64,000 bases of DNA from Streptomyces durocortorensis (GTDB taxonomy: Bacteria; Actinomycetota; Actinomycetes; Streptomycetales; Streptomycetaceae), in assembly GCF_031760065.1 (NCBI RefSeq), contig NZ_CP134500.1:3906001-3970000 (forward strand). Reading direction: 5' to 3'. The notes under the pieces are model-generated. The model searched no databases. It was not told the origin of the DNA and saw only the letters and a program-made list of their open reading frames with translations. Shown piece after piece: positions 1 through 64,000 of the stretch. A program made the position numbers and the translations under genes. Within the stretch, counting starts at the first letter, position 1. Each line of letters opens with the position of its first letter.

Positions 1-2930
1 GTGATCTTCAGGTGGTCCGGGACCCGGGAGAGGTCGAAGTCGTCGGCCGTGACCGGCACCCCGACCATCCGCTGGAGCTCGCGCGCCAGGGTGACCGGAA
101 GCGGCTCCTGGAGCGGGACGGCCCGGTCCAGGAACTTCTCCGCGTAGTTCGGCGCGGGGACGTAGTGGCGGCGGATCGGCTTCGGCAGCGAGCGGATCAG
201 CTCGGTGACGACCTCCTCGCGCAGCCCCGGGATCTGCCAGTCGAAGCCCTCGGCGGTGACCTGGTTGAGCACCTGGAGCGGTACGTGAACGGTCACGCCG
301 TCCGCGTCCGCGCCGGGCTCGAACTGGTAGGTCACCTTGAACTTGAGCTTCCCCTGCCGCCAGGAGTCCGGGTAGTCGTCCTTGGTGACCGCCCCGGCCT
401 TCTCGTTGATCAGCATGGAGCGCTCGAAGTCGAGGGCGTCCGGCTCCTCGCGCTTCTTGTGCTTCCACCAGGAGTCGAAGTGCGCCCCGGACACGATGTG
501 TTCGGGAATCCGCTGGTCGTAGAAGTCGAACAGCGTCTCGTCGTCCACGAGGATGTCGCGACGGCGGGCGCGGTGCTCCAACTCCTCGACCTCGCCGAGC
601 AGTTTGCGGTTGTCGTGGAAGAACTGGTGGTGCGTGCGCCAGTCGCCCTCGACCAGGGCGTTGCGGATGAACAGATCCCGCGAGGCCTCCTGGTCGATAC
701 GTCCGAAATTGACCTTGCGCTGAGCGATGATCGGCACCCCGTAGAGCGTGACCCGCTCGTAGGCCATCACCGCCGCCTGGTCCTTCTCCCAGTGCGGCTC
801 GCTGTACGTGCGCTTCAGCAGGTGCTGGGCCAGCGGCTCGATCCACTCGGGTTCGACCTTGGCATTGACCCGCGCCCACAGCCGGGAGGTCTCCACGAGC
901 TCCGCCGACATCACGAACCGGGGCTGCTTCTTGAACAGCGCCGACCCCGGGAAGATCGCGAACTTGGCGCTGCGCGCGCCCAGGTACTCGTTCTTCTCGG
1001 TGTCCTTCAGCCCGATGTGCGACAGCAGTCCGGCCAGCAGCGAGGTGTGCACCGCCTGCTCGGGAACGCCCTCGTCGGCCTTGGGCTCCTCGACGGTGAT
1101 GCCCATCTGCCTGGCCACCGTACGCAGCTGCGCGTAGATGTCCTGCCACTCGCGGATGCGCAGGAAGTTCAGGTACTCCTGCTTGCACATCCGGCGGAAC
1201 GAGGACGAGCCGCGCTCCTTCTGCTGCTCGCGGACGTAACGCCACAGGTTCAGATACGCCAGGAAGTCGGACGTCTCGTCCTTGAACCGCGCGTGCTGCT
1301 GGTCGGCCTGCGTCTGCTTCTCCGAGGGCCGCTCGCGCGGGTCCTGGATGGAGAGCGCGGCGGCGATGACCATGACCTCGCGGGCGCAGCCGTTGCGGTC
1401 GGCCTCGATGACCATGCGGGCCAGGCGCGGGTCGACGGGGAGCTGGGAGAGCTTGCGGCCGAGCGGGGTGAGCCGCTTCTTCGGATCCTTCTCCGCCGGA
1501 TCCAGCGCCCCGAGCTCCTGGAGGAGCTGGACGCCGTCGCGGATGTTGCGGTGGTCCGGCGGGTCGATGAAGGGGAACTTCTCGATGTCACCGAGCCCGG
1601 CCGCGGTCATCTGGAGGATGACGGAGGCCAGGTTGGTCCGCAGGATCTCCGGGTCGGTGAACTCCGGCCGGGTGACGAAGTCGTCCTCCGAGTACAGCCG
1701 GATGCAGATGCCGTCCGACGTACGGCCGCAGCGGCCCTTGCGCTGGTTGGCGCTGGCCTGGGAGATCCGCTCGATCGGCAGCCGCTGGACCTTGGTGCGG
1801 TGGCTGTAGCGGGAGATGCGGGCGTTGCCCGGGTCGATCACGTACTTGATGCCGGGGACGGTCAGCGAGGTCTCGGCGACGTTCGTGGCGAGGACGATGC
1901 GGCGTCCCGTGTGGCGCTGGAAGACGCGGTGCTGCTCGGCGTGCGAGAGGCGTGCGTAGAGGGGGAGCACCTCGGTATGCCTGAGGTTCCGCTTGTTCAG
2001 CGCGTCCGCAGTGTCCCGGATCTCGCGCTCACCGGAGAGGAAGACCAGGACGTCGCCGGGGGCCTCGTGGCCCAGTTCGTCGACGGCGTCGCAGATCGCG
2101 GTGATCTGGTCGCGGTCGGAGTCCTCTGTGTCTTCGTCGGCCCCCTCCAGCAGTGGCCGGTAGCGGACCTCGACGGGGTACGTCCGCCCGCTGACCTCCA
2201 CGATCGGCGCCTCGCCGAAGTGGCGCGCGAACCGCTCCGGGTCGATGGTCGCCGAGGTGATGACGACCTTCAGATCCGGACGCTTCGGCAGCAGCCGGGC
2301 CAGATAGCCGAGCAGGAAGTCGATGTTCAGCGACCGCTCGTGCGCCTCGTCGATGATGATCGTGTCGTACGCCAGCAGCTCGCGGTCCGTCTGGATCTCG
2401 GCGAGCAGGATGCCGTCCGTCATCAGCTTCAGATACGTCGACTCCGGGTTCACCTGGTCGGTGAAGCGCACCTTCCAGCCGACGGTCTCGCCCAGCGGCG
2501 TCTTCAGCTCGTCCGCGACCCGCTCCGCGACCGTACGGGCGGCGATCCGGCGGGGCTGGGTGTGCCCGATCATGCCCCGGACCCCGCGCCCCAGCTCCAT
2601 ACAGATCTTGGGGATCTGCGTGGTCTTCCCGGAGCCGGTCTCACCGGCGACGATCACGACCTGGTGGTCGCGTATCGCCTCCAGGATCTCGTCCTTCTTC
2701 TGGCTGACCGGCAGCTCTTCCGGATACGAGAGGGCGGGCAGCCGGGCCGCGCGGGCCGCGAGCCGTTCGGCCGCCTTGTCCGCCTCGGCCGCGATCTCGT
2801 CCAGCACGGACTGGCGGGCCTCGGGCTTGCGGATGCGGCGCGCCCCTTCGAGGCGCCGGCCGAGCCGGTTCGCGTCGCGGAGCGAGAGCTGTGCGAGCTG
2901 GGACTGGAGATCGGCAAAGGAAGTAGACAT
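1..2930 (-). CDS. hrpA: ATP-dependent RNA helicase HrpA (DEAH-box), 3' end outside window
   Basis: A long minus-strand reading frame starts at ATG 2930 (MSTSFADLQSQ) and is still open at base 1, so about 976 residues are visible and the C-terminus is missing. Walker A GETGSGKT is at about residues 96-103 and the DEAH box at 194-197, followed by the helicase core. The last visible residues (DLSRVPDHLKI) fit the conserved C-terminal region of bacterial HrpA. The family are cytoplasmic 3'-5' RNA helicases involved in mRNA processing and, in E. coli, rescue of stalled ribosomes; the role here is inferred. The gene is divergent from the secreted-protein gene at 3066. Confidence in the family is very high. 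Confidence 0.96.
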   Translation of the reverse strand, partial: MSTSFADLQSQLAQLSLRDANRLGRRLEGARRIRKPEARQSVLDEIAAEADKAAERLAARAARLPALSYPEELPVSQKKDEILEAIRDHQVVIVAGETGSGKTTQIPKICMELGRGVRGMIGHTQPRRIAARTVAERVADELKTPLGETVGWKVRFTDQVNPESTYLKLMTDGILLAEIQTDRELLAYDTIIIDEAHERSLNIDFLLGYLARLLPKRPDLKVVITSATIDPERFARHFGEAPIVEVSGRTYPVEVRYRPLLEGADEDTEDSDRDQITAICDAVDELGHEAPGDVLVFLSGEREIRDTADALNKRNLRHTEVLPLYARLSHAEQHRVFQRHTGRRIVLATNVAETSLTVPGIKYVIDPGNARISRYSHRTKVQRLPIERISQASANQRKGRCGRTSDGICIRLYSEDDFVTRPEFTDPEILRTNLASVILQMTAAGLGDIEKFPFIDPPDHRNIRDGVQLLQELGALDPAEKDPKKRLTPLGRKLSQLPVDPRLARMVIEADRNGCAREVMVIAAALSIQDPRERPSEKQTQADQQHARFKDETSDFLAYLNLWRYVREQQKERGSSSFRRMCKQEYLNFLRIREWQDIYAQLRTVARQMGITVEEPKADEGVPEQAVHTSLLAGLLSHIGLKDTEKNEYLGARSAKFAIFPGSALFKKQPRFVMSAELVETSRLWARVNAKVEPEWIEPLAQHLLKRTYSEPHWEKDQAAVMAYERVTLYGVPIIAQRKVNFGRIDQEASRDLFIRNALVEGDWRTHHQFFHDNRKLLGEVEELEHRARRRDILVDDETLFDFYDQRIPEHIVSGAHFDSWWKHKKREEPDALDFERSMLINEKAGAVTKDDYPDSWRQGKLKFKVTYQFEPGADADGVTVHVPLQVLNQVTAEGFDWQIPGLREEVVTELIRSLPKPIRRHYVPAPNYAEKFLDRAVPLQEPLPVTLARELQRMVGVPVTADDFDLSRVPDHLKI

Positions 2931-3065
2931 ACGAATCCCAGGATCTCACCCGGGCCCGGGCAGTGGCGACCTCATTTCGCGCGGACTGCGTCACGCGCCA
3001 CGTACCATTTCGGGCAGTCGAACGCTCAGCCCACCCCGCTCCTGGCGCGAGAAAGGTCCGGTCCC

Positions 3066-3521
3066 GTGTCCCGTAGACAGTGGTGGAGCCTGGCGGCGCT
3101 GCTCGCGGTCGTCGTGGGGCTGCTGTGCGGGCCGGTGGGGGCGGTATCGGCGGCGGAGGACGCGGGGGGAGCCGGGGGAGCAGTCACGGTGACGGCCGCT
3201 CCGGCCGACGCCACGACCACTGCCACTGCCAGGGCCGACGCCACTGCCACTGCCACGGCCTCTGCGGTGGCCTACGCGCTGAAGGCCGGCGATCCCGACC
3301 CCGGCCCCGGCATTCCGGGCTGTGGGAAGTCGTCCGACCACGACAGCGAGCCCGCCGTCCCCTCCCGGGCTCGTGCCGCGTACGACCAGGCGCCCGGCCT
3401 CGCCCCGTGGGGGCTGCCCGTCGCGACGGGCGCGCCGGAGGCCGAGCCGCCGGGGATACGGGCACGCGCCCCGGTCCCGTACACACCGACCCCGGTCGAA
3501 CTCTCCGTGCTGCGGGTGTAG
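3066..3521 (+). CDS. Small secreted protein of unknown function
   Basis: GTG 3066 is preceded by a GAAAGG ribosome-binding site about 9 bases upstream and gives 151 residues. The N-terminus (RRQWW, then a hydrophobic stretch rich in Leu, Val and Ala, ending GAVSAAED) is a typical Sec signal peptide with an AxA-like cleavage site near residue 30. The mature part is low complexity: Ala/Thr/Asp-rich (TATARADATATATAS), then Pro/Gly-rich, with no recognised domain. It lies directly upstream of the DsbA-like/CcdA pair and may be co-transcribed with it. The coding call rests on the RBS, signal peptide and codon bias. The function is unknown. Confidence 0.72.
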   Translation: MSRRQWWSLAALLAVVVGLLCGPVGAVSAAEDAGGAGGAVTVTAAPADATTTATARADATATATASAVAYALKAGDPDPGPGIPGCGKSSDHDSEPAVPSRARAAYDQAPGLAPWGLPVATGAPEAEPPGIRARAPVPYTPTPVELSVLRV

Positions 3522-3584
3522 GCCGGCACCGCCCCGACCCGCGCCCTTTCCCTCTCCTTCCGCACCATCAGCACGGAGTGCCGC

Positions 3585-4397
3585 ATGCCCACGCCCAGCA
3601 ACGCCAAGTCCGCGAAGTCCGCGAAGCCGACGACCTCCCGCAAGCCCCTGCTCTACGGCGCGGTGGTCGTCCTCGCCGCCGGTCTTCTCGGGTTCGCCTC
3701 CTACAAGGCCACCTCCCCCGACGACTCCTCCCGTGACACCGCCGCCACCCCGGCCGCCGAGGTCTCCGCCGACCCGGGCGAGGGCATCTACCCGGAGCTC
3801 GCCAAGCTCGCCCGCCGCGACGCGGACGACAAGCTGGCCGTCGGCCGCGCGGACGCCCCCGTCGTCCTGATCGAGTACGCCGACTTCAAGTGCGGGTACT
3901 GCGGAAAGTTCGCCCGGGACACCGAGCCCGAGCTGATCGAGAAGTACGTGAAGGACGGAACGCTCCGCATCGAGTGGCGCAACTTCCCGATCTTCGGCGA
4001 GGAGTCCGAGAACGCCGCGCGCGGCGCCTGGGCCGCCGGGCAGCAGGACCGCTTCTGGGAATTCCACCGGGCCGCCTACGCCGAAGGGGCGAAGGAGAAG
4101 GGCTTCGGCAAGGACCGGGTCAAGGCGCTCGCCGAGGAGGCCGGGGTGAAGGACCTCGACCGCTTCATGAAGGACCTCGACGGCAAGGCGGCCCGCGAGG
4201 CGGTCGCGAAGGACCAGGAGCAGGCGTACGGGATCGGCGCCACGTCCACCCCGTCGTTCCTGATCAACGGCCGTCCGATCGCGGGCGCGCAGCCGGAGGA
4301 GACGTTCACGCAGGCCATCGAGGCGGCCGCCGAGCAGGCGAAGTCCACGGCGGGGGCCGGAAGCGACAGGGACGCCGGCAAGGGTTCCGACAAGTGA
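3585..4397 (+). CDS. Membrane-anchored DsbA-family thiol-disulfide protein
   Basis: A 270-residue protein with a basic N-terminus, one TM segment at about residues 21-40, and then an extracytoplasmic DsbA/thioredoxin-fold domain. The redox motif CGYC is at 103-106 in the context YADFKCGYCGKFA, and a cis-proline loop TSTPSF lies around residue 223. This layout is usual for actinobacterial DsbA-like oxidoreductases that act on secreted proteins outside the membrane. The stop codon overlaps the start of the CcdA gene (GTGA), so the pair is translationally coupled and probably works as an exported thiol-redox relay. Oxidase versus reductase activity cannot be told from sequence. Confidence 0.93.
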   Translation: MPTPSNAKSAKSAKPTTSRKPLLYGAVVVLAAGLLGFASYKATSPDDSSRDTAATPAAEVSADPGEGIYPELAKLARRDADDKLAVGRADAPVVLIEYADFKCGYCGKFARDTEPELIEKYVKDGTLRIEWRNFPIFGEESENAARGAWAAGQQDRFWEFHRAAYAEGAKEKGFGKDRVKALAEEAGVKDLDRFMKDLDGKAAREAVAKDQEQAYGIGATSTPSFLINGRPIAGAQPEETFTQAIEAAAEQAKSTAGAGSDRDAGKGSDK

Positions 4398-5248
4398 CCT
4401 CGGACATCGGATACTTCGCGGCCTTCCTCGGCGGGCTGCTCGCCCTGATCAGCCCGTGCAGCGCCCTGCTGCTGCCCGCCTTCTTCGCGTACTCCATCGA
4501 CTCCACCTCCCGCCTGCTGGCCCGTACCGGCATCTTCTACGCCGGGCTCGCCACCACCCTCGTCCCGCTCGGCGCCGCCGGTTCGTACGCGGGCCGGCTC
4601 TTCTACGGCCACCGGGACGCCCTGGTGACGGGCGCGGGCTGGCTGATCATCGCGCTCGGGGTGGCGCAGATCGTCGGCCTCGGCTTCGCCTCGCGGCGCA
4701 TGGCGGCGCTCAGCGGCCGGATCCGCCCCACCACCGCGTTCTCGGTCTACGCCCTGGGCGCGGTCTACGGTCTGGCCGGATTCTGCGCGGGCCCGATCCT
4801 CGGCAGTGTGCTGACCGTGGCGGCGGTCAGCGGCAGCCCGGTCTACGGGGGGCTGCTGCTGGCGGTGTACGCGCTGGGCATGGCGGTCCCGCTCTTCGTG
4901 CTCGCCCTGCTCTGGGAGCGCTTCGACCTCGGCCGCCGCGCCTGGCTGCGCGGCCGCACCGTCCGGCTGGGCCGGTTCGAGCTGCACACCACGTCGCTGC
5001 TCTCGGGCCTGTTCTTCGTCGGCCTGGGCGCGCTGTTCCTCGCGTACGACGGGACGACGGCGCTGCCCGGCCTGCTGGGCGTCGACGACTCGTTCGCGGT
5101 CGAGCAGTGGGCGCAGAAGCTGGGCGAACGGGTGCCGGACGCGGTGCTGCTGGGGGCGGTGGTGCTCGTGGTGCTGCTGGTTCTCGGCGTACGGGCCTGG
5201 CGGCGGCGCGAGGCGGACGTACCGGAGGAGGAGTCCGAGAAGGTGTGA
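4394..5248 (+). CDS. ccdA: CcdA-family transmembrane thiol-reductant transporter
   Basis: Starting at GTG 4394, inside the stop codon of the DsbA-like gene, this encodes 284 residues with about six TM helices. The two cysteines that carry electrons across the membrane in CcdA/DsbD proteins are visible as SPC (Cys22, TM1) and FCAGP (Cys131, TM4). The family moves reducing equivalents from cytoplasmic thioredoxin to extracytoplasmic partners. The coupled DsbA-like protein is the obvious partner (inference). The highly charged tail (RRREADVPEEESEKV) is cytoplasmic. No ResB or other cytochrome c maturation genes lie next to it, so a role limited to cytochrome c biogenesis is not shown. Confidence 0.93.
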   Translation: MTSDIGYFAAFLGGLLALISPCSALLLPAFFAYSIDSTSRLLARTGIFYAGLATTLVPLGAAGSYAGRLFYGHRDALVTGAGWLIIALGVAQIVGLGFASRRMAALSGRIRPTTAFSVYALGAVYGLAGFCAGPILGSVLTVAAVSGSPVYGGLLLAVYALGMAVPLFVLALLWERFDLGRRAWLRGRTVRLGRFELHTTSLLSGLFFVGLGALFLAYDGTTALPGLLGVDDSFAVEQWAQKLGERVPDAVLLGAVVLVVLLVLGVRAWRRREADVPEEESEKV

Positions 5249-5253
5249 CACGG

Positions 5254-5284
5254 CGAAGGCCCCGTCCGGTGGACGGGGCCTTCG
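5254..5284. terminator. Intrinsic terminator hairpin between ccdA and the tRNA cluster
   Basis: A perfect 14-bp inverted repeat (CGAAGGCCCCGTCC with loop GGT) lies just after the ccdA stop and 3 bases from the 3' end of the converging tRNA-Phe gene. It could serve both directions. There is no U-tract, as is common in Streptomyces. Confidence 0.85.
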
Positions 5285-5286
5285 AG

Positions 5287-5363
5287 TGGTGGCTGGGGCC
5301 GGGATCGAACCGGCGACCTATCGCTTTTCAGGCGATCGCTCGTACCAACTGAGCTACCCAGCC
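5287..5363 (-). tRNA. tRNA-Phe (GAA), CCA encoded
   Basis: Read on the minus strand this folds as a complete cloverleaf: acceptor GGCTGGG/CCCAGCC, anticodon loop CTGAAAA giving anticodon GAA, T-loop GTTCGATCC. The 3' CCA is encoded (5287-5289). It is the last gene of a Glu-Asp-Phe cluster. Confidence 0.97.
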
Positions 5364-5385
5364 ACGCAGCCGCTGGGGCTGCAAG

Positions 5386-5460
5386 CGGTCCTGACGGGAT
5401 TTGAACCCGCGGCCTCCACCTTGACAGGGTGGCGAGCACTCCAAACTGCTCCACAGGACC
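5386..5460 (-). tRNA. tRNA-Asp (GUC)
   Basis: Minus-strand cloverleaf with acceptor GGTCCTG/CAGGACC, anticodon loop CTGTCAA (anticodon GUC) and T-loop GTTCAAATC; the discriminator base is G. It is the middle gene of the Glu-Asp-Phe cluster. Confidence 0.97.
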
Positions 5461-5498
5461 AAGCAATGTGCGAAGCAAGTCTCGCACACGGTGAAACG

Positions 5499-5571
5499 TG
5501 CCCCCAACGGGATTCGAACCCGTGCTACCGCCTTGAAAGGGCGGCGTCCTGGGCCACTAGACGATGAGGGC
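5499..5571 (-). tRNA. tRNA-Glu (UUC)
   Basis: Minus-strand cloverleaf with acceptor GCCCTCA/TGGGGGC, anticodon loop CTTTCAA (anticodon UUC) and T-loop GTTCGAATC. It is the first gene of the cluster. Confidence 0.97.
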
Positions 5572-5651
5572 TATTGGCCCGCCGGTTCGCTTTGCAGCGC
5601 GTCGGGGACGAGAGAAGCATATGGGATGGGTGGAGCTATCGCCAAAACGGT

Positions 5652-7313
5652 TTACGGCGATGGGGTCGGCCGCGTCGGGGAGCCGGTCGGGGAGGGGCCG
5701 GAGGGTGACGGCGGGGCGGGCGACGTGGGGGCGGGGTCCTTCAGGTTCTCCTCGGGAAGATGGCGGCTGACCTCGGCGGTCGTCAGACCGAGACCGCCCA
5801 GCGTGATCTCGTCCCAGGCCTGGAGCCGGCGGCTGGCACGGTCCATGTAGAGCACCGACGCGTGCACCTTCTCCGGCTTCTCCTTCTCCACGGCACGCAG
5901 CCCGCCGCCGCCCGTGGAGCCCTCGACCTTCAGCCGTGTGCCGAGCTTCAGCTGTTCGTTGATCCGGCGGTGGAGGTGGCCGGACAGCACCAGCGGGACC
6001 GTGCCGTCGGTCTCCCGGGCGGTGTTGGGGTCGTGGGCGACGGCGATGTCGACCGGGGTACCGGCCCGCTTCTGGTCGCGCAGTGCGGAGGCCAGGCGCG
6101 CGCCCTCCAGCTGGGCGGCCGCCTTGCCGCCGACCGGGGCGGTCCGGTTCGGGGTGAAGGAGATGTCGCCGGTGCCCGCGATCCGCAGTCCGCCCACGTT
6201 CACCGCCTTCCCGTCGTCCAGGACGTGCACGTTCTTGAACTTCTCCAGATAGGCCTGCGTGACGAGGGAGTCGTGGTTGCCGCGCACCCACACGTAGGGA
6301 GCACCGAGGTCACGGATCGGGTCGAGGAAGCTGTTCTCCGCGGAGGAGCCGTGGTCCATCGTGTCGCCGGAGTCGACGATGACGTCGATCTCGTACTGCT
6401 CGACGAGCGAGGCGATGATGTGCCAGGCAGCCGGGTTGAGGTGGATGTCGGAGACGTGCAGGACCCGGATGGTGCCGGGGTCGGGCCGGTAGACGGGGAG
6501 CGTGGAGGTCGCGTCGTACAGCTTGGTGACGTTGGTGACCAGGCGGGCCAGTTCCTGCTGGTAGATGTCGAACTCGGTGACGATCGACCGGGCGTCGCCG
6601 ACGACGGACGGGGCGCTGGAGAGCAGCCCGGAGAACTTCGGCTCCAGGACGGACTTCGGGTTCCAGGTGGCGTACGCGCTGACACCGGAAGCGGCCAGCA
6701 GGGTGAGGGCGAGCCCGCCGGCGGTCAGGGCGCGGCGGGGGCGGCGGTAGACGACGAGGCCGAGCGCGGTCGCTCCCGAGACGACGGCGACACAGGAGCG
6801 CACGGCGAGCTCCCGGGTGCCGGCGGCGACGTCCCGGGTGACCTCGTCCTGGAGGCCGGAGAACCGTTCCGGCTGGTCCACCAGGGCCTGGGAGCGCTCG
6901 GGGTCGAGCCGGTCCACGTCCACGTCCAGCCGGAGCGGCGCGACGTGCGAGTCCAGCTCCAGGGCCCCGAGCGGCGCCACGTTGATCTTGCTGCCGCCGG
7001 AGAGGGACGGGCGCAGGGTCATGTTGGTGTCCATGGGGCCGACCGGCGTACGGATGCTGCCCACGGCGAGCAGCCCGAGCCAGGCGCCCAGCACGACGAC
7101 GGCGAGCATGCCGAGCGCGCGGAGGCAGGGGTGCTGGGCGGGTCCGGTCGGATCGCCGGGGACGGCCGCGCGGGGGCGGGGCCGGGGGCGGGGGTCGAAG
7201 CGGGACTTCGGGCGGCGGACGAGCAGGCTGAGGCGGTGCCGTACGCGTTCGGCTGCGGCACGGAACGGGACGCGGACCATTGGGCCCGTATGCCCCGTTA
7301 CGGCCTCGTCCAT
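5652..7313 (-). CDS. Membrane-anchored metallophosphoesterase
   Basis: The 553-residue protein has three predicted TM segments (about 66-86, 170-188, 196-214) in its first 215 residues. A calcineurin-like metallophosphoesterase domain follows, with all metal-binding motifs visible: SDIH (288-291), SGDTMDHG (315-322), GNHD (345-348) and a later SGHLHRR. The tail after the domain is Pro/Ser-rich. I chose ATG 7313; ATG 7280 (MVRVPFRAA) is also possible. The substrate is unknown; such proteins hydrolyse phosphomonoesters or diesters. It is divergent from the zincin gene at 7405, and its 3' end faces the start of the tRNA-Glu gene. Confidence 0.93.
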   Translation of the reverse strand: MDEAVTGHTGPMVRVPFRAAAERVRHRLSLLVRRPKSRFDPRPRPRPRAAVPGDPTGPAQHPCLRALGMLAVVVLGAWLGLLAVGSIRTPVGPMDTNMTLRPSLSGGSKINVAPLGALELDSHVAPLRLDVDVDRLDPERSQALVDQPERFSGLQDEVTRDVAAGTRELAVRSCVAVVSGATALGLVVYRRPRRALTAGGLALTLLAASGVSAYATWNPKSVLEPKFSGLLSSAPSVVGDARSIVTEFDIYQQELARLVTNVTKLYDATSTLPVYRPDPGTIRVLHVSDIHLNPAAWHIIASLVEQYEIDVIVDSGDTMDHGSSAENSFLDPIRDLGAPYVWVRGNHDSLVTQAYLEKFKNVHVLDDGKAVNVGGLRIAGTGDISFTPNRTAPVGGKAAAQLEGARLASALRDQKRAGTPVDIAVAHDPNTARETDGTVPLVLSGHLHRRINEQLKLGTRLKVEGSTGGGGLRAVEKEKPEKVHASVLYMDRASRRLQAWDEITLGGLGLTTAEVSRHLPEENLKDPAPTSPAPPSPSGPSPTGSPTRPTPSP

Positions 7314-7404
7314 GCCGGGCGTCGGCCGGGCGTCGGCCGGCCGAGGGGGCGGGGAAGCCGTCGTGGGCTGCCCGCGGCGGCTCGTCGTACGCGACAATGG
7401 CGGC

Positions 7405-7755
7405 GTGCTGGAGATGACGCGCGAACAGTTCGAGGAGCTGGTGAGCCAGGCTCTGGACCGGATTCCGCCGGAGCTGACACGGCTGATGGACAACGTGGCG
7501 GTCTTCGTCGAGGACGAACCGGACCCCGGCGACCCCGACCTGCTCGGGCTGTACGAGGGCACCCCCCTCACCGATCGCGGCGAGTGGTACGCCGGGGTGC
7601 TGCCGGACCGGATCACCATCTACCGGGGGCCGACGCTGCGGATGTGCGAGTCGCGGGAGGACGTCGTCGCGGAGACCGAGATCACGGTCGTGCACGAGAT
7701 CGCCCACCACTTCGGCATCGACGACGAGCGGCTGCACGCGCTGGGCTACGGGTGA
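7405..7755 (+). CDS. Small zincin-like metallopeptidase-family protein
   Basis: A 116-residue protein containing the zinc-binding signature HEIAHHFGIDDERL near its C-terminus (HExxHxxGxxD/H type), preceded by MDNVAVFVEDEP and LGLYEGTPL, as in the short actinobacterial minimal gluzincin-like family. I chose GTG 7405; ATG 7414 is the alternative but would have its GGAG directly against the start. Proteolytic activity is assumed from the motif, not known. Its stop overlaps (GTGA) the start of the decayed crcB fragment, which suggests an old operon. Confidence 0.85.
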   Translation: MLEMTREQFEELVSQALDRIPPELTRLMDNVAVFVEDEPDPGDPDLLGLYEGTPLTDRGEWYAGVLPDRITIYRGPTLRMCESREDVVAETEITVVHEIAHHFGIDDERLHALGYG

Positions 7756-7970
7756 GCGAGCAGCGGCCGGACGAGCCGCCGGAGCCCTGACCGCCTGCCG
7801 CCCCGCAGGGCCGGGTGCTCGCGGCGGTGGCGCCGGGCGGCGCGCTCGGAGCCCTCGTCCGCTACGGGGCCCTGGCGTTCCGGCCGGGCGGGAACGGCTT
7901 CCGGCGGACGGTGTTCGGGGTCAACGTGTCCGGCGGCGCTCTCATCGGCGCAGGGGGAGCGTGGCGGTAG
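7752..7970 (+). pseudogene. crcB: Decayed fluoride channel gene (CrcB/FluC-like remnant)
   Basis: GTG 7752 overlaps the zincin stop and reads VSEQRPDEPPEP, then an in-frame TGA (7788-7790). The same frame continues with GRVLAAVAPGGALGALVRYG and TVFGVNVSGGALIGA, ending at TAG 7970. The segments GGALGALVRYG and VNVxGxxLIG match the first two helices of CrcB/Fluc fluoride channels, where the Asn of the second is conserved. The spacer between them is shortened and the remaining helices are absent. This appears to be a nonsense-mutated and 3'-deleted crcB copy. The family match is by eye. Confidence 0.6.
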
Positions 7971-8193
7971 AGGCGGGTGCCAGGAGGGGGCGGGCCGGGA
8001 GGGGCGGTCGGTGCTGGTGCGGGCGCAGGAGGAGCGCCGCGGGGGCCGTTCGGCGGGGGCCGGGCGGGCGGGTGGTGTTCCGGGCGTGTCTCCGGCGGGG
8101 TCGGGGGAGTTGGGCACGGTGCGTCGCCGTATCGCGTTCGGCCCACTTCGCTCCTGCTCCCCGTTCCCGCCCCCTCGCCCCGGAGGTGCCCCC

Positions 8194-8784
8194 GTGCGCC
8201 ATTTGTCCGTCCCTGTCCGTTGGGCAGCCGTCACCGCGTTGACGATCGCCGCGTCCACCGGCTGTATGAGCGTCGGTGACGGCGACGAGGGCGCCCGGCC
8301 GGGCCCCTCGCGGTCCGCCGGTTCGGCCGGGTCGGCCGCCGACCCGGCCGGGGACACGGTTCCCGGCTCCGGGCATTCCGGGGGCCGCGCGGGCGACCCC
8401 CACCCGCACTCGGACCGGAAGTCCCCCGACGGCACCCCGAGCCCGGGCGCGTCCGAGGGTGAGGAGGCGTCGGGGGCCCCGGAGGAGCCGCGCCCCGAGC
8501 CCGGCGCCCCGCAGCCCAGCCGAGGGGGCCACACCCCGACGCCGACGCCCTCGACTCCGGGGCCGGGGGAGCCGCCGCCGGAGAGCCCGGAGCCGCCCGC
8601 CCCGCCGGTGCCCGACCCGGACCCGGAACCGGACCCGGAGCCCGAGCCGGAGCCCACCGACCCCTCGGAGCCGCCGCCCTCGGCCTCGCCCGCCGCGCAG
8701 CACCGCACCCATGCGATGAGCGGATCGGACGATGCCGCCTCGCGGCGGACGCCGGAGGCATCACCGCAGGTGGGGCCGGTGTAG
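8194..8784 (+). CDS. Proline-rich putative lipoprotein
   Basis: GTG 8194 with a clear GGAGG about 7 bases upstream gives 196 residues. The N-terminus VRHLSVPVRWAAVTALTIAA followed by STGC resembles a lipoprotein signal peptide with a weak lipobox (Cys at about residue 24). The rest is disordered: Gly/Ser/Ala-rich, then long Pro-Glu/Pro-Asp runs (PDPDPEPDPEPEPEPTDP), suggesting a wall-spanning or surface polypeptide. No catalytic domain is visible. It sits upstream of the DEAD-box helicase gene on the same strand, with a separate leader between them. Confidence 0.7.
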   Translation: MRHLSVPVRWAAVTALTIAASTGCMSVGDGDEGARPGPSRSAGSAGSAADPAGDTVPGSGHSGGRAGDPHPHSDRKSPDGTPSPGASEGEEASGAPEEPRPEPGAPQPSRGGHTPTPTPSTPGPGEPPPESPEPPAPPVPDPDPEPDPEPEPEPTDPSEPPPSASPAAQHRTHAMSGSDDAASRRTPEASPQVGPV

Positions 8785-8993
8785 CCGGGGTCACAAGGAG
8801 GGCGGTTTGCGCAATGTGGGTGAGAGTGCGTATGGTGGTAGATCGTTTGATCCCATTGCCCGGCGCCGACACAGAAGAGCGCCGTGTGGCGCGTACTCTC
8901 CCTTGCCGTGGCTGGACCGCATTGAGGCGGTCGAAATTGCGAATCACGGAGTTATGGGCGCGTGCCGAGACTCCGGAAGGTTTCGCATTTCGC

Positions 8994-11261
8994 ATGTCAA
9001 TTTCCAGTTCTGACCGCACCGTCATGCCCGAGAACATCGACAACGCCGAGCTCACCGAGCTCGTCGAGGCCGCTGTGACCGAGGCCCCCGCAGGCACCAC
9101 CGCCCCGGCCGCCGAGGCCGAGAGCGCGCCGGCCGCCGACGCGACCGCCCCGAACGCCGACGCCGAGAAGGCCGCCGACGCCGAGAAGGCCGAGGCGGAC
9201 GCCGAGCCGACCGTCACCTTCGGCACCCTGGGCCTGCCCGAGGGCATCGTCCGCAAGCTCGCGCAGAACGGTGTCACCGCGCCCTTCCCGATCCAGGCGG
9301 CGACCATCCCGGACGCCTTGGCCGGCAAGGACATCCTCGGCCGTGGCCGTACGGGCTCCGGCAAGACGCTCTCCTTCGGTCTGCCGACCCTGGCCGCCCT
9401 GGCCGGTGGCCACACCGAGAAGAAGAAGCCCCGCGCGGTCATCCTCACCCCGACCCGTGAGCTCGCCATGCAGGTCGCGGACGCGCTCCAGCCGTACGGC
9501 GATGTGCTCGGCCTCAAGATGAAGGTCGTCTGCGGCGGTACGTCGATGGGCAACCAGATCTACGCGCTGGAGCGCGGTGTCGACGTCCTCGTCGCCACCC
9601 CGGGCCGTCTGCGCGACATCATCAACCGCGGCGCCTGCTCCCTGGAGAACGTCCAGGTCGCCGTCCTCGACGAGGCCGACCAGATGTCGGACCTGGGCTT
9701 CCTGCCCGAGGTCACCGAGCTGCTCGACCAGATCCCCGGTGGCGGTCAGCGGATGCTCTTCTCCGCCACCATGGAGAACGAGATCGGCACGCTGGTCAAG
9801 CGTTACCTCTCCAACCCGGTCACGCACGAGGTCGACAGCGCCCAGGGCAACGTCACGACCATGTCGCACCACGTCCTCGTCGTGAAGCCGAAGGACAAGG
9901 CGCCGGTCACGGCCGCCATCGCCGCCCGCAAGGGCCGCACGATCATCTTCGTCCGCACCCAGCTGGGCGCCGACCGCATCGCCGAGCAGCTCATCGAGTC
10001 CGGCGTGAAGGCCGACGCGCTGCACGGCGGCATGACCCAGGGCGCCCGTACGCGGGTCCTGGAGGACTTCAAGAAGGGTTACGTCAACGCGCTCGTCGCG
10101 ACCGACGTGGCCGCCCGCGGTATCCACGTGGACGGCATCGACCTGGTCCTGAACGTCGACCCGGCCGGTGACCACAAGGACTACCTGCACCGCTCGGGCC
10201 GTACCGCCCGGGCCGGCAAGTCCGGTGTCGTCGTCTCGCTGGCGCTCCCGCACCAGCGCCGCCAGATCTTCCGCCTGATGGAGGACGCGGGCGTCGACGC
10301 CTCGCGCCACATCGTCCAGGGCGCGGGCGTCTTCGAGCCGGAGGTCGCCGAGATCACCGGCGCCCGCTCGCTCACCGAGGTCCAGGCCGACTCCGCGAAC
10401 AACGCCGCCAAGCAGGCCGAGCGCGAGGCCGCCGACCTGACGAAGCAGCTGGAGCGCGTCCAGCGCCGCGCCGTCGAGCTGCGCGAGGAGGCCGACCGCC
10501 TGGTCGCCCGTGCCGCGCGCGAGCGGGGCGAGGACCCCGAGGCGGCGGTGGCCGAGGTGGCCGCCGAGGCCGAGGCCGCCCTCGTGGCAGCCGTCTCCGT
10601 ACCGGAGCAGCCGGCCGCCCGCGACGAGCAGCGCCGCGACGAGCGGGGCAACTACGAGCGCCGTGACAACCGCGGCGGCGACCGTGGCGGTTACCGCGGC
10701 AACGACCGCCGTGACGACCGCCCGTCGTTCAACCGCGACCGCCGTGACGACCGTGGTGGCCGTTCCTTCGAGCGCCGCGACAACGACCGTCCCTCCTTCA
10801 ATCGTGACCGTCGCGACGACCGTCCCTCGGGTGGCTTCCGCTCCGGTGGCAACGACCGCCGTGATGACCGTGGTGGCCGTTCCTTCGAGCGCCGCGACAA
10901 CGACCGTCCCTCCTTCAACCGTGACCGTCGCGACGACCGTCCCTCGGGTGGCTTCCGCTCCGGTGGCAACGACCGCCGTGATGACCGTGGTGGCCGTTCC
11001 TTCGAGCGCCGCGACAACGACCGTCCCTCCTTCAACCGTGACCGTCGCGACGACCGCCCCTCCGGTGGCTTCCGCTCCGGCGGCAGCGACCGCCCGTTCA
11101 ACCGTGACCGTCGCGACGACCGTCCCTCGGGTGGCTTCCGCTCCGGCGGCAGCGACCGCCCGACCGGCCGTCGTGACGACCACCGCGGCGCCAACACCGG
11201 CACCAACACCGGTTCCTTCGGCCGCCGCGACGACAAGCCGCGCTGGAAGCGCAACGGCTGA
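8994..11261 (+). CDS. DEAD-box ATP-dependent RNA helicase with RDD/RGG-rich tail
   Basis: ATG 8994 (MSISSSDRTVMPEN) gives 755 residues. An acidic Ala/Glu-rich N-terminal region precedes the helicase core: Q-motif region TFGTLGLPEGI, Walker A RTGSGKT (119-125), DEAD (226-229), SAT, and the final HRSGRTARAGKSG. After the core comes a coiled-coil-like segment (EREAADLTKQLERVQRRAVE) and an Arg/Asp/Gly-rich RNA-binding tail with near-identical 39-residue repeats. Such helicases remodel structured RNA, often in cold or ribosome-assembly contexts, acting in the cytoplasm. The long untranslated stretch 8785-8993 could carry regulation; no defined element was recognised in it. Confidence 0.95.
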   Translation: MSISSSDRTVMPENIDNAELTELVEAAVTEAPAGTTAPAAEAESAPAADATAPNADAEKAADAEKAEADAEPTVTFGTLGLPEGIVRKLAQNGVTAPFPIQAATIPDALAGKDILGRGRTGSGKTLSFGLPTLAALAGGHTEKKKPRAVILTPTRELAMQVADALQPYGDVLGLKMKVVCGGTSMGNQIYALERGVDVLVATPGRLRDIINRGACSLENVQVAVLDEADQMSDLGFLPEVTELLDQIPGGGQRMLFSATMENEIGTLVKRYLSNPVTHEVDSAQGNVTTMSHHVLVVKPKDKAPVTAAIAARKGRTIIFVRTQLGADRIAEQLIESGVKADALHGGMTQGARTRVLEDFKKGYVNALVATDVAARGIHVDGIDLVLNVDPAGDHKDYLHRSGRTARAGKSGVVVSLALPHQRRQIFRLMEDAGVDASRHIVQGAGVFEPEVAEITGARSLTEVQADSANNAAKQAEREAADLTKQLERVQRRAVELREEADRLVARAARERGEDPEAAVAEVAAEAEAALVAAVSVPEQPAARDEQRRDERGNYERRDNRGGDRGGYRGNDRRDDRPSFNRDRRDDRGGRSFERRDNDRPSFNRDRRDDRPSGGFRSGGNDRRDDRGGRSFERRDNDRPSFNRDRRDDRPSGGFRSGGNDRRDDRGGRSFERRDNDRPSFNRDRRDDRPSGGFRSGGSDRPFNRDRRDDRPSGGFRSGGSDRPTGRRDDHRGANTGTNTGSFGRRDDKPRWKRNG
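10753..11103 (+). repeat. Three 117-bp near-identical tandem repeats in the helicase gene
   Basis: Units begin at 10753, 10870 and 10987 and encode the 39-residue block GGRSFERRDNDRPSFNRDRR... ending SGGNDRRDDR. The copies differ by a few bases and the third diverges towards its end, where a shorter partial unit follows. The DNA-level identity points to recent expansion and likely length variation between strains. Confidence 0.9.
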
Positions 11262-11310
11262 CCCCCGCCCGGCCGACTCCCGGCCGAGCAGGTCCGCCTG
11301 ACAGACCGGC

Positions 11311-11354
11311 AGGGCCCGTACGCCACCGAACCGACTCGGTGACGTACGGGCCCT
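11311..11354 (+). terminator. Rho-independent-type terminator after the DEAD-box helicase
   Basis: A long hairpin with arms AGGGCCCGTACG(C)CACCGA and TCGGTG(A)CGTACGGGCCCT around loop ACCGAC, 49 bases after the helicase stop. Confidence 0.88.
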
Positions 11355-11500
11355 GTTGCTGTCCCCCATGTTCCTCACTGTTCCTCCGGAGCACACAACC
11401 CGGAGCGAAACGGACACGGCGCGGGGCGTGACAGGGCCCGACACCGATACCGAATCGGCTGCCGGGACCGGGCGGGCTATGCTCGTGTGTGATGTGACCG

Positions 11501-11574
11501 GGGCCGTTAGCTCAATTGGTCAGAGCAGCGGACTTTTAATCCGTTGGTTGTGGGTTCGAGTCCCACACGGCCTA
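11501..11574 (+). tRNA. tRNA-Lys (UUU), integration site of the element array
   Basis: Complete cloverleaf: acceptor GGGCCGT/ACGGCCT, D-arm TAGCTCAATTGGTCAGAGCA, anticodon loop CTTTTAA (anticodon UUU), T-loop GTTCGAGTC; CCA is not encoded. The 3' 45 bases lie in the 47-bp core repeated at 31691 and 40583, so the gene's 3' half was restored by element integration. Confidence 0.97.
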
Positions 11575-11594
11575 CCGACAGCAGGGCAGGGGAA
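11530..11594 (+). repeat. Attachment site attL of element A (tRNA-Lys 3' half)
   Basis: Sixty-five bases starting GGACTTTTAATCC and running past the tRNA end to GGCAGGGGAA are identical to 31691-31755. The first 47 bases also occur at 40583-40629. The extra 18 shared bases are element left-end sequence, so both elements carry related left ends. Confidence 0.92.
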
Positions 11595-11612
11595 GCTCCC
11601 TGACCTGCGGTG

Positions 11613-11648
11613 GAGCGCCCCGACCGGTTTCGACCGGGCGGGGCGCTT
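11613..11648 (+). terminator. Hairpin at left end of element A, likely terminator for tRNA-Lys
   Basis: Arms GAGCGCCCCG and CGGGGCGCTT enclose a smaller CCGGT..ACCGG stem. An equivalent hairpin is at 31773-31809 in element B. The element therefore brings a substitute terminator for the tRNA gene it interrupts. Confidence 0.75.
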
Positions 11649-11665
11649 CGTCGTTCGAGGGCGCG

Positions 11666-11686
11666 TGCGTGAGCGATGCGTGAGCG
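11666..11686 (+). repeat. Paired GCGTGAGCG repeats at left end, possible integrase arm sites
   Basis: Two copies of TGCGTGAGCG lie 11 bases apart. The same arrangement, identical over 23 bases, is found at 40446-40468 near the right end of element B, and diverged copies lie near 31555 and 31830. Position close to each att core suggests integrase or excisionase binding sites (inference). Confidence 0.5.
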
Positions 11687-11719
11687 CCACTGATATCGAA
11701 CGCTGCGCTCACGAGACAG

Positions 11720-12253
11720 TCACCTCTCCGCGTAACGGAGGAACTGGATACCCAGGCCGACCAACATGACGGCTTCCAGGACGGAGGCCGTGGTCAACAG
11801 AGCGCTGTCCCCACCCGAGCACCAGAAGGCCATGAGCGCAGAGAAGGGGGTGAGGAAGAAGGCTGTCAGATCGACGATCGTCTGGGTGACCTTGCGAGAG
11901 ACCCGCTTCGCGTCGCTGCGGTGGAAGGTCTCCCAGCCGAAGAGCGGGGACCCAGCGTCCACTTTTGTTGCCAGTTGACCGGCAAGTTCGGTGCGGACGT
12001 ACCGCCCGATGGCTGAGATCTTCTCGTCGTTGACGAGGTAGGTCCACCCAAGCACGATGCAGACGACCGGTAGAGCCAGCAGCAACTGTGGACGCTTGGT
12101 TTGTAGAGCGACAGCAGTCAGAGCAGTCACGGCCGCCAGCGTGACGTACAGCAAGTTGTCGCGGAATCCGATGCGAGCTCGCTGCTCATCCTTGATCTGG
12201 GCGTACTCAGCGAGGAGCACGGCGCTCTCGCTCGTTTCGCCGTTACCAGCCAC
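11720..12253 (-). CDS. Four-TM integral membrane protein, cargo of element A
   Basis: GTG 12253 with AGGGGG upstream gives 177 residues. A soluble N-terminal segment (AEYAQIKDEQRARIGFRDN) precedes hydrophobic stretches at about 34-50, 55-73, 126-146 and 152-172, with a charged loop between the second and third. A longer start up to 12406 is open, but its sequence would run into the divergent gene. No enzymatic motif is visible. It is divergent from, and close to, the nucleoside-phosphorylase-fold gene at 12366. Small multi-TM proteins beside nucleotide-processing proteins are a known arrangement in bacterial conflict systems, so a membrane effector role is a reasonable but unproven inference. 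Confidence 0.78.
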   Translation of the reverse strand: MAGNGETSESAVLLAEYAQIKDEQRARIGFRDNLLYVTLAAVTALTAVALQTKRPQLLLALPVVCIVLGWTYLVNDEKISAIGRYVRTELAGQLATKVDAGSPLFGWETFHRSDAKRVSRKVTQTIVDLTAFFLTPFSALMAFWCSGGDSALLTTASVLEAVMLVGLGIQFLRYAER

Positions 12254-12365
12254 GGGTTCCCCCTCACGTACCGACACGATGCCGTTCACCCGTTCACAGT
12301 CGCCGACAGGGCCTACGGTATGAACCTGGAGAGCGGACTCCGCTGTGAGGCTGCACCGTGAAGCG

Positions 12366-13853
12366 ATGCTGGGCAAGGGGGCCGAGTTGAACGAGGCATC
12401 GGACAAGATCGTTGTGCTGACGGCGCTGCCGTTGGAGTACCAGGCCGTGCGTAGCCTCCTTGAGGACCCGAGGCGTGTTGATCACGCTGGAACTATCTTC
12501 GAGCACGGGCGCCTTGCTGGTACCTCGCACACGGTCTATCTGACGTCTACCGGTCCCGGCAACGATTCGGCCGCAGCGCTTACTGAGCGAGCCGTCAGTT
12601 TTGTTCAACCACGAGCTGTTTTCTTCACGGGAATTGCTGGAGGGCTTAAATCGGATATTTTTCCAGGGGATATCGTAGTCGCGACTGAGGTACACGCATA
12701 CCACGGAGGCAAGCAGGACCCGGACGGGTTTAAGGTCCGCCCTCGTAGTTGGGAAGCCTCCTATCAGTTGCAGCAGGTGGCCCAGTACGTTGCGAATGTC
12801 GGCACATGGAGGAGCAAGCTTCCCGAGGGAGCGCGGACTTCGACCGCCGTTCACTTCAAGCCCATTGTGGCTGGCGACGTCGTACTGAACGCTCCTCAGG
12901 AGTCCTCGCTAAGGACATTCCTGGACCACTCCTACAACGGTGCCGCCGCTGTGGAGATGGAAGGTGCCGGATTCGCCAGCGCGGCCCACAAGACTCAAGC
13001 CGTGCCCCATCTTATGATCCGGGGCATTAGTGATAGAGCGGACGGAACGAAGCAGAACACTGATGGCCAAGGGCTGCAGGAAGCGGCTGCCAGTCACGCC
13101 GCGCTCTTCCTGGCAGAGGTGATCACTCAGCTCAGCCCGCCACCGACCTCTGTCGGTGGCCCAGACTTCAGTACCTCGCGACGACTCGACGACGAACTGG
13201 TCTGGCAGCCCCTTGAGCAGGCGGCTGCGGTGTCTTGGCGCAAGAACCTGATCCCAACGAGTGGGTACACGAGCAGTGCTTCGTTGCTTGAACTCCACCT
13301 CGTGCCTGTCCCCGCAACCAGCAGAGTGCCTGCGGTGCGAATGCAGCAGCTGACTGCCGAGTTGGTTGATCTAGGGAGGGCGGAAGGGTTCTTCACTAAT
13401 CTTGAGCATGTAGAAGCTTATGATTCGGCCGAGGTGGCTTTGGTGGCCGTAAAAGATCGGCATAATCGTTCAGCTGGGATCGCAATTACACGATCAGGTC
13501 AACGAAGTGCCTGGGAGGCTCTTCCGCATCCGGGCCTTTCCTATGTGCTGGACGAGGATCGTACAAGCGATAGGATCGAAATTCTGCTGAAGATTTTGAA
13601 TTCTATTGCTAGTCCCGCCGCTTCGCGTTATGCCCCTGCTGTGGCTGTCGAGAACACCAGGATGGTCACGGTAGAGCGCCTTAGTGAAGTTAACCCGCAC
13701 TCCGCCAGAATCCGGCCAACTGATGCGCCCATCGAAGTTCAACCCGAAGAGGCCATCGGTGTCGAAATGATTTCCAGGTGTGGTCGAGAGCTGGCCGAAG
13801 AGCTTACTGCTCGATTGATCTACTCTTTCCGAAACCCGCGTCGTCACTGGTAG
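12366..13853 (+). CDS. Nucleoside-phosphorylase/nucleosidase-fold protein with extra C-terminal region
   Basis: ATG 12366 gives 495 residues; TTG 12387 with AAGGGGG just upstream is an alternative start. The first about 260 residues resemble the PNP/UDP phosphorylase superfamily (MTA/SAH nucleosidase type): IVVLTALPLEYQAV at the N-terminus, VFFTGIAGGL, GDIVVATEV, then AVEMEGAGFASAA and IRGISDRAD, which match the usual MExxG and R.ISD segments. The C-terminal about 230 residues have no domain I recognise. Housekeeping nucleosidases are about 230 residues, so this is a fusion. Codon use is less GC-biased than the flanks (for example GGAATTGCTGG), consistent with transfer. Substrate and function are unknown. 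Confidence 0.82.
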   Translation: MLGKGAELNEASDKIVVLTALPLEYQAVRSLLEDPRRVDHAGTIFEHGRLAGTSHTVYLTSTGPGNDSAAALTERAVSFVQPRAVFFTGIAGGLKSDIFPGDIVVATEVHAYHGGKQDPDGFKVRPRSWEASYQLQQVAQYVANVGTWRSKLPEGARTSTAVHFKPIVAGDVVLNAPQESSLRTFLDHSYNGAAAVEMEGAGFASAAHKTQAVPHLMIRGISDRADGTKQNTDGQGLQEAAASHAALFLAEVITQLSPPPTSVGGPDFSTSRRLDDELVWQPLEQAAAVSWRKNLIPTSGYTSSASLLELHLVPVPATSRVPAVRMQQLTAELVDLGRAEGFFTNLEHVEAYDSAEVALVAVKDRHNRSAGIAITRSGQRSAWEALPHPGLSYVLDEDRTSDRIEILLKILNSIASPAASRYAPAVAVENTRMVTVERLSEVNPHSARIRPTDAPIEVQPEEAIGVEMISRCGRELAEELTARLIYSFRNPRRHW

Positions 13854-13866
13854 AGGAGGTCGCCGG

Positions 13867-15405
13867 TCATTGGGCCGGAGGCGAATCGGACTGTGACGAT
13901 GTAGGGCGGCTGCGCTGGATCAGAGCGGCTGCCTTCTCCGCGATCTCACGGTCTACCTCAGGCAACAGGCTCGTATACGTGTCTGAGGTCAGGGTGATCG
14001 TGGAGTGGCGGAGGGTCTCCTTGATCGTGTGGATGTCACCGCCGGCGCCGTGGGTGAGCGTCGCGGCCACGTGGCGGAGGTCCCGCAGGGTGATGGGCGG
14101 GAGGTCGGTGGTGGCGAGGAGGCGGCGGAAGGTCTCCGAGACCGTCTCCGGGTGGAGCCAGGATCCGTCTTCCTTGGTGAAGATCTTCCCGGTCTCCTGC
14201 CAGGCGGCCCCCGCCTTCTTCCGCTCCCGTGCCTGACGCTTCCTGTGCGCGCGCAGGACGGCCACGTTCACGCTGTCGAGAGCGATCGTGCCGGCGCTGC
14301 CGTCGGTCTTCGGCTCGGACTCGTACGGGTCCCAGCCGTCGACAACGATCTCCTTGGCGGGGGTGATGAGGCCGGCGTCGAGGTCGGTCTCGTGCCAGTC
14401 CTGGCCGACTGCCTCGCCGCGCCGGAGGCCGCGGGTGCCCATGAGGTGGAAGACGGCGTAGAGCCGGTCCTTCTCGGCTGCGTCCAGGAAGACGCCGAAC
14501 TGCTGCGGGGTCCACACCATCACCGGACCGGGGACCTCGACCGTGTCCCGCCAGCGGCGGACACGTGCGTCGGTCCAGAGGAGCGGCTTGGGGCGCTTGC
14601 CGGACTCCAGCTCGACGTGGGCGGCCGGGTTGAACGTGATGAGTTGCTGGGCGATGGCGGAGTTCAGGGCCGCGCGGAGGGTGCGGCGAACGGCCTGCCT
14701 GGTCGCCGGGCCGGTGATCTTCCGGAACGGCTTCATCTCCGCCAGCTTGGCCCGTTCGGCGGCGAGCAGGGCCCGCTCGGCGGTGACCGGGCGGCCAGGA
14801 CGGCTTGGCTTGCAGCGGGCGATCTGCTCGCGGCGGGCCTGGTTCTCGGCGGCGATCACCTCGTTGTCGTCGGCTATCCCGTCGAACATCTCCACGAGGT
14901 GACCGACGTTGAGCCGGTCCAGGCGAATGTGCCCGATACGGGGCTTCAGGTGGACGCGGATGTGCGACGCGTACCCGTTGAGGGTGGTCCTGCGGCGCTT
15001 CTTCGACGCGAACCAGGCGTCCAGCCACTCGCCGACCGTGAGGCTGCCCCGTAGCCCGAGCCCGGCCCTGAGACGCCGCCGTGTCTCCTCGACGTCGGGC
15101 AGTGTCGCCTTCTCGTCCCCGACCTCCTCCAAGAGCGTGACGAGGCGCTGGAGGCTGTCGGGATCGTCCGTGTCGGCCAGGGCGAGGAGCGCACGGACGT
15201 GGTCGAGGTCGGCCTGGGCGGCCTTGAGGGAGTCGTAGCCGGCGCGGCTGAAGGAGCGGCGGGTGCCGGCTTCGCGGGGTGGGAGTTCCTGGCGTATGGA
15301 GTATGAGCCGTGCTTGCGGTTGGTGAGCTTGGGGCACTTCTTGCCGAGCGGTTTGCCGGTGTGGGGGTCTCGGCAGTAGCAGCGGCGGTGGGTGGAACCC
15401 TTCAA
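13867..15405 (-). CDS. int: Site-specific tyrosine integrase of element A
   Basis: A 512-residue phage-type tyrosine recombinase. The N-terminal part contains a Cys/His-rich segment (RRCYCRDPHTGKPLGKKCPK) and a SAM-like core-binding domain. The C-terminal catalytic domain shows the first Arg in MGTRGLRRGEA, the LRDLRHVAATL box, LRHSTITLTSDTY with the late His and the catalytic Tyr. It presumably recombines the 47-bp tRNA-Lys core. Its start overlaps the stop of the upstream XRE regulator by 4 bases, so the two form an operon. It lies 2.3 kb from attL instead of beside it, the cargo genes separating them. Confidence 0.95.
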   Translation of the reverse strand: MKGSTHRRCYCRDPHTGKPLGKKCPKLTNRKHGSYSIRQELPPREAGTRRSFSRAGYDSLKAAQADLDHVRALLALADTDDPDSLQRLVTLLEEVGDEKATLPDVEETRRRLRAGLGLRGSLTVGEWLDAWFASKKRRRTTLNGYASHIRVHLKPRIGHIRLDRLNVGHLVEMFDGIADDNEVIAAENQARREQIARCKPSRPGRPVTAERALLAAERAKLAEMKPFRKITGPATRQAVRRTLRAALNSAIAQQLITFNPAAHVELESGKRPKPLLWTDARVRRWRDTVEVPGPVMVWTPQQFGVFLDAAEKDRLYAVFHLMGTRGLRRGEAVGQDWHETDLDAGLITPAKEIVVDGWDPYESEPKTDGSAGTIALDSVNVAVLRAHRKRQARERKKAGAAWQETGKIFTKEDGSWLHPETVSETFRRLLATTDLPPITLRDLRHVAATLTHGAGGDIHTIKETLRHSTITLTSDTYTSLLPEVDREIAEKAAALIQRSRPTSSQSDSPPAQ

Positions 15406-16091
15406 AGATCGTTCTCCTCGGTGGGGTCGGTGTCGGGCGAGTCGATGTCGGCGAGCGGGGAGGGCAGGTGGGGCGGGGTGCCGCCGGCCTCACGGATGGC
15501 GTCGCGGTGGCGGCCCAGTTCGTACTTGGCATTGGCGGCTTGGTCGGCGTACCGGGCCAGTGCGCGCTCGGCTGCCTCCCGCTGGACGCGGTTGGGGGCG
15601 GTCCTGACCTTCCAGCGTTCGTAGTCCTCGCTTTCCACGGCGGCCAGGGCCGAGCGGAGTTCGAGGTCGTGGGCGAGGAAGTGGTCCAGCATGTGGTCGG
15701 TGGCGTCTTCGGCAGATTCGTTGCCGGTGAACCACTGGAGCGCGTCCCAGGCCGGTTGCGGTTCTTTGTAGGGGAGTTGGCGGACTTCGTCGACGTAGCC
15801 GACGGGGTAGATCAGGCTGATCGGGGACATGCGCAGGGCCTTGGCGAGGACCATGACCTCGACCAGGGGGAGGACGGCGCGGCGGCCGGACTCCATGTTG
15901 GCGATCACGTTGCGGGGGATCGGGTAGCCGATCTCCTCGCATCTGTCGGCCAGATCCTGTGCGCTCCACCGCAGTTCCTTCCGTCGTCTGCGGACCTCGC
16001 CGGCCACGGTGGCCACGACGTGGTCCTCCCATTCGAGGTCGTCGGCCTCGGTGTCTTCTTCGTATCCATGGTCGGAACGGCGCTGTGTCAT
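15402..16091 (-). CDS. XRE-family transcriptional regulator next to integrase
   Basis: A 229-residue protein with an N-terminal helix-turn-helix (VAGEVRRRRKELRWSAQDLADR, then IPRNVIANMESGRRAV) of the XRE type; the remaining part is charged and alpha-helical with no named domain. It is the first gene of a two-gene operon with the integrase and divergent from the excisionase-like gene, with about 95 bases between them. The position suggests control of integration and excision (inference). Confidence 0.88.
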   Translation of the reverse strand: MTQRRSDHGYEEDTEADDLEWEDHVVATVAGEVRRRRKELRWSAQDLADRCEEIGYPIPRNVIANMESGRRAVLPLVEVMVLAKALRMSPISLIYPVGYVDEVRQLPYKEPQPAWDALQWFTGNESAEDATDHMLDHFLAHDLELRSALAAVESEDYERWKVRTAPNRVQREAAERALARYADQAANAKYELGRHRDAIREAGGTPPHLPSPLADIDSPDTDPTEENDL

Positions 16092-16185
16092 GAAGACACA
16101 TTAGCTTGCCTACCGTTGATTCCATGGCCTGGAGACGAGCGTGATCGTCGTGTTCGCCGAGGGCTCAGTCATGGATGGAGCGTGC

Positions 16186-16416
16186 ATGCGCGAGAGTCGA
16201 CCCGCGAGCAGTGCCAAGGGCATGAGCCGCGAGGAGTTGCTGGAGCTGCCAGCTGCCGTTGACCTGGATACGGGCAATCGAGCGTTGGGGCTGGGGAGGA
16301 GCAAGGGGTACGAGCTGGCGAAGCGCGGCCAGTACCCCTGCAAGGTGCTGCGGCTGGGCAGCGCCTACCGAGTGGTGACCGCAGATCTGCTGGCGCTGCT
16401 CGGGCTGGCAGCGTGA
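16186..16416 (+). CDS. Excisionase-like small HTH protein
   Basis: ATG 16186 with GGAG 5 bases upstream gives 76 residues. The core LGLGRSKGYELAKRGQYP, then VLRLGSAYRV and a final LLALLGL, matches the winged-helix excisionase/AlpA-type DNA-binding fold found in Streptomyces integrating elements. Upstream in-frame starts exist (GTG 16141); ATG 16222 has a GGG too close to it. Likely roles are recombination directionality or activation of the downstream transfer genes (inference). It is divergent from the XRE-integrase operon. Confidence 0.8.
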   Translation: MRESRPASSAKGMSREELLELPAAVDLDTGNRALGLGRSKGYELAKRGQYPCKVLRLGSAYRVVTADLLALLGLAA

Positions 16417-16512
16417 CGGGGCGGAAGCGTAGTGAACCGTTCTGCGCTGAGCTGACACAGAAAGGCTGGACTGTTGCCGGGCTTGGACGTACGGTCCGTG
16501 TTCCCTCGCTGT

Positions 16513-16587
16513 GGCCTGGAGCCCGCGAGATAGGGGTGAGCCCCCGGCGGTGCAACGCCGGAGGCCCGAGCAACCCCGAACGGCCCT
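16513..16587 (+). promoter_or_regulatory. Possible structured RNA leader before the DUF3631 gene
   Basis: Between the xis-like stop and GTG 16647 are nested complementary segments: GGCC 16513/16582, GGGG 16533 with CCCC 16574, and an inner hairpin of CCCCCGGCG (16541) with CGCCGGAGG (16556) around a 6-base loop, one mismatch. A structured leader, attenuator or protein-binding RNA is possible. This is base-pairing read by eye only. Confidence 0.4.
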
Positions 16588-16646
16588 GGAAGAACCAATC
16601 CGGCGACAAGGGCGTGCGAGCCCGCCGCCAGACGAGGAGCTGCCCT

Positions 16647-17936
16647 GTGCAACACCCCGAACCCCCGGCCCATTCCGATCTCGACGCGCGGGATTGGCCG
16701 CCGACCGCGATCCCCGGCATGCCCGGTCGGTACACGGGCGAATGGTCCGTCGCCGATGAAGCCGACGGGACCGGGAGGGCCTCGGCGGACATGCTTGCAG
16801 AGGAGGCGGCACCGATCCCCGAGCCGACCGCCGGGTCGAAGGTGCTGGACGAACTGCGTGGTCAGCTGGCGAAGTTCGTGATCCTGCCCTCGCCGGAGGC
16901 GCTGGACGCCGTCACGCTGTGGGTGGCGGCCACGCACCTGCAGACGGCGTGGCAGCACGCGCCGCGCCTCGCGGTCGTCGGCCCGGCGAAGCGGTGCGGT
17001 AAGTCGCGGCTCCTGGACGTGGTGACCGAGACCGTGCACGACCCGTTGATCACGGTCAACGCGTCTGCTGCCGCGGTGTTCCGGTCGATCACCGACGCCC
17101 CTCCGACCCTTCTGGTCGACGAGGCCGACACGCTCTTCGGGTCGGCGAAGGTGGCGGAGAAGAACGAGGAGATGCGTGGCCTGCTCAACGCCGGTCACCA
17201 GCGCAACCGCCCGACCCTGCGGGTCTCCGGCCCGAACCACGAGGTGGCGAAGTTCCCCACCTTCGCCATGGCCGCCCTCGCCGGGATCGGGGACCTACCG
17301 GACACGATCATGGACAGGTCGGTCGTGATCCGGATGCGCCGCCGGGGGCCGGGGGAGAAGGTCGCCGAGTTCCGCACCGTACGGGACACCCCCGCCCTGC
17401 ACGCCGTGCGGGACCGGCTCGTGGCCTGGCTCGGGCCGCTCTACGACACCGCCATGGGCCTCACCCCGCCCATGCCGGTCGAAGACCGGGCCGCCGACAC
17501 CTGGGAGCCGCTGGTCGCCGTCGCCGACCTCGCGGGCGGCACCTGGCCTGCTGCTGCCCGGGCCGCCTGCCTGGCCATGACGCGGCACGAGGCCGAGCAG
17601 GAACAGGACAACAGCGCCCTGAACCTCCGGCTTCTCGCCGACATCCGCCGCGCCTTCGCCGTCGAAGGTAACCCGGCCTTGCTCCGTACCGGCCGTCTCC
17701 TCAGCATCCTCAACGACGACACCGAGTCGCCCTGGCCGGAGTACAAGGACAAGGGCCTGACCGCACGCGGCCTGCAGCTCCTGCTGAGGGACTACGGCAT
17801 CAGCGCCTCCAGCCACCGCTTCCCCGGTGACTCCCAGGCCCGGGGCTTCACCCGCGAGCAGTTCGCCGACGCCTGGGCCCGCTACTGCCCTGAGCCTCCA
17901 CCGGCTGCCGAGCCACTGCTCCTGCCGACCCCATGA
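16647..17936 (+). CDS. DUF3631-type P-loop ATPase of the element backbone
   Basis: GTG 16647 is preceded by GAGGAG 7 bases upstream and gives 429 residues; the frame is open further up but crosses the hairpin region. A Walker A-like GPAKRCGKSR and Walker B PTLLVDEADTLF mark a P-loop ATPase, followed by a sensor-like region (DRSVVIRMRRR) and a C-terminal winged-helix-like region (TARGLQLLLRDYGI). This matches the DUF3631 family common in actinobacterial integrating elements, usually thought to act in DNA processing or replication. The exact activity is unknown. Confidence 0.85.
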   Translation: MQHPEPPAHSDLDARDWPPTAIPGMPGRYTGEWSVADEADGTGRASADMLAEEAAPIPEPTAGSKVLDELRGQLAKFVILPSPEALDAVTLWVAATHLQTAWQHAPRLAVVGPAKRCGKSRLLDVVTETVHDPLITVNASAAAVFRSITDAPPTLLVDEADTLFGSAKVAEKNEEMRGLLNAGHQRNRPTLRVSGPNHEVAKFPTFAMAALAGIGDLPDTIMDRSVVIRMRRRGPGEKVAEFRTVRDTPALHAVRDRLVAWLGPLYDTAMGLTPPMPVEDRAADTWEPLVAVADLAGGTWPAAARAACLAMTRHEAEQEQDNSALNLRLLADIRRAFAVEGNPALLRTGRLLSILNDDTESPWPEYKDKGLTARGLQLLLRDYGISASSHRFPGDSQARGFTREQFADAWARYCPEPPPAAEPLLLPTP

Positions 17937-17955
17937 CCGGCGTCTGACCCGGCAC

Positions 17956-18024
17956 GACCCGTCCCCACCCGCCCCGTCGCAGGTCAGGGCCGGGACGGGT
18001 CACCCGCCCGTGACGGGTCGTCCC
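17956..18024. repeat. GACGGGTC-type repeats between the DUF3631 and DUF2637 genes
   Basis: GACCCGTCCC (17956) is inverted relative to GGGACGGGTC (17992), and GACGGGTC recurs at 18012. Together they form a short inverted/direct repeat cluster. An operator or element replication/partition site is possible; no function can be assigned. Confidence 0.4.
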
Positions 18025-18137
18025 GATGTCGCAACCTCAACCCGTACCTGCTCCGACCAGGCACGCGACGGGTTGCGACAGGTCCCAGCCGGACACGGCC
18101 GAGCCCACCTTCCCTGACCCCTTGGAGTGCCCGCCCC

Positions 18138-18950
18138 TTGTCCTCGCCCAGCACCACCGCACCGCCCGAAACCGCACCGACAGCCCTTCCCGCCCTGATC
18201 CGCACGGGCGTCGCCCTGATGGCCGTGGCCGCCTTCGCGCTCTCCTACGACGCGCTGCGCCAGATGGCCGCCGCCAGCCACATCCACCGGGTGCTCACCT
18301 ACGCCTTCCCCCTCGTGATCGACGGCTTCATCGCTATCGGCGTCGGCGCCCTCCTGGTCATGCGCACCGCGCCCGTGAGGTCCCGCCGCTATGTGGGGGC
18401 GCTGGTCGGGGTCGCCACCATCACGAGCATCTGGGCCAACGTTCTGCACGCGGTCCGCCTCAACCAGCAGACCCACCGGGACGGACTCACGCTCGACAAC
18501 ATCACCGTCGGCGTCATCTCCGCCATCGCCCCGCTCGCCTTGGCCGGAGCCGTTCACTTCTACCTGATCGTCCAACGCCGACCCACGGAAACGGAGCCAC
18601 GAGAAGACCTCCGCCACATCACCGTGGACACCGATCCGGAACGTGGCGCGACAGCCATGGACGAGCCGATGGCCGACAAGAGGGACGTGGCTCAGGCCCC
18701 CGTCGGGCAAGTGGCTCAGTCCAGGAAGCCGAACGCCACCGGACATGCCCAGAAGGCGATCGTCACCTTCGAGCAGGCAGTCGAGATCGGACGCACCGCC
18801 TCCCTGGGACGTGGCGGGCGGGTATCCCGCCGCAAGGTCGAGGGGGCAATCCGCGACAAGGGATTCGGTGTCGGCCGCGAGCGCCTCGACCAAGTCAAGA
18901 GCTTCCTCCAGGAGGAACTCGACCAGAGCCGCGACGCCACTTCGACGTAG
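18138..18950 (+). CDS. DUF2637-type membrane protein (SpdB-like)
   Basis: TTG 18138 with GGAG about 10 bases upstream gives 270 residues. Four TM helices fill the first about 140 residues (starting LIRTGVALMAVAAFALSYDA and ending LAGAVHFYLIV). A linker and a C-terminal winged-helix-like segment (VSRRKVEGAIRDKGFGVG) follow. Proteins of this layout, with a DUF2637 membrane domain, are standard in actinobacterial plasmids and integrating elements and are thought to help intermycelial spread, as SpdB does. The helix at the end may bind element DNA (inference). Confidence 0.82.
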   Translation: MSSPSTTAPPETAPTALPALIRTGVALMAVAAFALSYDALRQMAAASHIHRVLTYAFPLVIDGFIAIGVGALLVMRTAPVRSRRYVGALVGVATITSIWANVLHAVRLNQQTHRDGLTLDNITVGVISAIAPLALAGAVHFYLIVQRRPTETEPREDLRHITVDTDPERGATAMDEPMADKRDVAQAPVGQVAQSRKPNATGHAQKAIVTFEQAVEIGRTASLGRGGRVSRRKVEGAIRDKGFGVGRERLDQVKSFLQEELDQSRDATST

Positions 18951-19124
18951 CTCGCCCCTCCGAACCTCGGCTGCTCGCCACAGGAAATCCCTGGGGCGAG
19001 CAGCCCTTCCCTCGCCGCAGTCGCCCGATCAGAGAGCCCTCACATGCACGAACAGCCCCTCCCCGATCCCCCTCAGGCCGTCCAGCACCCGGTCTCGACG
19101 CCAGCATCGGGCGCAGCAAGTTGT

Positions 19125-19190
19125 CGGGTAAGGAGTCCTTACCCGGCCTCCGCCCCCAGGGGCGCGGAGGCATCCGGCGCCGAGGGGGCG
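19125..19190 (+). other. Candidate oriT: three consecutive hairpins before mobC
   Basis: A perfect 10-bp inverted repeat with a 1-base centre (CGGGTAAGGA at 19125, TCCTTACCCG at 19136) is followed at once by a GCCTCCG/CGGAGGC hairpin with CCCC/GGGG inside (19147-19172) and a CCGGCGCC/GGCGCCGG hairpin (about 19175-19193). A palindrome immediately upstream of mobC and relaxase genes is the usual place for an origin of transfer. No nick site can be assigned by sequence alone. Confidence 0.5.
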
Positions 19191-19193
19191 CCG

Positions 19194-19631
19194 GTGTCGG
19201 CCGGCCCGGGGGAGCCGACTCGGGAAGAGACCTCGCAGTCGTCCGTGCCGCGTCGTCGTCTGCGTGAACCTACGCTGCGTGAGAAGCGCGTCCACCCGCG
19301 CTTCAGCGAGAACGAGTTCGCCCTCCTCGCGACCGCTGCCCGCCTGAGCCGCATGCCGGTCGGCGGCTACGTCGCCGAGACCTCGCTCGTCGCCGCCCGC
19401 TCCAACGACCCCGCTGGCGCGGTCGCCGACTACCGCGCCACGGTCAAGGTGCTGATGGCTGCCAACGGGCGGCTCGCCCAGGTCGGCAACAACCTCAACC
19501 AGCTCACCCGCCACCTCAACCAGGACGGCCCCTGGCCCGAAGCGGACCTCGTGCGGCGGCTGCTGAGCCACATCGAGGCGTCGGTCGCCGACGTGGACGT
19601 GGCCATCGCCCAAGTGACCTCAGGACGGTGA
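19194..19631 (+). CDS. MobC-like relaxosome accessory protein
   Basis: GTG 19194 with GAGGGGG 5 bases upstream gives 145 residues. An earlier start at ATG 19044 would translate the palindromic region, so I prefer the later one. A basic region (VPRRRLREPTLREKRVHPRF) with a ribbon-helix-helix-like N-terminus (SENEFALLATAARLSRMP) precedes the MobC hallmark NNLNQLTRHLN. MobC proteins bind oriT and help the relaxase nick DNA. It lies 4 bases upstream of the relaxase start, so the two are coupled. Confidence 0.82.
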   Translation: MSAGPGEPTREETSQSSVPRRRLREPTLREKRVHPRFSENEFALLATAARLSRMPVGGYVAETSLVAARSNDPAGAVADYRATVKVLMAANGRLAQVGNNLNQLTRHLNQDGPWPEADLVRRLLSHIEASVADVDVAIAQVTSGR

Positions 19632-19635
19632 CCTC

Positions 19636-21342
19636 GTGATACCGAAGATCATCCTCGGCAAGGGGGCACGCGCCACCCGCCGTCTGATCGGCTACCTGTA
19701 CGGGCCCGGCTCCGCCAACGAGCACACCGACCCCCACCTGGTGGCGTCCTGGAACGGCTTCGCCCCCGACCCCGGCCGCAGCCCCCACCGCAACCCCAGG
19801 AACGTCGAGGACCAACTCGCCGCGCAGCTTGACCAGCCCGTGAACATGCTCGGCGACAAGGCCCCGGCCACGACGGTGTGGCACTGCCCGGTCCGCGCCG
19901 CGCCCGAGGACCCGATCCTGACCGACGCCCAGTGGGCGGACATCGCCCGCCGGATCGTGGCTGCCGTCGCCATCGCCCCCGAAGGCGACGAGGAAGCCTG
20001 CCGCTGGGTCGCGGTTCGGCACGCCGACGACCACATCCACATCGCCGCCACCCTCGTCCGCCAGGACGGCCGCCGCCCCCGCCGCGACCACGACATCCGC
20101 GCCGTCCAGCGAGAAGCCCGCAAGATCGAGATCGACTTCGGCCTGCGCCGACTCAAGCCCGGTGACGGCACCGCTGCCAAACGCCCCACCAGCAAGGAGC
20201 ACTTCAAGACCAAACGCCAGGGCCAGGACACCACGACCCGCGAGATCCTGCGCCGCCGCGTCCGCCGCGCGGTGGCCGCAGCCTCCACCGAGACGGAGTT
20301 CTTCGCCCTGCTGGAAGCGACCGGCGTGAACGTGCGGCCCAAGACTGGACCGTCCGGCGACACTCTCGGCTACAGCGTCGCCCTGCCCGGCGACCTCAAC
20401 AAACACGGCGAACCGGTCTGGTTCTCCGGCTCCACTCTCGCCGGAGACCTCTCCCTGCCCAAAATCCGCCACCGCCTCACCACCACCGCTCCTGAACCGG
20501 TCACCGCGCGGTCGGCCGACCCCTGGCACCAGGCCACGGCCGCCACCGAACGCATCCCCGACCACCTCACCCACAGCAGCGACCACACCGCCCAGGGCCA
20601 GCTCGTCGCCCTCGGAGAAGCCCTCGATCTGCTGCCGCTCACCGCACCGGCCGAGGCGAAACGGGAACTCGAACGAGCCGCCACCGCCTTCGAGCGCGCC
20701 ACCCGCTCCCGCATCACCGCCGACCTCCACAGCACCCGCGTCCTGCGCCGCAGCATCCAGACCATCCTGCTCACCCCCGCCACAACACGCGACGGGACCG
20801 GACTGGCGATGCTGCTGGACGCCGTCCTCATCGCCGTGGCCTTCGCCCGGCACTGGCACCAAACCCACCAGCACGCCCAGCAGGAAGCCGCCGCCGAACA
20901 GACCCTCACCCACCTCCAGACCGCCTACGCCCACGTCGCCGTCCCGGTCCTGGACGGCATCGCCCGCCGCACCCCCGGCCCCCAGACCACACACCGCTAC
21001 GCCCGCCACCTTCAGCAAGCCGCCCCCGAGCACGCCGACCGCATCCTGAAAGACCCCGCCTGGGACTCCCTCGCCACCGTCCTCGCCGACGCCGAAACCG
21101 CCGGCCACAACCCCGCCACCCTCCTCGACCAGGCCCTCGGCCAACGCACCCTCGACGACGCCCGCAACCCCGCCCGCACCCTGACCTGGCGCATCCACCG
21201 CCTCGGCCAACGCCACACCCCCGGCCCTCGCGCCCAAGCCGCCATGGCCCGCAGCACCACACGACGCCCCGGCAATCCGATCCACCCTGAGACGGCCACG
21301 CCGGCCGCTGCACCGCAGCAGCCACATGTACGGCGACGTTGA
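19636..21342 (+). CDS. Relaxase / mobilization nuclease
   Basis: GTG 19636 gives 568 residues. The N-terminal about 180 residues form a relaxase domain of the MobA/VirD2 type: MIPKIILGKGARATRRLIGY at the start and the metal-binding histidines in RHADDHIHIAATLV (about 129-136). The catalytic Tyr is not obvious by eye. The rest is helical and Ala/Arg/His-rich. The protein would nick oriT and lead the strand into a recipient through helper machinery. The last about 45 residues (NPARTLTWRIHRLGQRH..AQAAMAR) have a decayed counterpart in element B at 33355. Confidence 0.9.
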   Translation: MIPKIILGKGARATRRLIGYLYGPGSANEHTDPHLVASWNGFAPDPGRSPHRNPRNVEDQLAAQLDQPVNMLGDKAPATTVWHCPVRAAPEDPILTDAQWADIARRIVAAVAIAPEGDEEACRWVAVRHADDHIHIAATLVRQDGRRPRRDHDIRAVQREARKIEIDFGLRRLKPGDGTAAKRPTSKEHFKTKRQGQDTTTREILRRRVRRAVAAASTETEFFALLEATGVNVRPKTGPSGDTLGYSVALPGDLNKHGEPVWFSGSTLAGDLSLPKIRHRLTTTAPEPVTARSADPWHQATAATERIPDHLTHSSDHTAQGQLVALGEALDLLPLTAPAEAKRELERAATAFERATRSRITADLHSTRVLRRSIQTILLTPATTRDGTGLAMLLDAVLIAVAFARHWHQTHQHAQQEAAAEQTLTHLQTAYAHVAVPVLDGIARRTPGPQTTHRYARHLQQAAPEHADRILKDPAWDSLATVLADAETAGHNPATLLDQALGQRTLDDARNPARTLTWRIHRLGQRHTPGPRAQAAMARSTTRRPGNPIHPETATPAAAPQQPHVRRR

Positions 21343-21443
21343 TCACGGTGGTCAGAGTGGTTCCCGTCATAGACGTCCGGCCTCGCAGAAGCAGCCAGTG
21401 ATCCTTGTGCGCCTGGGCAGCTGGCTCCCGTATCGTCGCCCAG

Positions 21444-22490
21444 GTGACCGACGCGAACGTGGCGGGCAGAACGCACATCCCCGTAGACGATCTTGCCGAG
21501 TTGATCAAAGTGTTCGACATCGGCGAGGTGCTGGATCGGCGGCACTTGGCCGATGGCCTGATGAACGTGAACTGGCGGCTGGACACCCCGGTCGGGAGGT
21601 TCGCCCTCAAGCGGGTCACGGATGTGCCGATCGACCGGCTCCGGCGCAACCTCGCGGTCCTCCCCGTCCTCGTTTCGCACGGCGTCCCCGTACACGTTCC
21701 GCTACCCACCGTTTCGGGCGATGTGATCGCCGAAGTCGGCGGCAGCGGCTATTGCCTGTTCCCCTGGTCGGACGGGGAACACGTGCGTGGAATCGACCTG
21801 CCCTTGTCGCAGGTGTCCGAACTCGGCGCACACCTCGCGCGGCTCCATGCGGTACTGAACCGCGCCGCCGAGGGCGCAGGGCTGCCCGCCGTGCCGCCAT
21901 CGGTCACCGCGGAGGTGACGGAGGCCGGGCGAGCCGTGGAGACGGCCGATCGGCTTGCGGGGGCGGTGCCGACCGGGGGTGTCGGCGACGTCTTCGACGT
22001 GGCCGCGTCCGCTGCCCTCGAAGAGCGCAAGCTCCTTCTCGACAAGCACGCCCACCTGCGCCCCGAGGGGGAAGTCCATGCGGGGCCACACGGTTGGACC
22101 CACGGTGACTTTCAGTACCGGAACCTCCTCTGGGCGAGTGGTGAGCTGGTCGCGGTTCTGGACTGGGACCGACTGGGCATTCGTTCGTACGCGGAGGAAG
22201 TCGTGCGTACGGCGCAGGTGCAGTTCGGTGTGAAAGGTGTTTTCGACCTGGAGCGGGTGTCGGCGTTCACGGCCGGCTACCGGTCGGTGATCCGGCTGGA
22301 GCCGGCCGTACTGGTCGATGCCGCCCGACGGCTGTGGTGGAAGCGGATGACGGACTTCTGGCAGCTCGAATTCCACTACGACCGGGGTGACCACTCCTGC
22401 GACGACCTCTTCCTTGCCGACGAGGCACTCCTGCACTGGTGGACGGAGCGGCTCGACGCGGTGGAGCGGGCGTTCGCCGGGACTGTCTAG
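21444..22490 (+). CDS. Phosphotransferase of the APH/choline-kinase fold
   Basis: GTG 21444 (VTDANVAGRTH) gives 348 residues; the frame is open back to 21405. Motifs of the aminoglycoside phosphotransferase family are visible: FALKRV with the ATP-binding Lys, the catalytic loop HGDFQYRNLLW (about residue 219) and VLDWDRLG with the metal-binding Asp. The substrate may be an antibiotic, a sugar or another small molecule. It is the first cargo gene after the relaxase and converges on the glycosyltransferase operon; its stop overlaps the end of the GT4 gene by 3-4 bases (CTAG). Confidence 0.85.
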   Translation: MTDANVAGRTHIPVDDLAELIKVFDIGEVLDRRHLADGLMNVNWRLDTPVGRFALKRVTDVPIDRLRRNLAVLPVLVSHGVPVHVPLPTVSGDVIAEVGGSGYCLFPWSDGEHVRGIDLPLSQVSELGAHLARLHAVLNRAAEGAGLPAVPPSVTAEVTEAGRAVETADRLAGAVPTGGVGDVFDVAASAALEERKLLLDKHAHLRPEGEVHAGPHGWTHGDFQYRNLLWASGELVAVLDWDRLGIRSYAEEVVRTAQVQFGVKGVFDLERVSAFTAGYRSVIRLEPAVLVDAARRLWWKRMTDFWQLEFHYDRGDHSCDDLFLADEALLHWWTERLDAVERAFAGTV

Positions 22491-23524
22491 TTCTGGATAC
22501 CGAGTTCCAGAAGTTGGGGAAGGCACGGTCGCGTGAACCGGGTCGCCCGGCGCCGGGCCCTTGTTCCCAGGCCCTCGCAGTCGGCGTTCCGGATCTCTTG
22601 CGTCCATGCCTCAGGGCCGGCGGTGCCGGGCAAGACAATGCCCGCGTCGCCGATCGCTTCAGGGATGCCGCCCCGATTGGTCCCGATGCTCGGGACCCTG
22701 TGCAGCGCAGCTTCGATGATCACGCGAGGGAAGGCGTCCTCTACGACGGACGGGACCAGCAGCAGGCGGTGGCTCCGGTACAGGGGCCCCATGTCGTACA
22801 CGCGGGGCACGTACGTCACGTTCCGGTGCGCGGCGAAGTCGGCGGCCGTGTCCCACCAGCCTTCGACCAGGGTGAAGTGCTGTTCCGGCATGAGGCGGAT
22901 GAGTTGATGGAGCAGATCCGAGCCCTTGGCGGGGATGGGATTGATCATCAGTACGGACGTGGAGCGGTTCTCGTCGGTGCTCGGCCCAGGTGGAGCGAAC
23001 GGCGGGTACATCACGGCAAGGCGGGTTCCGGCGGCGTGAGGTGCGCGTGCCCGGACGAACTCCGACACGGCGAAGCCGTAGTGGGGTCGGCCGGCGAGGA
23101 CGCTCAGACCCGTGGCGGAGACGGAATGCAGGAGGCCGGCGACGAGTGTGGTCGAACGGGCTTGTACGGCGAGCTGCGCCGAGCCTTCCTGCGAGGTGAA
23201 GACGACGTCGGGACGGAGCGTGCTCAGCAGGCTCCCAAACGCGTGCTCCACGTTGTTCTGCGTCAACGCGGAGCACGCGACCCCGTTCCACCGGTAGTGC
23301 AGGGCACCCGCTTCCTCGTCGTACGGGACGCGATGCAGGTCCAGGTGGGCGCGCATTTCCGGGAGCTGGGTCCTCCCGTTCCAGGGGGCTTCGTGCGACC
23401 CGAGGTAGGTGACGTGCCAGCCCGAGGAGGCGAGTTCTTCGGCGAGGAGTTGCTGGGTGACCTCGGCGCCGCCGATGAGGAACGGCGGCGGGGTGCGGCG
23501 CCAGGCGAAGAGGGCGGTGGGCAC
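22487..23524 (-). CDS. Glycosyltransferase family 4-like protein
   Basis: GTG 23524 gives 345 residues. The GT-B fold is indicated by an N-terminal acceptor domain (FLIGGAEVTQQLLAEELASSG with Gly-Gly near the start) and a C-terminal nucleotide-sugar domain (PIPAKGSDLL, then VPSVVEDAFPRVIIEA and GGIPEAIGDAG with the EX7E-type glutamates). The enzyme probably transfers a sugar from an NDP-sugar onto a small acceptor in the cytoplasm. It is the last gene of the minus-strand operon from GT8, 6 bases after the P-loop kinase gene. Donor and acceptor are unknown. Confidence 0.85.
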   Translation of the reverse strand: MPTALFAWRRTPPPFLIGGAEVTQQLLAEELASSGWHVTYLGSHEAPWNGRTQLPEMRAHLDLHRVPYDEEAGALHYRWNGVACSALTQNNVEHAFGSLLSTLRPDVVFTSQEGSAQLAVQARSTTLVAGLLHSVSATGLSVLAGRPHYGFAVSEFVRARAPHAAGTRLAVMYPPFAPPGPSTDENRSTSVLMINPIPAKGSDLLHQLIRLMPEQHFTLVEGWWDTAADFAAHRNVTYVPRVYDMGPLYRSHRLLLVPSVVEDAFPRVIIEAALHRVPSIGTNRGGIPEAIGDAGIVLPGTAGPEAWTQEIRNADCEGLGTRARRRATRFTRPCLPQLLELGIQN

Positions 23525-23530
23525 CGGCGA

Positions 23531-24145
23531 TCACCTGGCCCAGAAGGAGACGAGGGCTTCTACGGCCTGGGCGACGTCGTCCGGGTCGGCGGCCGCGTCC
23601 AGGACGGTGAGTTCTCGTGTCACGGGTTGTCGGGCCGTGTGGACGAAGTAGTCGTGGGCGTGGTCCAGGAAGGCGGGTTCGTGGAGGAAGTAGTCGGACT
23701 CGGCAGCCGTATGCCCAGCGGCCTTGCGCCGCAGGTGGAGGGATTCGGCCGGAACGTCGAGGTAGAGGGTGTGGTCGGGCCGGAGGAACGGGAGTGCCTG
23801 GAGTCGGTGGTGGAGCTGGTGGTGGACGCCGTACCCGAACAGGGCGTCCAGGGCGTACGCGTGGGCGAGGAGCGTGTCCACGGAACGGTCGAGGATCACC
23901 AGGCGTCTGCCGCTCGCGGCGGCCTCGGAGACTCTGGTGGTCTCGATCTCCATGAACCTCTCGAAGGCGCCGAGTTGAGCAGCCGCAGAGGCGGTGCGGG
24001 CCGGGGGGATGTCGTCGCGGTGGCTGATGTGCTTGACGTAGCAGTCGGAGACGAACGCCCGGGTGCCGAGGGCGGTGCGGCGCAGGTGGCGTATCGCCGT
24101 GGACTTCCCGGCGTACGAGGGTCCCTCTAGGGCGACGATCAGCAC
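23531..24145 (-). CDS. P-loop kinase, thymidylate/deoxynucleoside kinase-like
   Basis: GTG 24145 gives 204 residues. Walker A GPSYAGKST is near the N-terminus (VALEGPSYAGKSTAIRHL), and LVILDRSVDTLLAHAYALD carries the DRS motif seen in thymidylate and deoxynucleoside kinases. It is too divergent to be the housekeeping dTMP kinase and sits in a sugar operon, so it may phosphorylate a nucleoside or nucleotide-like intermediate (inference). Its start overlaps the PIG-L stop by 7 bases. Confidence 0.78.
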   Translation of the reverse strand: MLIVALEGPSYAGKSTAIRHLRRTALGTRAFVSDCYVKHISHRDDIPPARTASAAAQLGAFERFMEIETTRVSEAAASGRRLVILDRSVDTLLAHAYALDALFGYGVHHQLHHRLQALPFLRPDHTLYLDVPAESLHLRRKAAGHTAAESDYFLHEPAFLDHAHDYFVHTARQPVTRELTVLDAAADPDDVAQAVEALVSFWAR

Positions 24146-25047
24146 GACGGCTCCGTTCGGTAGAAGCGTTCGGCGTAGAGGCCGGGTGGGTCGACGAGGC
24201 CGGGGAGGTCGACGGCCGTGGTGAAGGCGTGCCGGATCGGCCGGTACATCTTCCGGGCCGGGTGCATCTGGGAGCCGTGCATTCGCAGGACGGTGACCTT
24301 GTCCAAGACCACGTCGGTGATGTCAACAGGCTCGGGGCGCATCGTCGCCCCCGTACGCGTACGGAAGAGGTGCTGGTCGCAGCCGGCGAGCGCATACGTG
24401 GACCAGAAGGCGAGGTCCTCCCAGAACCAGCGGCACCCGAGACGAACGGCCGCCTCGTGGACGAGGAGGTGGTCGGGGTGGCGGGTGACGGCGGCGGGCG
24501 CGAGGAGTTCGGCGCCGGGGTGGGCGGCGGCGATCCGGTGGAGTTCCTCCGTGATCCGGTCGAGTCTCTCAGGGGCGTAGGGCAGGTACGGAGGGTCGGC
24601 GTCCTTGTGGCCGAGGAGGTACCGGCGGGCGCCGAACGGTGCGAGCGCGGCGGCACCCTCGCAGTCGCGCAGTCCAGACACCGCTTCGATGTCGGTGTAC
24701 GTGGTCTCCAGGGCGGGGTGAACGCTGCGGGAGCGGGTGAAGACGGTCACGACGGTGAGCGGTCGGGGGCGGGCGAGGAAGGTGCCGGAGGCGGACAGGG
24801 CGAAGTCGTCGTGGTGGGGTTCGACGACGAGGACCGGGCGGCCGGCGGGGGTGCGGGCCTCGATGTAGTAGGGGACGCGGGTGTGAGGTGCGGTCACCTC
24901 CAGGACGTGGTGGTCGTGGGCGTGGTGGCGGTCGGCGAGCTGCCGGGTGTGCTCCTCGTGGGCGCGGTGGAGGTCGTCGGGGAAGGTGTAGATGCCGTGG
25001 CCGTCCGGCACGGGCAAGGGCGGGCGCACAGGGGACTCCTTCGTCAT
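24139..25047 (-). CDS. PIG-L family (LmbE-like) deacetylase
   Basis: ATG 25047 lies in an ATGA overlap with the GT2 gene and gives 302 residues. The zinc-site signature VEPHHDDFALSASG (HxDD) is followed by a TRHPDHLLVHEAA histidine box, both typical of PIG-L/LmbE N-acetylglucosaminyl deacetylases such as MshB. The enzyme likely removes an acetyl group from an amino sugar glycoside made by one of the neighbouring glycosyltransferases (inference). N-terminal about 70 residues (His-rich: DRHHAHDHHVLE) are an extra segment before the core domain. Confidence 0.87.
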   Translation of the reverse strand: MTKESPVRPPLPVPDGHGIYTFPDDLHRAHEEHTRQLADRHHAHDHHVLEVTAPHTRVPYYIEARTPAGRPVLVVEPHHDDFALSASGTFLARPRPLTVVTVFTRSRSVHPALETTYTDIEAVSGLRDCEGAAALAPFGARRYLLGHKDADPPYLPYAPERLDRITEELHRIAAAHPGAELLAPAAVTRHPDHLLVHEAAVRLGCRWFWEDLAFWSTYALAGCDQHLFRTRTGATMRPEPVDITDVVLDKVTVLRMHGSQMHPARKMYRPIRHAFTTAVDLPGLVDPPGLYAERFYRTEPSC

Positions 25048-25775
25048 CGCACGGTGGTCTCGTACCAGTGGCGCCACTTGCGGGGCGACCGGAGGCGCAG
25101 ACGGGCGGTCACGGGGTTCTGCCACCAGAGCATCCGCAGGCTCGACCACTGGTCGTAGCGGCGGGTCGACGGACGTACGCGCAGTTCGTCGAGGATCGTC
25201 ACGGGGCGGCCGGTGGCCTGGCCGTGTGTGGTGAGCCGGGCGAAGAACTCCACGTCCTCGCTCATGAACAGGTCGTCCCGGTACCCGCCGATGCGGTGGA
25301 AGGCGTCGGCGGTGCAGAACTGGTTGACGCCCTGGGCTCCCCCGCGCCGGGTGCGGTGGTGATCCCAATAGGCGCACAGCAGGCGGGCGCCGAGACGTTC
25401 GGGCGTGTAGAGCGGAGGAATGGCTCCGCCGACGGCCCCGGCGTTCATGGCGGCTGCAGCTGCGGTGACCGCCTCTAGGGGAAGGGCTACGTCGGCGTCG
25501 GTGAAGAACAGCCGATCGCCGCGGGCGGCGGTCGCTCCGGTGTTGCGGACCCGGCCGATGCTGCGGACGGTCTCGGTCACGACGCGGACGCCGAAGGAGG
25601 CGGCCGTGTCGGCGGTGGCGTCGGTGCTGGCGTTGTTGACGACGATCACCTCCCCCATGTGGCCCGTGGCCTCCTCCCAGCGGGCGAGCGAGGTGAGGAC
25701 GGAGGGGAGGTAGCGGGGCAGGTAGGCGGCCTCGTTGTAGGCCGGGATCACCACCGACAGGGCAGGTGTGGTCAT
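25044..25775 (-). CDS. Glycosyltransferase family 2
   Basis: ATG 25775 gives 243 residues of a GT-A glycosyltransferase: SVVIPAYNEAAYLPRYLPSV at the start, VIVVNNASTDATADTA, FFTDADVALP with the DxD-type metal-binding Asp residues, and MSEDVEFFARL with the catalytic ED. No TM segments are present, so it acts in the cytoplasm. It overlaps both neighbours by 4 bases (GTGA/ATGA), showing tight operon packing. The acceptor is unknown. Confidence 0.88.
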   Translation of the reverse strand: MTTPALSVVIPAYNEAAYLPRYLPSVLTSLARWEEATGHMGEVIVVNNASTDATADTAASFGVRVVTETVRSIGRVRNTGATAARGDRLFFTDADVALPLEAVTAAAAAMNAGAVGGAIPPLYTPERLGARLLCAYWDHHRTRRGGAQGVNQFCTADAFHRIGGYRDDLFMSEDVEFFARLTTHGQATGRPVTILDELRVRPSTRRYDQWSSLRMLWWQNPVTARLRLRSPRKWRHWYETTVR

Positions 25776-26653
25776 CGGTGCGTCCTTTCCGGGCGGTGGG
25801 TGCGGAAGAGGTATGGGGTGCGTCGGCTCAGGTCGTCCAGGCGGCGTTCCCACAGGGCGCGGTCGTCGCCCGGGGAGGAGTACGCCCAGGAGCGCGTGGT
25901 GTGGAAGACGGCCCATGCGGACAGGAGGCGGTGGTCGAGGGCGAGGGGGTAGGCGTCGGTGACCGTGCGGGCCAGAAGTGGAGAGAGGGCATTGGTCATG
26001 ACCAGGGTCTGGGCGACGTCGGACTCGCGGGGACCGGCTGCGGCGTCGGTAAAGTCGACCAGGTGGCGGACGGCCCGGGGGCGGGCGAGTACGACGTTGT
26101 CGCCGTGTAGGTCGCCGTGGCACCACACAAGCGCCGTGGGGGATGCGTCGGTGATGGCAGCCAGGGCGGGACCGATGCGGTCCAGCCCGCTGGGCGGGCA
26201 GCGACGGCCGAGCGAGGCGACCTGTTCGTAGAACGGCCGACGTGGTGCCCACGGCTGGACGGGTGCCCGGTGCAGGCGCCCGAGTAGGCCGGCCAGGTCC
26301 TTCAGGGTCCGCTCGTCGGAAACCAGACCAGATCGCATGGCGCTGCCGAGGGTGAGTGGCCCCAGGTCGGAGGTGATGAGGGCGGTCGCCTCGTGACCAG
26401 GGACGTGGCCGTATCCGACGACAGTCGGTACAGGGACGTGGTGCGCCACCGATCGGATCGCGGCGCTCTCCGTTGCCGCGTTTCGACGTGCGGTGGCCGC
26501 GTACAGCTTGATGACGACGCTTCGCCCGTCCATCAGGCCCACCCGGTACACAGCCGTGCGCGAGCGGGCGGACAGACGGCACGCGGTACGAACCGGGGCA
26601 CCGACCAGAGCGAGGGCGGCGCGCGAGACGACGGCCGGGACTGCCCCGGTCAC
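25772..26653 (-). CDS. Second APH-fold phosphotransferase in the glycosyl operon
   Basis: GTG 26653 overlaps the GT8 stop (GTGA) and gives 293 residues. Visible motifs are SVVIKLYAA (ATP-binding Lys), LVWCHGDLHGDNVVL (catalytic HGDxHxxN loop) and HLVDFTDAAAG with the metal-binding Asp. Unlike the APH-fold gene at 21444 it is embedded in the operon, so it may phosphorylate the pathway product or a precursor, or give self-protection. The choice cannot be made from sequence. Confidence 0.85.
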   Translation of the reverse strand: MTGAVPAVVSRAALALVGAPVRTACRLSARSRTAVYRVGLMDGRSVVIKLYAATARRNAATESAAIRSVAHHVPVPTVVGYGHVPGHEATALITSDLGPLTLGSAMRSGLVSDERTLKDLAGLLGRLHRAPVQPWAPRRPFYEQVASLGRRCPPSGLDRIGPALAAITDASPTALVWCHGDLHGDNVVLARPRAVRHLVDFTDAAAGPRESDVAQTLVMTNALSPLLARTVTDAYPLALDHRLLSAWAVFHTTRSWAYSSPGDDRALWERRLDDLSRRTPYLFRTHRPERTHR

Positions 26654-27537
26654 CGCACACCCGCCGGTTCCATGCCGACGGCGCCCAGCCGGCGGACCTG
26701 CCTCATGACACCCGCCAGGTGCCGGCGGTACTCGACGACGTCCTCCGTGGCGGGGCAGTCGGCCTGCCACGGCTTCTCGGGACCGACGAAGTGCATGAGA
26801 GTGGCGGCCGGATCGGGCTTCGGCGACCGCCTGACGACCCGGCGCACCCAGTTCCCGCGTTCGAGGAACCGGCCGACCTCGAACCGGTTGAAGCCGCCGG
26901 TCACCGGGCGCACTCGGCCGGATCGCAGGAGCCACAGGTTCAGGGCGTCCTGGTCGTTGTGGAGAATGTGGCGCCGCGCGTGCGTCAGGGCGTGCTCGAC
27001 GCCTCGGCGGACACGGGGCATGTGGTCGGTGTGGAGCCAGAGCACGCCCGCGTTGAAGTACGGGCGCCCACGCAGGTGGGGCCAGCGTTCGGCAGCTCCG
27101 GGCAGGGCCGGGCATGCCCCGACGGTCGGGTTGAACTCGTCGCGTACGGCACCGGTCTCGTCCGGCCGGAGCGAGCCCAGCGGAACGGTGAGGTCTCCCT
27201 GCACGAGGACATCCGCATCCACGTAGATCAGGTACGGCCGATGGACGAAGGCCCTGGTGAACTCGAAACGCAGATAGGTGGTGATGCTGATGTAGGAGGC
27301 GTCAGCCATCCGCAAGGTCCGCAACGGGACGCAACGGCGAATGTCGAAGGAGCCGAAGCCCCTTCGCTTGGCGAGGTCGGAGAAGAGCAGGGCCTGCGTT
27401 CGGGTGAGGTCGAGCGTCAGCACGCGTACGGCGGCGCTGCGGCGGGCCGCAGGAGTGAGTCCGTCCGCCAGCCCGCAGAGGGCAGCGAGACCGGGGACGA
27501 GGTACTGCTGGTCGATGCACAGGCCGAACGCGTACAT
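26650..27537 (-). CDS. Glycosyltransferase family 8-like protein
   Basis: ATG 27537 with GGAAGG upstream gives 295 residues. GT8 features: YLIYVDADVLVQGDL with the DxD motif, YFNAGVLWLHTD, HNDQDALNLWL and MHFVGPEKPW with the late His. The family uses UDP-sugars with retention of configuration. It is the first clear enzyme gene of the minus-strand operon (27537 to 22487), preceded by two small unknown genes. Confidence 0.88.
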   Translation of the reverse strand: MYAFGLCIDQQYLVPGLAALCGLADGLTPAARRSAAVRVLTLDLTRTQALLFSDLAKRRGFGSFDIRRCVPLRTLRMADASYISITTYLRFEFTRAFVHRPYLIYVDADVLVQGDLTVPLGSLRPDETGAVRDEFNPTVGACPALPGAAERWPHLRGRPYFNAGVLWLHTDHMPRVRRGVEHALTHARRHILHNDQDALNLWLLRSGRVRPVTGGFNRFEVGRFLERGNWVRRVVRRSPKPDPAATLMHFVGPEKPWQADCPATEDVVEYRRHLAGVMRQVRRLGAVGMEPAGVR

Positions 27538-27616
27538 GGGTGATCCGCCTTCCGGGAGTGGTGCACGGGCATGACGAACGGGTCGAAGGCTGTCGGAGGA
27601 GAGGAGCAGCAGGGGC

Positions 27617-27811
27617 CTACGGGCTGTCGTGGACTCCGCGGCGGGCGATGATCTCCAGAGTGTCGGGGTCGTCGGTCTCCCAGTGGGGGCCGCCGCCGAC
27701 CGGCGGTCGCAACACCCAGACGGTGCCGCGGCCTCGGACATCGGTGACGATCGCTCGCGTGCCACACCCGTCCCTGACGAGGTCGCCGCCCCACGCCCTT
27801 GCCGCAGTCAC
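27617..27811 (-). CDS. Small protein of unknown function upstream of the glycosyl operon
   Basis: GTG 27811 overlaps the stop of the upstream gene (GTGA) and gives 64 residues (VTAARAWGGDLVRDGCGTRA at the N-terminus, WVLRPPVGGGPHWETDDPDT in the middle). The translational overlap and codon bias support coding. No domain is recognised; a small beta-rich protein is likely. Confidence 0.6.
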   Translation of the reverse strand: MTAARAWGGDLVRDGCGTRAIVTDVRGRGTVWVLRPPVGGGPHWETDDPDTLEIIARRGVHDSP

Positions 27812-28254
27812 GAAGCACCTTCTTCGGCCGCTTGGCTCTGTGGTGCCCAGCCGGAGGCCGCGTCTGCGATGTCGCGTCGCCGCTCGCGCTGGCCGGGCGT
27901 GTAGCGGGTCGGCAAGGCCCCGGCGACGTCGGTGAGGAACCCGCCTCGTTCGCGGATGAGGACACCGAGGCTGGCGAACTGGGCCGCATCGGACGCGACA
28001 TGAGTCAGCGCACCGACGACGATCCCCCGGATCATGCCTGTGGACAGGGCGGCCGTGACGGCCTGCCAGCCGGGGCGTTCCGCGAGTGGCAGGCCCGGGT
28101 CGGAGTCGGACCATGCGCCGGCGACGTGCCAGTGGCGTGCGTCGGCGTAGTAGCGACCCCGCTCCTCTCCCTCACGGACGGCGGTGGAGGTGAGGGCGCA
28201 GACGTAGACGGCAACGGGAACGTGACCCAGAGCGCCGGATGGATTGATCGGCAT
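27808..28254 (-). CDS. Unknown protein heading the glycosyl operon
   Basis: ATG 28254 gives 148 residues (GTG 28260 is two codons earlier). The sequence VAVYVCALTSTAVREGEERG, then AAFWHVAGAW-like (HWHVAGAWSDSDPGLPL) and MIRGIVVGALTHVASDAAQF, looks like a compact alpha/beta protein and is faintly resolvase-like, but the catalytic Ser of resolvases is not evident. It overlaps the next small gene by 4 bases and lies downstream of the inverted repeats at 28332-28434. The function is unknown. Confidence 0.6.
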   Translation of the reverse strand: MPINPSGALGHVPVAVYVCALTSTAVREGEERGRYYADARHWHVAGAWSDSDPGLPLAERPGWQAVTAALSTGMIRGIVVGALTHVASDAAQFASLGVLIRERGGFLTDVAGALPTRYTPGQRERRRDIADAASGWAPQSQAAEEGAS

Positions 28255-28331
28255 GCCCACAAGGCTGCTGGGCTGTCAGGCACAGGCCCAGACACGGCCC
28301 GTGACTCCGGCGGCGGCCCGTACTCAACTGC

Positions 28332-28434
28332 CATGCCACGCCTCGTGGCATGGGAGGGAAGCCAGCTTGGCTAGGTGCAACGATCCGTATCAGTCGTGCA
28401 GATGGCAGCAACCGCACTGCTACGGACCGTTGCA
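28332..28434. promoter_or_regulatory. Inverted repeats in the promoter region of the glycosyl operon
   Basis: Two structures: a perfect 9-bp inverted repeat CATGCCACG-CCT-CGTGGCATG (28332-28352), and an 18-base imperfect inverted repeat, TGCAACGATCCGTATCAG (28376-28393) against CTGCTACGGACCGTTGCA (28417-28434), matching at 16 of 18. They lie between the regulator gene at 28448 and the start at 28254. Likely operators or a hairpin attenuator. Confidence 0.55.
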
Positions 28435-28447
28435 GTGCCGACGAGAG

Positions 28448-29650
28448 TCAGCGCACAGCGAGTGGGACGCCTGCGGAGTCAGCGAGACCCCTGAGCCGGT
28501 GACCGGACACTCCGGCGAGCCGACTGATGATGACCCCGGGGAGCATCTGGTGGCGCACCCATCCCGGAGCCATCGTGCAGACGTTTTGGAGCGTGTCGGC
28601 GGCGGCGTCCCACCGCCGACATTCGACCTGGGTGAGGGCGACGTCTAAGCCGTAGCGGGCCCGGGTTGCCAGGGGGACGGCCTCGTCCAGGCGAACGGTA
28701 TCCATCAGCCGCAGCGCTCCGGCAGTGTCGCCGAGCGCCACTGCGATGCTCATGGCCTGCGTGGCGGCGTACATGGGCCCGTACGGCTGGGCATGGGAGC
28801 CACGAGCCCGTTCCTCACCTATGCGGGCGGCAACGGCATGGGCTTGAGACAGATATTCGCGGGCGCTGTCCGCTCCGGCGCCGCCTCGGGACGCGGCGAC
28901 AGCGGCGTTCGTGACGAGCTGGCCGTACACGCTCAACCGGTCCGGATCGTGCTCGCTCATCCTGGGTTCGATCCGGTCGGCCTGGGCTGCGGCGAGAAGG
29001 AAGCCCTGTTTCGTACGGCCGTCTCGAAGGTTGACCCACGCGGTCGTCGCGGCGAGGTGGGCGTCCCGTAGATCGTCCCCGGTCTGCACGGCGATCTGGC
29101 GGCCGTACGTCAGCGCCGCGTACGCGAGATCGCGCGAACCGAGCACGTTGGCCGCCATGCCCGCAGTCTGGAAGGTGTCGATCAGAATGCCTGCTGCGGC
29201 TTCCCGCTCGACGCTGCTTGCCGCGTCGAACCTGGCTCGCGCCTCGGGGAGGAGCCGGCCCAGGAGGGTGCCGAGCTCGGTGTACCTGCCTTCCCAGTAG
29301 GCGGCGTCCGCGCGACGGACGACTGCACGGAGCTCTTCGGTGGTGCCGGGCTCGACATCGGCGGGGATACCGATGGCAGCGTCATGGGTGGCTGCGGAAA
29401 CTAGGCGCAGAGCGGCGCGTTCGTCGCGGTCCATGGACCGCCGGGGAGCCTGCTGCCCGAGAAGCACAGCGATGTCCGTGCCGAGCGCGTCGGCGATCGA
29501 AAGTAGAGAGGGGAGGGACGCCGTTCCTCCGCGTTCGAGCTTGCGGACCACACCGACGGACACAGCGGCGGCCTCGGCTAACTGCTCCTGGGTCATGGCG
29601 CTGCGGAGCGCCTTCATACGCTCCGCGGTGGTGTATTCCGACCATTGCAT
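28448..29650 (-). CDS. XRE-family regulator with TPR-like C-terminal region
   Basis: ATG 29650 gives 400 residues. The N-terminal HTH (MKALRSAMTQEQLAEAAAVS, VVRKLERGG) is of the XRE type. The rest is alpha-helical with repeated TPR-like units, the layout of the many Streptomyces regulators in accessory islands that may sense a peptide or small ligand. It stands immediately upstream of, and on the same strand as, the glycosyl operon, so it is the likely controller. Direct TACTGTCCG repeats lie in front of it at 29682-29732. Confidence 0.88.
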   Translation of the reverse strand: MQWSEYTTAERMKALRSAMTQEQLAEAAAVSVGVVRKLERGGTASLPSLLSIADALGTDIAVLLGQQAPRRSMDRDERAALRLVSAATHDAAIGIPADVEPGTTEELRAVVRRADAAYWEGRYTELGTLLGRLLPEARARFDAASSVEREAAAGILIDTFQTAGMAANVLGSRDLAYAALTYGRQIAVQTGDDLRDAHLAATTAWVNLRDGRTKQGFLLAAAQADRIEPRMSEHDPDRLSVYGQLVTNAAVAASRGGAGADSAREYLSQAHAVAARIGEERARGSHAQPYGPMYAATQAMSIAVALGDTAGALRLMDTVRLDEAVPLATRARYGLDVALTQVECRRWDAAADTLQNVCTMAPGWVRHQMLPGVIISRLAGVSGHRLRGLADSAGVPLAVR

Positions 29651-29681
29651 GATCTAGAACCTCCGCGTGATGGGATCCACA

Positions 29682-29732
29682 CGGACAGTACTGGGTGGAG
29701 CGATCGTGCCGACAGGCTTTGACCGGACAGTA
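29682..29732 (-). promoter_or_regulatory. Direct repeats (TACTGTCCG on minus strand) before the XRE/TPR regulator
   Basis: CGGACAGTA occurs at 29682-29690 and 29724-29732 on the plus strand, 42 bases apart (about four helical turns), just upstream of ATG 29650. Candidate operator for autoregulation (inference). Confidence 0.45.
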
Positions 29733-29739
29733 GTTGGCC

Positions 29740-30402
29740 CTATGTCACGGTCGTCGCCGTTACGCCGAGGAGCGCCTCCAGCTCGGCCACCGAGATGTCC
29801 TCGTCGGTCGCGTGGACGGTGGTGATGCCCAGCTCGGCAGCCGGCGGGAGGTTGACCGCGTGATCATCCACGAAGACGCACTGCTCGGCTGGGACGTCGA
29901 TGAGTTCGAGAGCGAGCTCATAGATGGCGGGGTCGGGCTTGGCCAGCCCCACGAGCTCGGACACCACGTGTACGTCGAACAAGTCCCAGATGCCGACGTG
30001 TTCGTACGGGTTGAACGGATCGAGGCCGAAGCTGTTGGAGAGCAACGCGAGCCGATGACCGGCCGCCCGCGCGGCGCGGGCAAGCGCCACCATCCGACTA
30101 GCCACAGGCACCTTGGCCCAGGCCCGCCCCATAAGGTTCACGGGATCGATGTGCTCACCGAGAAGCGAGGCCGTGCTCTGGTTCCACTCGGCTTGCCCTA
30201 TCTCGCCGATCTCCAACGCCGTGTAGAGACGACGGCCTTCAGGGTGATCGTTGAGAGTTCTGCGCCACGCTCCAGGCGCCAGCCCTTCGGAGACGCACCA
30301 AGCGCGGTGGACGTCGACGGGGCTGGCGGTGAGCACTCCGGCGAAGTCGAGGATCAGGCCGTGCTGCTTATCCGTCTGGGACGCCTCCGTGTTGTGTGAC
30401 AT
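29740..30402 (-). CDS. HAD-superfamily hydrolase
   Basis: ATG 30402 with GGAAGGGG upstream gives 220 residues. HAD motif I is LILDFAGVLTAS (DxxGVL type), motif II LALLSNSFG, motif III the Lys in GLAKPDPAIYELAL, and motif IV VFVDDHAVNL. This is a subfamily IA phosphatase-type enzyme. It could dephosphorylate a sugar phosphate in the neighbouring pathway, but it lies upstream of the regulator and the substrate is unknown. Confidence 0.9.
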   Translation of the reverse strand: MSHNTEASQTDKQHGLILDFAGVLTASPVDVHRAWCVSEGLAPGAWRRTLNDHPEGRRLYTALEIGEIGQAEWNQSTASLLGEHIDPVNLMGRAWAKVPVASRMVALARAARAAGHRLALLSNSFGLDPFNPYEHVGIWDLFDVHVVSELVGLAKPDPAIYELALELIDVPAEQCVFVDDHAVNLPPAAELGITTVHATDEDISVAELEALLGVTATTVT

Positions 30403-30672
30403 CCGGCGCTTGACCCCTTCCGCAGTTGGTCTCCTGGGCGACGCTATCGCGCGGCGATGCGACTGCACACAGGGTCCGCCACCCAGTGGGTTCATACAGT
30501 CCGCAGAAAGCAAGCCAATGCTCTCGTTCGAAGTGCAGCCTCTGGGTGGACCTCGCAGCCTGTGAGGCGACCGTAGGGAGAACGCGGAGGGGATCGGTGC
30601 TGTTCAGCGATTCTTCTGACAGCGCGTATCGCCCTCCGTAATCTTGACGTACACGGAGAGACAGGGGGATGC

Positions 30673-31035
30673 ATGACAGACTGGGGTCTTGTGGCTGAGA
30701 GCGTCACCACGGCGCTTACGGGGCTGCTTGTCAGCGATGCCTACACGTCTGCTCGGCCACGATTGAGCGCGATCTTGAACCGTTCACGAAACGATGAAGG
30801 TGTACGGATCGAAGATCTCGATCGCCTTCGTGTGGCGGACCCAGTGGCATTGCGTAGCGCCGTGCACGAGTATGTCTACCGCCTCGCAGCGTCCGATGAG
30901 CACCTGTTGCGGCAGCTTCGGGATGCCCTGAGGGCCTCGCAGCCTCATTCTGGGCTGAACATCTATGACAACCAGTTTTACGGACCCACCCAGATGGGCG
31001 GTACCCAGATCGTCAACATGGGCGGTGGAACGTGA
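30673..31035 (+). CDS. Unknown helical protein ending in an amyloid-signalling-like motif
   Basis: ATG 30673 with a GGGGG ribosome-binding stretch gives 120 residues. The first about 90 residues are helical (SVTTALTGLLVSDAYTSARP, LRSAVHEYVYRLAASDEHLL). The last 21 hold the motif NQFYGPTQMGGTQIVNMG (residues 100-117). An almost identical motif (NVFFGPAVFGGTQNVVG) opens the overlapping downstream protein. Short Asn/Gly/Gln motifs shared by two adjacent proteins are the signature of bacterial amyloid signalling (BASS) or RHIM-like pairs, where a sensor templates an effector. This is an inference; the helical part matches no domain I can name. Confidence 0.75.
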   Translation: MTDWGLVAESVTTALTGLLVSDAYTSARPRLSAILNRSRNDEGVRIEDLDRLRVADPVALRSAVHEYVYRLAASDEHLLRQLRDALRASQPHSGLNIYDNQFYGPTQMGGTQIVNMGGGT

Positions 31036-31463
31036 GCCAGGATCCTGAAGAGCCAGAGGTCCACCACAATGTCTTCTTCGGTCCTGCCGTGTTCGGCGGA
31101 ACTCAGAATGTGGTTGGTGCCACTTTTGCTTCGGTGCCCTCCCGGCCGTCGATTCCCTCGCAGATTTGGGCGGCAATCATGCTGGCATGGGCGTTCTGCC
31201 CAATGGTGGCATGGTGGACGCAGTCAGTTCTTGATGAGGAACTCTTCTCAAGGCTCGCGGGACCTGACCACGACATTGTGGTGTACATCTGGCTGGCGGG
31301 TGGTGTCGCTCTTCTCCTCGATGTAGCGGGCTACTTGCTGTATCGACATTGGGCCGTGGCTCAGCGAGCAATCAACAATGCCGTCACCTGGAAGCTGCGT
31401 CTGGGGGCAGTTGCTCTTGGGGGTGCCGTCCTAGCTATGTCCATGTTCATGACCAGCCGGTAG
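31032..31463 (+). CDS. Three-TM membrane protein with the same N-terminal motif, putative effector
   Basis: GTG 31032 overlaps the previous stop (GTGA) and gives 143 residues. Residues 13-29 are NVFFGPAVFGGTQNVVG, matching the C-terminal motif of the upstream protein (consensus NxF[YF]GPxx[MF]GGTQ). Three hydrophobic helices follow at about 44-62, 82-104 and 124-142. The order motif-then-membrane-domain fits an effector that would disturb the membrane when its motif is templated by the partner. No other domain is visible. It is the last gene before the right end of element A. Confidence 0.75.
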   Translation: MSQDPEEPEVHHNVFFGPAVFGGTQNVVGATFASVPSRPSIPSQIWAAIMLAWAFCPMVAWWTQSVLDEELFSRLAGPDHDIVVYIWLAGGVALLLDVAGYLLYRHWAVAQRAINNAVTWKLRLGAVALGGAVLAMSMFMTSR

Positions 31464-31690
31464 TGCGTGTACAAAAGCCGTGGTCAGCCGCTGAATCGGG
31501 CTGAGGGGGTGGCGGTATGTTCCCCCGAGGGGGGCGGCTGCTCAACGGCTCATGGTGCGTGCGCGAGCCGTGAGCGGACGTTCCGGCACAGCCCGGATTC
31601 GGCCGGATCGCTCAACACCGCTCACCCCGTTCGACCAGGGGTCCCCGGACAGGGCGACGTCACCCGGCATCAACCACCAGCCCCCAGCCA
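31464..31690. other. Right end of element A (no gene seen)
   Basis: Non-coding; about 140 bases before the core (31550-31690) are clearly homologous to the right end of element B (40445-40582), for example TTCCGGCACAGCCCGG and CGGCCGGATCGCTCAAC in both. Likely contains the attR-side protein binding sites. Confidence 0.7.
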
Positions 31691-31755
31691 GGACTTTTAA
31701 TCCGTTGGTTGTGGGTTCGAGTCCCACACGGCCTACCGACAGCAGGGCAGGGGAA
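31691..31755 (+). repeat. Internal attachment site (attR of A / attL of B)
   Basis: Second copy of the 47-bp tRNA-Lys core plus 18 more bases shared with the left site. The tRNA 5' half is absent, so this is not a functional tRNA gene. Confidence 0.93.
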
Positions 31756-31772
31756 CCCCTCTGACCTGCGTT

Positions 31773-31809
31773 GGAGCGCCCCGATCGGGTTGACCGGTCG
31801 GGGCGCTCC
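31773..31809 (+). terminator. Hairpin at left end of element B
   Basis: GGAGCGCCCCGA paired with TCGGGGCGCTCC; counterpart of the hairpin at 11613-11648 in element A. Confidence 0.7.
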
Positions 31810-31972
31810 GGCGCTTCCGGGGTTCTGCGTGAGCGGATGCTCGAGGCTGGCGCCTCCCCTACGGTCTGCGCCGGAGACGTCGAGACTTTGTGGATGGGCT
31901 CCGCTGGTAGAAGTTCAGCGCTGCCTGATGTGATCCTTCGCGGATGCACGTGCGAAGGATCCCGAACTGAAT

Positions 31973-33235
31973 CTAGTCCCTCTCGATGACGAAGAGCACC
32001 GTCAGGATGTGCTCTGCTGTCCCGAGCAAACAGCGCGCCATGGACAAGTCGCCCGCCGAAGCGTGTTTGATGGCCTGGGCGCGCCCAGTTGCCTGCGTTT
32101 GCAGGGCGATGATGTTGTCCACCAGGGTGCACGTCATCTTCGCTTCTTCCTTGTACCCACGCATGATGTAGCGGATCCGGACCGCACGAGTGAGCCGGCC
32201 GTTGGACGACCGCCATTCCTTCTCAGGACGCCCCGACGTAGGCAACCATTTCTCAACCTCGCTGTCCGGGGCAGCTGCACGGATAGCCCTGTCGATGGAT
32301 TCCACAGCGCACTGGGCCGCCATTTCGGCGGCGGCTGGCGGGGCCTGGCGGACGACGTGCCACCCACCCTCAAGCATCTCCACGACCTTCGTATCGATGG
32401 ACGTCAGCGCCCTGCGAAGGTCTTCCAGCACATCAAGACGCCCAGCCTGTTGAGGGGAGAGCAGATCGTCGACACGGTCGGCGACTTCTACCTCTAGGTC
32501 GGCATCGCTCAGAACGGTCTCAGAGCTGAGCGCGTCTGCTCCCAGCAATCCGTTCACTCCCAGACCAGTGTGCAGGGAGGAGTCGAGCTCAAAGCGCGTT
32601 GGACTATCTCCGAGGCTGCCGACGTAGTCCCGGTACAACGCCAGAGGGCGGCTGCTGATTTCCGACAGCAGGCCGCGGCCGGAGTCCATTCGAGCCAGCC
32701 AGTCCGTCATATACACCTGGCGGTGGACTGTAAGACCGAGGCTCTTGCGGAACTCCTGCGTCGCCCACACTTGGGGCATCGGCACCTTGAAGACGGGGCC
32801 CTTGATGATTTCGCCCATGACGCTCTCGATCTGCAGAGACGTCCGCCATGCAGACAGAGTGCCCGGTCCGACAGCCGACTCGCTGAGCGCGGCCGTTGCC
32901 TTTAGGTACTTGAGATGTTCCCTCCCCGCCAGCTGGTCTATCGAGCGTAGCCCTGCGACATATCCCGCAAGAGCGCTGGGAAACATGTTCTTCTGAGCGT
33001 CGGCTAGGAGCTTCCTGGTACCCAGCAGGTCCTGGCTCTGCAGCCATTTCGCGGCCTGGAACGCCGGGCCCACCTGCAGCTGGCGGAAGAGGTCGCCGTA
33101 GATCCTGCTGGTATCGATGATCTTTGCGACGGCGGCCGCTGCCGCGTCAGGACCCGTCGAAGCCAGCTCGGCTTCGTTGCCGGTGTCGGGTGTCTCGTCG
33201 TCTTCGCCTTCATCTGCGGCGGCATGAACGGCCAT
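31973..33235 (-). CDS. Unknown 420-residue protein, possible defence gene
   Basis: ATG 33235 (MAVHAAADEGEDDET) gives 420 residues. The N-terminal part is acidic then helical (IIDTSRIYGDLFRQLQVGPA). The C-terminal about 170 residues (LLSPQQAGRLDVLEDLRRAL, GGWHVVRQAPPAAAEMAAQC, IRYIMRGYKEEAKMTCTLVD) form a helical domain that faintly recalls predicted nucleases or HEPN-like proteins found beside prokaryotic Argonaute-type genes. I cannot confirm this and see no defined catalytic motif. It is the first gene of element B and transcribed towards the att site. Its lower GC content fits transferred cargo. Confidence 0.72.
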   Translation of the reverse strand: MAVHAAADEGEDDETPDTGNEAELASTGPDAAAAAVAKIIDTSRIYGDLFRQLQVGPAFQAAKWLQSQDLLGTRKLLADAQKNMFPSALAGYVAGLRSIDQLAGREHLKYLKATAALSESAVGPGTLSAWRTSLQIESVMGEIIKGPVFKVPMPQVWATQEFRKSLGLTVHRQVYMTDWLARMDSGRGLLSEISSRPLALYRDYVGSLGDSPTRFELDSSLHTGLGVNGLLGADALSSETVLSDADLEVEVADRVDDLLSPQQAGRLDVLEDLRRALTSIDTKVVEMLEGGWHVVRQAPPAAAEMAAQCAVESIDRAIRAAAPDSEVEKWLPTSGRPEKEWRSSNGRLTRAVRIRYIMRGYKEEAKMTCTLVDNIIALQTQATGRAQAIKHASAGDLSMARCLLGTAEHILTVLFVIERD

Positions 33236-33354
33236 CAGAGTCCCCTCCCCTGATCACATACTGCGATCTACGGAGGATACGCGCCCTATCCGTACCGTTC
33301 AGAGCATTTCTGCTCATCCGGGCAACCGGAGTTAACGATTCTGGGCCTGTTGCG

Positions 33355-33507
33355 AAGGAGCTGGCCAGCCTCGCCCGCACCCTTGCATGGCGCATCCGCC
33401 GCCTTTGCCAACGCCACCCGCCCACCCCGTACGCTCAGGCGGCGATGGCCCGCAACGCCGCACTCCGCCTCGACGCCGTCTACCGACCCCGCTTCCGCTG
33501 CCCGTGA
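33355..33507 (+). pseudogene. Relaxase C-terminal remnant in element B
   Basis: The frame reads ELASLARTLAWRIRRLCQRH, then PPTPYAQAAMARNAALR, and aligns with the relaxase C-terminus of element A (NPARTLTWRIHRLGQRH, GPRAQAAMAR). Everything upstream of this segment is missing. It shows that element B once carried the same mobilization module. It ends where the truncated ImmA/IrrE gene begins, in another frame. Confidence 0.8.
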
Positions 33508-34186
33508 ACTCCGTAGGCGCTGGGGCCTCGGCGACGGCCCTGTCACGCATCTGGTGAGGCGGATGGAGTCCCACGGGATCGTGGTGGTCATGCCGCCTGC
33601 CAGCGATCCCTCTGCCGCGAGCGTGGACGCCTTCTCCACCCGGGCAGCCCGGCCGCTCGTCGTTCTGACCGCCGCCCGGGCCGACGACATCTACCGGCAC
33701 CGGTTCACGGCTGCCCATGAGCTGGGCCACCTTGTGCTTCACGCCGATGCCACCGGTGACAGCCGTCAGGAGAAGGAGGCGGATGCCTTCGCCGCCGAGT
33801 TCCTGACCCCCCAGGACAGCATCCTGCCGTTCCTGCCGGGGCGAATGGATCTTGCACGCCTGGCCGAGCTAAGGGGCGTCTGGGGAGTCTCCCTCCACTC
33901 GCTTGTCTACCGATGCCGCGAGCTGGGGCTGATCTCCGACGCGACTGCCAGCCGGACGTATCAGCGTCTACGCGCTCTCGACGGCCAGCCGGGCTTCACT
34001 GCCGAATCCGTCTCGAACTTCCCCGGTGAACGGCCTTCGCTGCTTCGGCAAGCCTTCGAGCTGGCTGCGAAGGAAGCGGGCCTATCGGTTTCCCAACTGG
34101 CTCATGAGCTGGCGTGGACAAGCGGGAGGGTGCAGGACCTGCTGGGCGTGCAGGAACAGAGGCCGGTGCTCCGGCTGGTCCAGTAG
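33482..34186 (+). pseudogene. N-terminally truncated ImmA/IrrE-type metallopeptidase
   Basis: A frame beginning in the relaxase remnant contains ARELRRRWGLGDGPVTHLVR followed by an ImmA/IrrE domain with the zinc motif AAHELGHLVLHAD and QEKEADAFAAEFLTP. Full-length relatives start with an XRE helix-turn-helix of about 100-150 residues, which is absent here because of the junction at about 33490. Translation could start at ATG 33563 (207 residues), keeping the HExxH motif, so residual activity is possible. In phage and element biology such proteins cleave repressors. The partner is not obvious here. Confidence 0.7.
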
Positions 34187-34339
34187 CAGCGCTGTTCGAC
34201 CTGAGTAGCCGTGGGGCACGGTCGTTTCCCGATGCTGGTGTCAAGAGTCTCCAGCGCCAAGCCAACAACACGTAGCGATGTCATCAGGGCCGACTCATCT
34301 CGGAGTCGGCCCTGATGACCTGCTGACGCACTCGGAGGT

Positions 34340-34777
34340 TCAGAGCGATGTCTCGACTCCGAGGCTTCCGGCCCTGATGGCTCCTCGTAGGACGTAGACG
34401 ATGTCCTCGGGCTTGAGGTCGATACCGTCGAGACCCGCCAGGGTCAGCGGGATCTCCTCCAGCGCGTACTCACCACGGCCTTCGGCGCTGAACTCGGGAC
34501 CGGTGCGGTCGTCGAAGGACCAGGTCGCGATGCGGGCGAGGTAGAAGAGCTGACGCTCGTCGTCGGACTCCATCGTGTGGAGCAGACGGATAATGTCGGC
34601 CTTTCCCGCGATCTCCTCGTGGATCTCGCGGTGGAGGGCGGCCTCGCGTGACTCATCGGTGGGCTCGACGCCACCGCCGGGCAGGACCCAGTACTCGGGG
34701 ATGCCGGGCCTGGTGCGGCGGATGACAAGCATCGTGTGGTCGGGGGTGACGAGGACGGCACGGACTCGTTCGATCAT
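34340..34777 (-). CDS. Nudix hydrolase
   Basis: ATG 34777 gives 145 residues with a complete Nudix box: GGGVEPTDESREAALHREIH followed by EEI (Gx5Ex7REUxEE spacing). The N-terminus IERVRAVLVTPDHTMLVIRR is typical. The enzyme hydrolyses nucleoside diphosphate-linked compounds; the exact substrate is unknown. Nudix genes are frequent cargo of actinobacterial integrating elements. It ends 30 bases upstream-side of the truncated SDR gene on the same strand. Confidence 0.92.
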   Translation of the reverse strand: MIERVRAVLVTPDHTMLVIRRTRPGIPEYWVLPGGGVEPTDESREAALHREIHEEIAGKADIIRLLHTMESDDERQLFYLARIATWSFDDRTGPEFSAEGRGEYALEEIPLTLAGLDGIDLKPEDIVYVLRGAIRAGSLGVETSL

Positions 34778-34807
34778 TTCGTTGGGTCTCCTTGCTTGTT
34801 GACGTTC

Positions 34808-35470
34808 TCAGTGGAGCAGCCAGCCACCATCGACGTGGACGGACTGCCCCGTGAGGAACGAGGCGGAGGGGCCTACGAGAAACGCCACCAGGGCGACGAC
34901 GTCCTCGGGGCGGCCACGGCGCGGGACGCACTGGCGCTTGATCTGGTCCTTCGGCCGCGCACGGTGCCGGGCGGGGAGGGCGTTCTCGGCATCTACCTGG
35001 ATGGCGCCGGGCATGACGGTGTTGACGCAGATCCCGAACGGACCCAGTTCGCGGGTGAGGGAGCGGGTCAGTCCCAGCAGCCCGGCCTTCGCGGTGCTAT
35101 ATGCGACGAGGTTCGTTCGGCCGGCGCGGGCGTTGATGCTGCCGATGTTCACGATCCGGCCCCAGCGGCGTTCGATCATGCCGGGGGTGAATGCGTGGCA
35201 GGTGCGGTAGTGGGCGGTGAGGTTCACGTCGAGGGAGTAGTTCCAGGCGGTCTCGTCGGTGTCCTGCCAGGCGGCGCGGGGGTAGGAACCGGCGTTGTTC
35301 ACCAGGATGTCGACGGGGCCGATCTCGGCGCGGACGAGGTCGGCCATGGCCCGAACGGAGCCCGGATCGGTCAGGTCGGCGTTCACCGCGATCCCAGGGC
35401 TGCCCGCGCGTTCGAAGGCGGCGAGGAGGGCGTGGGCGTCGGGGTCTTGGCCGAGGTGGTTGACCGTCAA
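34808..35470 (-). pseudogene. N-terminally truncated short-chain dehydrogenase (SDR)
   Basis: From TTG 35470 the frame reads TVNHLGQDPDAHALLAAFER, then VDILVNNAGSYP (NNAG motif), YSTAKAG (catalytic YxxxK) and a C-terminal HVDGGW. The first about 35 residues, including the TGxxxGIG cofactor loop, are missing: the sequence is cut at about 35465, where a second truncated gene begins on the other strand. Without the cofactor loop it is very probably inactive. The original was an FabG-like oxidoreductase. Confidence 0.82.
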
Positions 35471-36338
35471 GGCACTCGGCGACTCCGCCTCCGAACTCGG
35501 TGGCGGGCACGCCCGCCACCTGGCCGTCCGCTACCTAACCCAGGACGTCGCTCCTTGGCTGGAGGGCCACTTCACCGAAGCCACCGGCCGCGACCCTTTC
35601 GCCGCGACCTCCCAGCTCGTCCACCTCGCCGGCTGGATGGCACAGGACGAAGGCGACACCCCCGAACTGCGCGGACTCGCCCAGCGCTACTACGCCCACT
35701 CCTTCCGCCTGGCCGCCGAGGCCGGCGATCCGGAACTATCAGCAACAGCTCTCCGCGGCCTCGCCGTCCAGTGCGTCGACCTCGGCTATCGCGCCGAAGC
35801 CGTCCAGCTCGGCGAAGCCTGCGTGGAGTACGGTCACCAGCTCGACAACCCGAGAGCCGTCGCCTATTACGAGGCCACCCTCGCCAACGCCGCCGCCCAA
35901 GACGACGACCGCCGCATGGCCACCAAGCACCTCGCCCTGTCCGAGACCGCCATCGGCAAGCCGACCGCCGCAGCAGACGACTCCTGGGCCGCCCACTACT
36001 CCCCCGGCCGCTGGGCCCACGAGTCCGGCATGATCCTCGCCCGCCTCGGCGACCTCGACGCCGCCGAGGAACACCTCCACCTCGCCCTCGACATCCACGG
36101 CCTCGACCGCCGCCGCACGCGAGCCATCGTCCTCGCCGACCTCGGCGGCGTGCGCCTGCGCCAAGGCGACGTCGAAGGAGCCATGGCCACCTGGCGCGAC
36201 TTCCTCGACTACGCCGACGGCATCCGCTCGGTCAAGGTCCAGGCCGCCCTCCAGGACATGCGTGTCCGCCTACGCCGGTACACCGGAGTTCCAGAAGCCC
36301 AGGAACTCCGCGAGCAGGCAGCGCGCATCTCAAGGTGA
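35469..36338 (+). pseudogene. N-terminally truncated XRE/TPR regulator
   Basis: The frame after about 35466 reads LGDSASELGGGHARHLAVRY, then SQLVHLAGWMAQDEGDTP and TPR-like repeats to the stop at 36338. This is the C-terminal part of the Streptomyces XRE/TPR regulator family (about 400-450 residues); the N-terminal HTH is absent. Its lost 5' end lies directly against the lost 5' end of the divergent SDR, so one deletion removed both starts and the promoter between them. No obvious start codon or RBS remains. Confidence 0.8.
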
Positions 36339-36477
36339 TCTCGGTGTCAGCTCTGTCAGTAGCGGGTGATAAGCCTGTTCTTCAGTCAATCGGCCCGGCA
36401 TCACCTGAAGGTCAACCGACCCTGCGGGGCGCATGCACCACGCGGACCGAAACCGCACTTCACTGACAGGGATCACC

Positions 36478-37395
36478 ATGCTCGACTTTCACGAGTTGGC
36501 GCCGGACGGCGAGGGCCTGGAGCAACTAGTCCGAGAACTGGCACTGGCTCTCGGCTACAGGGCCAAGTGGTCCGGCCGGGGAGCAGACGGCGGACGTGAC
36601 CTTCTTTTGGAAGAACCAGGGGACGCCCTGCTGGGAGCGAAGACGCGGAAATGGGTGATCTCGTGCAAGCACATGGCGCATGCCAAGGATGGTGCAGGGC
36701 GCTCGGTCAACGGTGAAGACGTAGGCAGTATCGGCGGCATCGTGGACGCCGTTGCACAGCACGACGCCGACGGCTTCCTCCTCGTCTGCTCCACCCAACC
36801 CTCAAGCGCCCTGGTGTCCAGACTGGAATCGATCGAGCGAACCAAGGGCGTGCACACCCACGTGTGGGATGGAGTGGAACTCGAACGCATGCTTGCTACT
36901 CCCCGAGGTTGGGCGGTGGCCCAGCGGTTCTTCCCGGTGAGCGCCGAAGCCAGCGGGTGGAAAGTTTTCGCCACCAGCGAGCCTAACCGTTTCATCGGAA
37001 TCACCCGCGGCTTCTACCTCCGTGTCGCCAACCGACACGGAAGCGCAGTTGGATTCCCACTCAAATGGATCGACGAACGTCTGGACAGAGTCGCCTCGAT
37101 CGCATTGCCCGTTGGTCATGAAATTCGCCCCCGAGGTGTATTTTACGACGACAAGCATGGCGGGTTCGTCTGGTACCTCGACTACTTGCACGGATACCGA
37201 AGTTGGCGGCGCGAGGAGATCGAGCCGCCGATGAATGAGTACACGTTGCGCCAGCGGCTTGGCGACGATGGCGTCTCCTTTGATGACGGACAATACGACA
37301 ACTTCGAGATCACCTTCAGAAAGGTCAACCGGGGTCACGACGCCTACGATGCAGACCACTACCGGTACTACGAGAGCGTCCCCAGCTACGTCTAG
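36478..37395 (+). CDS. Mrr-like restriction endonuclease-fold protein
   Basis: ATG 36478 with AGGGA upstream gives 305 residues. The N-terminal domain has the Mrr/type IV restriction pattern: GADGGRDLLLEE (residues 35-46, with the metal-binding Asp) followed by WVISCKH (about 59-65, the xCK catalytic pair). The C-terminal about 170 residues (FIGITRGFYLRVANRHG, FVWYLDYLHGYRSW) are unassigned and may recognise modified DNA or a partner. No methyltransferase is nearby. It may be a standalone defence nuclease. Codon use is less GC-biased than in core genes. Confidence 0.8.
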   Translation: MLDFHELAPDGEGLEQLVRELALALGYRAKWSGRGADGGRDLLLEEPGDALLGAKTRKWVISCKHMAHAKDGAGRSVNGEDVGSIGGIVDAVAQHDADGFLLVCSTQPSSALVSRLESIERTKGVHTHVWDGVELERMLATPRGWAVAQRFFPVSAEASGWKVFATSEPNRFIGITRGFYLRVANRHGSAVGFPLKWIDERLDRVASIALPVGHEIRPRGVFYDDKHGGFVWYLDYLHGYRSWRREEIEPPMNEYTLRQRLGDDGVSFDDGQYDNFEITFRKVNRGHDAYDADHYRYYESVPSYV

Positions 37396-37518
37396 GCCGC
37401 CAGCCTCGCATGGCCTATTTGAAGCCCCATGCCATACGGCTGAAAAGTTGGAGCCGAGACTCCGTGGGTCGGGTTGGTGAAGACTCCCAGCAACGCTCAG
37501 TCCCTCTGTGTCCGCCTG

Positions 37519-38424
37519 CTAGAAGGGCGTCTCTGCATGCTCTCGCAACCAGAAGTTGACGGAGCTAAAGCCGGGGCGCAGAGCGACCTGCACCAATTCC
37601 CATCCACCCCAGAAGCTGCCGATTTGGTCAGCGTCCATGCCGTGCACAATGGCGGAGACTGGACGGTCGCGACTATGCATAGGCATCTCTGCCCCCTTAG
37701 GCCAGTGCGGCTCGATAAGTGGCGAGGCGCAGAAGGACTCGAGCTCTGCGACGGCCTGCTCAACCTCCACTCCGGCTTGCGTCGAACTACCCACAGAATG
37801 TGTGAGGTGAGCCATAAATCGCATCTTTTCGGTTCGCCTGCGATGCTCGAAGTCCACTGACGCCAAGAACGTCGCTGCCGTGAGGGACGGACGCTCCCTG
37901 GTGGGGGCCAAGGCGACTGTGCTGCCAGCACTGCCATCGTGCCGATAAATAGCAGCATCTTGGTAGCCGATGTCCTGGAGAGCGCTGGTCACGTGCCGGC
38001 GAAGAAGACGGCGCTCGCCAATCTCCACCATAGTTGGACTCTCCCACTCAACCCTCATGGCGAGAATGGCACGTGCCCCTACGGCGAGTTCTGGATCCGT
38101 GGGTTCTTCAATCGGGTGATCGATGTGGGCCGCACCCGAGGCCATCAGCCACAGGGCGTGAAGGTCTTTCTCCTCCCTGGCGATGTCACCGGCTGGCACC
38201 GTCTGCGCAAGTGCACGAGCCAGCAGCTGCACGAGACCCCACGACGGAAGCCGACTGTCAGTAAACGCGTCGTGGATGCGGCTTCTGCTGGCCACCCCGG
38301 CACCGACGCTTCTGGCGAGGTCGCGAACCGGAGGTAGCCCGGCGCGCTGGTGCAGGTCGTGCAGAGCGTGGTTGAGGTCACGGAGCGGGCCGTAGGGAAG
38401 GTCCGGCCTCTTCAAACGCGCCAC
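37519..38424 (-). CDS. HTH-containing protein of element B
   Basis: ATG 38424 gives 301 residues. The N-terminus (PYGPLRDLNHALHDLHQRAG, RSRIHDAFTDSRLPSWGLVQ) resembles the DNA-binding segment found in many Streptomyces XRE-like proteins with HTH but no standard annotation. The C-terminal about 170 residues have no known domain (FLASVDFEHRRRTEKMRFMA). Likely a regulator of an accessory gene, or the sensor half of a conflict system. It converges on the Mrr-like gene. Confidence 0.7.
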   Translation of the reverse strand: MARLKRPDLPYGPLRDLNHALHDLHQRAGLPPVRDLARSVGAGVASRSRIHDAFTDSRLPSWGLVQLLARALAQTVPAGDIAREEKDLHALWLMASGAAHIDHPIEEPTDPELAVGARAILAMRVEWESPTMVEIGERRLLRRHVTSALQDIGYQDAAIYRHDGSAGSTVALAPTRERPSLTAATFLASVDFEHRRRTEKMRFMAHLTHSVGSSTQAGVEVEQAVAELESFCASPLIEPHWPKGAEMPMHSRDRPVSAIVHGMDADQIGSFWGGWELVQVALRPGFSSVNFWLREHAETPF

Positions 38425-38561
38425 GCTCGCCCCCCGTGTCCCTCGCCGTCAGAATCCGTCCGATTCTGTCCGACGTTGCCAGGCGCCGTCCATCAGCGTC
38501 TTGGGAGCCCCCGGACGGCACACGCTGGGACGGATACGTCGAACGATCTGAAGGAGTTGCT

Positions 38562-38753
38562 GTGTTGGGGGTTTCCTGGACCGCAGTCAGTGAAGGTGCG
38601 ATCGCCGAAGCGTTGGGGTCACTCGCAGCCATGGCTGTGGTGGCCGCGGGCGCTCTGCTGCGGAAGCGGTTGCGTCGCAACACAAGGCAGCACCCGGCGA
38701 ACACCCTTGACGACGCGGAGAACAGGCACGGCGCGGAGCAAGGGCCTTGCTAG
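38562..38753 (+). CDS. Small single-TM protein
   Basis: GTG 38562 with a strong AAGGAG 5 bases upstream gives 63 residues. One TM helix spans about residues 14-33 (AIAEALGSLAAMAVVAAGAL), followed by a basic, Asn-rich tail (LLRKRLRRNTRQHPANTL). No motif is recognised. It is divergent from the HTH gene at 37519-38424. Confidence 0.6.
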   Translation: MLGVSWTAVSEGAIAEALGSLAAMAVVAAGALLRKRLRRNTRQHPANTLDDAENRHGAEQGPC

Positions 38754-38763
38754 GACAGCCGGC

Positions 38764-38820
38764 TCGATTCCCGTCATCCGCTCTTGAACGAAGCCCCAGG
38801 TCAGCCGCCCTGGGGCTTCG
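38764..38820 (+). other. tRNA-Gly-like 3' fragment plus terminator hairpin
   Basis: TCGATTCCCGTCATCCGCTC (38764-38783) equals the T-loop and acceptor 3' side expected for a Streptomyces tRNA-Gly, without any tRNA 5' half. A perfect 12-bp hairpin CGAAGCCCCAGG/CCTGGGGCTTCG follows (38789-38820), as after a tRNA gene. Best read as a relic attachment site of a second element that targeted tRNA-Gly. Confidence 0.6.
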
Positions 38821-39308
38821 TTGTTTCCGGGCTGCGAGGTCATCAGTGGCGAGGCGTTCGTCGAGAAGGTCAGCCAGGAAGGTGTCGTCGAGATTCGGGC
38901 GGCCGCGTCGGGCACGCACTCGGCAGGGACGAGCTGCTGGCCGTGATCGGCACCAACGACAAACCCCACATCATGACCCTCCCCTTCCGCAATGTCTTCA
39001 GGGCCGGCCAGTGCGACCTCCCGGTCGTCGGCCCCATCGCCCCGAGGCCCGCGAGGTCCACGAGGGCTCCTGGAACTGGCCTCCGGTAAGCCCCACCGAG
39101 CACCCTCCCGGGGGCTGTCTAGGACCCATTGGATGACCCCGTCCGACGTGCACAGCGACCTCGTTCGGGTGTGCTCCACCCGTGTCCCACCGAACGGTGA
39201 ACAACGCTCGCCACGGGTGTAGACGGCGCCTCACCATAGGCTGGGTAATGAGGTGTATCCGCAGGTCAGAAGCAGCGCAGGCGGCATGGGTGGCGGTGAC
39301 TCCCAAGC
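38821..39308. other. No recognisable gene (probably degraded)
   Basis: Several frames are open, but none shows an RBS, a familiar domain or consistent codon bias. Fragments such as VIGTNDKPHIMTLPFRNVF hint at decayed coding sequence. The gene at 39309 converges on this area. Confidence 0.4.
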
Positions 39309-40175
39309 TCATAGCTCTTCGTCGTGCAGATACAGCTCGGCCTCTTCGAGCCGGATGAGCCAGCTGTGGGACGACGTGCGGTCCACCGTCACGCCTTTGA
39401 TGCCGGCGGCGGGGTGGGTGAGAGCTGCGGTCAGGTCGGCAGGGAAGGGGTAGCCCCGCCATTCGAGGTCCCACCGGCCCTCGTGCCCCCACAGCCGGCC
39501 AGCGGGCGACCAACGGGCTCGTTCGGTGGGGCGGTCGAGCGGGTCCATGAACCATCCCCCCAGGTCGAAGGAGCCGTCTGGATCTCGCAAGGACATGCGC
39601 ACCCAGATGCCGGCCAAGAGCCGCTTCATGGAGGGAATGATCTCGGGTACGGCGGCGAGCTTGTCGTACTCGTCGGAGGTGAGCGGCTCCTCCACGCCGA
39701 GACGTCGGCGCAGATTCGGCAGGCGCCGTGCGCGGCCCCGGCCGGCCGAGAGGGTGTCTCGCTCGGAGACGTACATCTGAGCACCACTGGGCAAGTGCCG
39801 TAGGCGCCACAAGTGGTAGCCCAGGCGCTCCTCGACCCTCATTCCTGGGATGTGGGGGTCGGTCGGACTGCCGACGAGGCGGAGGGCGACGTTGTCGCAG
39901 GCATTGACGATCAGCACGAGGTGATCGAATCGTGGGGAGATGACCGGCCCGTACGCGCCGATTTGCCCGACCCGCCAGCGCAGTCGAGGCGCGGTCAGCG
40001 TTCCTTGGTTGAAGCAGGCAAGAGCCAACAGAGCGCGTAGTTCGGTCTGTTCCGGGGTGCAGTGGTCCAGGCCCAGCCCGCCGGATCGATCGATTCCCGG
40101 GCGAGCAGTGGCTGGAACCTCTCCCGTGAATCCGGCGCGGATGAGCGAGGCGGCCTTGGCCGTGGTGTGGGGCAT
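39309..40175 (-). CDS. Unknown 288-residue protein
   Basis: ATG 40175 gives 288 residues (MPHTTAKAASLIRAGFTGEV). Notable segments are FDHLVLIVNACDNVALRLVG, LGYHLWRLRHLPSGAQMYVS and a C-terminal SHSWLIRLEEAELYLHDEEL. No domain, signal peptide or TM helix is recognised. It is the last gene before the right end of element B, transcribed inward. The function is unknown. Confidence 0.65.
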   Translation of the reverse strand: MPHTTAKAASLIRAGFTGEVPATARPGIDRSGGLGLDHCTPEQTELRALLALACFNQGTLTAPRLRWRVGQIGAYGPVISPRFDHLVLIVNACDNVALRLVGSPTDPHIPGMRVEERLGYHLWRLRHLPSGAQMYVSERDTLSAGRGRARRLPNLRRRLGVEEPLTSDEYDKLAAVPEIIPSMKRLLAGIWVRMSLRDPDGSFDLGGWFMDPLDRPTERARWSPAGRLWGHEGRWDLEWRGYPFPADLTAALTHPAAGIKGVTVDRTSSHSWLIRLEEAELYLHDEEL

Positions 40176-40582
40176 AGCGCGATGTCCTTCGTCGCTGCCG
40201 GGTCAGCGGGGGATCGCGTCCGTGTTCGCACATCGGGGAGGCACGTCAGGGAGTAGCGGAGTGGGCGCGCCGCACCCTGGACGAGCCAGGAAACCCGGGC
40301 GACCCGCTACGTCCTCCGGGCCTCCGCGGACCGGTTGCGGCTGACGATACCGGCGTGATCGGTGGAATTGCCGGACTCCACACGCTGGATTCATCCGATG
40401 GGGTTCCTAGCAGGATCAACGTCGACGATGGGGCGTAACGCCGTCCGTGCGTGAGCGATGCGTGAGCGGATGTTCCGGCACAGCCCGGTTTCGGCCGGAT
40501 CGCTCAACGCCGCTCATCTCGTCCGACCAGGCATCCCAGGACAGGACGGCATCACCCGGCAGCACCCGGTCGGACCCGGCCA
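40176..40582. other. Right end of element B with arm-site-like repeats (no gene seen)
   Basis: Non-coding. At 40446-40468 lie the two GCGTGAGCG repeats also present at 11664-11686. Bases 40469-40582 are homologous to the right end of element A. Confidence 0.7.
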
Positions 40583-40629
40583 GGACTTTTAATCCGTTGG
40601 TTGTGGGTTCGAGTCCCACACGGCCTACC
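40583..40629 (+). repeat. Attachment site attR of the array (tRNA-Lys 3' half)
   Basis: Third copy of the 47-bp core, GGACTTTTAATCC to GGCCTACC, followed by unrelated sequence that was originally downstream of the tRNA gene. Confidence 0.93.
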
Positions 40630-40634
40630 TTTCG

Positions 40635-40667
40635 GACCCCGCCCCTGGAGTGCCTCCGGGCGGGGTC
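40635..40667 (+). terminator. Original tRNA-Lys terminator
   Basis: Perfect 10-bp hairpin GACCCCGCCC/GGGCGGGGTC just after attR; displaced 29 kb from its tRNA gene by the element array. Confidence 0.82.
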
Positions 40668-40874
40668 TCCTGTAGGCGGACGATGCCTCGTACCGCCCCC
40701 GCATGGCTCGCAGTTGGAAGAGGCGGCCCATGCTGCCCGGAAGCCCTGGACGTGCCCTTCGCGGCGATCCTTCTGCTGTGTGCCGAGGAGTGGAGCCGGT
40801 CGCCCGGCGGAGGCAGGCAGCAGCGGCAGGTGGTCGAGTGCGCTCCCCGTATGCCGTAGAGTGGTGTTTACCGA

Positions 40875-40948
40875 CGCGGGGTGGAGCAGCTCGGTAGCTC
40901 GCTGGGCTCATAACCCAGAGGTCGCAGGTTCAAATCCTGTCCCCGCTA
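40875..40948 (+). tRNA. Initiator tRNA-Met (CAU)
   Basis: Cloverleaf with anticodon loop CTCATAA (anticodon CAU) and the initiator features GGG/CCC in the anticodon stem (GCTGGGCTCATAACCCAGA) and a mismatched first acceptor pair (C1 against U72). CCA is not encoded. Confidence 0.96.
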
Positions 40949-40959
40949 CTGAAGATCCA

Positions 40960-40988
40960 GGCCCGGCACGCGCACAGCGTGCCGGGCC
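40960..40988 (+). terminator. Terminator after initiator tRNA-Met
   Basis: Perfect 12-bp stem GGCCCGGCACGC/GCGTGCCGGGCC with a 5-base loop. Confidence 0.88.
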
Positions 40989-41034
40989 TGAGTCGTTTCC
41001 GGGGAACGGCACCGAACCGCCCGGCCCGGGACGC

Positions 41035-41065
41035 TTGACCTTGACGCAGCGTAAAGATCTAGCGT
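41035..41065 (+). promoter_or_regulatory. MerR-type promoter of the TipAS regulator gene
   Basis: TTGACC (41035) and TAGCGT (41060) are separated by 19 bases, the long spacer typical of MerR-activated promoters. An imperfect dyad CTTGACG-CAG-CGTAAAG lies in the spacer. The start codon follows at 41073, so the transcript would be near leaderless. Suggests autoactivation as in tipA. Confidence 0.6.
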
Positions 41066-41072
41066 TTCCGGC

Positions 41073-41819
41073 ATGAAGTGGTCCATCCAGGAAATCGCCA
41101 GAAAAGCCGGCACCACGAGCCGCACGCTCCGGCACTACGGAGACCTCGGTCTCCTCACGCCGAGCCGGGTCGGGAGCAACGGCTACCGCTACTACGACCA
41201 GGACGCCCTCGTCCGGTTGCAGCGCATTCTGCTGCTGCGGGAGCTCGGGCTGTCGTTGCCCGCCATCAAGGACGTACTGGAGGGGCAGCGGGACACGGCG
41301 GTGGCGCTGCGGGCGCATCTGCGGCTGCTCGAACAGGAGCAGGCGCGCATCGGGCGGCAGATCGCCTCGGTGCGGACCACTCTCCACAAGACCCGGGAGG
41401 GGATGGAACTCATGGCTGATGAAGTGTTCGACGGGTTCGACCACACCGTCCACGAGCAGGAGGTGACCGAGCGCTGGGGCCGGAAGGCGTACGAGGAGGG
41501 CGACCGGTGGTGGCGTTCGCTCGGGGCGGCGGAGAAGAAGGCGTTCCAGGACGAGCAGGAGGCCATCGCGCGCGACTGGGGGCGGGCCAAGGAGGCCGGG
41601 CTCGCCCCGGACAGCGAGGAGGCGCAGGACATCGCGCGGCGGCACTGCGCCTGGCTGGCGACGACGAGGGAGCCGAGCCGTTCGTACGTGATCGGGCTCG
41701 CCGAGATGTACGTCGCCGATCCGCGCTTCGCGCAGAACTACGACCGCCACGCGGATGACACCGTCACCCTCGTACGGGACGCGCTGACCGTCTACGCGGA
41801 GCACTCGCTCTCCGACTGA
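41073..41819 (+). CDS. MerR-family regulator with TipAS-like ligand domain
   Basis: ATG 41073 gives 248 residues. The N-terminal MerR domain shows SIQEIARKAGTTSRTLRHYG and a YRYYDQDALVRLQRI segment. The C-terminal domain (MADEVFDGFDHTVHEQEVTE, then SYVIGLAEMYVADPRFAQNY) matches the TipAS antibiotic-binding domain. TipA-type proteins bind thiopeptide or other drugs covalently or tightly and activate their own promoter. The usual ligand-reactive Cys may be the one in RRHCAWL; this is inference. No efflux gene is adjacent. Confidence 0.92.
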   Translation: MKWSIQEIARKAGTTSRTLRHYGDLGLLTPSRVGSNGYRYYDQDALVRLQRILLLRELGLSLPAIKDVLEGQRDTAVALRAHLRLLEQEQARIGRQIASVRTTLHKTREGMELMADEVFDGFDHTVHEQEVTERWGRKAYEEGDRWWRSLGAAEKKAFQDEQEAIARDWGRAKEAGLAPDSEEAQDIARRHCAWLATTREPSRSYVIGLAEMYVADPRFAQNYDRHADDTVTLVRDALTVYAEHSLSD

Positions 41820-42133
41820 GCCGACGGGGCGGGCCAAGCGCCCTGGGCGGGCTGAGCCGGCCGGGAGGGGGCTGGGCGGGCCGGGCTGGCTGAGCGGGCT
41901 GGGTCGACTGGGCCGACTGGGGGCGGCCTGGGACGGCTGGGGGCGGCCTGGGACGGCTGAGTGGGCTTGGACCGCCTGGCCGGCCGTCGGCCGTATCGGT
42001 CACCGATGGCCGGTCCTCGTCCGGCTTCCCCCTATTTGGCCGATGAGGAGTCGCCGCCCGGCGCGGCTCCGGGAAGCCTGGACGGGGCGCGGTACCGTCC
42101 GCAGCCGTGGGTGGACCGGGCAGGAGTGCACAG
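41820..42133. repeat. Gly-rich-like GC repeat region between the TipAS and phosphatase genes
   Basis: About 130 bases of GGGCTGG/GGCCGGG low-complexity sequence, including two tandem copies of a 20-base unit (41921-41960, GGGCGGCCTGGGACGGCTGG). No gene is apparent; the phosphatase RBS AGGAG is at 42122. Confidence 0.6.
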
Positions 42134-43363
42134 GTGGGGTTGGCCGAGGAGCGGCGTGGGCGCGTGGCCGGGAGCGCCGGTGGTCTGAGCCGCGCCGTGC
42201 TCGGGTCCCCGGACGGGGCGGTGACGCCCGGTGGCAGGGGCACCCGGCGGTTCGTCCGGCTGCTGCCCGCGCTCCTGATCGTCGGCGGGCTGCTGTTCGA
42301 CTCGTTGGCTCCGCCCAACTTCACCGCCGTTCCCCTGTTCGTGGCGGCGCCCCTGATCGCCGCGCCGTTCTTCTCCCGGTCCCGGACCGTCCGTACCGGC
42401 ATCGCCTCGCTCCTGTCCGTCATCGCGATGCGGCTCTCCGACGGGACGTCCACCCAGGTGGTCCCGGTCATCGAGACCATCACCGTGCTGACCGCCGCGG
42501 TGCTCGCCCTGGTCATCAACGGGGTCGTACGGCGCAGCAACGAGCAGCTGGCCTCGGCACGGGTCATCGCGGAGACCGCGATGCGCGCCGTCCTGCCGAC
42601 ACCGGCCGAGCGGATCGGCGGGCTCCAGGTGGCCGCGCGGTACGAGGCGGCCCAGGCGGACGAGTTCGTGGGCGGTGACCTGTTCGCCGTCGCGGACACC
42701 CCGTACGGCGTCCGTCTGGTCGTCGGCGACGTGCGCGGCAAGGGGCTGGGTGCCGTCGAGACGGTGGCGGTGATCATCGGGGCGTTCCGGGAGGCCGCCG
42801 AGCAGGAGCGGTCCCTGGAGGGCGTCGCCCAGCGGCTGGAGCGGGCGCTGGCGCGGGAGGGGACGCGCCGGTACGGGCTGGATGCCATGGAGGGGTTCAT
42901 CACCGCGGTACTGGCCGAGATCCCGCCCGGTTCGGCCACCGTGCGGCTGGTCAACCGGGGGCATCCCGAGCCGGTCCTGCTGCACGCGGACGGCGCCCTG
43001 GAGGTGCTCGCGCCCTCCGTGCCCGCGCTGCCGCTGGGGATGGACCTGGGGGTGTGGCCGGACCGGTCCGACGAGTGGGCGATGCCCGCCGGCGCCACCC
43101 TCCTCGCCTTCACCGACGGCCTGTCCGAGGCCCGGGACGCGAACGGGGTCTTCTACGATCCCGCGGCCCGGCTGCGCGGCCGGATCTTCCCCGGTCCCGA
43201 GGAGCTGCTGTCGGCGCTCACCGACGACGTACGGCTGCACACCGGGGGGCGGACCACGGACGACATGGCGCTGCTCGCGGTGGGCCGGCCGGCGGAGGGG
43301 CAGCCGGAGCGGCGGACGACGGTGAAGATCGTGGGGCGGGGCGATGACACGGTACGTAACTGA
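42134..43363 (+). CDS. Membrane-anchored PP2C/SpoIIE-type protein phosphatase
   Basis: GTG 42134 with AGGAG 7 bases upstream gives 409 residues. Three TM segments (FVRLLPALLIVGGLLFDSLA, then two more) occupy the first about 150 residues. The cytoplasmic SpoIIE-like domain shows FVGGDLFAVADTP, VVGDVRGKGLGA, NRGHPEPVLL and FTDGLSEARD, with the acidic metal ligands of PP2C phosphatases. Such proteins act on anti-anti-sigma factors in partner-switching networks; no partner gene is adjacent. Substrate unknown. Confidence 0.92.
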   Translation: MGLAEERRGRVAGSAGGLSRAVLGSPDGAVTPGGRGTRRFVRLLPALLIVGGLLFDSLAPPNFTAVPLFVAAPLIAAPFFSRSRTVRTGIASLLSVIAMRLSDGTSTQVVPVIETITVLTAAVLALVINGVVRRSNEQLASARVIAETAMRAVLPTPAERIGGLQVAARYEAAQADEFVGGDLFAVADTPYGVRLVVGDVRGKGLGAVETVAVIIGAFREAAEQERSLEGVAQRLERALAREGTRRYGLDAMEGFITAVLAEIPPGSATVRLVNRGHPEPVLLHADGALEVLAPSVPALPLGMDLGVWPDRSDEWAMPAGATLLAFTDGLSEARDANGVFYDPAARLRGRIFPGPEELLSALTDDVRLHTGGRTTDDMALLAVGRPAEGQPERRTTVKIVGRGDDTVRN

Positions 43364-43574
43364 AGCGCGTCGCTCCGCATAACATTTGACGCAACGTCAG
43401 AAAGAGGGGTGTGGCTGAGGCGCGGTCAAGTCGCCTGATTTAGCCCACTTCTGCCCTGTAAGTCCCCGTCGAGTTCGTTAATGATTAGCAGGAACAGCTT
43501 GGAATCGGGACCGTGTGTCTATTAACGTTCGATAACGCAGCGCGGTCGTCCCAGCCGTCGTCAGGACGGCGCCG

Positions 43575-43720
43575 CGCGCGAGCGCCGAATCCCGCAAGGG
43601 AACCGGGGAACCACCTACATGGGGTGAATCGGACGCCTGCGTCTCGTGAGAGACGGAGGGGCCCGTAGGAGACCTTCCTGCTCCGAACCCGTCAGCTAAC
43701 CCGGTAGGCGAGAAGGAAGG
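43575..43720 (+). ncRNA. c-di-AMP riboswitch (ydaO/yuaA type)
   Basis: The leader of the M23 peptidase gene carries the ydaO-type conserved segments: CCGAATCCCGCAAGG, ACCGGGGAACCACC, GGGGTGAATC and, near the 3' side, TCCGAACCCGTCAGCTAACC with GGTAGGC. Order and spacing match the family, and the same RNA is known before Streptomyces cell-wall hydrolase genes. It ends just before the RBS GAAAGGAG, so c-di-AMP is expected to turn off expression. Boundaries are approximate. Confidence 0.88.
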
Positions 43721-43736
43721 AAAGGAGTGCGCCCAC

Positions 43737-44771
43737 GTGGCGTCCAACAAGCCTGCCCCTGAGGCCCCGTCACCCTTCAGTGCCGACACCTTCGGTGGCG
43801 CGGAGCGGTCCGTGGGGGAGTGGAATCCCACCGAGGAGTCCATCCGGCCCGTGCGCGGCAGGCACCGCGTAGCCAAGCAGCGTGGTCTGGCCCGTAGCTC
43901 CACCGTCCTCGGGGTCGGCGTCATAGCGGCCGTCGGAGCGGGGGGCATGGCCACCGCTCAGGACAAGGCACCCGTCTCCATCTCTCTTCCCGATTCCATC
44001 GCGGACAACCTTCCCGACGCCAAGTCCCTTCCCGGCGTCGGGTCCTTCATGTCGGACGACGTGGAGGCCGCCCCGGTCGCCGCGGCCGCGCCGCTCACCT
44101 CCGCGGGGCTCACCAGCGCCGAGGCCGAGCAGGGCGCCACCGACGCGGGCGAGGCCCTGCGCGCCCGGATCCTCCAGCAGGCCGAGCAGCAGCAGGCCAG
44201 CGCGGATGCCGAGGCCAAGGCCGCCGCCGAGAAGGCCGCGGCAGAGAAGGCGGCCGCCGAGGCGAAGAAGCAGCAGGACGAGGCCGAGGCCAAGGCCGCC
44301 GCCGAGAAGAAGGCGGCGGAGGAAGCGGCGAAGAAGAAGGCGGAGGCCGAGCGCCTCGCCAAGCTCGCCGCCAGCTACTCCCTGCCCACCTCCTCGTACA
44401 CGGTCACCTCGACCTACGGCCAGTCCGGCGCGCTCTGGTCCTCCGGTCAGCACACCGGCCTCGACCTCGCCGGGGCGACCGGCACGCCGCTCAAGGCCGT
44501 GCACAGCGGCACGATCAAGTCGGCCGGCTGGTCCGGTTCGTACGGCTACCGCACGGTGCTCGAACTGGAGGACGGCACCGAGATCTGGTACGCCCACCAG
44601 TCCTCGATCGACGTCTCGGCCGGCCAGAAGGTCACCACCGGCGACACCATCGGCCGCATGGGTGCGACCGGCAACGTGACCGGTGTCCACCTCCACCTGG
44701 AGGTTCGTACGGCGGGCGGCTCGGCGATGGACCCGATGGCCTGGCTGAACAGCAAGGGCCTCTCCGTCTGA
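43737..44771 (+). CDS. Secreted M23-family peptidoglycan peptidase (LytM domain)
   Basis: GTG 43737 with GAAAGGAG upstream gives 344 residues. A basic N-terminal region precedes a TM/signal segment (STVLGVGVIAAVGAGGMATA, cleavage after AQ). An Ala/Lys/Glu-rich coiled coil (EAKAAAEKAAAEKAAAE) leads to a C-terminal LytM domain with the zinc motifs HTGLD (239-243) and HLHLE (318-322). It cleaves peptidoglycan cross-bridges outside the membrane. Control by the c-di-AMP riboswitch ties it to cell-wall and turgor homeostasis. Confidence 0.94.
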   Translation: MASNKPAPEAPSPFSADTFGGAERSVGEWNPTEESIRPVRGRHRVAKQRGLARSSTVLGVGVIAAVGAGGMATAQDKAPVSISLPDSIADNLPDAKSLPGVGSFMSDDVEAAPVAAAAPLTSAGLTSAEAEQGATDAGEALRARILQQAEQQQASADAEAKAAAEKAAAEKAAAEAKKQQDEAEAKAAAEKKAAEEAAKKKAEAERLAKLAASYSLPTSSYTVTSTYGQSGALWSSGQHTGLDLAGATGTPLKAVHSGTIKSAGWSGSYGYRTVLELEDGTEIWYAHQSSIDVSAGQKVTTGDTIGRMGATGNVTGVHLHLEVRTAGGSAMDPMAWLNSKGLSV

Positions 44772-44793
44772 GCCTCCTCCTCACCCCGGAACC

Positions 44794-44836
44794 CCGGCAG
44801 CCCTGACGCACACCCCCCCGACGTCAGGGCTGCCGG
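44794..44836. terminator. Bidirectional terminator between M23 and PrsW-like genes
   Basis: Perfect 15-bp stem CCGGCAGCCCTGACG/CGTCAGGGCTGCCGG with a 13-base loop; its right arm overlaps the 3' end of the converging PrsW-like gene. Confidence 0.88.
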
Positions 44837-46296
44837 TACTCGTTTCCGTACCCGGGCCCGTAGGCGTGTGCGTACGCGTAGCCGTGCCCCTGCCCGGGCC
44901 CGTACGTGTATCCGTGCCCATGCCCGTATCCGGGCGCGTAGCCGTGCCCGGGCGCGTAGCCGTGGCCGGGCGCGTGTCTGTATGCGTACTGCGGGCGGGT
45001 CGTCAGGCGGGCGGCCTCGGTGAGGGCCGGTGCCGCGATGTCACGGCGCTGCCAGAGGTGGTGCAGCAGCTCCCGTTCCCGTGCGGCGAAGTCGGGGCCC
45101 GCCGCGCCGTGCCGGGCCCGGCGGCGCAGGCCCGCCAGAGACGTCGCGAACGACTCGTACTCCGCGACCGCGCGGGCCGCCGCCCGGCCCCGGAGCCGGT
45201 CCCGCTGCCAGTGGCGGGCCAGGTCGCGGGCGATGCCGCGGGCCCGCATCGAGGAGAGCGCGTGCGGTTCGGCGGGGGTGAGCCAGCCCGCCGCCACGTA
45301 TGCGGGCAGTTCGGCCGCGAGCGTACGCAGCTCCCGCTGGCGCGAATGGATCGCCAGCCAGGTCACCAGGCCGAACGCCGGGACCATGACGATTCCGTAC
45401 ACCGCGTAGAAGCCGTACGGGCCGAAGGACGCCGAGCCGTTCCACAGGGCGTGCAGGCCCATCGCCAGAAGCAGGCCGAGCAGCGGCAGGGCGATCCGGC
45501 GGACCCGGTGGCGGCGGGCGCTCACGGCCGCGAAGCCGAAGCCGAGGCCGGTGAGGACGGTGAACAGGGGGTGCGCGAACGGCGACATCACGATCCGTAC
45601 GAAGAACGTCCCCACCGTCACCGAGGCGAACCCCGAACTGCCCTGGAGCTGGTCCTCGCCGAAGGCGTTGCCCAGATAGAGGATGTTCTCGGTGAACGCG
45701 AAGCCCGTCGCGGTGAACCCGGCGACCACGATCCCGTCCACCACCCCGCTGAACTCCCGTCTGCGGAACACGAAGATGAGCAGCACGGCCGCCGCCTTCG
45801 CGCTCTCCTCGACGATGGGGGCGATCACCGTCGCCCCCAGGGTGTCGGCGCTCGCCGGGTCGGCCGTCGCGGTGGCTATCCAGCGTGTCGCGAACGAGTT
45901 GGCGATGATCGCGACGAGTGCGGCGGCGCACGCGCCCCAGGCGAAGGAGAAGAGCAGATTCCGCCAGGGGCCGGGCTCGACCCGGTCCAGCCAGCGGAAC
46001 GCCGCCATCAGGAGGGGGACCGGGAGCACCGCCAGGCCGAGACCGACGAGGAAGCCTTCCGGGCCGGTCTGCTCCCGGACCAGGGCCAGGATCACCAGCC
46101 CGCACAGCACGAGCGCCAGGATCACGGCCCCGGCGCGGAACGCCTTGCTGCGCCACACCATGCCGACGCGGCGGGGCCGGTATCGCCACTGGCCACGCTC
46201 CGGCACGGCGCCCAGCACCTCGTCGAGCCGCTGCTCGTGGAGGACCGGAACGGCCGGCCGTGTCTGCTGATGCTGCACGGAAGGATCGGACACCAT
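44824..46296 (-). CDS. PrsW-family intramembrane protease-like protein
   Basis: A 490-residue protein with about eight TM helices. The PrsW motifs are visible: IAPIVEESAKAAAVLL (EExxK), ENILYL, HPLFT and HALWN. The N-terminal about 60 residues are cytoplasmic. The C-terminal about 190 residues are helical and end in a His/Gly/Tyr-rich repeat region (GHGYAPGHGYAPGYGHGHGY). PrsW proteins cleave anti-sigma factors in Bacillus; the target here is unknown. The long tail is not part of the family core. Confidence 0.9.
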   Translation of the reverse strand: MVSDPSVQHQQTRPAVPVLHEQRLDEVLGAVPERGQWRYRPRRVGMVWRSKAFRAGAVILALVLCGLVILALVREQTGPEGFLVGLGLAVLPVPLLMAAFRWLDRVEPGPWRNLLFSFAWGACAAALVAIIANSFATRWIATATADPASADTLGATVIAPIVEESAKAAAVLLIFVFRRREFSGVVDGIVVAGFTATGFAFTENILYLGNAFGEDQLQGSSGFASVTVGTFFVRIVMSPFAHPLFTVLTGLGFGFAAVSARRHRVRRIALPLLGLLLAMGLHALWNGSASFGPYGFYAVYGIVMVPAFGLVTWLAIHSRQRELRTLAAELPAYVAAGWLTPAEPHALSSMRARGIARDLARHWQRDRLRGRAAARAVAEYESFATSLAGLRRRARHGAAGPDFAARERELLHHLWQRRDIAAPALTEAARLTTRPQYAYRHAPGHGYAPGHGYAPGYGHGHGYTYGPGQGHGYAYAHAYGPGYGNEYRQP

Positions 46297-46379
46297 TCGA
46301 CCCTAACGAGGGGCACTGACACCCGGCGATGGCGCATCCGGCCAGGACGTGGCCACATGGCCAACGTGGGCGGTGTGCG

Positions 46380-47348
46380 TCAGATGCGGGCGAACAGCAG
46401 GTCGTGGACGACGTGCCCCTTGTCCAGGCCCTGCCCCTCGAAGCGGGTGAGCGGCCGGAACGCCGGGCGCGGGGCGTATCCGCCGTCCGCCGCGGTGTTC
46501 TCGAAGCGGGGGTGCGCGGTGAGCACCTCCAGCATCTGCTCGGCGTACGGCTCCCAGTCCGTCGCGCAGTGGACGATCGCGCCGGGCTTCAGCCGGGGGG
46601 CGACCAGATCCAGGAACGCGGGCTGGATCAGCCGCCGCTTGTGGTGCCGGGCCTTGGGCCACGGGTCGGGGAAGTAGACCCGCAGGCCGTCGAGGCACTC
46701 GGGGGCCAGCATCTCGCGCAGCAGGATGACCGCGTCACCGTTGGCCACCCGTACGTTGGTCGAGCCCGCCTTGTCCGCGAGGCCCAGCAGGTTGCCCTGG
46801 CCCGGGGTGTGGACGTCGACGGCGAGGATGCCGGTGCCCGGGTCGTCTGCCGCCATCTGCGCGGTGGCCTCGCCCATGCCGAAGCCGATCTCCAGGACGA
46901 CGGGCAGCCCGTCGAACAGCTCGTCCAGGTCGAGGACGCGCTTGCCGTCGATGTCCAGGCCCCACTTGGGCCACAGCCGCTCCAGGGCGTCCTGCTGGCC
47001 GGTCGTGACCCGGCTTCGGCGCGGCTGGAAGCTGCGGATCCGGCGCTCGTGGTGCGAGCCGGCGGGGTCGGCTGCGGGGCCGCCGGGGAAGCGGGGCTCC
47101 TGGCGGAGCCTGCGCTGCCGCTCGAAGGAGGCCTCCCGCAGCGCGGCCGCTTCGTCGGCGGTCACCTCGTCGGCCGCGGCTTCGGCCTCGGTGGCCACCA
47201 TGTCGGCCGCAGCTTCGGCCTCGGTGGCTGCCACGTCGGCTGCCGTGGAGCCGGTCGCGGGCGCGGTGACGGCGGGCGCGTGCTCGGGCGTCGCGGCCGT
47301 GGCTTCGGCGGGCGCACCGGGGGCGGGGTTCAGGGGCTGCTCAGACAC
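46380..47348 (-). CDS. trmB: tRNA (guanine-N7-)-methyltransferase TrmB
   Basis: ATG 47348 gives 322 residues. The catalytic part is typical: LEIGFGMGEATAQMA (SAM-binding loop), VYFPDPWPKARHHKRRL, and TRFEGQG near the C-terminus. It methylates G46 of tRNAs. The first about 80 residues are an unusual Ala/Glu-rich extension with 11-residue repeats (VATEAEAAAD), encoded by 33-bp DNA repeats. It overlaps the end of the lhgO gene by 8 bases, so the two are coupled. Confidence 0.95.
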   Translation of the reverse strand: MSEQPLNPAPGAPAEATAATPEHAPAVTAPATGSTAADVAATEAEAAADMVATEAEAAADEVTADEAAALREASFERQRRLRQEPRFPGGPAADPAGSHHERRIRSFQPRRSRVTTGQQDALERLWPKWGLDIDGKRVLDLDELFDGLPVVLEIGFGMGEATAQMAADDPGTGILAVDVHTPGQGNLLGLADKAGSTNVRVANGDAVILLREMLAPECLDGLRVYFPDPWPKARHHKRRLIQPAFLDLVAPRLKPGAIVHCATDWEPYAEQMLEVLTAHPRFENTAADGGYAPRPAFRPLTRFEGQGLDKGHVVHDLLFARI

Positions 47349-48597
47349 AATGCCCCGATTCTACGGCGGGCGGCTTCCACCCCGTTTCCCGTGCCCGGCG
47401 CAGCGCCCGCCGCGCGACCTCCCGTCCGATGGGCAGGGACGCCGTCGCCGCCGGTGACGGGGCGTTGAGCACATGGACGGTGTGCGGGGCCTCCCGGATC
47501 AGGAAGTCGTCGACCAGCGTGCCGTCCTTCAGTACCGCCTGGGCCCGGACTCCGGCGGGTGACGGGCGCAGGTCCTCCTCGGTCACCGCGGGCAGCAGCC
47601 GCTGGACGGCCCGGGTGAAGGCGGACCGGGACAGTGAGCGGTGGACCTCGCCCGCCCCGTAGCGCCAGTGTCTGCGGGCGATCTGCCAGGTGCCGGGCCA
47701 GCTCAGCGTGGACAGCAGTTCGCCGGGGCGCACCACGGGCCAGGCATACCCCTCGCGGGCGAGGGCGGGGACGGCGTTCGGGCCGACGTGGACGGAGCCG
47801 TCGAAGCCGCGGGTGAGGTGCACGCCGAGGAAGGGGAAGGCCGGGTCGGGCACCGGGTAGACCAGGCCCCGCACCAGCTCGGGGCGGGCCAGCGCGTAGT
47901 ACTCGCCCCGGAACGGCACGATCCGCACCCCCGGGTCGTCGCCCGCGAGCCGGGCCACCCGGTCGCAGTGGAGTCCCGCGCAGTTGACCAGGACCCGCGC
48001 CCGGACGACCAGGCCCTCGGTGGTGCGCACCGCGACGCCCCAGGGGCGGCGGTCTATGGCGGTGACCTCCGCGCCGTACCGCACGAGGCCGCCGGCGGCG
48101 GTGACCTCGGTCGCGAAGCGCGCGGCGACGGCAGTGAAGTCGCAGACGCCCGTCGTGCCGACGCGGATCGCCGCGAGGCCCCGCACCTCCGGTTCGTACT
48201 CCGCGATCTGCGCCGGGCCCAGCTCCCGCACGGGCAGTCCGTGTTCGCGGCCGCGCTGGACCAGGCCGTGCAGCCGGGGCAGCTCGGAGCGCTCGGTGGC
48301 CACGATCAGCTTGCCGGTCACCGCGTGCGCGATGCCGTGCTCCGCGCAGAAGTCCGCCAGCTCGGCGGAGCCGCGGAGCGCGTACCGCGCCTTGAGTGAA
48401 CCGGGGCGGTAGTAGATGCCGCTGTGGATCACGCCGCTGTTGCGGCCGGTCTGGTGGCGGGCTGGGCCGCTCTCCTTCTCCAGGACCGTCACCCGGGTGC
48501 CCGGAGCGGACCGCGTGATCGCATACGCGGTCGACAGACCGACGATCCCGCCGCCGATCACCAGCACATCGCAGTCGTACGCCGCGTGCGTCATCAT
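47341..48597 (-). CDS. lhgO: L-2-hydroxyglutarate oxidase (FAD-dependent)
   Basis: ATG 48597 with GGAGG 7 bases upstream gives 418 residues; GTG 48600 and ATG 48594 are close alternatives. An FAD-binding Rossmann motif VLVIGGGIVGLSTA starts the protein. RHQTGRNSGVIHSGIYY, GEYYALARPE and the C-terminal VHVLNAPSPAATASLPIG match LhgO/L2HGDH proteins. It oxidises L-2-hydroxyglutarate to 2-oxoglutarate. Coupling with trmB is probably not functional. Confidence 0.92.
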   Translation of the reverse strand: MMTHAAYDCDVLVIGGGIVGLSTAYAITRSAPGTRVTVLEKESGPARHQTGRNSGVIHSGIYYRPGSLKARYALRGSAELADFCAEHGIAHAVTGKLIVATERSELPRLHGLVQRGREHGLPVRELGPAQIAEYEPEVRGLAAIRVGTTGVCDFTAVAARFATEVTAAGGLVRYGAEVTAIDRRPWGVAVRTTEGLVVRARVLVNCAGLHCDRVARLAGDDPGVRIVPFRGEYYALARPELVRGLVYPVPDPAFPFLGVHLTRGFDGSVHVGPNAVPALAREGYAWPVVRPGELLSTLSWPGTWQIARRHWRYGAGEVHRSLSRSAFTRAVQRLLPAVTEEDLRPSPAGVRAQAVLKDGTLVDDFLIREAPHTVHVLNAPSPAATASLPIGREVARRALRRARETGWKPPAVESGHCV

Positions 48598-48768
48598 CAC
48601 GCCACCTCCCACCCCGATAGTGCACTGACCCACTGACAACGGGCTCAAACCCGTCGTGGGCAGGGCGTGGCGCACACTTCGCCCGGGCCGGTCCCCGGCC
48701 GGCATCCCCGCTCGGTCCTGGGCCGACCTGGGGCCGGCCCCAGGCCGATCCGCTCGGTCCCGGGTCGC

Positions 48769-50460
48769 TCAGCCCTGGGCCACCAGCAGCGGTCGGGCCC
48801 GCTCCCGCAGCTCGGCGACGCGGGGCTCGTCCCCGTACGGTTCGAGGCGGTGCAGCAGGTCGCGGACGTACTCCGTGGTGCGGGCCGAGGAGATCCGTCC
48901 GGCCACCTCCACCGCGCGGGTGCCCGCCGCGCAGGCCGCGTCCAGGTTGCCCGACTCCAGCTCGGCGACTGCGGAGACGACGAGCCGCAGTCCGTGGCTG
49001 CGGACGAACTCCTCGGTCGGCCGGGACAGGGCCTGTTCGGTGAAACGGCGGACCTGGCGTGGGGCCTTCAGGTCCCGGTAGCACTCGGCGGCGTCCGCGG
49101 CGAACCGGTCGTAGCCGTAGAAGCCGAGCCAGGAGGGGTCGGAGTCGCCCGCCCTGGACCGTTCCAGCCAGCTCTCGGCGCCCTTGAGCGCGGCCCCCGC
49201 GGCCGGTGCGTCGCCGGCCTTCGCATGGGCGCGGGCCTCCACCAGCCGGAAGAAGCTCATCGTGCGGGCGGTGGCGAGTCCCCGGTTGCGCTCCACGGCG
49301 GCCTGCGCGAGGTCGACCCCTTCGTCGGCGAAGCCGCGGTAGGTCGCCTGGAGGGACATCGAGGCGAGGACATAGCCGCCGAGCGGGACGTCGGCGGCGG
49401 CGCGGGCCAGGCGCAGGGCCTGGATGTAGTAGCGCTGGGCGGCCTCCTGCTGGCCGGTGTCGAAGGCCATCCACCCGGCGAGGCGCGTCAGCTCGGCGGA
49501 CGCGCCGAACAGGGCCCGGCCGACCTCGTCGGTGTACGAGCCGAGGAGCAGCGGCGCCGCGTCGACGCGTAAGCACTCCGGGACCATGGAGGAACGCCAG
49601 TCGCCGCCGCCGTACTTGGAGTCCCAGCGCCGGGCGTCCTGGGCCGCCTCGCGCAGCTTCGTCACATCGCTGTGGCCGACCCGCAGCGGCGAGGCGTCCG
49701 CGGACTCCGGGCCGGGCTGTACGGGGACTCCGGGCTGCACAGGGCCCCCGGGCTGTACGGGGACTCCCGCCGCTACGGGGAGCCCCGGCTGTACCGGGAC
49801 TCCCGGTTGCAGGGGGACTCCCGGCTGTGCGGGAACGGAGCCGGGCGCGGCCGGGGCGCTCCCGGTGTGGAGGATGTGTGCGCCCCGGCTGTCCGGAGCG
49901 GCCCCAGGCGCGCGGGAGCCCGGTCCGTGCGGGGCGTCGGGGGCGCCGCCGCGTGCGCCGGGAGCCGTTGTCTGTGCCGCCGTCGGGTCCCGGGCCACCG
50001 ACGGATCGGCGGGGGTTATCAGCCAGCGGGAGGCGGGGGTCGCGTACGCGCTCACCGCGAACGAACCGGCCAGCGACTGCCAGATCCCGCCGCCGCCCCG
50101 GCGCCCGGCCAGATCCAGTCGGTACAGCTCGGTCGCCGATCTGACCGCCTCGCCCACGTCCCGGGGGAAGGCGAGGCCGACCTCCGGGGCGGGGTCCGCG
50201 TCGGCGAGACCGATCTCGTGCAGCGGGACCGGCCGGCCGAGTTTGGCCCCGATCGCCGCCGCGATGAGATGCGGCGCCGCGCCCTGCGGCACCATCCCCT
50301 TGGCGACCCACCGGGCCACCGAGGTCTTGTCGTAGCGAAGTGTCAGACCGCGCTGTGCTCCGAGGTCGTTGACCCGCCGGGCGAGCCCGGCGTTACTGAT
50401 TCCCGCGAGGGCGAGAACTGTGCCGAGTTTCTCGTTCGGCCCGCGTTGCTCCCTGGACAT
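48769..50460 (-). CDS. nsdA: NsdA-like regulator of differentiation and antibiotic production
   Basis: ATG 50460 gives 563 residues. The N-terminal region ([40 protein letters not shown]) and the C-terminal TPR-like region ([20 protein letters not shown]) match Streptomyces NsdA as I remember it. NsdA represses sporulation and antibiotic synthesis in S. coelicolor. A Pro-rich linker at about residues 150-250 carries PGVPVQP-type hexapeptide repeats that make this protein longer than usual. It is divergent from the asparagine-synthetase-like gene. Confidence 0.85.
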
Positions 50461-51370
50461 GCGCCACCCCTCGACACACAGACAGCCGCCGCGTCACCGA
50501 GGACGGCGCGCGGCATTCGTACCGATGCCTCCCCAGGTTCGAACCCTCGTACTCCGCCTGCACACGCATGTGGCCGAGCCCCGAGGAATATGCCCCCTGT
50601 CGAGAACACCAGTAAACACAGCGTAGTTCTCCCTATCCCTACCGTTAAGGGGCAGACGTCCGGATGGCGGGATTGTTGTCCGTGCGGGCGGTGCGGGCGG
50701 TCGTGGTGGTGGTGCGCGGGCCGGGGCGCGGCGTGCTCCCGGTGTGTGGCCGTGCGCCCGGCCGTGCGCTCTGGCCCGGCCCGCAGCGGAGCGCTTGGCT
50801 GGGGCCTGCGTGGGTCGGCCCGCTGCACTGGACTCAGTGGGCTGGGGGATACCGCCGCTCCATTCCCCGCGGGCGGCGGACCGGTCCGGGAGGTGAGGCC
50901 CACCTCCCGGACTGTGCGTGAGAGGGGGCGCCGAGGGGGCGCGGCACGGTATGCGCGCGCGGTGGCGTCTCAGGAGAATGGCCGAATAGCGACGGTCCGG
51001 TGAGGGTTTGGCCAACGATCAGACTATGGCCGGATATCGACGCTGTTTCCGGGCGGCGCCGGCCTGTCCTCTTCCCTTGGGAGCGTGCCGGGGCGGCGCC
51101 GGGTTGCCGCCTCGCCCGTCGGGTCCGACAGGTCACAACTCCCGGAACATGCGCCTCCGTTGCTGTGCTCGCGGTGAAGGTCGCAGTGAAGTCGCGGTGA
51201 GGCGCGGCGGAGTCGTGACGCGGGCCGTGCCGGGCCTTTGCCAGGGGCGCATGCTCTTCCGGCGTGCGCTGCCCGTACCCCCTCTCGTGCGGCGTTGTCG
51301 TGGCAGCATGTCCGCAGCGGCGTTTCGTTCATGCAGGTGCGCCGTTTGTCCACAGCCTGTGGAGGCGGCG
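50461..51370. other. 910-bp divergent promoter region, no gene supported
   Basis: Carries the nsdA promoter side (AT-richer around 50595-50645) and long GC-rich stretches with GCGGGCGGT repeats. Open frames lack an RBS or domain. A perfect palindrome with a DnaA-box-like TTGTCCACA lies at 51346-51363. Confidence 0.6.
51346..51363. promoter_or_regulatory. Palindrome overlapping the RBS of the asparagine-synthetase-like gene
   Basis: TCCACAG-C-CTGTGGA is a perfect 7-bp inverted repeat (51349-51363) overlapping the GGAGG at 51361. Its left part TTGTCCACA (51346) equals the strict Streptomyces DnaA box. It may be an operator; a single box is weak evidence for DnaA binding. Confidence 0.4.
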
Positions 51371-53482
51371 ATGCGTTGGTTGGTGGGATGGAGCAGTATC
51401 GCCGCGAGCTTCGGCACCGTCGGCGCCGTCGGAAACAGCGGTGAGGGGCGCACGGTTCACCCCGTCGGCTCCCAACTCCTCTGGGGAGACCCGGATCCGC
51501 TGTGGGCGGTCGGCGACTGGCGCCCCGACGAGATCCGCGTCATCGGCGTCGCGACCCCCGAAGGCGCGCCCACCGCCCGTCTCGCCGTCCTCGGCTGCTG
51601 CGGGGCCACCGACGAGCAGCTGCGCGTCGGCCTCCTCGCCGCGCGCGGCGGTGCGATGCGCCATCTCACCGCCTGGCCCGGCAGTTACACCGCCGTCGTG
51701 CAGATCGGCCGCCGCATCACCGTCGCGGGCGACCTGGCCGGAGCCCGGCCCGTCTTCCACACCCCCTGGGCGGGCGGCACCGCCTACGCCACCGCCGCCC
51801 TGCCGCTCGCCGACCTCATCGAGGCCCAGCTCGACATCGGGCACCTCGCCGCCCTGCTCGCCTGCCCGGAAACCCCCGAGGCCCTCGGCGACGGCACGCC
51901 CTACGTCGGCGTGAAGAGGGTCCCGCCCGGTCACGCGCTCATCCTGCGGGAGGGCTCGCGGGAGATCACCGGCTACGAAGCCGTCGCCTCGCTCGCCGTC
52001 GCCGCACCCCAGGCCGACCCGGTGCACGCGGTGGAGGGCGTACGGGACGCGCTCGTCGAAGCGGTACGCGCCCGGCTCACGGCCCCGCGCCACGCTCCGG
52101 GAACCCTGCCGCCGGACCCGGGGCCGGTCCCGGGCATGGGCCCCGCCGACCGCCGCGCGGCCCGGGGCGCCCCGGTGGCGGGCATCGGCGCCGACCTCTC
52201 CGGAGGCAGCGCCTCCGCCACCCTGGCCCTGCTCGCCGCCGGGCTGCCCGGACTGCCCGGTACACCCCTCGGCCACGGCACCGGCGCGGGGGAGCGGCTG
52301 CTCGCCGTCACCTTCAACGACCTCACCACCCGAGGCAACGAGGACGAGCTGGAGCGGGCCCGCGCCATCGCCGCCAACCCGCGCCTGCACCACGTGGTCG
52401 TCGCGGCGGGCGAAGAGGCCCTGCCGTACGCCTCGTTGGGTGCCGGCCCGCTCACCGACGAACCGGCCCCCTCCCTCGTCCTCGCAGAGCGCCACCGCCG
52501 CCGCCTCTCCGCGGGCAGCGCCGACCACCTCGTCGGGCACGGGGCCCGGCAGGTCCTGGACGCGCACCCGGCCCGCCTCGCCGACCTCCTGATGGACCGG
52601 CGCCGCCGCCACCTCCTGCGCCCCGTCGCCGCCCTCACCAAGGCCGAAGGCCCCACAGCGCACTCCTTGTTCGTCCCGCTGACGGTCTACCGGGCCGCCC
52701 GCCGCCTGGCCCGTACGTCGTACCGCACCGGCCTGGAGTACGCCGCCGGACTCCTGCCCGACGCCAACCGCTACGCCCCCGACCTAGCCACCCCCGCAGA
52801 CGCCTCGCTCGCCGCCCTCGCCTGGTCGCGCCCGGGGCCCGCGGCGCGCTGGCTGACAGGGGAGGCGCTGGCCGAAGTATCGGTTCGTCTCCAGGAGGCT
52901 GCGATCCGCCCGGCGTCCGTGCAGCGCCCCGGTGAGGCCCGGGCCCGCGCGGCCCTGGCCCGGGGAGCGGCCGACCACCGCATCCTGGAGCAGGCCGCGG
53001 AGATCCGCAGCCAGCGCCTGCACGCCCCGTTCCTCGACAACCAGGTCGTCCGGGCGGCCCGCGCCCTGCCCGAGTCGCTCCGCGTCCAGCCCGGCGCACG
53101 GGCCGCGATCCTGCGCCGGGTGCTCGGCGGGGCGGGTATCCAGGACCTGCCGCCCGGCTGGGGCACGCCCTCCCAGGCCACCTCCACCGCGGTCACCCGC
53201 ACCGGCCTGCGCACCGCGCTGCCCGAGCTGATGGCCCTGTTCGACGCCCCGCTGCTCGCGGACGCGGGCCTGGTCGAGGCGCGCGTGGTCCGCAAGGCCC
53301 TGCGCGCCGCGTCCGAGGGGGAGCCGCTGCCGCTGGACGGCCTGGCGGACCTGGCCTCCACGGAGTTGTGGCTGCGCCGCCTGGTGACCCGCCGGGGCAC
53401 CTGCTGGACGGGCACGGCGGCCCCGCGCCAGCGCGCGGTGGCGGGCGGAGTGATCCCGGCCAGGCGTACGCTCCAGCCCTGA
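51371..53482 (+). CDS. Asparagine-synthetase-like protein with altered PP-loop
   Basis: ATG 51371 with GGAGG 5 bases upstream gives 703 residues. The N-terminal about 200 residues resemble the glutaminase domain of AsnB, but the start is MRWLVG, so the catalytic Cys1 is absent. The synthetase domain follows (IGADLSGGSASATLALLAAG). The pyrophosphate-binding motif SGGxDS is changed to SGGSAS (277-282). LHAPFLDNQVVRAARALP matches the later conserved block. Similar enzymes (lasso-peptide cyclases, beta-lactam synthetases) use non-ammonia nucleophiles. The reaction here is unknown; there is no precursor peptide gene next to it. Confidence 0.85.
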   Translation: MRWLVGWSSIAASFGTVGAVGNSGEGRTVHPVGSQLLWGDPDPLWAVGDWRPDEIRVIGVATPEGAPTARLAVLGCCGATDEQLRVGLLAARGGAMRHLTAWPGSYTAVVQIGRRITVAGDLAGARPVFHTPWAGGTAYATAALPLADLIEAQLDIGHLAALLACPETPEALGDGTPYVGVKRVPPGHALILREGSREITGYEAVASLAVAAPQADPVHAVEGVRDALVEAVRARLTAPRHAPGTLPPDPGPVPGMGPADRRAARGAPVAGIGADLSGGSASATLALLAAGLPGLPGTPLGHGTGAGERLLAVTFNDLTTRGNEDELERARAIAANPRLHHVVVAAGEEALPYASLGAGPLTDEPAPSLVLAERHRRRLSAGSADHLVGHGARQVLDAHPARLADLLMDRRRRHLLRPVAALTKAEGPTAHSLFVPLTVYRAARRLARTSYRTGLEYAAGLLPDANRYAPDLATPADASLAALAWSRPGPAARWLTGEALAEVSVRLQEAAIRPASVQRPGEARARAALARGAADHRILEQAAEIRSQRLHAPFLDNQVVRAARALPESLRVQPGARAAILRRVLGGAGIQDLPPGWGTPSQATSTAVTRTGLRTALPELMALFDAPLLADAGLVEARVVRKALRAASEGEPLPLDGLADLASTELWLRRLVTRRGTCWTGTAAPRQRAVAGGVIPARRTLQP

Positions 53483-53519
53483 CCGGAACGCCCCGCCGGG
53501 GAGATCCGAACAGGGAGCC

Positions 53520-55517
53520 TCAGGCGCAGCTGATCCGGGACTCCGCCCAGTCGGCCAACGCCACCCCGCCGAACGGTGAATCCGGCTCCACGACGAGCCG
53601 GATCGAGGACTGCCCGGCGAGGGAGACGCTCACCGGTACGGCGGGCTCGCCACCCCGCATCACGGGGGAGCGCCACAGCCGCGCCCCGTCCCCGTCGAAC
53701 ACGGAGAAGCGGACCGCGCCGAGCCCCATCGTCAGGTCGTCGACCCCGACCATGGCGTCGTAGCGCGTGCACGGGCGGTTCAGCCGGATGGTCACCGACG
53801 ACTGGGCGTGCACGGTCACCCCGTGGGCGTACCGCGTGGAGGCGATCGCCACGTTCGTCCGCTGCCAGACCCAACTGCTCTGGCCCATCTCCACTTCCGG
53901 CTCGGCGTGGGCGCCGAACAGCGAGTACGCCAGCTCGCTGACCTGGTACACCTCCGGGGCGGGCGGGGGCGGCGGCTTCGGGGCCGGGGTGGGCTTCGGG
54001 GACGGCGGCGGGCTCGGCGCGGGCGGCGCGGGTTTCGACGGCGTGGGGCGGGGCGTCGGAGCCGCCGCGGACGGCGTCGGCTCCGGAGGTGCGGGCGCGG
54101 ACGGCACGGGGGCGGGGGGCGGCTCAGGAGCGGGCTTCGGGGACGGTGGCGGAGGCTCCGGGGAGGGCACCGCGGGCGCCACGGCCGGGGGCTTCGCCAC
54201 CGGCTTGGGCTCCGGCTTCGGCTGGTCGTCGCCGATGAGCGCCCACACCAGACCGGCCGCCGCGGCAACGGCCACCGTGGCGGCGATGCCGGCCTTGGCT
54301 GGCGCGCCGAGCCCCTCGGAGACCGCGGCCCCGCCGACGGCCCCTCCGGAGGAGCCGGAGCCGGTCGCCGCCGCTGCGGCCCCCGCTCCGGCGGCCCCGG
54401 CGGTGCCGCCCGCCACGATGCCCGCGGCCTTGAGCGAATACCCGGCGGCGAACCAACCGATGACCGCGATGGGCAGCAGCGCCGGGATTCCGGCGTTCAC
54501 ATGCTCCAGCTCGCCCGCGGCCACCCGGCACTTGGCGCACTCGTCGAGATGCTTGCGCAGACCGCGCTCGGCGCGCATCCGCAGTCCGCCCCGGGCGTAG
54601 GCGCCGAGCCGGTCGGCGTGCTGCGCGCAGTCCCCGCCGGTGGTGAGCGCCTGGCTGACATGGGCCTGGAGATACGCCTGCTTGAGCCCTTCGCGGGCCC
54701 GGCTGGCCAGGACGGCGGTGGCGTTGGCGGTGAGGCCGAACAGCGGGGCGATCTCGCTCGGCGACTCCTCCTCGACCGTGGTGTGCCACAGGACCGCCTG
54801 CCAGCGCTCCGGCAGGCTCCGGAACGCCTGCATGGCCATCGACTGCTCGGCCTCGTGCATCGCCAGCACATCGGCGCCCAGGTCGAGGGTGTCGTCGTCC
54901 GAGAGCTCGAAGGAGCGGGCGGCCTGCGTGGCGAACACCGCGAAGTCGTCGACCAGCTGCTCCCGCCTGGCGCTCTTCGTCCAGGCGGCCGCGACATGGC
55001 GCACGGCGGTCATCAGGTAGGCCCGGACCGCTTCCTGCGGCCCCTTTCCGCCCCGTACGGCCTGGAGGGTGCGGGCGAACACCTCGGCCGTCAGGTCGTC
55101 GGCGGTGTGGGCGTCCCGGCAACAACTGCGGGCGTAACGGAGCACGGCGCCCGAATGCCGCCGGAACAGCTCCTCGTAGGCCTGGTCGTCGCCGCTGCGC
55201 ATGCCCTCGATCAACTGGGCGTCGGAAAGCCCGAGATCGGCCGACCCGCCGCGGCCCTCACGCTGCTGCGGAACCGCGTGCGCGCCGGCTCCCCGACCGG
55301 CTCCCGCACCGACTGCTCCGGAGGTGTCGTCCTCGGCGACGGCGGGCCAGGGCCCGGGCAGAACGGTGCAGCCGTCGGCCTCACCGTCCGAACCGTCCGA
55401 CGGACCACGTCCGGCCTGGGCCGGCACCTGCCCGGCGGACAGCCCGTCGGCCTTGGTGCCCCCGCCGACCGAAGCGATCTCGTCGAGCGGCTCTTCCTGC
55501 TGCTCGTTACCGCTCAT
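53520..55517 (-). CDS. ECF-like sigma factor fused to zinc finger, TM region and NPCBM domain
   Basis: ATG 55517 gives 665 residues. A disordered acidic N-terminus (1-90) precedes sigma region 2 (about 97-185, LIEGMRSGDDQAYEELFRRH) and region 4 (about 230-285, LPERWQAVLWHTTVEEESPS). A zinc-finger anti-sigma-like box (H323, C327, C330), hydrophobic segments at about 344-362 and 409-428, a Pro-rich spacer (432-515) and a C-terminal NPCBM-like carbohydrate-binding domain follow. The whole suggests a membrane-tethered sigma factor with an outside sensor. It resembles ECF groups with C-terminal extensions. Release mechanism is unknown; the PrsW-like protease is nearby but not linked. Confidence 0.85.
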   Translation of the reverse strand: MSGNEQQEEPLDEIASVGGGTKADGLSAGQVPAQAGRGPSDGSDGEADGCTVLPGPWPAVAEDDTSGAVGAGAGRGAGAHAVPQQREGRGGSADLGLSDAQLIEGMRSGDDQAYEELFRRHSGAVLRYARSCCRDAHTADDLTAEVFARTLQAVRGGKGPQEAVRAYLMTAVRHVAAAWTKSARREQLVDDFAVFATQAARSFELSDDDTLDLGADVLAMHEAEQSMAMQAFRSLPERWQAVLWHTTVEEESPSEIAPLFGLTANATAVLASRAREGLKQAYLQAHVSQALTTGGDCAQHADRLGAYARGGLRMRAERGLRKHLDECAKCRVAAGELEHVNAGIPALLPIAVIGWFAAGYSLKAAGIVAGGTAGAAGAGAAAAATGSGSSGGAVGGAAVSEGLGAPAKAGIAATVAVAAAAGLVWALIGDDQPKPEPKPVAKPPAVAPAVPSPEPPPPSPKPAPEPPPAPVPSAPAPPEPTPSAAAPTPRPTPSKPAPPAPSPPPSPKPTPAPKPPPPPAPEVYQVSELAYSLFGAHAEPEVEMGQSSWVWQRTNVAIASTRYAHGVTVHAQSSVTIRLNRPCTRYDAMVGVDDLTMGLGAVRFSVFDGDGARLWRSPVMRGGEPAVPVSVSLAGQSSIRLVVEPDSPFGGVALADWAESRISCA

Positions 55518-55813
55518 CGCGGAAGCCCCCGTATACACCCTCGGACCCGAATACCGGCCAAGACTGCCACATGGCTCAATCGCGCTGGCCCTATCCGTCC
55601 CGCCAACCACTCATCCGGGGCGATTTCCCGAACGCGAGTGCTGACGTCCCCCCTTTCGGGGAATGCTCGCCTGCTGATGTGCCTCTCGGCGAGAGCCCGC
55701 CCGGCCCGCCCGGCCGACACTGCCGACAAGGCAGACCGACGCGGCCGAACGCGGACGAGCACGTGGGAGCAGGCGAGCACGTGAGGGAGCAGCGGACGGT
55801 CAAGCTCCCGCCG

Positions 55814-56770
55814 TCACGCCGGCCGCGACCGCAGCCCCTCCAGCAGGATGTCCAGCAGCCGGGCCGAAGCCGCGGCCTGCTGGGCGGCGTCCGGCAGAGA
55901 GGGGGCGGCCGTGGCGATGACCAGCAGCACATCGGCCACCGTCACATCCCGGCGCAGCTCACCCGACTCCCGGGCCCGGTCGACCAGTCGGCCCACGACC
56001 TCCAGCAGCTCGACCGAGCCCGTCTCCTCACCGAGGCCGTCGAGGCCGTCGAGCCCGTCGACGCCGGCGCTGCGTCGGCCGACCACGCGCTGGCCGCTCT
56101 GGCCCAGGCCCTGCCGCTGCTGAGGAACCCGGGTCTCGTCCGTCTCGCCCGGCACCGGCGCCGGCCCGGCGGCCGCCGGTATGCCCGGCTCGTCCACGTC
56201 GACCCCGACCCGCAGCACCTGCGGCGGCAGCAGCCTGCCCGCCCCCGAAGCCACGGAGGTCCGCAGGAAGCGGGAGAGCGCCGACCAGGGCTCCTCCTCC
56301 TGCCCCAGGGCCGTACGTGCCTGCTCGGTCAGCCGGGAGGTCTCCTCCTCGGCTATCCGCCGCACCAGCACGTCCTTGCTCGGGAACCGCCGGTAGACGG
56401 TGCCCACTCCGACGCGGGCGCGACGGGCCACGTCCTCCATCGGGGCGCCGTAACCCAGCTCCCCGAACACCTCACGCGCCGCGCGCAGCACGTGCTCCAG
56501 ATTGCGCTGCGCGTCCACGCGCAGCGGGGCCGAACGCGGCGCGCTCGCGGTGCCCGAGGCCGTCGGCCCGTTCGCGGTCCGGCCGACCGCAGGTCCCGCA
56601 ACTCCCGGTCCCGCAGCGGCCGATTCCATCGCCGCCGCGCTCACCGCGGCGGCGGAGCGGACCGTGTCCGCCGAGCTCATGACGCCGAGCGCTCCCACGG
56701 AACCCAGGCGCCCGTGGTTCTCGGACGCGTGCGAGAGCGCAGCCTGGCCATGCGAATCCTGAATATGCAT
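55814..56770 (-). CDS. TetR-family regulator with long N-terminal extension
   Basis: ATG 56770 with GGGGGAAG upstream gives 318 residues. The TetR HTH (LEHVLRAAREVFGELGYGAP, EDVARRARVGVGTVYRRFPS) starts at about residue 88. The preceding Ala/Ser-rich extension is unusual; a later start is possible. The C-terminal domain includes a loop with GLDGLDGLG repeats. It is divergent from the NDH-2-like gene, which may be its target (inference). Confidence 0.9.
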   Translation of the reverse strand: MHIQDSHGQAALSHASENHGRLGSVGALGVMSSADTVRSAAAVSAAAMESAAAGPGVAGPAVGRTANGPTASGTASAPRSAPLRVDAQRNLEHVLRAAREVFGELGYGAPMEDVARRARVGVGTVYRRFPSKDVLVRRIAEEETSRLTEQARTALGQEEEPWSALSRFLRTSVASGAGRLLPPQVLRVGVDVDEPGIPAAAGPAPVPGETDETRVPQQRQGLGQSGQRVVGRRSAGVDGLDGLDGLGEETGSVELLEVVGRLVDRARESGELRRDVTVADVLLVIATAAPSLPDAAQQAAASARLLDILLEGLRSRPA

Positions 56771-57075
56771 AACTTCCCCCGGTTATGACGTCTCCCCCCG
56801 GAGACTTCCCCGTCGTATCAGCCGGGGAGCGGAGCACAACGAAATCCGCACCCGACACCCCGACGGGTTACGAACATAGTTGAGCCCGGGTCAATTCAGA
56901 AGGGGGTAGTTCCGCATGGGTTGCCGCCCGATCGGAGCAAGCGCCCGTCCTGCCCCGGTCACCCTCCGTCCAACGGCCTTGTGCGTAGCGTCTGACCTGC
57001 GCGGCTGTCGGGTCGCACGCCGCACGGGCCGTACCGGCCGCTCAGTGTCCTCCAGTCACACAATCTGTCGGGGCT
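56771..57075. other. Divergent promoter region, no gene seen
   Basis: 305 bases between the TetR and oxidoreductase genes. No clear operator palindrome was found by eye. The start of the right gene is uncertain (GTG 57076 or ATG 57115). Confidence 0.5.
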
Positions 57076-58533
57076 GTGGACAAACCACTGACTCCGTTGC
57101 GTCATGGGGTGGTGATGGCTCCAGATTCCCGGGGGACGACCCCCGGCACCCGGCCAGGTGTGCGCATTCTCGTCGTCGGCGGCGGCTACGTCGGGATGTA
57201 CACAGCGCTGCGTCTCCAACGGAAGTTGAAGCAGAGACTGAAGAGCGGCGACGCCGAGATCGTGGTCGTCACCCCCGAGCCGTACATGACGTACCAGCCG
57301 TTCCTCCCCGAAGCGGCCGCCGGTTCGATCTCGCCGCGCCATGTGGTCGTGCCGTTGCGCCGCGTCCTGGACCACTGCACGATCGTCATCGGCGAGGCCC
57401 GGAGCATCGACCACGCCAAGCGGACCGCGACCGTCACCACCCTCGCCACGCAGGAGGACGGCACCGGAGCCCTGGAGATCTCCTACGACGAGATCGTCAT
57501 CGCCCCCGGGTCCGTCTCGCGCACCCTGCCCGTCCCCGGTCTCGCCGACTTCGGCATCGGGTTCAAGACCGTCGAGGAGGCCATCGGGCTGCGCAACCAC
57601 GTCATCGAGCAGATGGACATCGCCTCCGCCACCCGCGACCCCGCGATCCGCGACGCGGCGCTCACCTTCGTCTTCGTCGGCGGCGGCTACGCGGGCGTGG
57701 AAGCGCTGGCCGAACTGGAGGACATGGCCCGCTACACCGCGCGCTACTACCACAACATCAAGCCCGCGGACCTGAAATGGGTCCTGGTCGAGGCCTCCGG
57801 GCGCATCCTCCCCGAAGTCGGCGAAGCCATGGGCGCGTACGCCATCGGCGAGCTGCGCGGCCGCAACATCGACGTACGCCTCGACACCCGCCTCGACACC
57901 TGCGAGGGCCGCATCGCCGTCCTCAGCGACGGTTCCCGCTTCCCCACCCGCACCCTCGTGTGGACCGCGGGCGTCAAACCGGCCCCGCTCCTCGCCGCCA
58001 CCGGCCTGCCCCTGACCGAACGCGGACGCCTGCGCTGTACCGCCACCCTCGGCGTCGAGGGCATGCCGCACGCCTGGGCCGCCGGCGACGCCGCCGCCGT
58101 GCCCGACCTGACCGCCGCCGAACCGGGCCGGGAGACCGCCCCCAACGCCCAGCACGCGGTGCGCCAGGCGAAGGTCCTCGCCGACAACGTCCTCGCGACG
58201 GTCGAGGGACGCCCGCTGAAGGAGTACCGCCACGCGTACGCCGGATCGGTCGCCTCCCTGGGCCTGCACAAAGGCGTCGCCCACGTCTACGGTCGCAAGC
58301 TCAAGGGCTACCCCGCCTGGCTGATGCACCGTACGTACCACCTCAGCCGGGTGCCGACCTTCAACCGGAAGGCACGCGTCCTGGCCGAATGGACCTTGGC
58401 CGGGCTCTTCAAACGCGAGATCGTCTCCCTCGGATCGCTGGAACACCCGCGCGCCGAGTTCGAACTCGCGGCGGGCGGCGGAACCGACCCCGGCACGCCA
58501 CCACGCACCGGCCCCGACCGCCCGAAGGGCTGA
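57076..58533 (+). CDS. Type II NADH dehydrogenase-like FAD oxidoreductase
   Basis: GTG 57076 gives 485 residues; ATG 57115 (MAPDSRGTTPG) is an alternative start. FAD motif ILVVGGGYVGMYTALRLQRK, NAD-binding motif FVFVGGGYAGVEALAELEDM and a AWAAGDAAAVPD segment near the FAD end match NDH-2 enzymes, which pass electrons from NADH to quinone at the membrane surface. The C-terminal region (HRTYHLSRVPTFNRKARVLA) is amphipathic and may bind the membrane. Confidence 0.9.
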   Translation: MDKPLTPLRHGVVMAPDSRGTTPGTRPGVRILVVGGGYVGMYTALRLQRKLKQRLKSGDAEIVVVTPEPYMTYQPFLPEAAAGSISPRHVVVPLRRVLDHCTIVIGEARSIDHAKRTATVTTLATQEDGTGALEISYDEIVIAPGSVSRTLPVPGLADFGIGFKTVEEAIGLRNHVIEQMDIASATRDPAIRDAALTFVFVGGGYAGVEALAELEDMARYTARYYHNIKPADLKWVLVEASGRILPEVGEAMGAYAIGELRGRNIDVRLDTRLDTCEGRIAVLSDGSRFPTRTLVWTAGVKPAPLLAATGLPLTERGRLRCTATLGVEGMPHAWAAGDAAAVPDLTAAEPGRETAPNAQHAVRQAKVLADNVLATVEGRPLKEYRHAYAGSVASLGLHKGVAHVYGRKLKGYPAWLMHRTYHLSRVPTFNRKARVLAEWTLAGLFKREIVSLGSLEHPRAEFELAAGGGTDPGTPPRTGPDRPKG

Positions 58534-58834
58534 CGGAGAGCCGGACCGAGGGATGAATCGGGCATGAATTCGAGATGGGAACGACGGTCGGGCAGGCCGT
58601 TGGGCGGCAACTGTCAGTACGGTCGGTCACACTGGACGTGTGACCATAGGTGGGCCCACACCTGCACAGAGTGACCCGGCCGGCAGTGACCAACAGTGAC
58701 CAGCAGCGACGCACCAACAGCACGACGAGGCCCGGCTGCGCCTTCCCGGGGGTCCGGCCCCCGGTGCCCCCGAACCCGGCAGAAGAAGCAGCCCGCCCGA
58801 GCGGACCAGACCGACACACGAGGCCAGAAATTCC

Positions 58835-60532
58835 GTGAACTTCACGCGTTGGAGCGCCCGCCTTCCCGGAACGCAGCGCCGAGCTGCCGCGCGGGACGAC
58901 CGTAATTCCGTACCGGCGGCCCGGGCCGAATACGCCCGGCAGGAAGGCGCGCCCGCCCTGCCGGACGGCGCCACACCCGAACCGTCCGGTACGGACGGGA
59001 CGCCGGCCCTCCCCGGGCCCGCCCTGGACGACCTCTCGGCCCGCGAGATCCTCGGCCGGCTCCCCGCCCCGGTCGCCCTGCTGCACGGCCCGGACCACCG
59101 CGTCGCCTACGTCAACGGCGCGTACGAGTCCGTGTTCGGCCCCCGCCCGCCCGGCGTCCCAGCGGCCGATGGCATGCCCGAGCTCGCCGAGCTCAGCGTG
59201 CTTCCCCTGCTCGACCAGGTCCTGCGCAGCGGCACCCCCCGCACCGTCAAGTCCCGCAGGACCGCCGAGGGCGGCTCGTACACGGTGACCTGCACCCCGG
59301 TGGCCGCCTGGGACAGCGCGGAGGACACCCAGGACAAGGGCGAGGGAGGCGTCCTCGTCCACGCGGCCGACGTCACCGACCACGCCGAGGCCGCCGAACG
59401 CCTGCGCACCAGCGAGCGCCGCCACCGCGAAACGGCCGTCACGCTCCAGCGCTCCCTGCTCCCGCAGGAGCTGGAGCAGCCCGACGACCTGCGCATCGCC
59501 GCCACCTACCAGCCCGGCGGCACGGACGCGGCCGTGGGCGGCGACTGGTACGACGTCATCACCCTCGGCGCGGGCCGCACCGCCCTGGTGATCGGTGACG
59601 TGATGGGCCGGGGCGTCCGGGCCGCGGCCGTGATGGGCCAGCTCCGCACAGCGGTCCGCGCCTACGCCCGGCTCGACCTCCCGCCGCACGAGGTGATCCA
59701 GCTGCTGGACGGCCTCGCCGCCGAGATCGACGCCACCCAGATCGCCACCTGTGTCTACGCCGTCCATGACCCGAACGAGGGACAGCTCGTCTACGCCTCC
59801 GCGGGCCACCTCCCGATCCTCGTCCGCGATGAGGACGGCACGGTCCAGCGCGCCGCCGAACCCACCGGCCCCCCGCTCGGCACCGGCGGCTGGGTCCACA
59901 CCTCGGGCACCATCGCGCTGCCGCCCGGCTCCACCGCGGTCCTCTATACGGACGGCCTGGTCGAGCGCCGCAGCGAGGACATCGACGAGGGGGTGGCCTC
60001 ACTCGCCCGCGCCCTCTCCGGCGCCAAGGGATCACCGCAGGTGGTCTGCGACCGGCTGATCCGCTCCCTCGGAGTCACCGCCGAGCACGACGACGACGTG
60101 GCGGTCCTGGTGGTCCAGCACCCCGCCCGTACGGGGACGGACGCGGAGCTGTTCCACAACGCCGCGCTCGACCTCCTCGGCGGCATCGAGGCCACCCCGC
60201 GCGCCCGCGCCTTCGCCACCGGGGTCCTGACCTCCTGGCGCTTCCCGGTCGAGCTCCGCGACCTCGGCGTCCTCGCCGCCAGCGAACTGGTCGCGAACTC
60301 CCTCCAGCACGGCACCCCGCCGATGCGCCTGGGCCTGCGCCGCACGGACCGGCGGTTGATCATCGAGGTGACCGACGGCGACGACCACCTGCCGCGCCGC
60401 CGCCAGGCCGAACCGGCGGACGAGGCGGGACGCGGCATCGAGATCATCGCGTCGATCGCCGCGTCGTGGGGCAGCCGGCGCACACCGGGCGGCGGCAAAG
60501 CGGTCTGGTGCGAGTTCGCCCTGCCCTGCTGA
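58835..60532 (+). CDS. PAS-PP2C-HATPase signalling protein
   Basis: GTG 58835 gives 565 residues. Order: disordered N-terminus, PAS-like domain (about 65-190, PVALLHGPDHRVAYVNGAYE), SpoIIE/PP2C phosphatase (about 205-430, VGGDWYDVITLG, GDVMGRGVRAAAVMG, YTDGLVERRSEDI), and a C-terminal HATPase_c domain of the anti-sigma kinase type (about 440-565, AASELVANSLQHG, EAGRGIEIIASI). It is cytoplasmic. The combination of phosphatase and kinase in one chain is common in Streptomyces partner-switching proteins; the target sigma factor is not identified. Confidence 0.93.
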   Translation: MNFTRWSARLPGTQRRAAARDDRNSVPAARAEYARQEGAPALPDGATPEPSGTDGTPALPGPALDDLSAREILGRLPAPVALLHGPDHRVAYVNGAYESVFGPRPPGVPAADGMPELAELSVLPLLDQVLRSGTPRTVKSRRTAEGGSYTVTCTPVAAWDSAEDTQDKGEGGVLVHAADVTDHAEAAERLRTSERRHRETAVTLQRSLLPQELEQPDDLRIAATYQPGGTDAAVGGDWYDVITLGAGRTALVIGDVMGRGVRAAAVMGQLRTAVRAYARLDLPPHEVIQLLDGLAAEIDATQIATCVYAVHDPNEGQLVYASAGHLPILVRDEDGTVQRAAEPTGPPLGTGGWVHTSGTIALPPGSTAVLYTDGLVERRSEDIDEGVASLARALSGAKGSPQVVCDRLIRSLGVTAEHDDDVAVLVVQHPARTGTDAELFHNAALDLLGGIEATPRARAFATGVLTSWRFPVELRDLGVLAASELVANSLQHGTPPMRLGLRRTDRRLIIEVTDGDDHLPRRRQAEPADEAGRGIEIIASIAASWGSRRTPGGGKAVWCEFALPC

Positions 60533-60569
60533 CGTGCTGGCCCGCTGACGTGCTGCGCAGCTTCCTGGC

Positions 60570-61901
60570 TCAGCGACCCGCAGCGGCCGGCGCGGGCGCG
60601 GCGGCCGGAGCGGCACCCTCGGGCCGCGACACGGCCACCACCCGCGAGGGGACATCGGCCAGCGACGGCTGGTCCTGTACGGGGGTGAGTCGGCGCCCCA
60701 GCCGCAGCGCGAGCACCGTGATGCCCAGCGAGAACAGCACGAACGTCACGATGTACGGGCCGTGCAGCGACGCCCCCATCGGCCCGCCGACAGCCGGGCC
60801 GACCGCGAGCGCGAGCTGTTTGCACAGGGCGAAGGCCGAGTTGTACTGCCCGACCATCGACTCCGGCGCCAGATCGGCGACCAGCGGCGCCACGGTCGGC
60901 GACAGCATCGCCTCGCCCAGCCCGAAGAGCGCGTACGTCGAGATGAACGCGGCCGTCGCCATGGCCTGGCTGCCGTGCCCGAGCCCCGCGTACCCCGCCA
61001 CGATCCAGGCGAAGGCCCAGATGAGGCCGACCGCCGCGATGACCCGGCTGCGCCGCCGCCGCTCCACGAGCCGCAGGACGACGAACTGGGCGATGACGAT
61101 GACAGCGGTGTTGGCGGCCAGCGCGAAGCCGAGCGTCGAGGGCTCGATCCCGGCGGCCTCGGTGCCGTACGCGGCAAGGCCGGACTCGAACTGTCCGTAG
61201 CAGGCGAAGAACAGCACGAACCCCAGCACACACAGCTGGACCATGGCCCGGTGCGAGAGCAGGGCCCGCAGACCGCCGCCCCTCGTTGCGGAGCCGTCCG
61301 TCGGCCGGGCGCCGCCGAGGGAGGCCGTACGGGGCATCCGCACGGTGGCGACGACGACGCCGAGCACCACGAACATCCCGGCCTCGATCAGGAAGAGCAT
61401 GGTGAAGCTCGCCGGACGGCTCACGTCCACGAGCTGCCCGCCGACGAGCCCGCCGAGACCGAGCCCCAGGTTCTGCAGGAAGAACTGCATGGCGAAGGCT
61501 CGCGTACGGGTCGCGGTGCTGGAGCACCACACGAGCATCGTGGCCAGGGCGGGCTGCATGACGGCGGTGCCCGCACCCAGGACCGCGGCGGCCAGCACGG
61601 CGGCCGGGACGCTGCTCGCGTACCCCAGGGCGGCGGCGCCGACAGCGGCGAGACCGGAGGCCACCACCAGCACGGGCAGCGGGCCCCGCCGGTCGATGGC
61701 CCGCCCGGTGAACGGCAGAACGGCCAGCGCTGCCATTGCGAACACCGCCAGTACGACTCCCGCCGTACCGGCGCCCAGATCCCGCACCTGCGCCACGTAG
61801 ACGTACAGATACGGAACGGTGAACCCGAGCCCGAACGCGCTCAGCGCGCTGCCCAGCTGGATCCGCCGCAGCGCTGCGCCCATCTCCCTGGTCACACTCA
61901 C
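60570..61901 (-). CDS. MFS transporter
   Basis: A 443-residue protein with about 12 TM helices and the family loop FTGRAIDRRGPLPV between TM2 and TM3. The C-terminal tail is Ala/Pro-rich. It is divergent from a MarR regulator, with two perfect inverted repeats in the 114 bases between, so it is likely a regulated drug or metabolite exporter. Substrate is unknown. Confidence 0.93.
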   Translation of the reverse strand: MSVTREMGAALRRIQLGSALSAFGLGFTVPYLYVYVAQVRDLGAGTAGVVLAVFAMAALAVLPFTGRAIDRRGPLPVLVVASGLAAVGAAALGYASSVPAAVLAAAVLGAGTAVMQPALATMLVWCSSTATRTRAFAMQFFLQNLGLGLGGLVGGQLVDVSRPASFTMLFLIEAGMFVVLGVVVATVRMPRTASLGGARPTDGSATRGGGLRALLSHRAMVQLCVLGFVLFFACYGQFESGLAAYGTEAAGIEPSTLGFALAANTAVIVIAQFVVLRLVERRRRSRVIAAVGLIWAFAWIVAGYAGLGHGSQAMATAAFISTYALFGLGEAMLSPTVAPLVADLAPESMVGQYNSAFALCKQLALAVGPAVGGPMGASLHGPYIVTFVLFSLGITVLALRLGRRLTPVQDQPSLADVPSRVVAVSRPEGAAPAAAPAPAAAGR

Positions 61902-61935
61902 CTACCTCAAGATCTCGAAGGAATCAGACTCGAAG

Positions 61936-61972
61936 ACTTTAGCACTAAAGTTAGAAGGTGAAAACTTCACCT
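61936..61972. promoter_or_regulatory. MarR operators between the MFS and MarR genes
   Basis: Two perfect inverted repeats: ACTTTAG-CA-CTAAAGT (61936-61951) and AGGTGAA-AAC-TTCACCT (61956-61972). Position between divergent transporter and regulator genes, and AT-rich character, fit MarR-type operators. Confidence 0.75.
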
Positions 61973-62015
61973 CGAAGGACTTCAAGGCTGGCGAGGGCGT
62001 GCCATACTGCCCGCC

Positions 62016-62573
62016 ATGTCCGAGAGCACCGAGGAGCCCGGCCCCGACGAGCCGAGCCTCGACGAACAGATCGCCGCCTATCAGCGCGAGTTCCGCGACC
62101 TCGACCCCCAGGTCGAACAGGTCGTCTCCGCGCTGGGCCGCCTGAACCGCCGCATGAACGTCGCGTACGGGAGACAGGTCGCCGCCCTCGGCATCAGCAA
62201 TGCCGAGTGGGAGGTCCTCAAGACCCTCGTCCTGTCGGGTGCCCCCTACCGCCTCGGCCCCGGCGAACTGGCGAAGCGGCTCGGTCTCACCCCGGCCGCC
62301 ATGACCCACCGCATCGACCGGATGGCCGGCGAGGGCCTGGTCACCCGGGACCGCGACGAGAACAACCGGGTCCGCGTCATCGTCGAGCTGACCGACGAGG
62401 GCCGTACGAAGTGGCTTGAGGCGATGCGCATGGCGAGCGACTTCGAGGAGGACCTCCTCCAGGACCTGTCCGGCGCCGAGCGCGGAGTCCTCGGCGAGCT
62501 CCTGGTCCGCCTCCTGCGCCGCGTGGAGCACGCCCAGCCGGACGCCGGCGGCCGTCTCACCGACCTGGACTGA
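62016..62573 (+). CDS. MarR-family transcriptional regulator
   Basis: ATG 62016 gives 185 residues. The winged HTH is clear: SNAEWEVLKTLVLSG, LGPGELAKRLGLTPAAMTHR and the wing GLVTRDRDENNRVRVIVELT. It most likely represses the divergent MFS gene and itself through the palindromes at 61936-61972. The ligand is unknown. Confidence 0.94.
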   Translation: MSESTEEPGPDEPSLDEQIAAYQREFRDLDPQVEQVVSALGRLNRRMNVAYGRQVAALGISNAEWEVLKTLVLSGAPYRLGPGELAKRLGLTPAAMTHRIDRMAGEGLVTRDRDENNRVRVIVELTDEGRTKWLEAMRMASDFEEDLLQDLSGAERGVLGELLVRLLRRVEHAQPDAGGRLTDLD

Positions 62574-62614
62574 GGACCCCCTGCGGACCACGACGGAGGA
62601 CCACAGGAGGTGGG

Positions 62615-62643
62615 TTGACACCCCCCTGGTGGATCCGTAAAGT
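62615..62643 (+). promoter_or_regulatory. rrn promoter P1
   Basis: TTGACA (62615) and TAAAGT (62638) with 17 bases between: a near-consensus vegetative promoter about 610 bases upstream of 16S. Confidence 0.75.
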
Positions 62644-62773
62644 TCTCCGAGTTGTCACGGAGCCGGAACGGTTCCGCGGCAGCCGATCCCGCCGCGAACG
62701 CGGCAACCAAACTCAGCACGACCTCCCACTCGGGATGATTTCGGTATGCCGGAATTCATTGCGAAGGCCCGAT

Positions 62774-62802
62774 TATGAGCCGCCGGGAGAATCCGCTAGA
62801 GT
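62774..62802 (+). promoter_or_regulatory. rrn promoter P2 (tentative)
   Basis: TAGAGT -10 box at 62797 in the context CCGCTAGAGTTTG. The -35 (about 62774) is poor. Confidence 0.5.
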
Positions 62803-62852
62803 TTGAGCGTCGGAACGGCCCAACAGCCGGGAAGACAAAACCCGCTGACTGG

Positions 62853-62881
62853 GAATCAGGCCCGAAAGGATCTGATAGAGT
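62853..62881 (+). promoter_or_regulatory. rrn promoter P3
   Basis: GGGAATCAGG followed by CGAAAGGATCTGATAGAGTC; -10 TAGAGT at 62876. It nearly repeats P4. Confidence 0.6.
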
Positions 62882-62944
62882 CGGACTCGCCGAAAAGGGA
62901 AAACGCGAAAGCGAAGAACCTCGAAAGCACCCCGCTTCGACCGG

Positions 62945-62973
62945 GAATCGGACACGAAAGAGTCTGATAGAGT
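62945..62973 (+). promoter_or_regulatory. rrn promoter P4
   Basis: GGGAATCGGACACGAAAGAG then TCTGATAGAGTCGGA; -10 TAGAGT at 62968, duplicated arrangement of P3 92 bases upstream. Confidence 0.6.
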
Positions 62974-63097
62974 CGGAAACGCAAGAACGAAGGGAAGCGC
63001 CCGGAGGGCCCCGGTGAAACGGGACCGAAGGAAGCGTCCGTTCCTTGAGAACTCAACAGCGTGCCAAAAGTCAACGCCAGATATGTTGATACCCCGG

Positions 63098-63250
63098 CCT
63101 GCACCTGGTGCAGGTTGGAGGTTCCTTTGAAAGTCCTACGGTCGCCATGTGCGGCGGTAGGCAACAACACAGCGAGGACGCTGTGAACAACGGGTCTTAT
63201 TCCGACCGGTTGTTCCGCTCTCGTGTGTGTGCACCCGATTACGGGTAAAC
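63098..63250 (+). other. 16S leader with processing hairpin
   Basis: Untranslated rrn leader. CCTGCACC-T-GGTGCAGG (63098-63114) forms an 8-bp hairpin; the remaining sequence includes the region that pairs with 16S 3' flank for processing, but the partner lies outside the window. Confidence 0.5.

Positions 63251-64000
<750 letters not shown>

Follow-up and report, generated by a model that had tools for sequence, protein, structure and literature searches.

Two short overlapping genes of Streptomyces durocortorensis, P1 and P2, encode a BELL-like helical protein and a small membrane protein that carry a common amyloid-signal-like motif, and on balance we read them as an NLR-free amyloid-signalling pair in which P2 would be the membrane seed or sensor and P1 the membrane-targeting effector. 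Both genes lie on the forward strand of the stretch analysed here, 64,000 nucleotides of contig NZ_CP134500.1 (positions 3,906,001 to 3,970,000), which we call the window and in whose numbering coordinates are given unless another locus is named. P1 (30673..31035) encodes 120 residues, a BELL-like domain followed by a C-terminal BASS-like motif, and is the putative effector; a possible ribosome-binding site, GGGGGA at 30664-30669, was read by eye. P2 (31032..31463) encodes 143 residues, with a BASS-like motif at the N-terminus followed by two clear and one borderline transmembrane segment. The stop codon of P1 and the start codon of P2 overlap in GTGA (31032..31035), which suggests translational coupling and agrees with the two overlapping genes described in the first-pass annotation of this DNA. 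A promoter scan found none, and the single terminator-like match, against 0.7 expected by chance, lay inside P2.

The P1 motif, NIYDNQFYGPTQMGGTQIVNM (30958..31020), sits within a tail predicted to be disordered (residues 92-120), and the P2 motif, NVFFGPAVFGGTQNVVG (31068..31118), starts at residue 13. The C-terminus of P1 reads NQFYGPTQMGGTQIVNMGGGT, its end being NQFYGPTQMGGTQIVNM followed by GGGT, and the pattern common to the P1 C-terminus and the P2 N-terminus is N.F.GP...GG.Q. Likeness between the two proteins is limited to these ends: when the full-length proteins are aligned locally, the top match falls on the motif region. For the P1 tail against the P2 head, the score was 54 for the window pair, 55 for that of S. 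acidiscabies and 62 for that of a third genome, G047, and in each of these three distinct pairs none of 20,000 shuffles of the tail reached the observed score, so that the motif sharing first noticed by eye withstood a quantitative comparison. The pattern was exclusive to these pairs within the 2,719,054 six-frame residues of the loci collected by that stage. In a motif-pair test covering the 60 best-scoring coding-like ORFs, the window match stood 5.3 SD above the shuffled maximum, and 12 canonical BELL/NLR pairs in the same run stood at 3.8-16.9 SD. This test is insensitive: it missed the genuine NLR pair of L016 (49 vs 38 +/- 4.6), in L083 it passed over a 173-aa membrane protein adjoining the BELL gene and found an upstream membrane protein instead, and its matches in L067 and L100 were taken as chance. 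Between the three distinct loci, 10-12 of the 13 residues of the motif core are kept, compared with 65-70% of the rest of P1 and 50-64% of the rest of P2. Counting against the pair reading, the P2 motif of G047 was top-scoring with all three distinct P1 motifs in a similarity matrix, in which a preference for the own partner was absent. The core tetrad of the RHIM is [IV]Q[IVLC]G. This tetrad is missing from all four known P1 tails, the P2 heads read GGTQN and Pfam gave neither protein any match at E<=1; the suggestion of a RHIM-like motif was therefore dropped in the strict sense.

The same gene pair was found at four loci, in the window, G047, Streptomyces sp. SM11 and S. acidiscabies, and all four have kept both motifs and the gene overlap, so that the pair does recur in other genomes as the earlier annotation had proposed to check. 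The overlap is GTGA in the window and SM11, and 17 bases long in G047 and S. acidiscabies. The S. acidiscabies P2 matches at 65% and the SM11 copy is near-identical; in SM11 (L032:7001-7432) an IS630-like transposase gene, named by eye, cuts P2 short by its last residues. A profile built from P2 and the relative in G047 gave convincing matches in two of 295 genus genomes, those two themselves, together with eight further weak matches (E 0.005-0.08). The SM11 and S. acidiscabies loci were picked out when about 85,000 species genomes were scanned by a pattern-based method. A class-wide sample yielded one genome out of 296, namely the window's own copy. Searches of 72,556 plasmids and of 50,697 phages found no relatives of P1 or P2, and IMG/VR, searched with P2 alone, held none. 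The P2 family is tiny. Between the window and S. acidiscabies, dN/dS was 0.19/1.00 for P1, for which values were obtained in two of six genome pairs, and 0.25/0.65 for P2; given these values, both frames look to be under purifying selection. Third codon positions take just over half of the base changes in P1. In the window, third-position GC was 0.67 for P1 and 0.64 for P2; the other three loci gave 0.60-0.75, compared with 0.77-0.91 for the genes called at 11.7-30.5 kb by a caller that favours high values. The low third-position GC of the pair hints at a possible foreign origin.

The pair occupies the right end of a mobile element, as had been proposed from the letters alone. A tRNA-Lys(ttt) gene lies at 11501..11576 on the forward strand, and the last part of it (11541-11572) is the left att-like copy of an exact 32-base repeat of the tRNA-Lys 3' end, which recurs at 31702 and 40594; there are thus seemingly two tandem elements, of 20 kb and 8.9 kb. 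The copy at 31702..31733 (forward strand) closes the 20-kb element, of which P1 and P2 are the last genes and which contains a tyrosine integrase gene (13867..15405, reverse strand; PF00589, 6.1e-10), HTH, DUF3631, DUF2637 and MobC-like genes and a glycosyltransferase cargo. The cargo also includes an APH-family phosphotransferase gene (21405-22490; PF01636, 9.8e-22). The second tandem element (31734-40625) is a possible defence or regulatory island, in which a pPIWI-associated nuclease-like gene (31973-33235; PF18165, 7e-7) adjoins an RmrA/M78-like gene (33350-34186; PADLOC, 8e-53). About 220 bp past the pair in S. acidiscabies, there is a copy of the tRNA-Lys end that has two mismatches (L033:7651). 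Around the G047 pair, 55.8 kb of sequence contained no tRNA gene.

The first 91 residues of P1 (30673..30945) comprise five predicted helices, the first of them hydrophobic. An HMM of 84 other BELL-type domains, from which P1 relatives were excluded and which was trimmed to the domain end (the boundary in L107 may take in some motif), matched only the four P1s when the window and the other three P1 loci, 893 ORFs in all, were searched, at E 5e-8 to 5.5e-7 (window P1, E 3.1e-7, 26.7 bits); the 84 domains had been collected with a five-row profile, two rows of which were P1 relatives. Alignment of P1 to the BELL-type HMM with hhalign gave a probability of 95.8%. The BELL label of the canonical set rests on architecture and not on a published BELL profile, and P1 is named by homology to that set. 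Judged by its profile match, the P1 domain is BELL-like, which gives a name to the helical part that the earlier annotation had not recognised. AlphaFold2, run with a three-sequence alignment, predicted a five-helix bundle at residues 4-89 and a disordered tail from residue 92 (mean pLDDT 73.9; 77-89 by block over residues 1-90). Foldseek found no fold match for this model in the PDB (best E 3.6), and among PDB sequences nothing was better than E 0.39. A known Pfam domain was rejected for P1 (no match at E<=1) and for its G047 counterpart, which had no match either, as was an NCBIfam family for P1, the matches of which (E 0.03-0.13) were far under the cut-off. For three other BELL-type proteins, Pfam gave only E 0.025-0.09 matches to unrelated families; three other BELL-type proteins had no NCBIfam match and one PADLOC match at E 0.012. 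For P1 and P2, the PADLOC 2023 defence models gave no family at E<=1.

A search with P1 alone produced matches in nine of the 295 genus genomes. Besides the window and G047, three of these (G264, G287 and G019; 32-51% over part of the domain) combine a helical domain of similar kind with an Asn/Gly-rich motif at the C-terminus. In G019 (L016), the downstream gene overlaps the BELL-type gene, and its product opens with a motif of this sort and contains an NB-ARC domain (1.1e-7), with TPR under the cut-off; the next ORF in G287 (L015) also starts with an Asn/Gly-rich motif, and no partner was found beside the BELL-type gene of G264. Loci such as L016 follow the arrangement published for BELL/BASS pairs (PMC7889193, PMC8086366). 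In G093 and G151 the P1-like domain is N-terminal in long NTPase/TPR-like proteins. The matches in G096 and G165 fall in frames that look non-genic and were taken as chance.

In P2, two transmembrane segments are clear (TM2, 31275..31343, residues 82-104; TM3, 31395..31451, residues 122-140), and the putative first one (TM1, 31161..31223, residues 44-64) is of borderline hydrophobicity. Only two segments pass the hydropathy cut-off in the P2 proteins of G047 and S. acidiscabies, where the one around 44-64 was not detected; of the three helices initially assigned to P2, two are thus secure whereas the first is doubtful. The AlphaFold2 model shows three long helices after a disordered stretch of 39 residues that includes the motif (mean pLDDT 55). 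The loop at residues 65-81 has five acidic residues and one basic, and that at 105-121 three basic and no acidic, a charge distribution from which, provided that TM1 is genuine, the positive-inside rule would put the P2 motif on the cytosolic side; without TM1, the motif could face outward. P2 matched no Pfam, NCBIfam, PADLOC or PHROGs family and has no Walker A motif.

We additionally surveyed BELL loci across the genus with a census profile built on five BELL-type proteins, of which two were P1 relatives; it matched 193 of 295 genomes at E<=1e-3. Among the matches listed, 80 loci were taken, best first and mainly as short open frames, giving a non-random sample. All 80 contained the BELL match, in L098 inside a longer NLR-like frame, and nearly all BELL tails carried an Asn/Gly- or VYQAGRD-type motif by eye. 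A Walker-A ORF lay directly downstream of the BELL gene in 26 loci and an NLR-like ORF elsewhere in the stretch in seven more, and 47 loci had neither. Since BELL genes without a visible NLR are this common, such a gene alone is no evidence of an NLR-free pathway. Among the four close loci, no homologue lacks the motif or the partner, but with 47 of the 80 sampled loci showing no recognised NLR neighbour, a BELL gene without a visible partner is common. The window's own genome has a second locus, in which a BELL gene overlaps an NLR gene (L034; G000:C1:308837-309286).

Membrane proteins with an N-terminal BASS-like motif were found within about 2 kb of the BELL gene in six of the 47 NLR-less loci (L083, L086, L088, L091, L095 and L084). 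Because their partners are nearly identical, L083, L086, L088 and L091 count as one case and not four; the downstream copy in L091 matches from residue 16 onward only. In the motif-pair test the L083 group was found via the upstream membrane protein, L095 via a 128-aa protein, and L084 at 3.3 SD. On the minus strand of L084 (G097:C409), the BELL gene (5926-6510) is followed by a partner gene (4475-5815) whose product has an N-terminal BASS-like motif, a basic stretch, one transmembrane segment and a Tectonin domain (PF19193, 1.8e-7), in that order, and looks like a transmembrane amyloid-signalling receptor. This partner is complete in one of 295 genus genomes. A wider tectonin-type receptor family was rejected: at E<=1e-3, matches to the first 126 residues of the partner come from 12 of the 295, all weak beyond G097, and six of the 11 matches outside G097 overlap BELL tails; in plasmids, the matches start at residue 165 or later (at least, in the five of 21 rows listed). 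L083:4169-8622 is a prophage-like remnant; beside a terminase-like fragment (PHROGs), it contains a BELL gene, two genes for N-BASS membrane proteins and one for a further N-motif protein, of 215 aa. Directly after the BELL gene of L095, a minus-strand gene (L095:5228-5788) encodes a 186-aa protein with an N-terminal BASS-like motif, in which no hydrophobic segment and no Pfam match was found.

The small membrane family of L083 occurs in 10 of 295 genus genomes at E<=1e-5; the G008 match belongs to a long frame that follows immediately on a BELL match, and is probably the motif of an NLR. Two phage-collection searches found no member. Genes of this family also occur in actinobacterial prophages, antisense between the terminase and portal genes (L175:5590-6078 and L176:5256-5678; the L166/L176 frame contains an internal stop), with no BELL gene within 12 and 11 kb, respectively, and likewise none in L174 and L177. 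IMG/VR supplied four more loci with the gene in this antisense position (L178:7001-7450, L179:7001-7450, L180:7001-7435 and L181 from 7001), without a BELL gene within 12-14 kb. In L178, L179 and L181, the terminase and portal genes were identified with PHROGs; the flanks of L180, which is not independent since it encodes the same protein as L175, were labelled through L175. In L181, tblastn confirms the first 70 residues only, and the called portal frame covers the start of the small gene. A second protein of the same kind adjoins the first in L178, by eye. The position between terminase and portal may be a cargo slot that carries decoys or sensors of the amyloid-signal type.

Since the P1 domain is BELL-like, P1 would by homology be the effector and P2 would stand in the position of the NLR receptor, which reverses the initial assignment of P2 as effector. 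At rest, P1 would be inactive, a monomer in solution whose small helical bundle is predicted to act against membranes and whose C-terminal amyloid-signal motif is flexible, and the N-terminal motif copy of P2 would substitute for that of an NLR. A membrane trigger, perhaps phage adsorption, a lysis protein or depolarisation, could cluster P2, and the clustered motifs would nucleate a beta-arch fibril that templates the P1 motif and gathers BELL domains at the membrane, leading to membrane damage and to cell death or arrest. Templating between the two motifs seems to us quite likely, we lean slightly towards P2 acting upstream and P1 downstream, and we give phage defence an even chance of being the pair's purpose.

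The roles might instead be exchanged, with P2 as a membrane effector whose helices permeabilise the membrane and P1 as a soluble sensor or adaptor whose motif nucleates that of P2. P2 is a membrane protein by hydropathy and model, and in L012 and L018 a P1-like domain is, by eye, N-terminal in long NTPase/TPR proteins that look like receptors. The canonical pairs argue the other way, with the C-motif BELL protein the presumed effector and the N-motif protein the receptor (PMC7889193, in its accessible parts), as does the L084 partner, whose tectonin domain past the transmembrane helix is receptor-like, and we consider this exchange unlikely. A little less probable again is that P2 is an immunity or decoy protein that anchors the P1 motif at the membrane in an inactive co-assembly, much as viral RHIM proteins capture the RHIM partners of the host, making the pair toxin-antitoxin-like. 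A decoy is plausible for the prophage N-BASS membrane proteins, the genes of which stand antisense in the gap from terminase to portal, with no BELL gene in the DNA examined around them, and accessible text of PMC7375649 proposes a decoy RHIM for ORF20 of varicella zoster virus. The window pair, however, has a BELL of its own, and its coupled overlap, effector then partner, matches the order of BELL/NLR pairs; the decoy idea for the prophage relatives is worth testing even if it is wrong for the window pair. Finally, the two genes might serve the element itself, in intra-mycelial spread or in exclusion of related elements, with the motif only joining two proteins. Streptomyces plasmids carry small Spd membrane proteins; the window pair occupies the att end of an element that has integrase, MobC-like and DUF2637 genes, and the S. 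acidiscabies pair also adjoins this tRNA-Lys end. Both the BELL-type domain and the BASS-like motifs, however, are associated with NLR immune pairs, and the G047 pair has no tRNA gene nearby, and we hold this role for the element to be very improbable.

Extending the NLR-free reading of P1 and P2, we tentatively propose, as an idea less probable than the reading itself, that Streptomyces, together with its mobile elements, employs a class of transmembrane proteins whose amyloid-signal motifs face the cytosol (small hairpins, the three-TM protein and the tectonin receptor) and which trigger BELL death effectors without NLRs or, in phages, sabotage them. If true, this would be a prokaryotic parallel of the transmembrane receptors and viral decoys that act on RHIM signalling, and some actinophages would have a dedicated cargo slot between their terminase and portal genes.

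BELL/BASS pairs are already known, and Dyrka et al. (2020, J Mol Biol) is reportedly the founding paper for the BELL/BASS NLR signalosome. In the literature searched, which did not include Dyrka et al. 2020 and was in part accessible as partial text, we found no description of an NLR-free BELL pair with a membrane protein replacing the NLR, nor of phage-borne N-BASS membrane proteins, and a term search of PMC12881547 gave no match. The signalosome is described in the accessible parts of PMC7889193, PMC8086366 and PMC12261475; according to those of PMC7889193, BASS motifs lie at the BELL C-terminus and the NLR N-terminus, the genes are adjacent or overlapping, BELL activity is a hypothesis, and the variation described is on the effector side, with CHAT or TIR instead of BELL. 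The window pair shares with this system the BELL-like helical domain with a C-terminal motif, the Streptomyces host and the adjacent overlapping gene whose product starts with a matching motif, but differs from it in that P2 is a 143-aa membrane protein with neither a Walker A motif nor any match to NB-ARC/NACHT or to repeats. The proposed class of BASS-like paired motifs is supported by their place at effector C-terminus and partner N-terminus, by their conserved pairing and by their mobile setting. As in RHIM, BASS3 and fungal PP motifs, a short Asn/Gly/Gln-rich pairing motif is present in effector and partner.

Like the viral decoy RHIM proteins exemplified by varicella zoster virus ORF20, the pair places a signalling-amyloid motif on a virus or mobile element; unlike them, P2 is a membrane protein with its own effector, and a decoy role is conjectured for the prophage relatives only. 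Gasdermin/protease neighbour pairs, mentioned in the accessible text of PMC9815663, similarly cluster effector and activator genes; P1 and P2 have no family match, and so no protease or gasdermin domain is recognised in them. As far as the accessible text of PMC7889193 goes, NLR-independent amyloid signalling is an open question, and the pair and its related loci are concrete candidates for answering it. If our reading of P1 and P2 is right, a system of 263 residues couples a membrane event to prion-like templating, and prophages carry related components.
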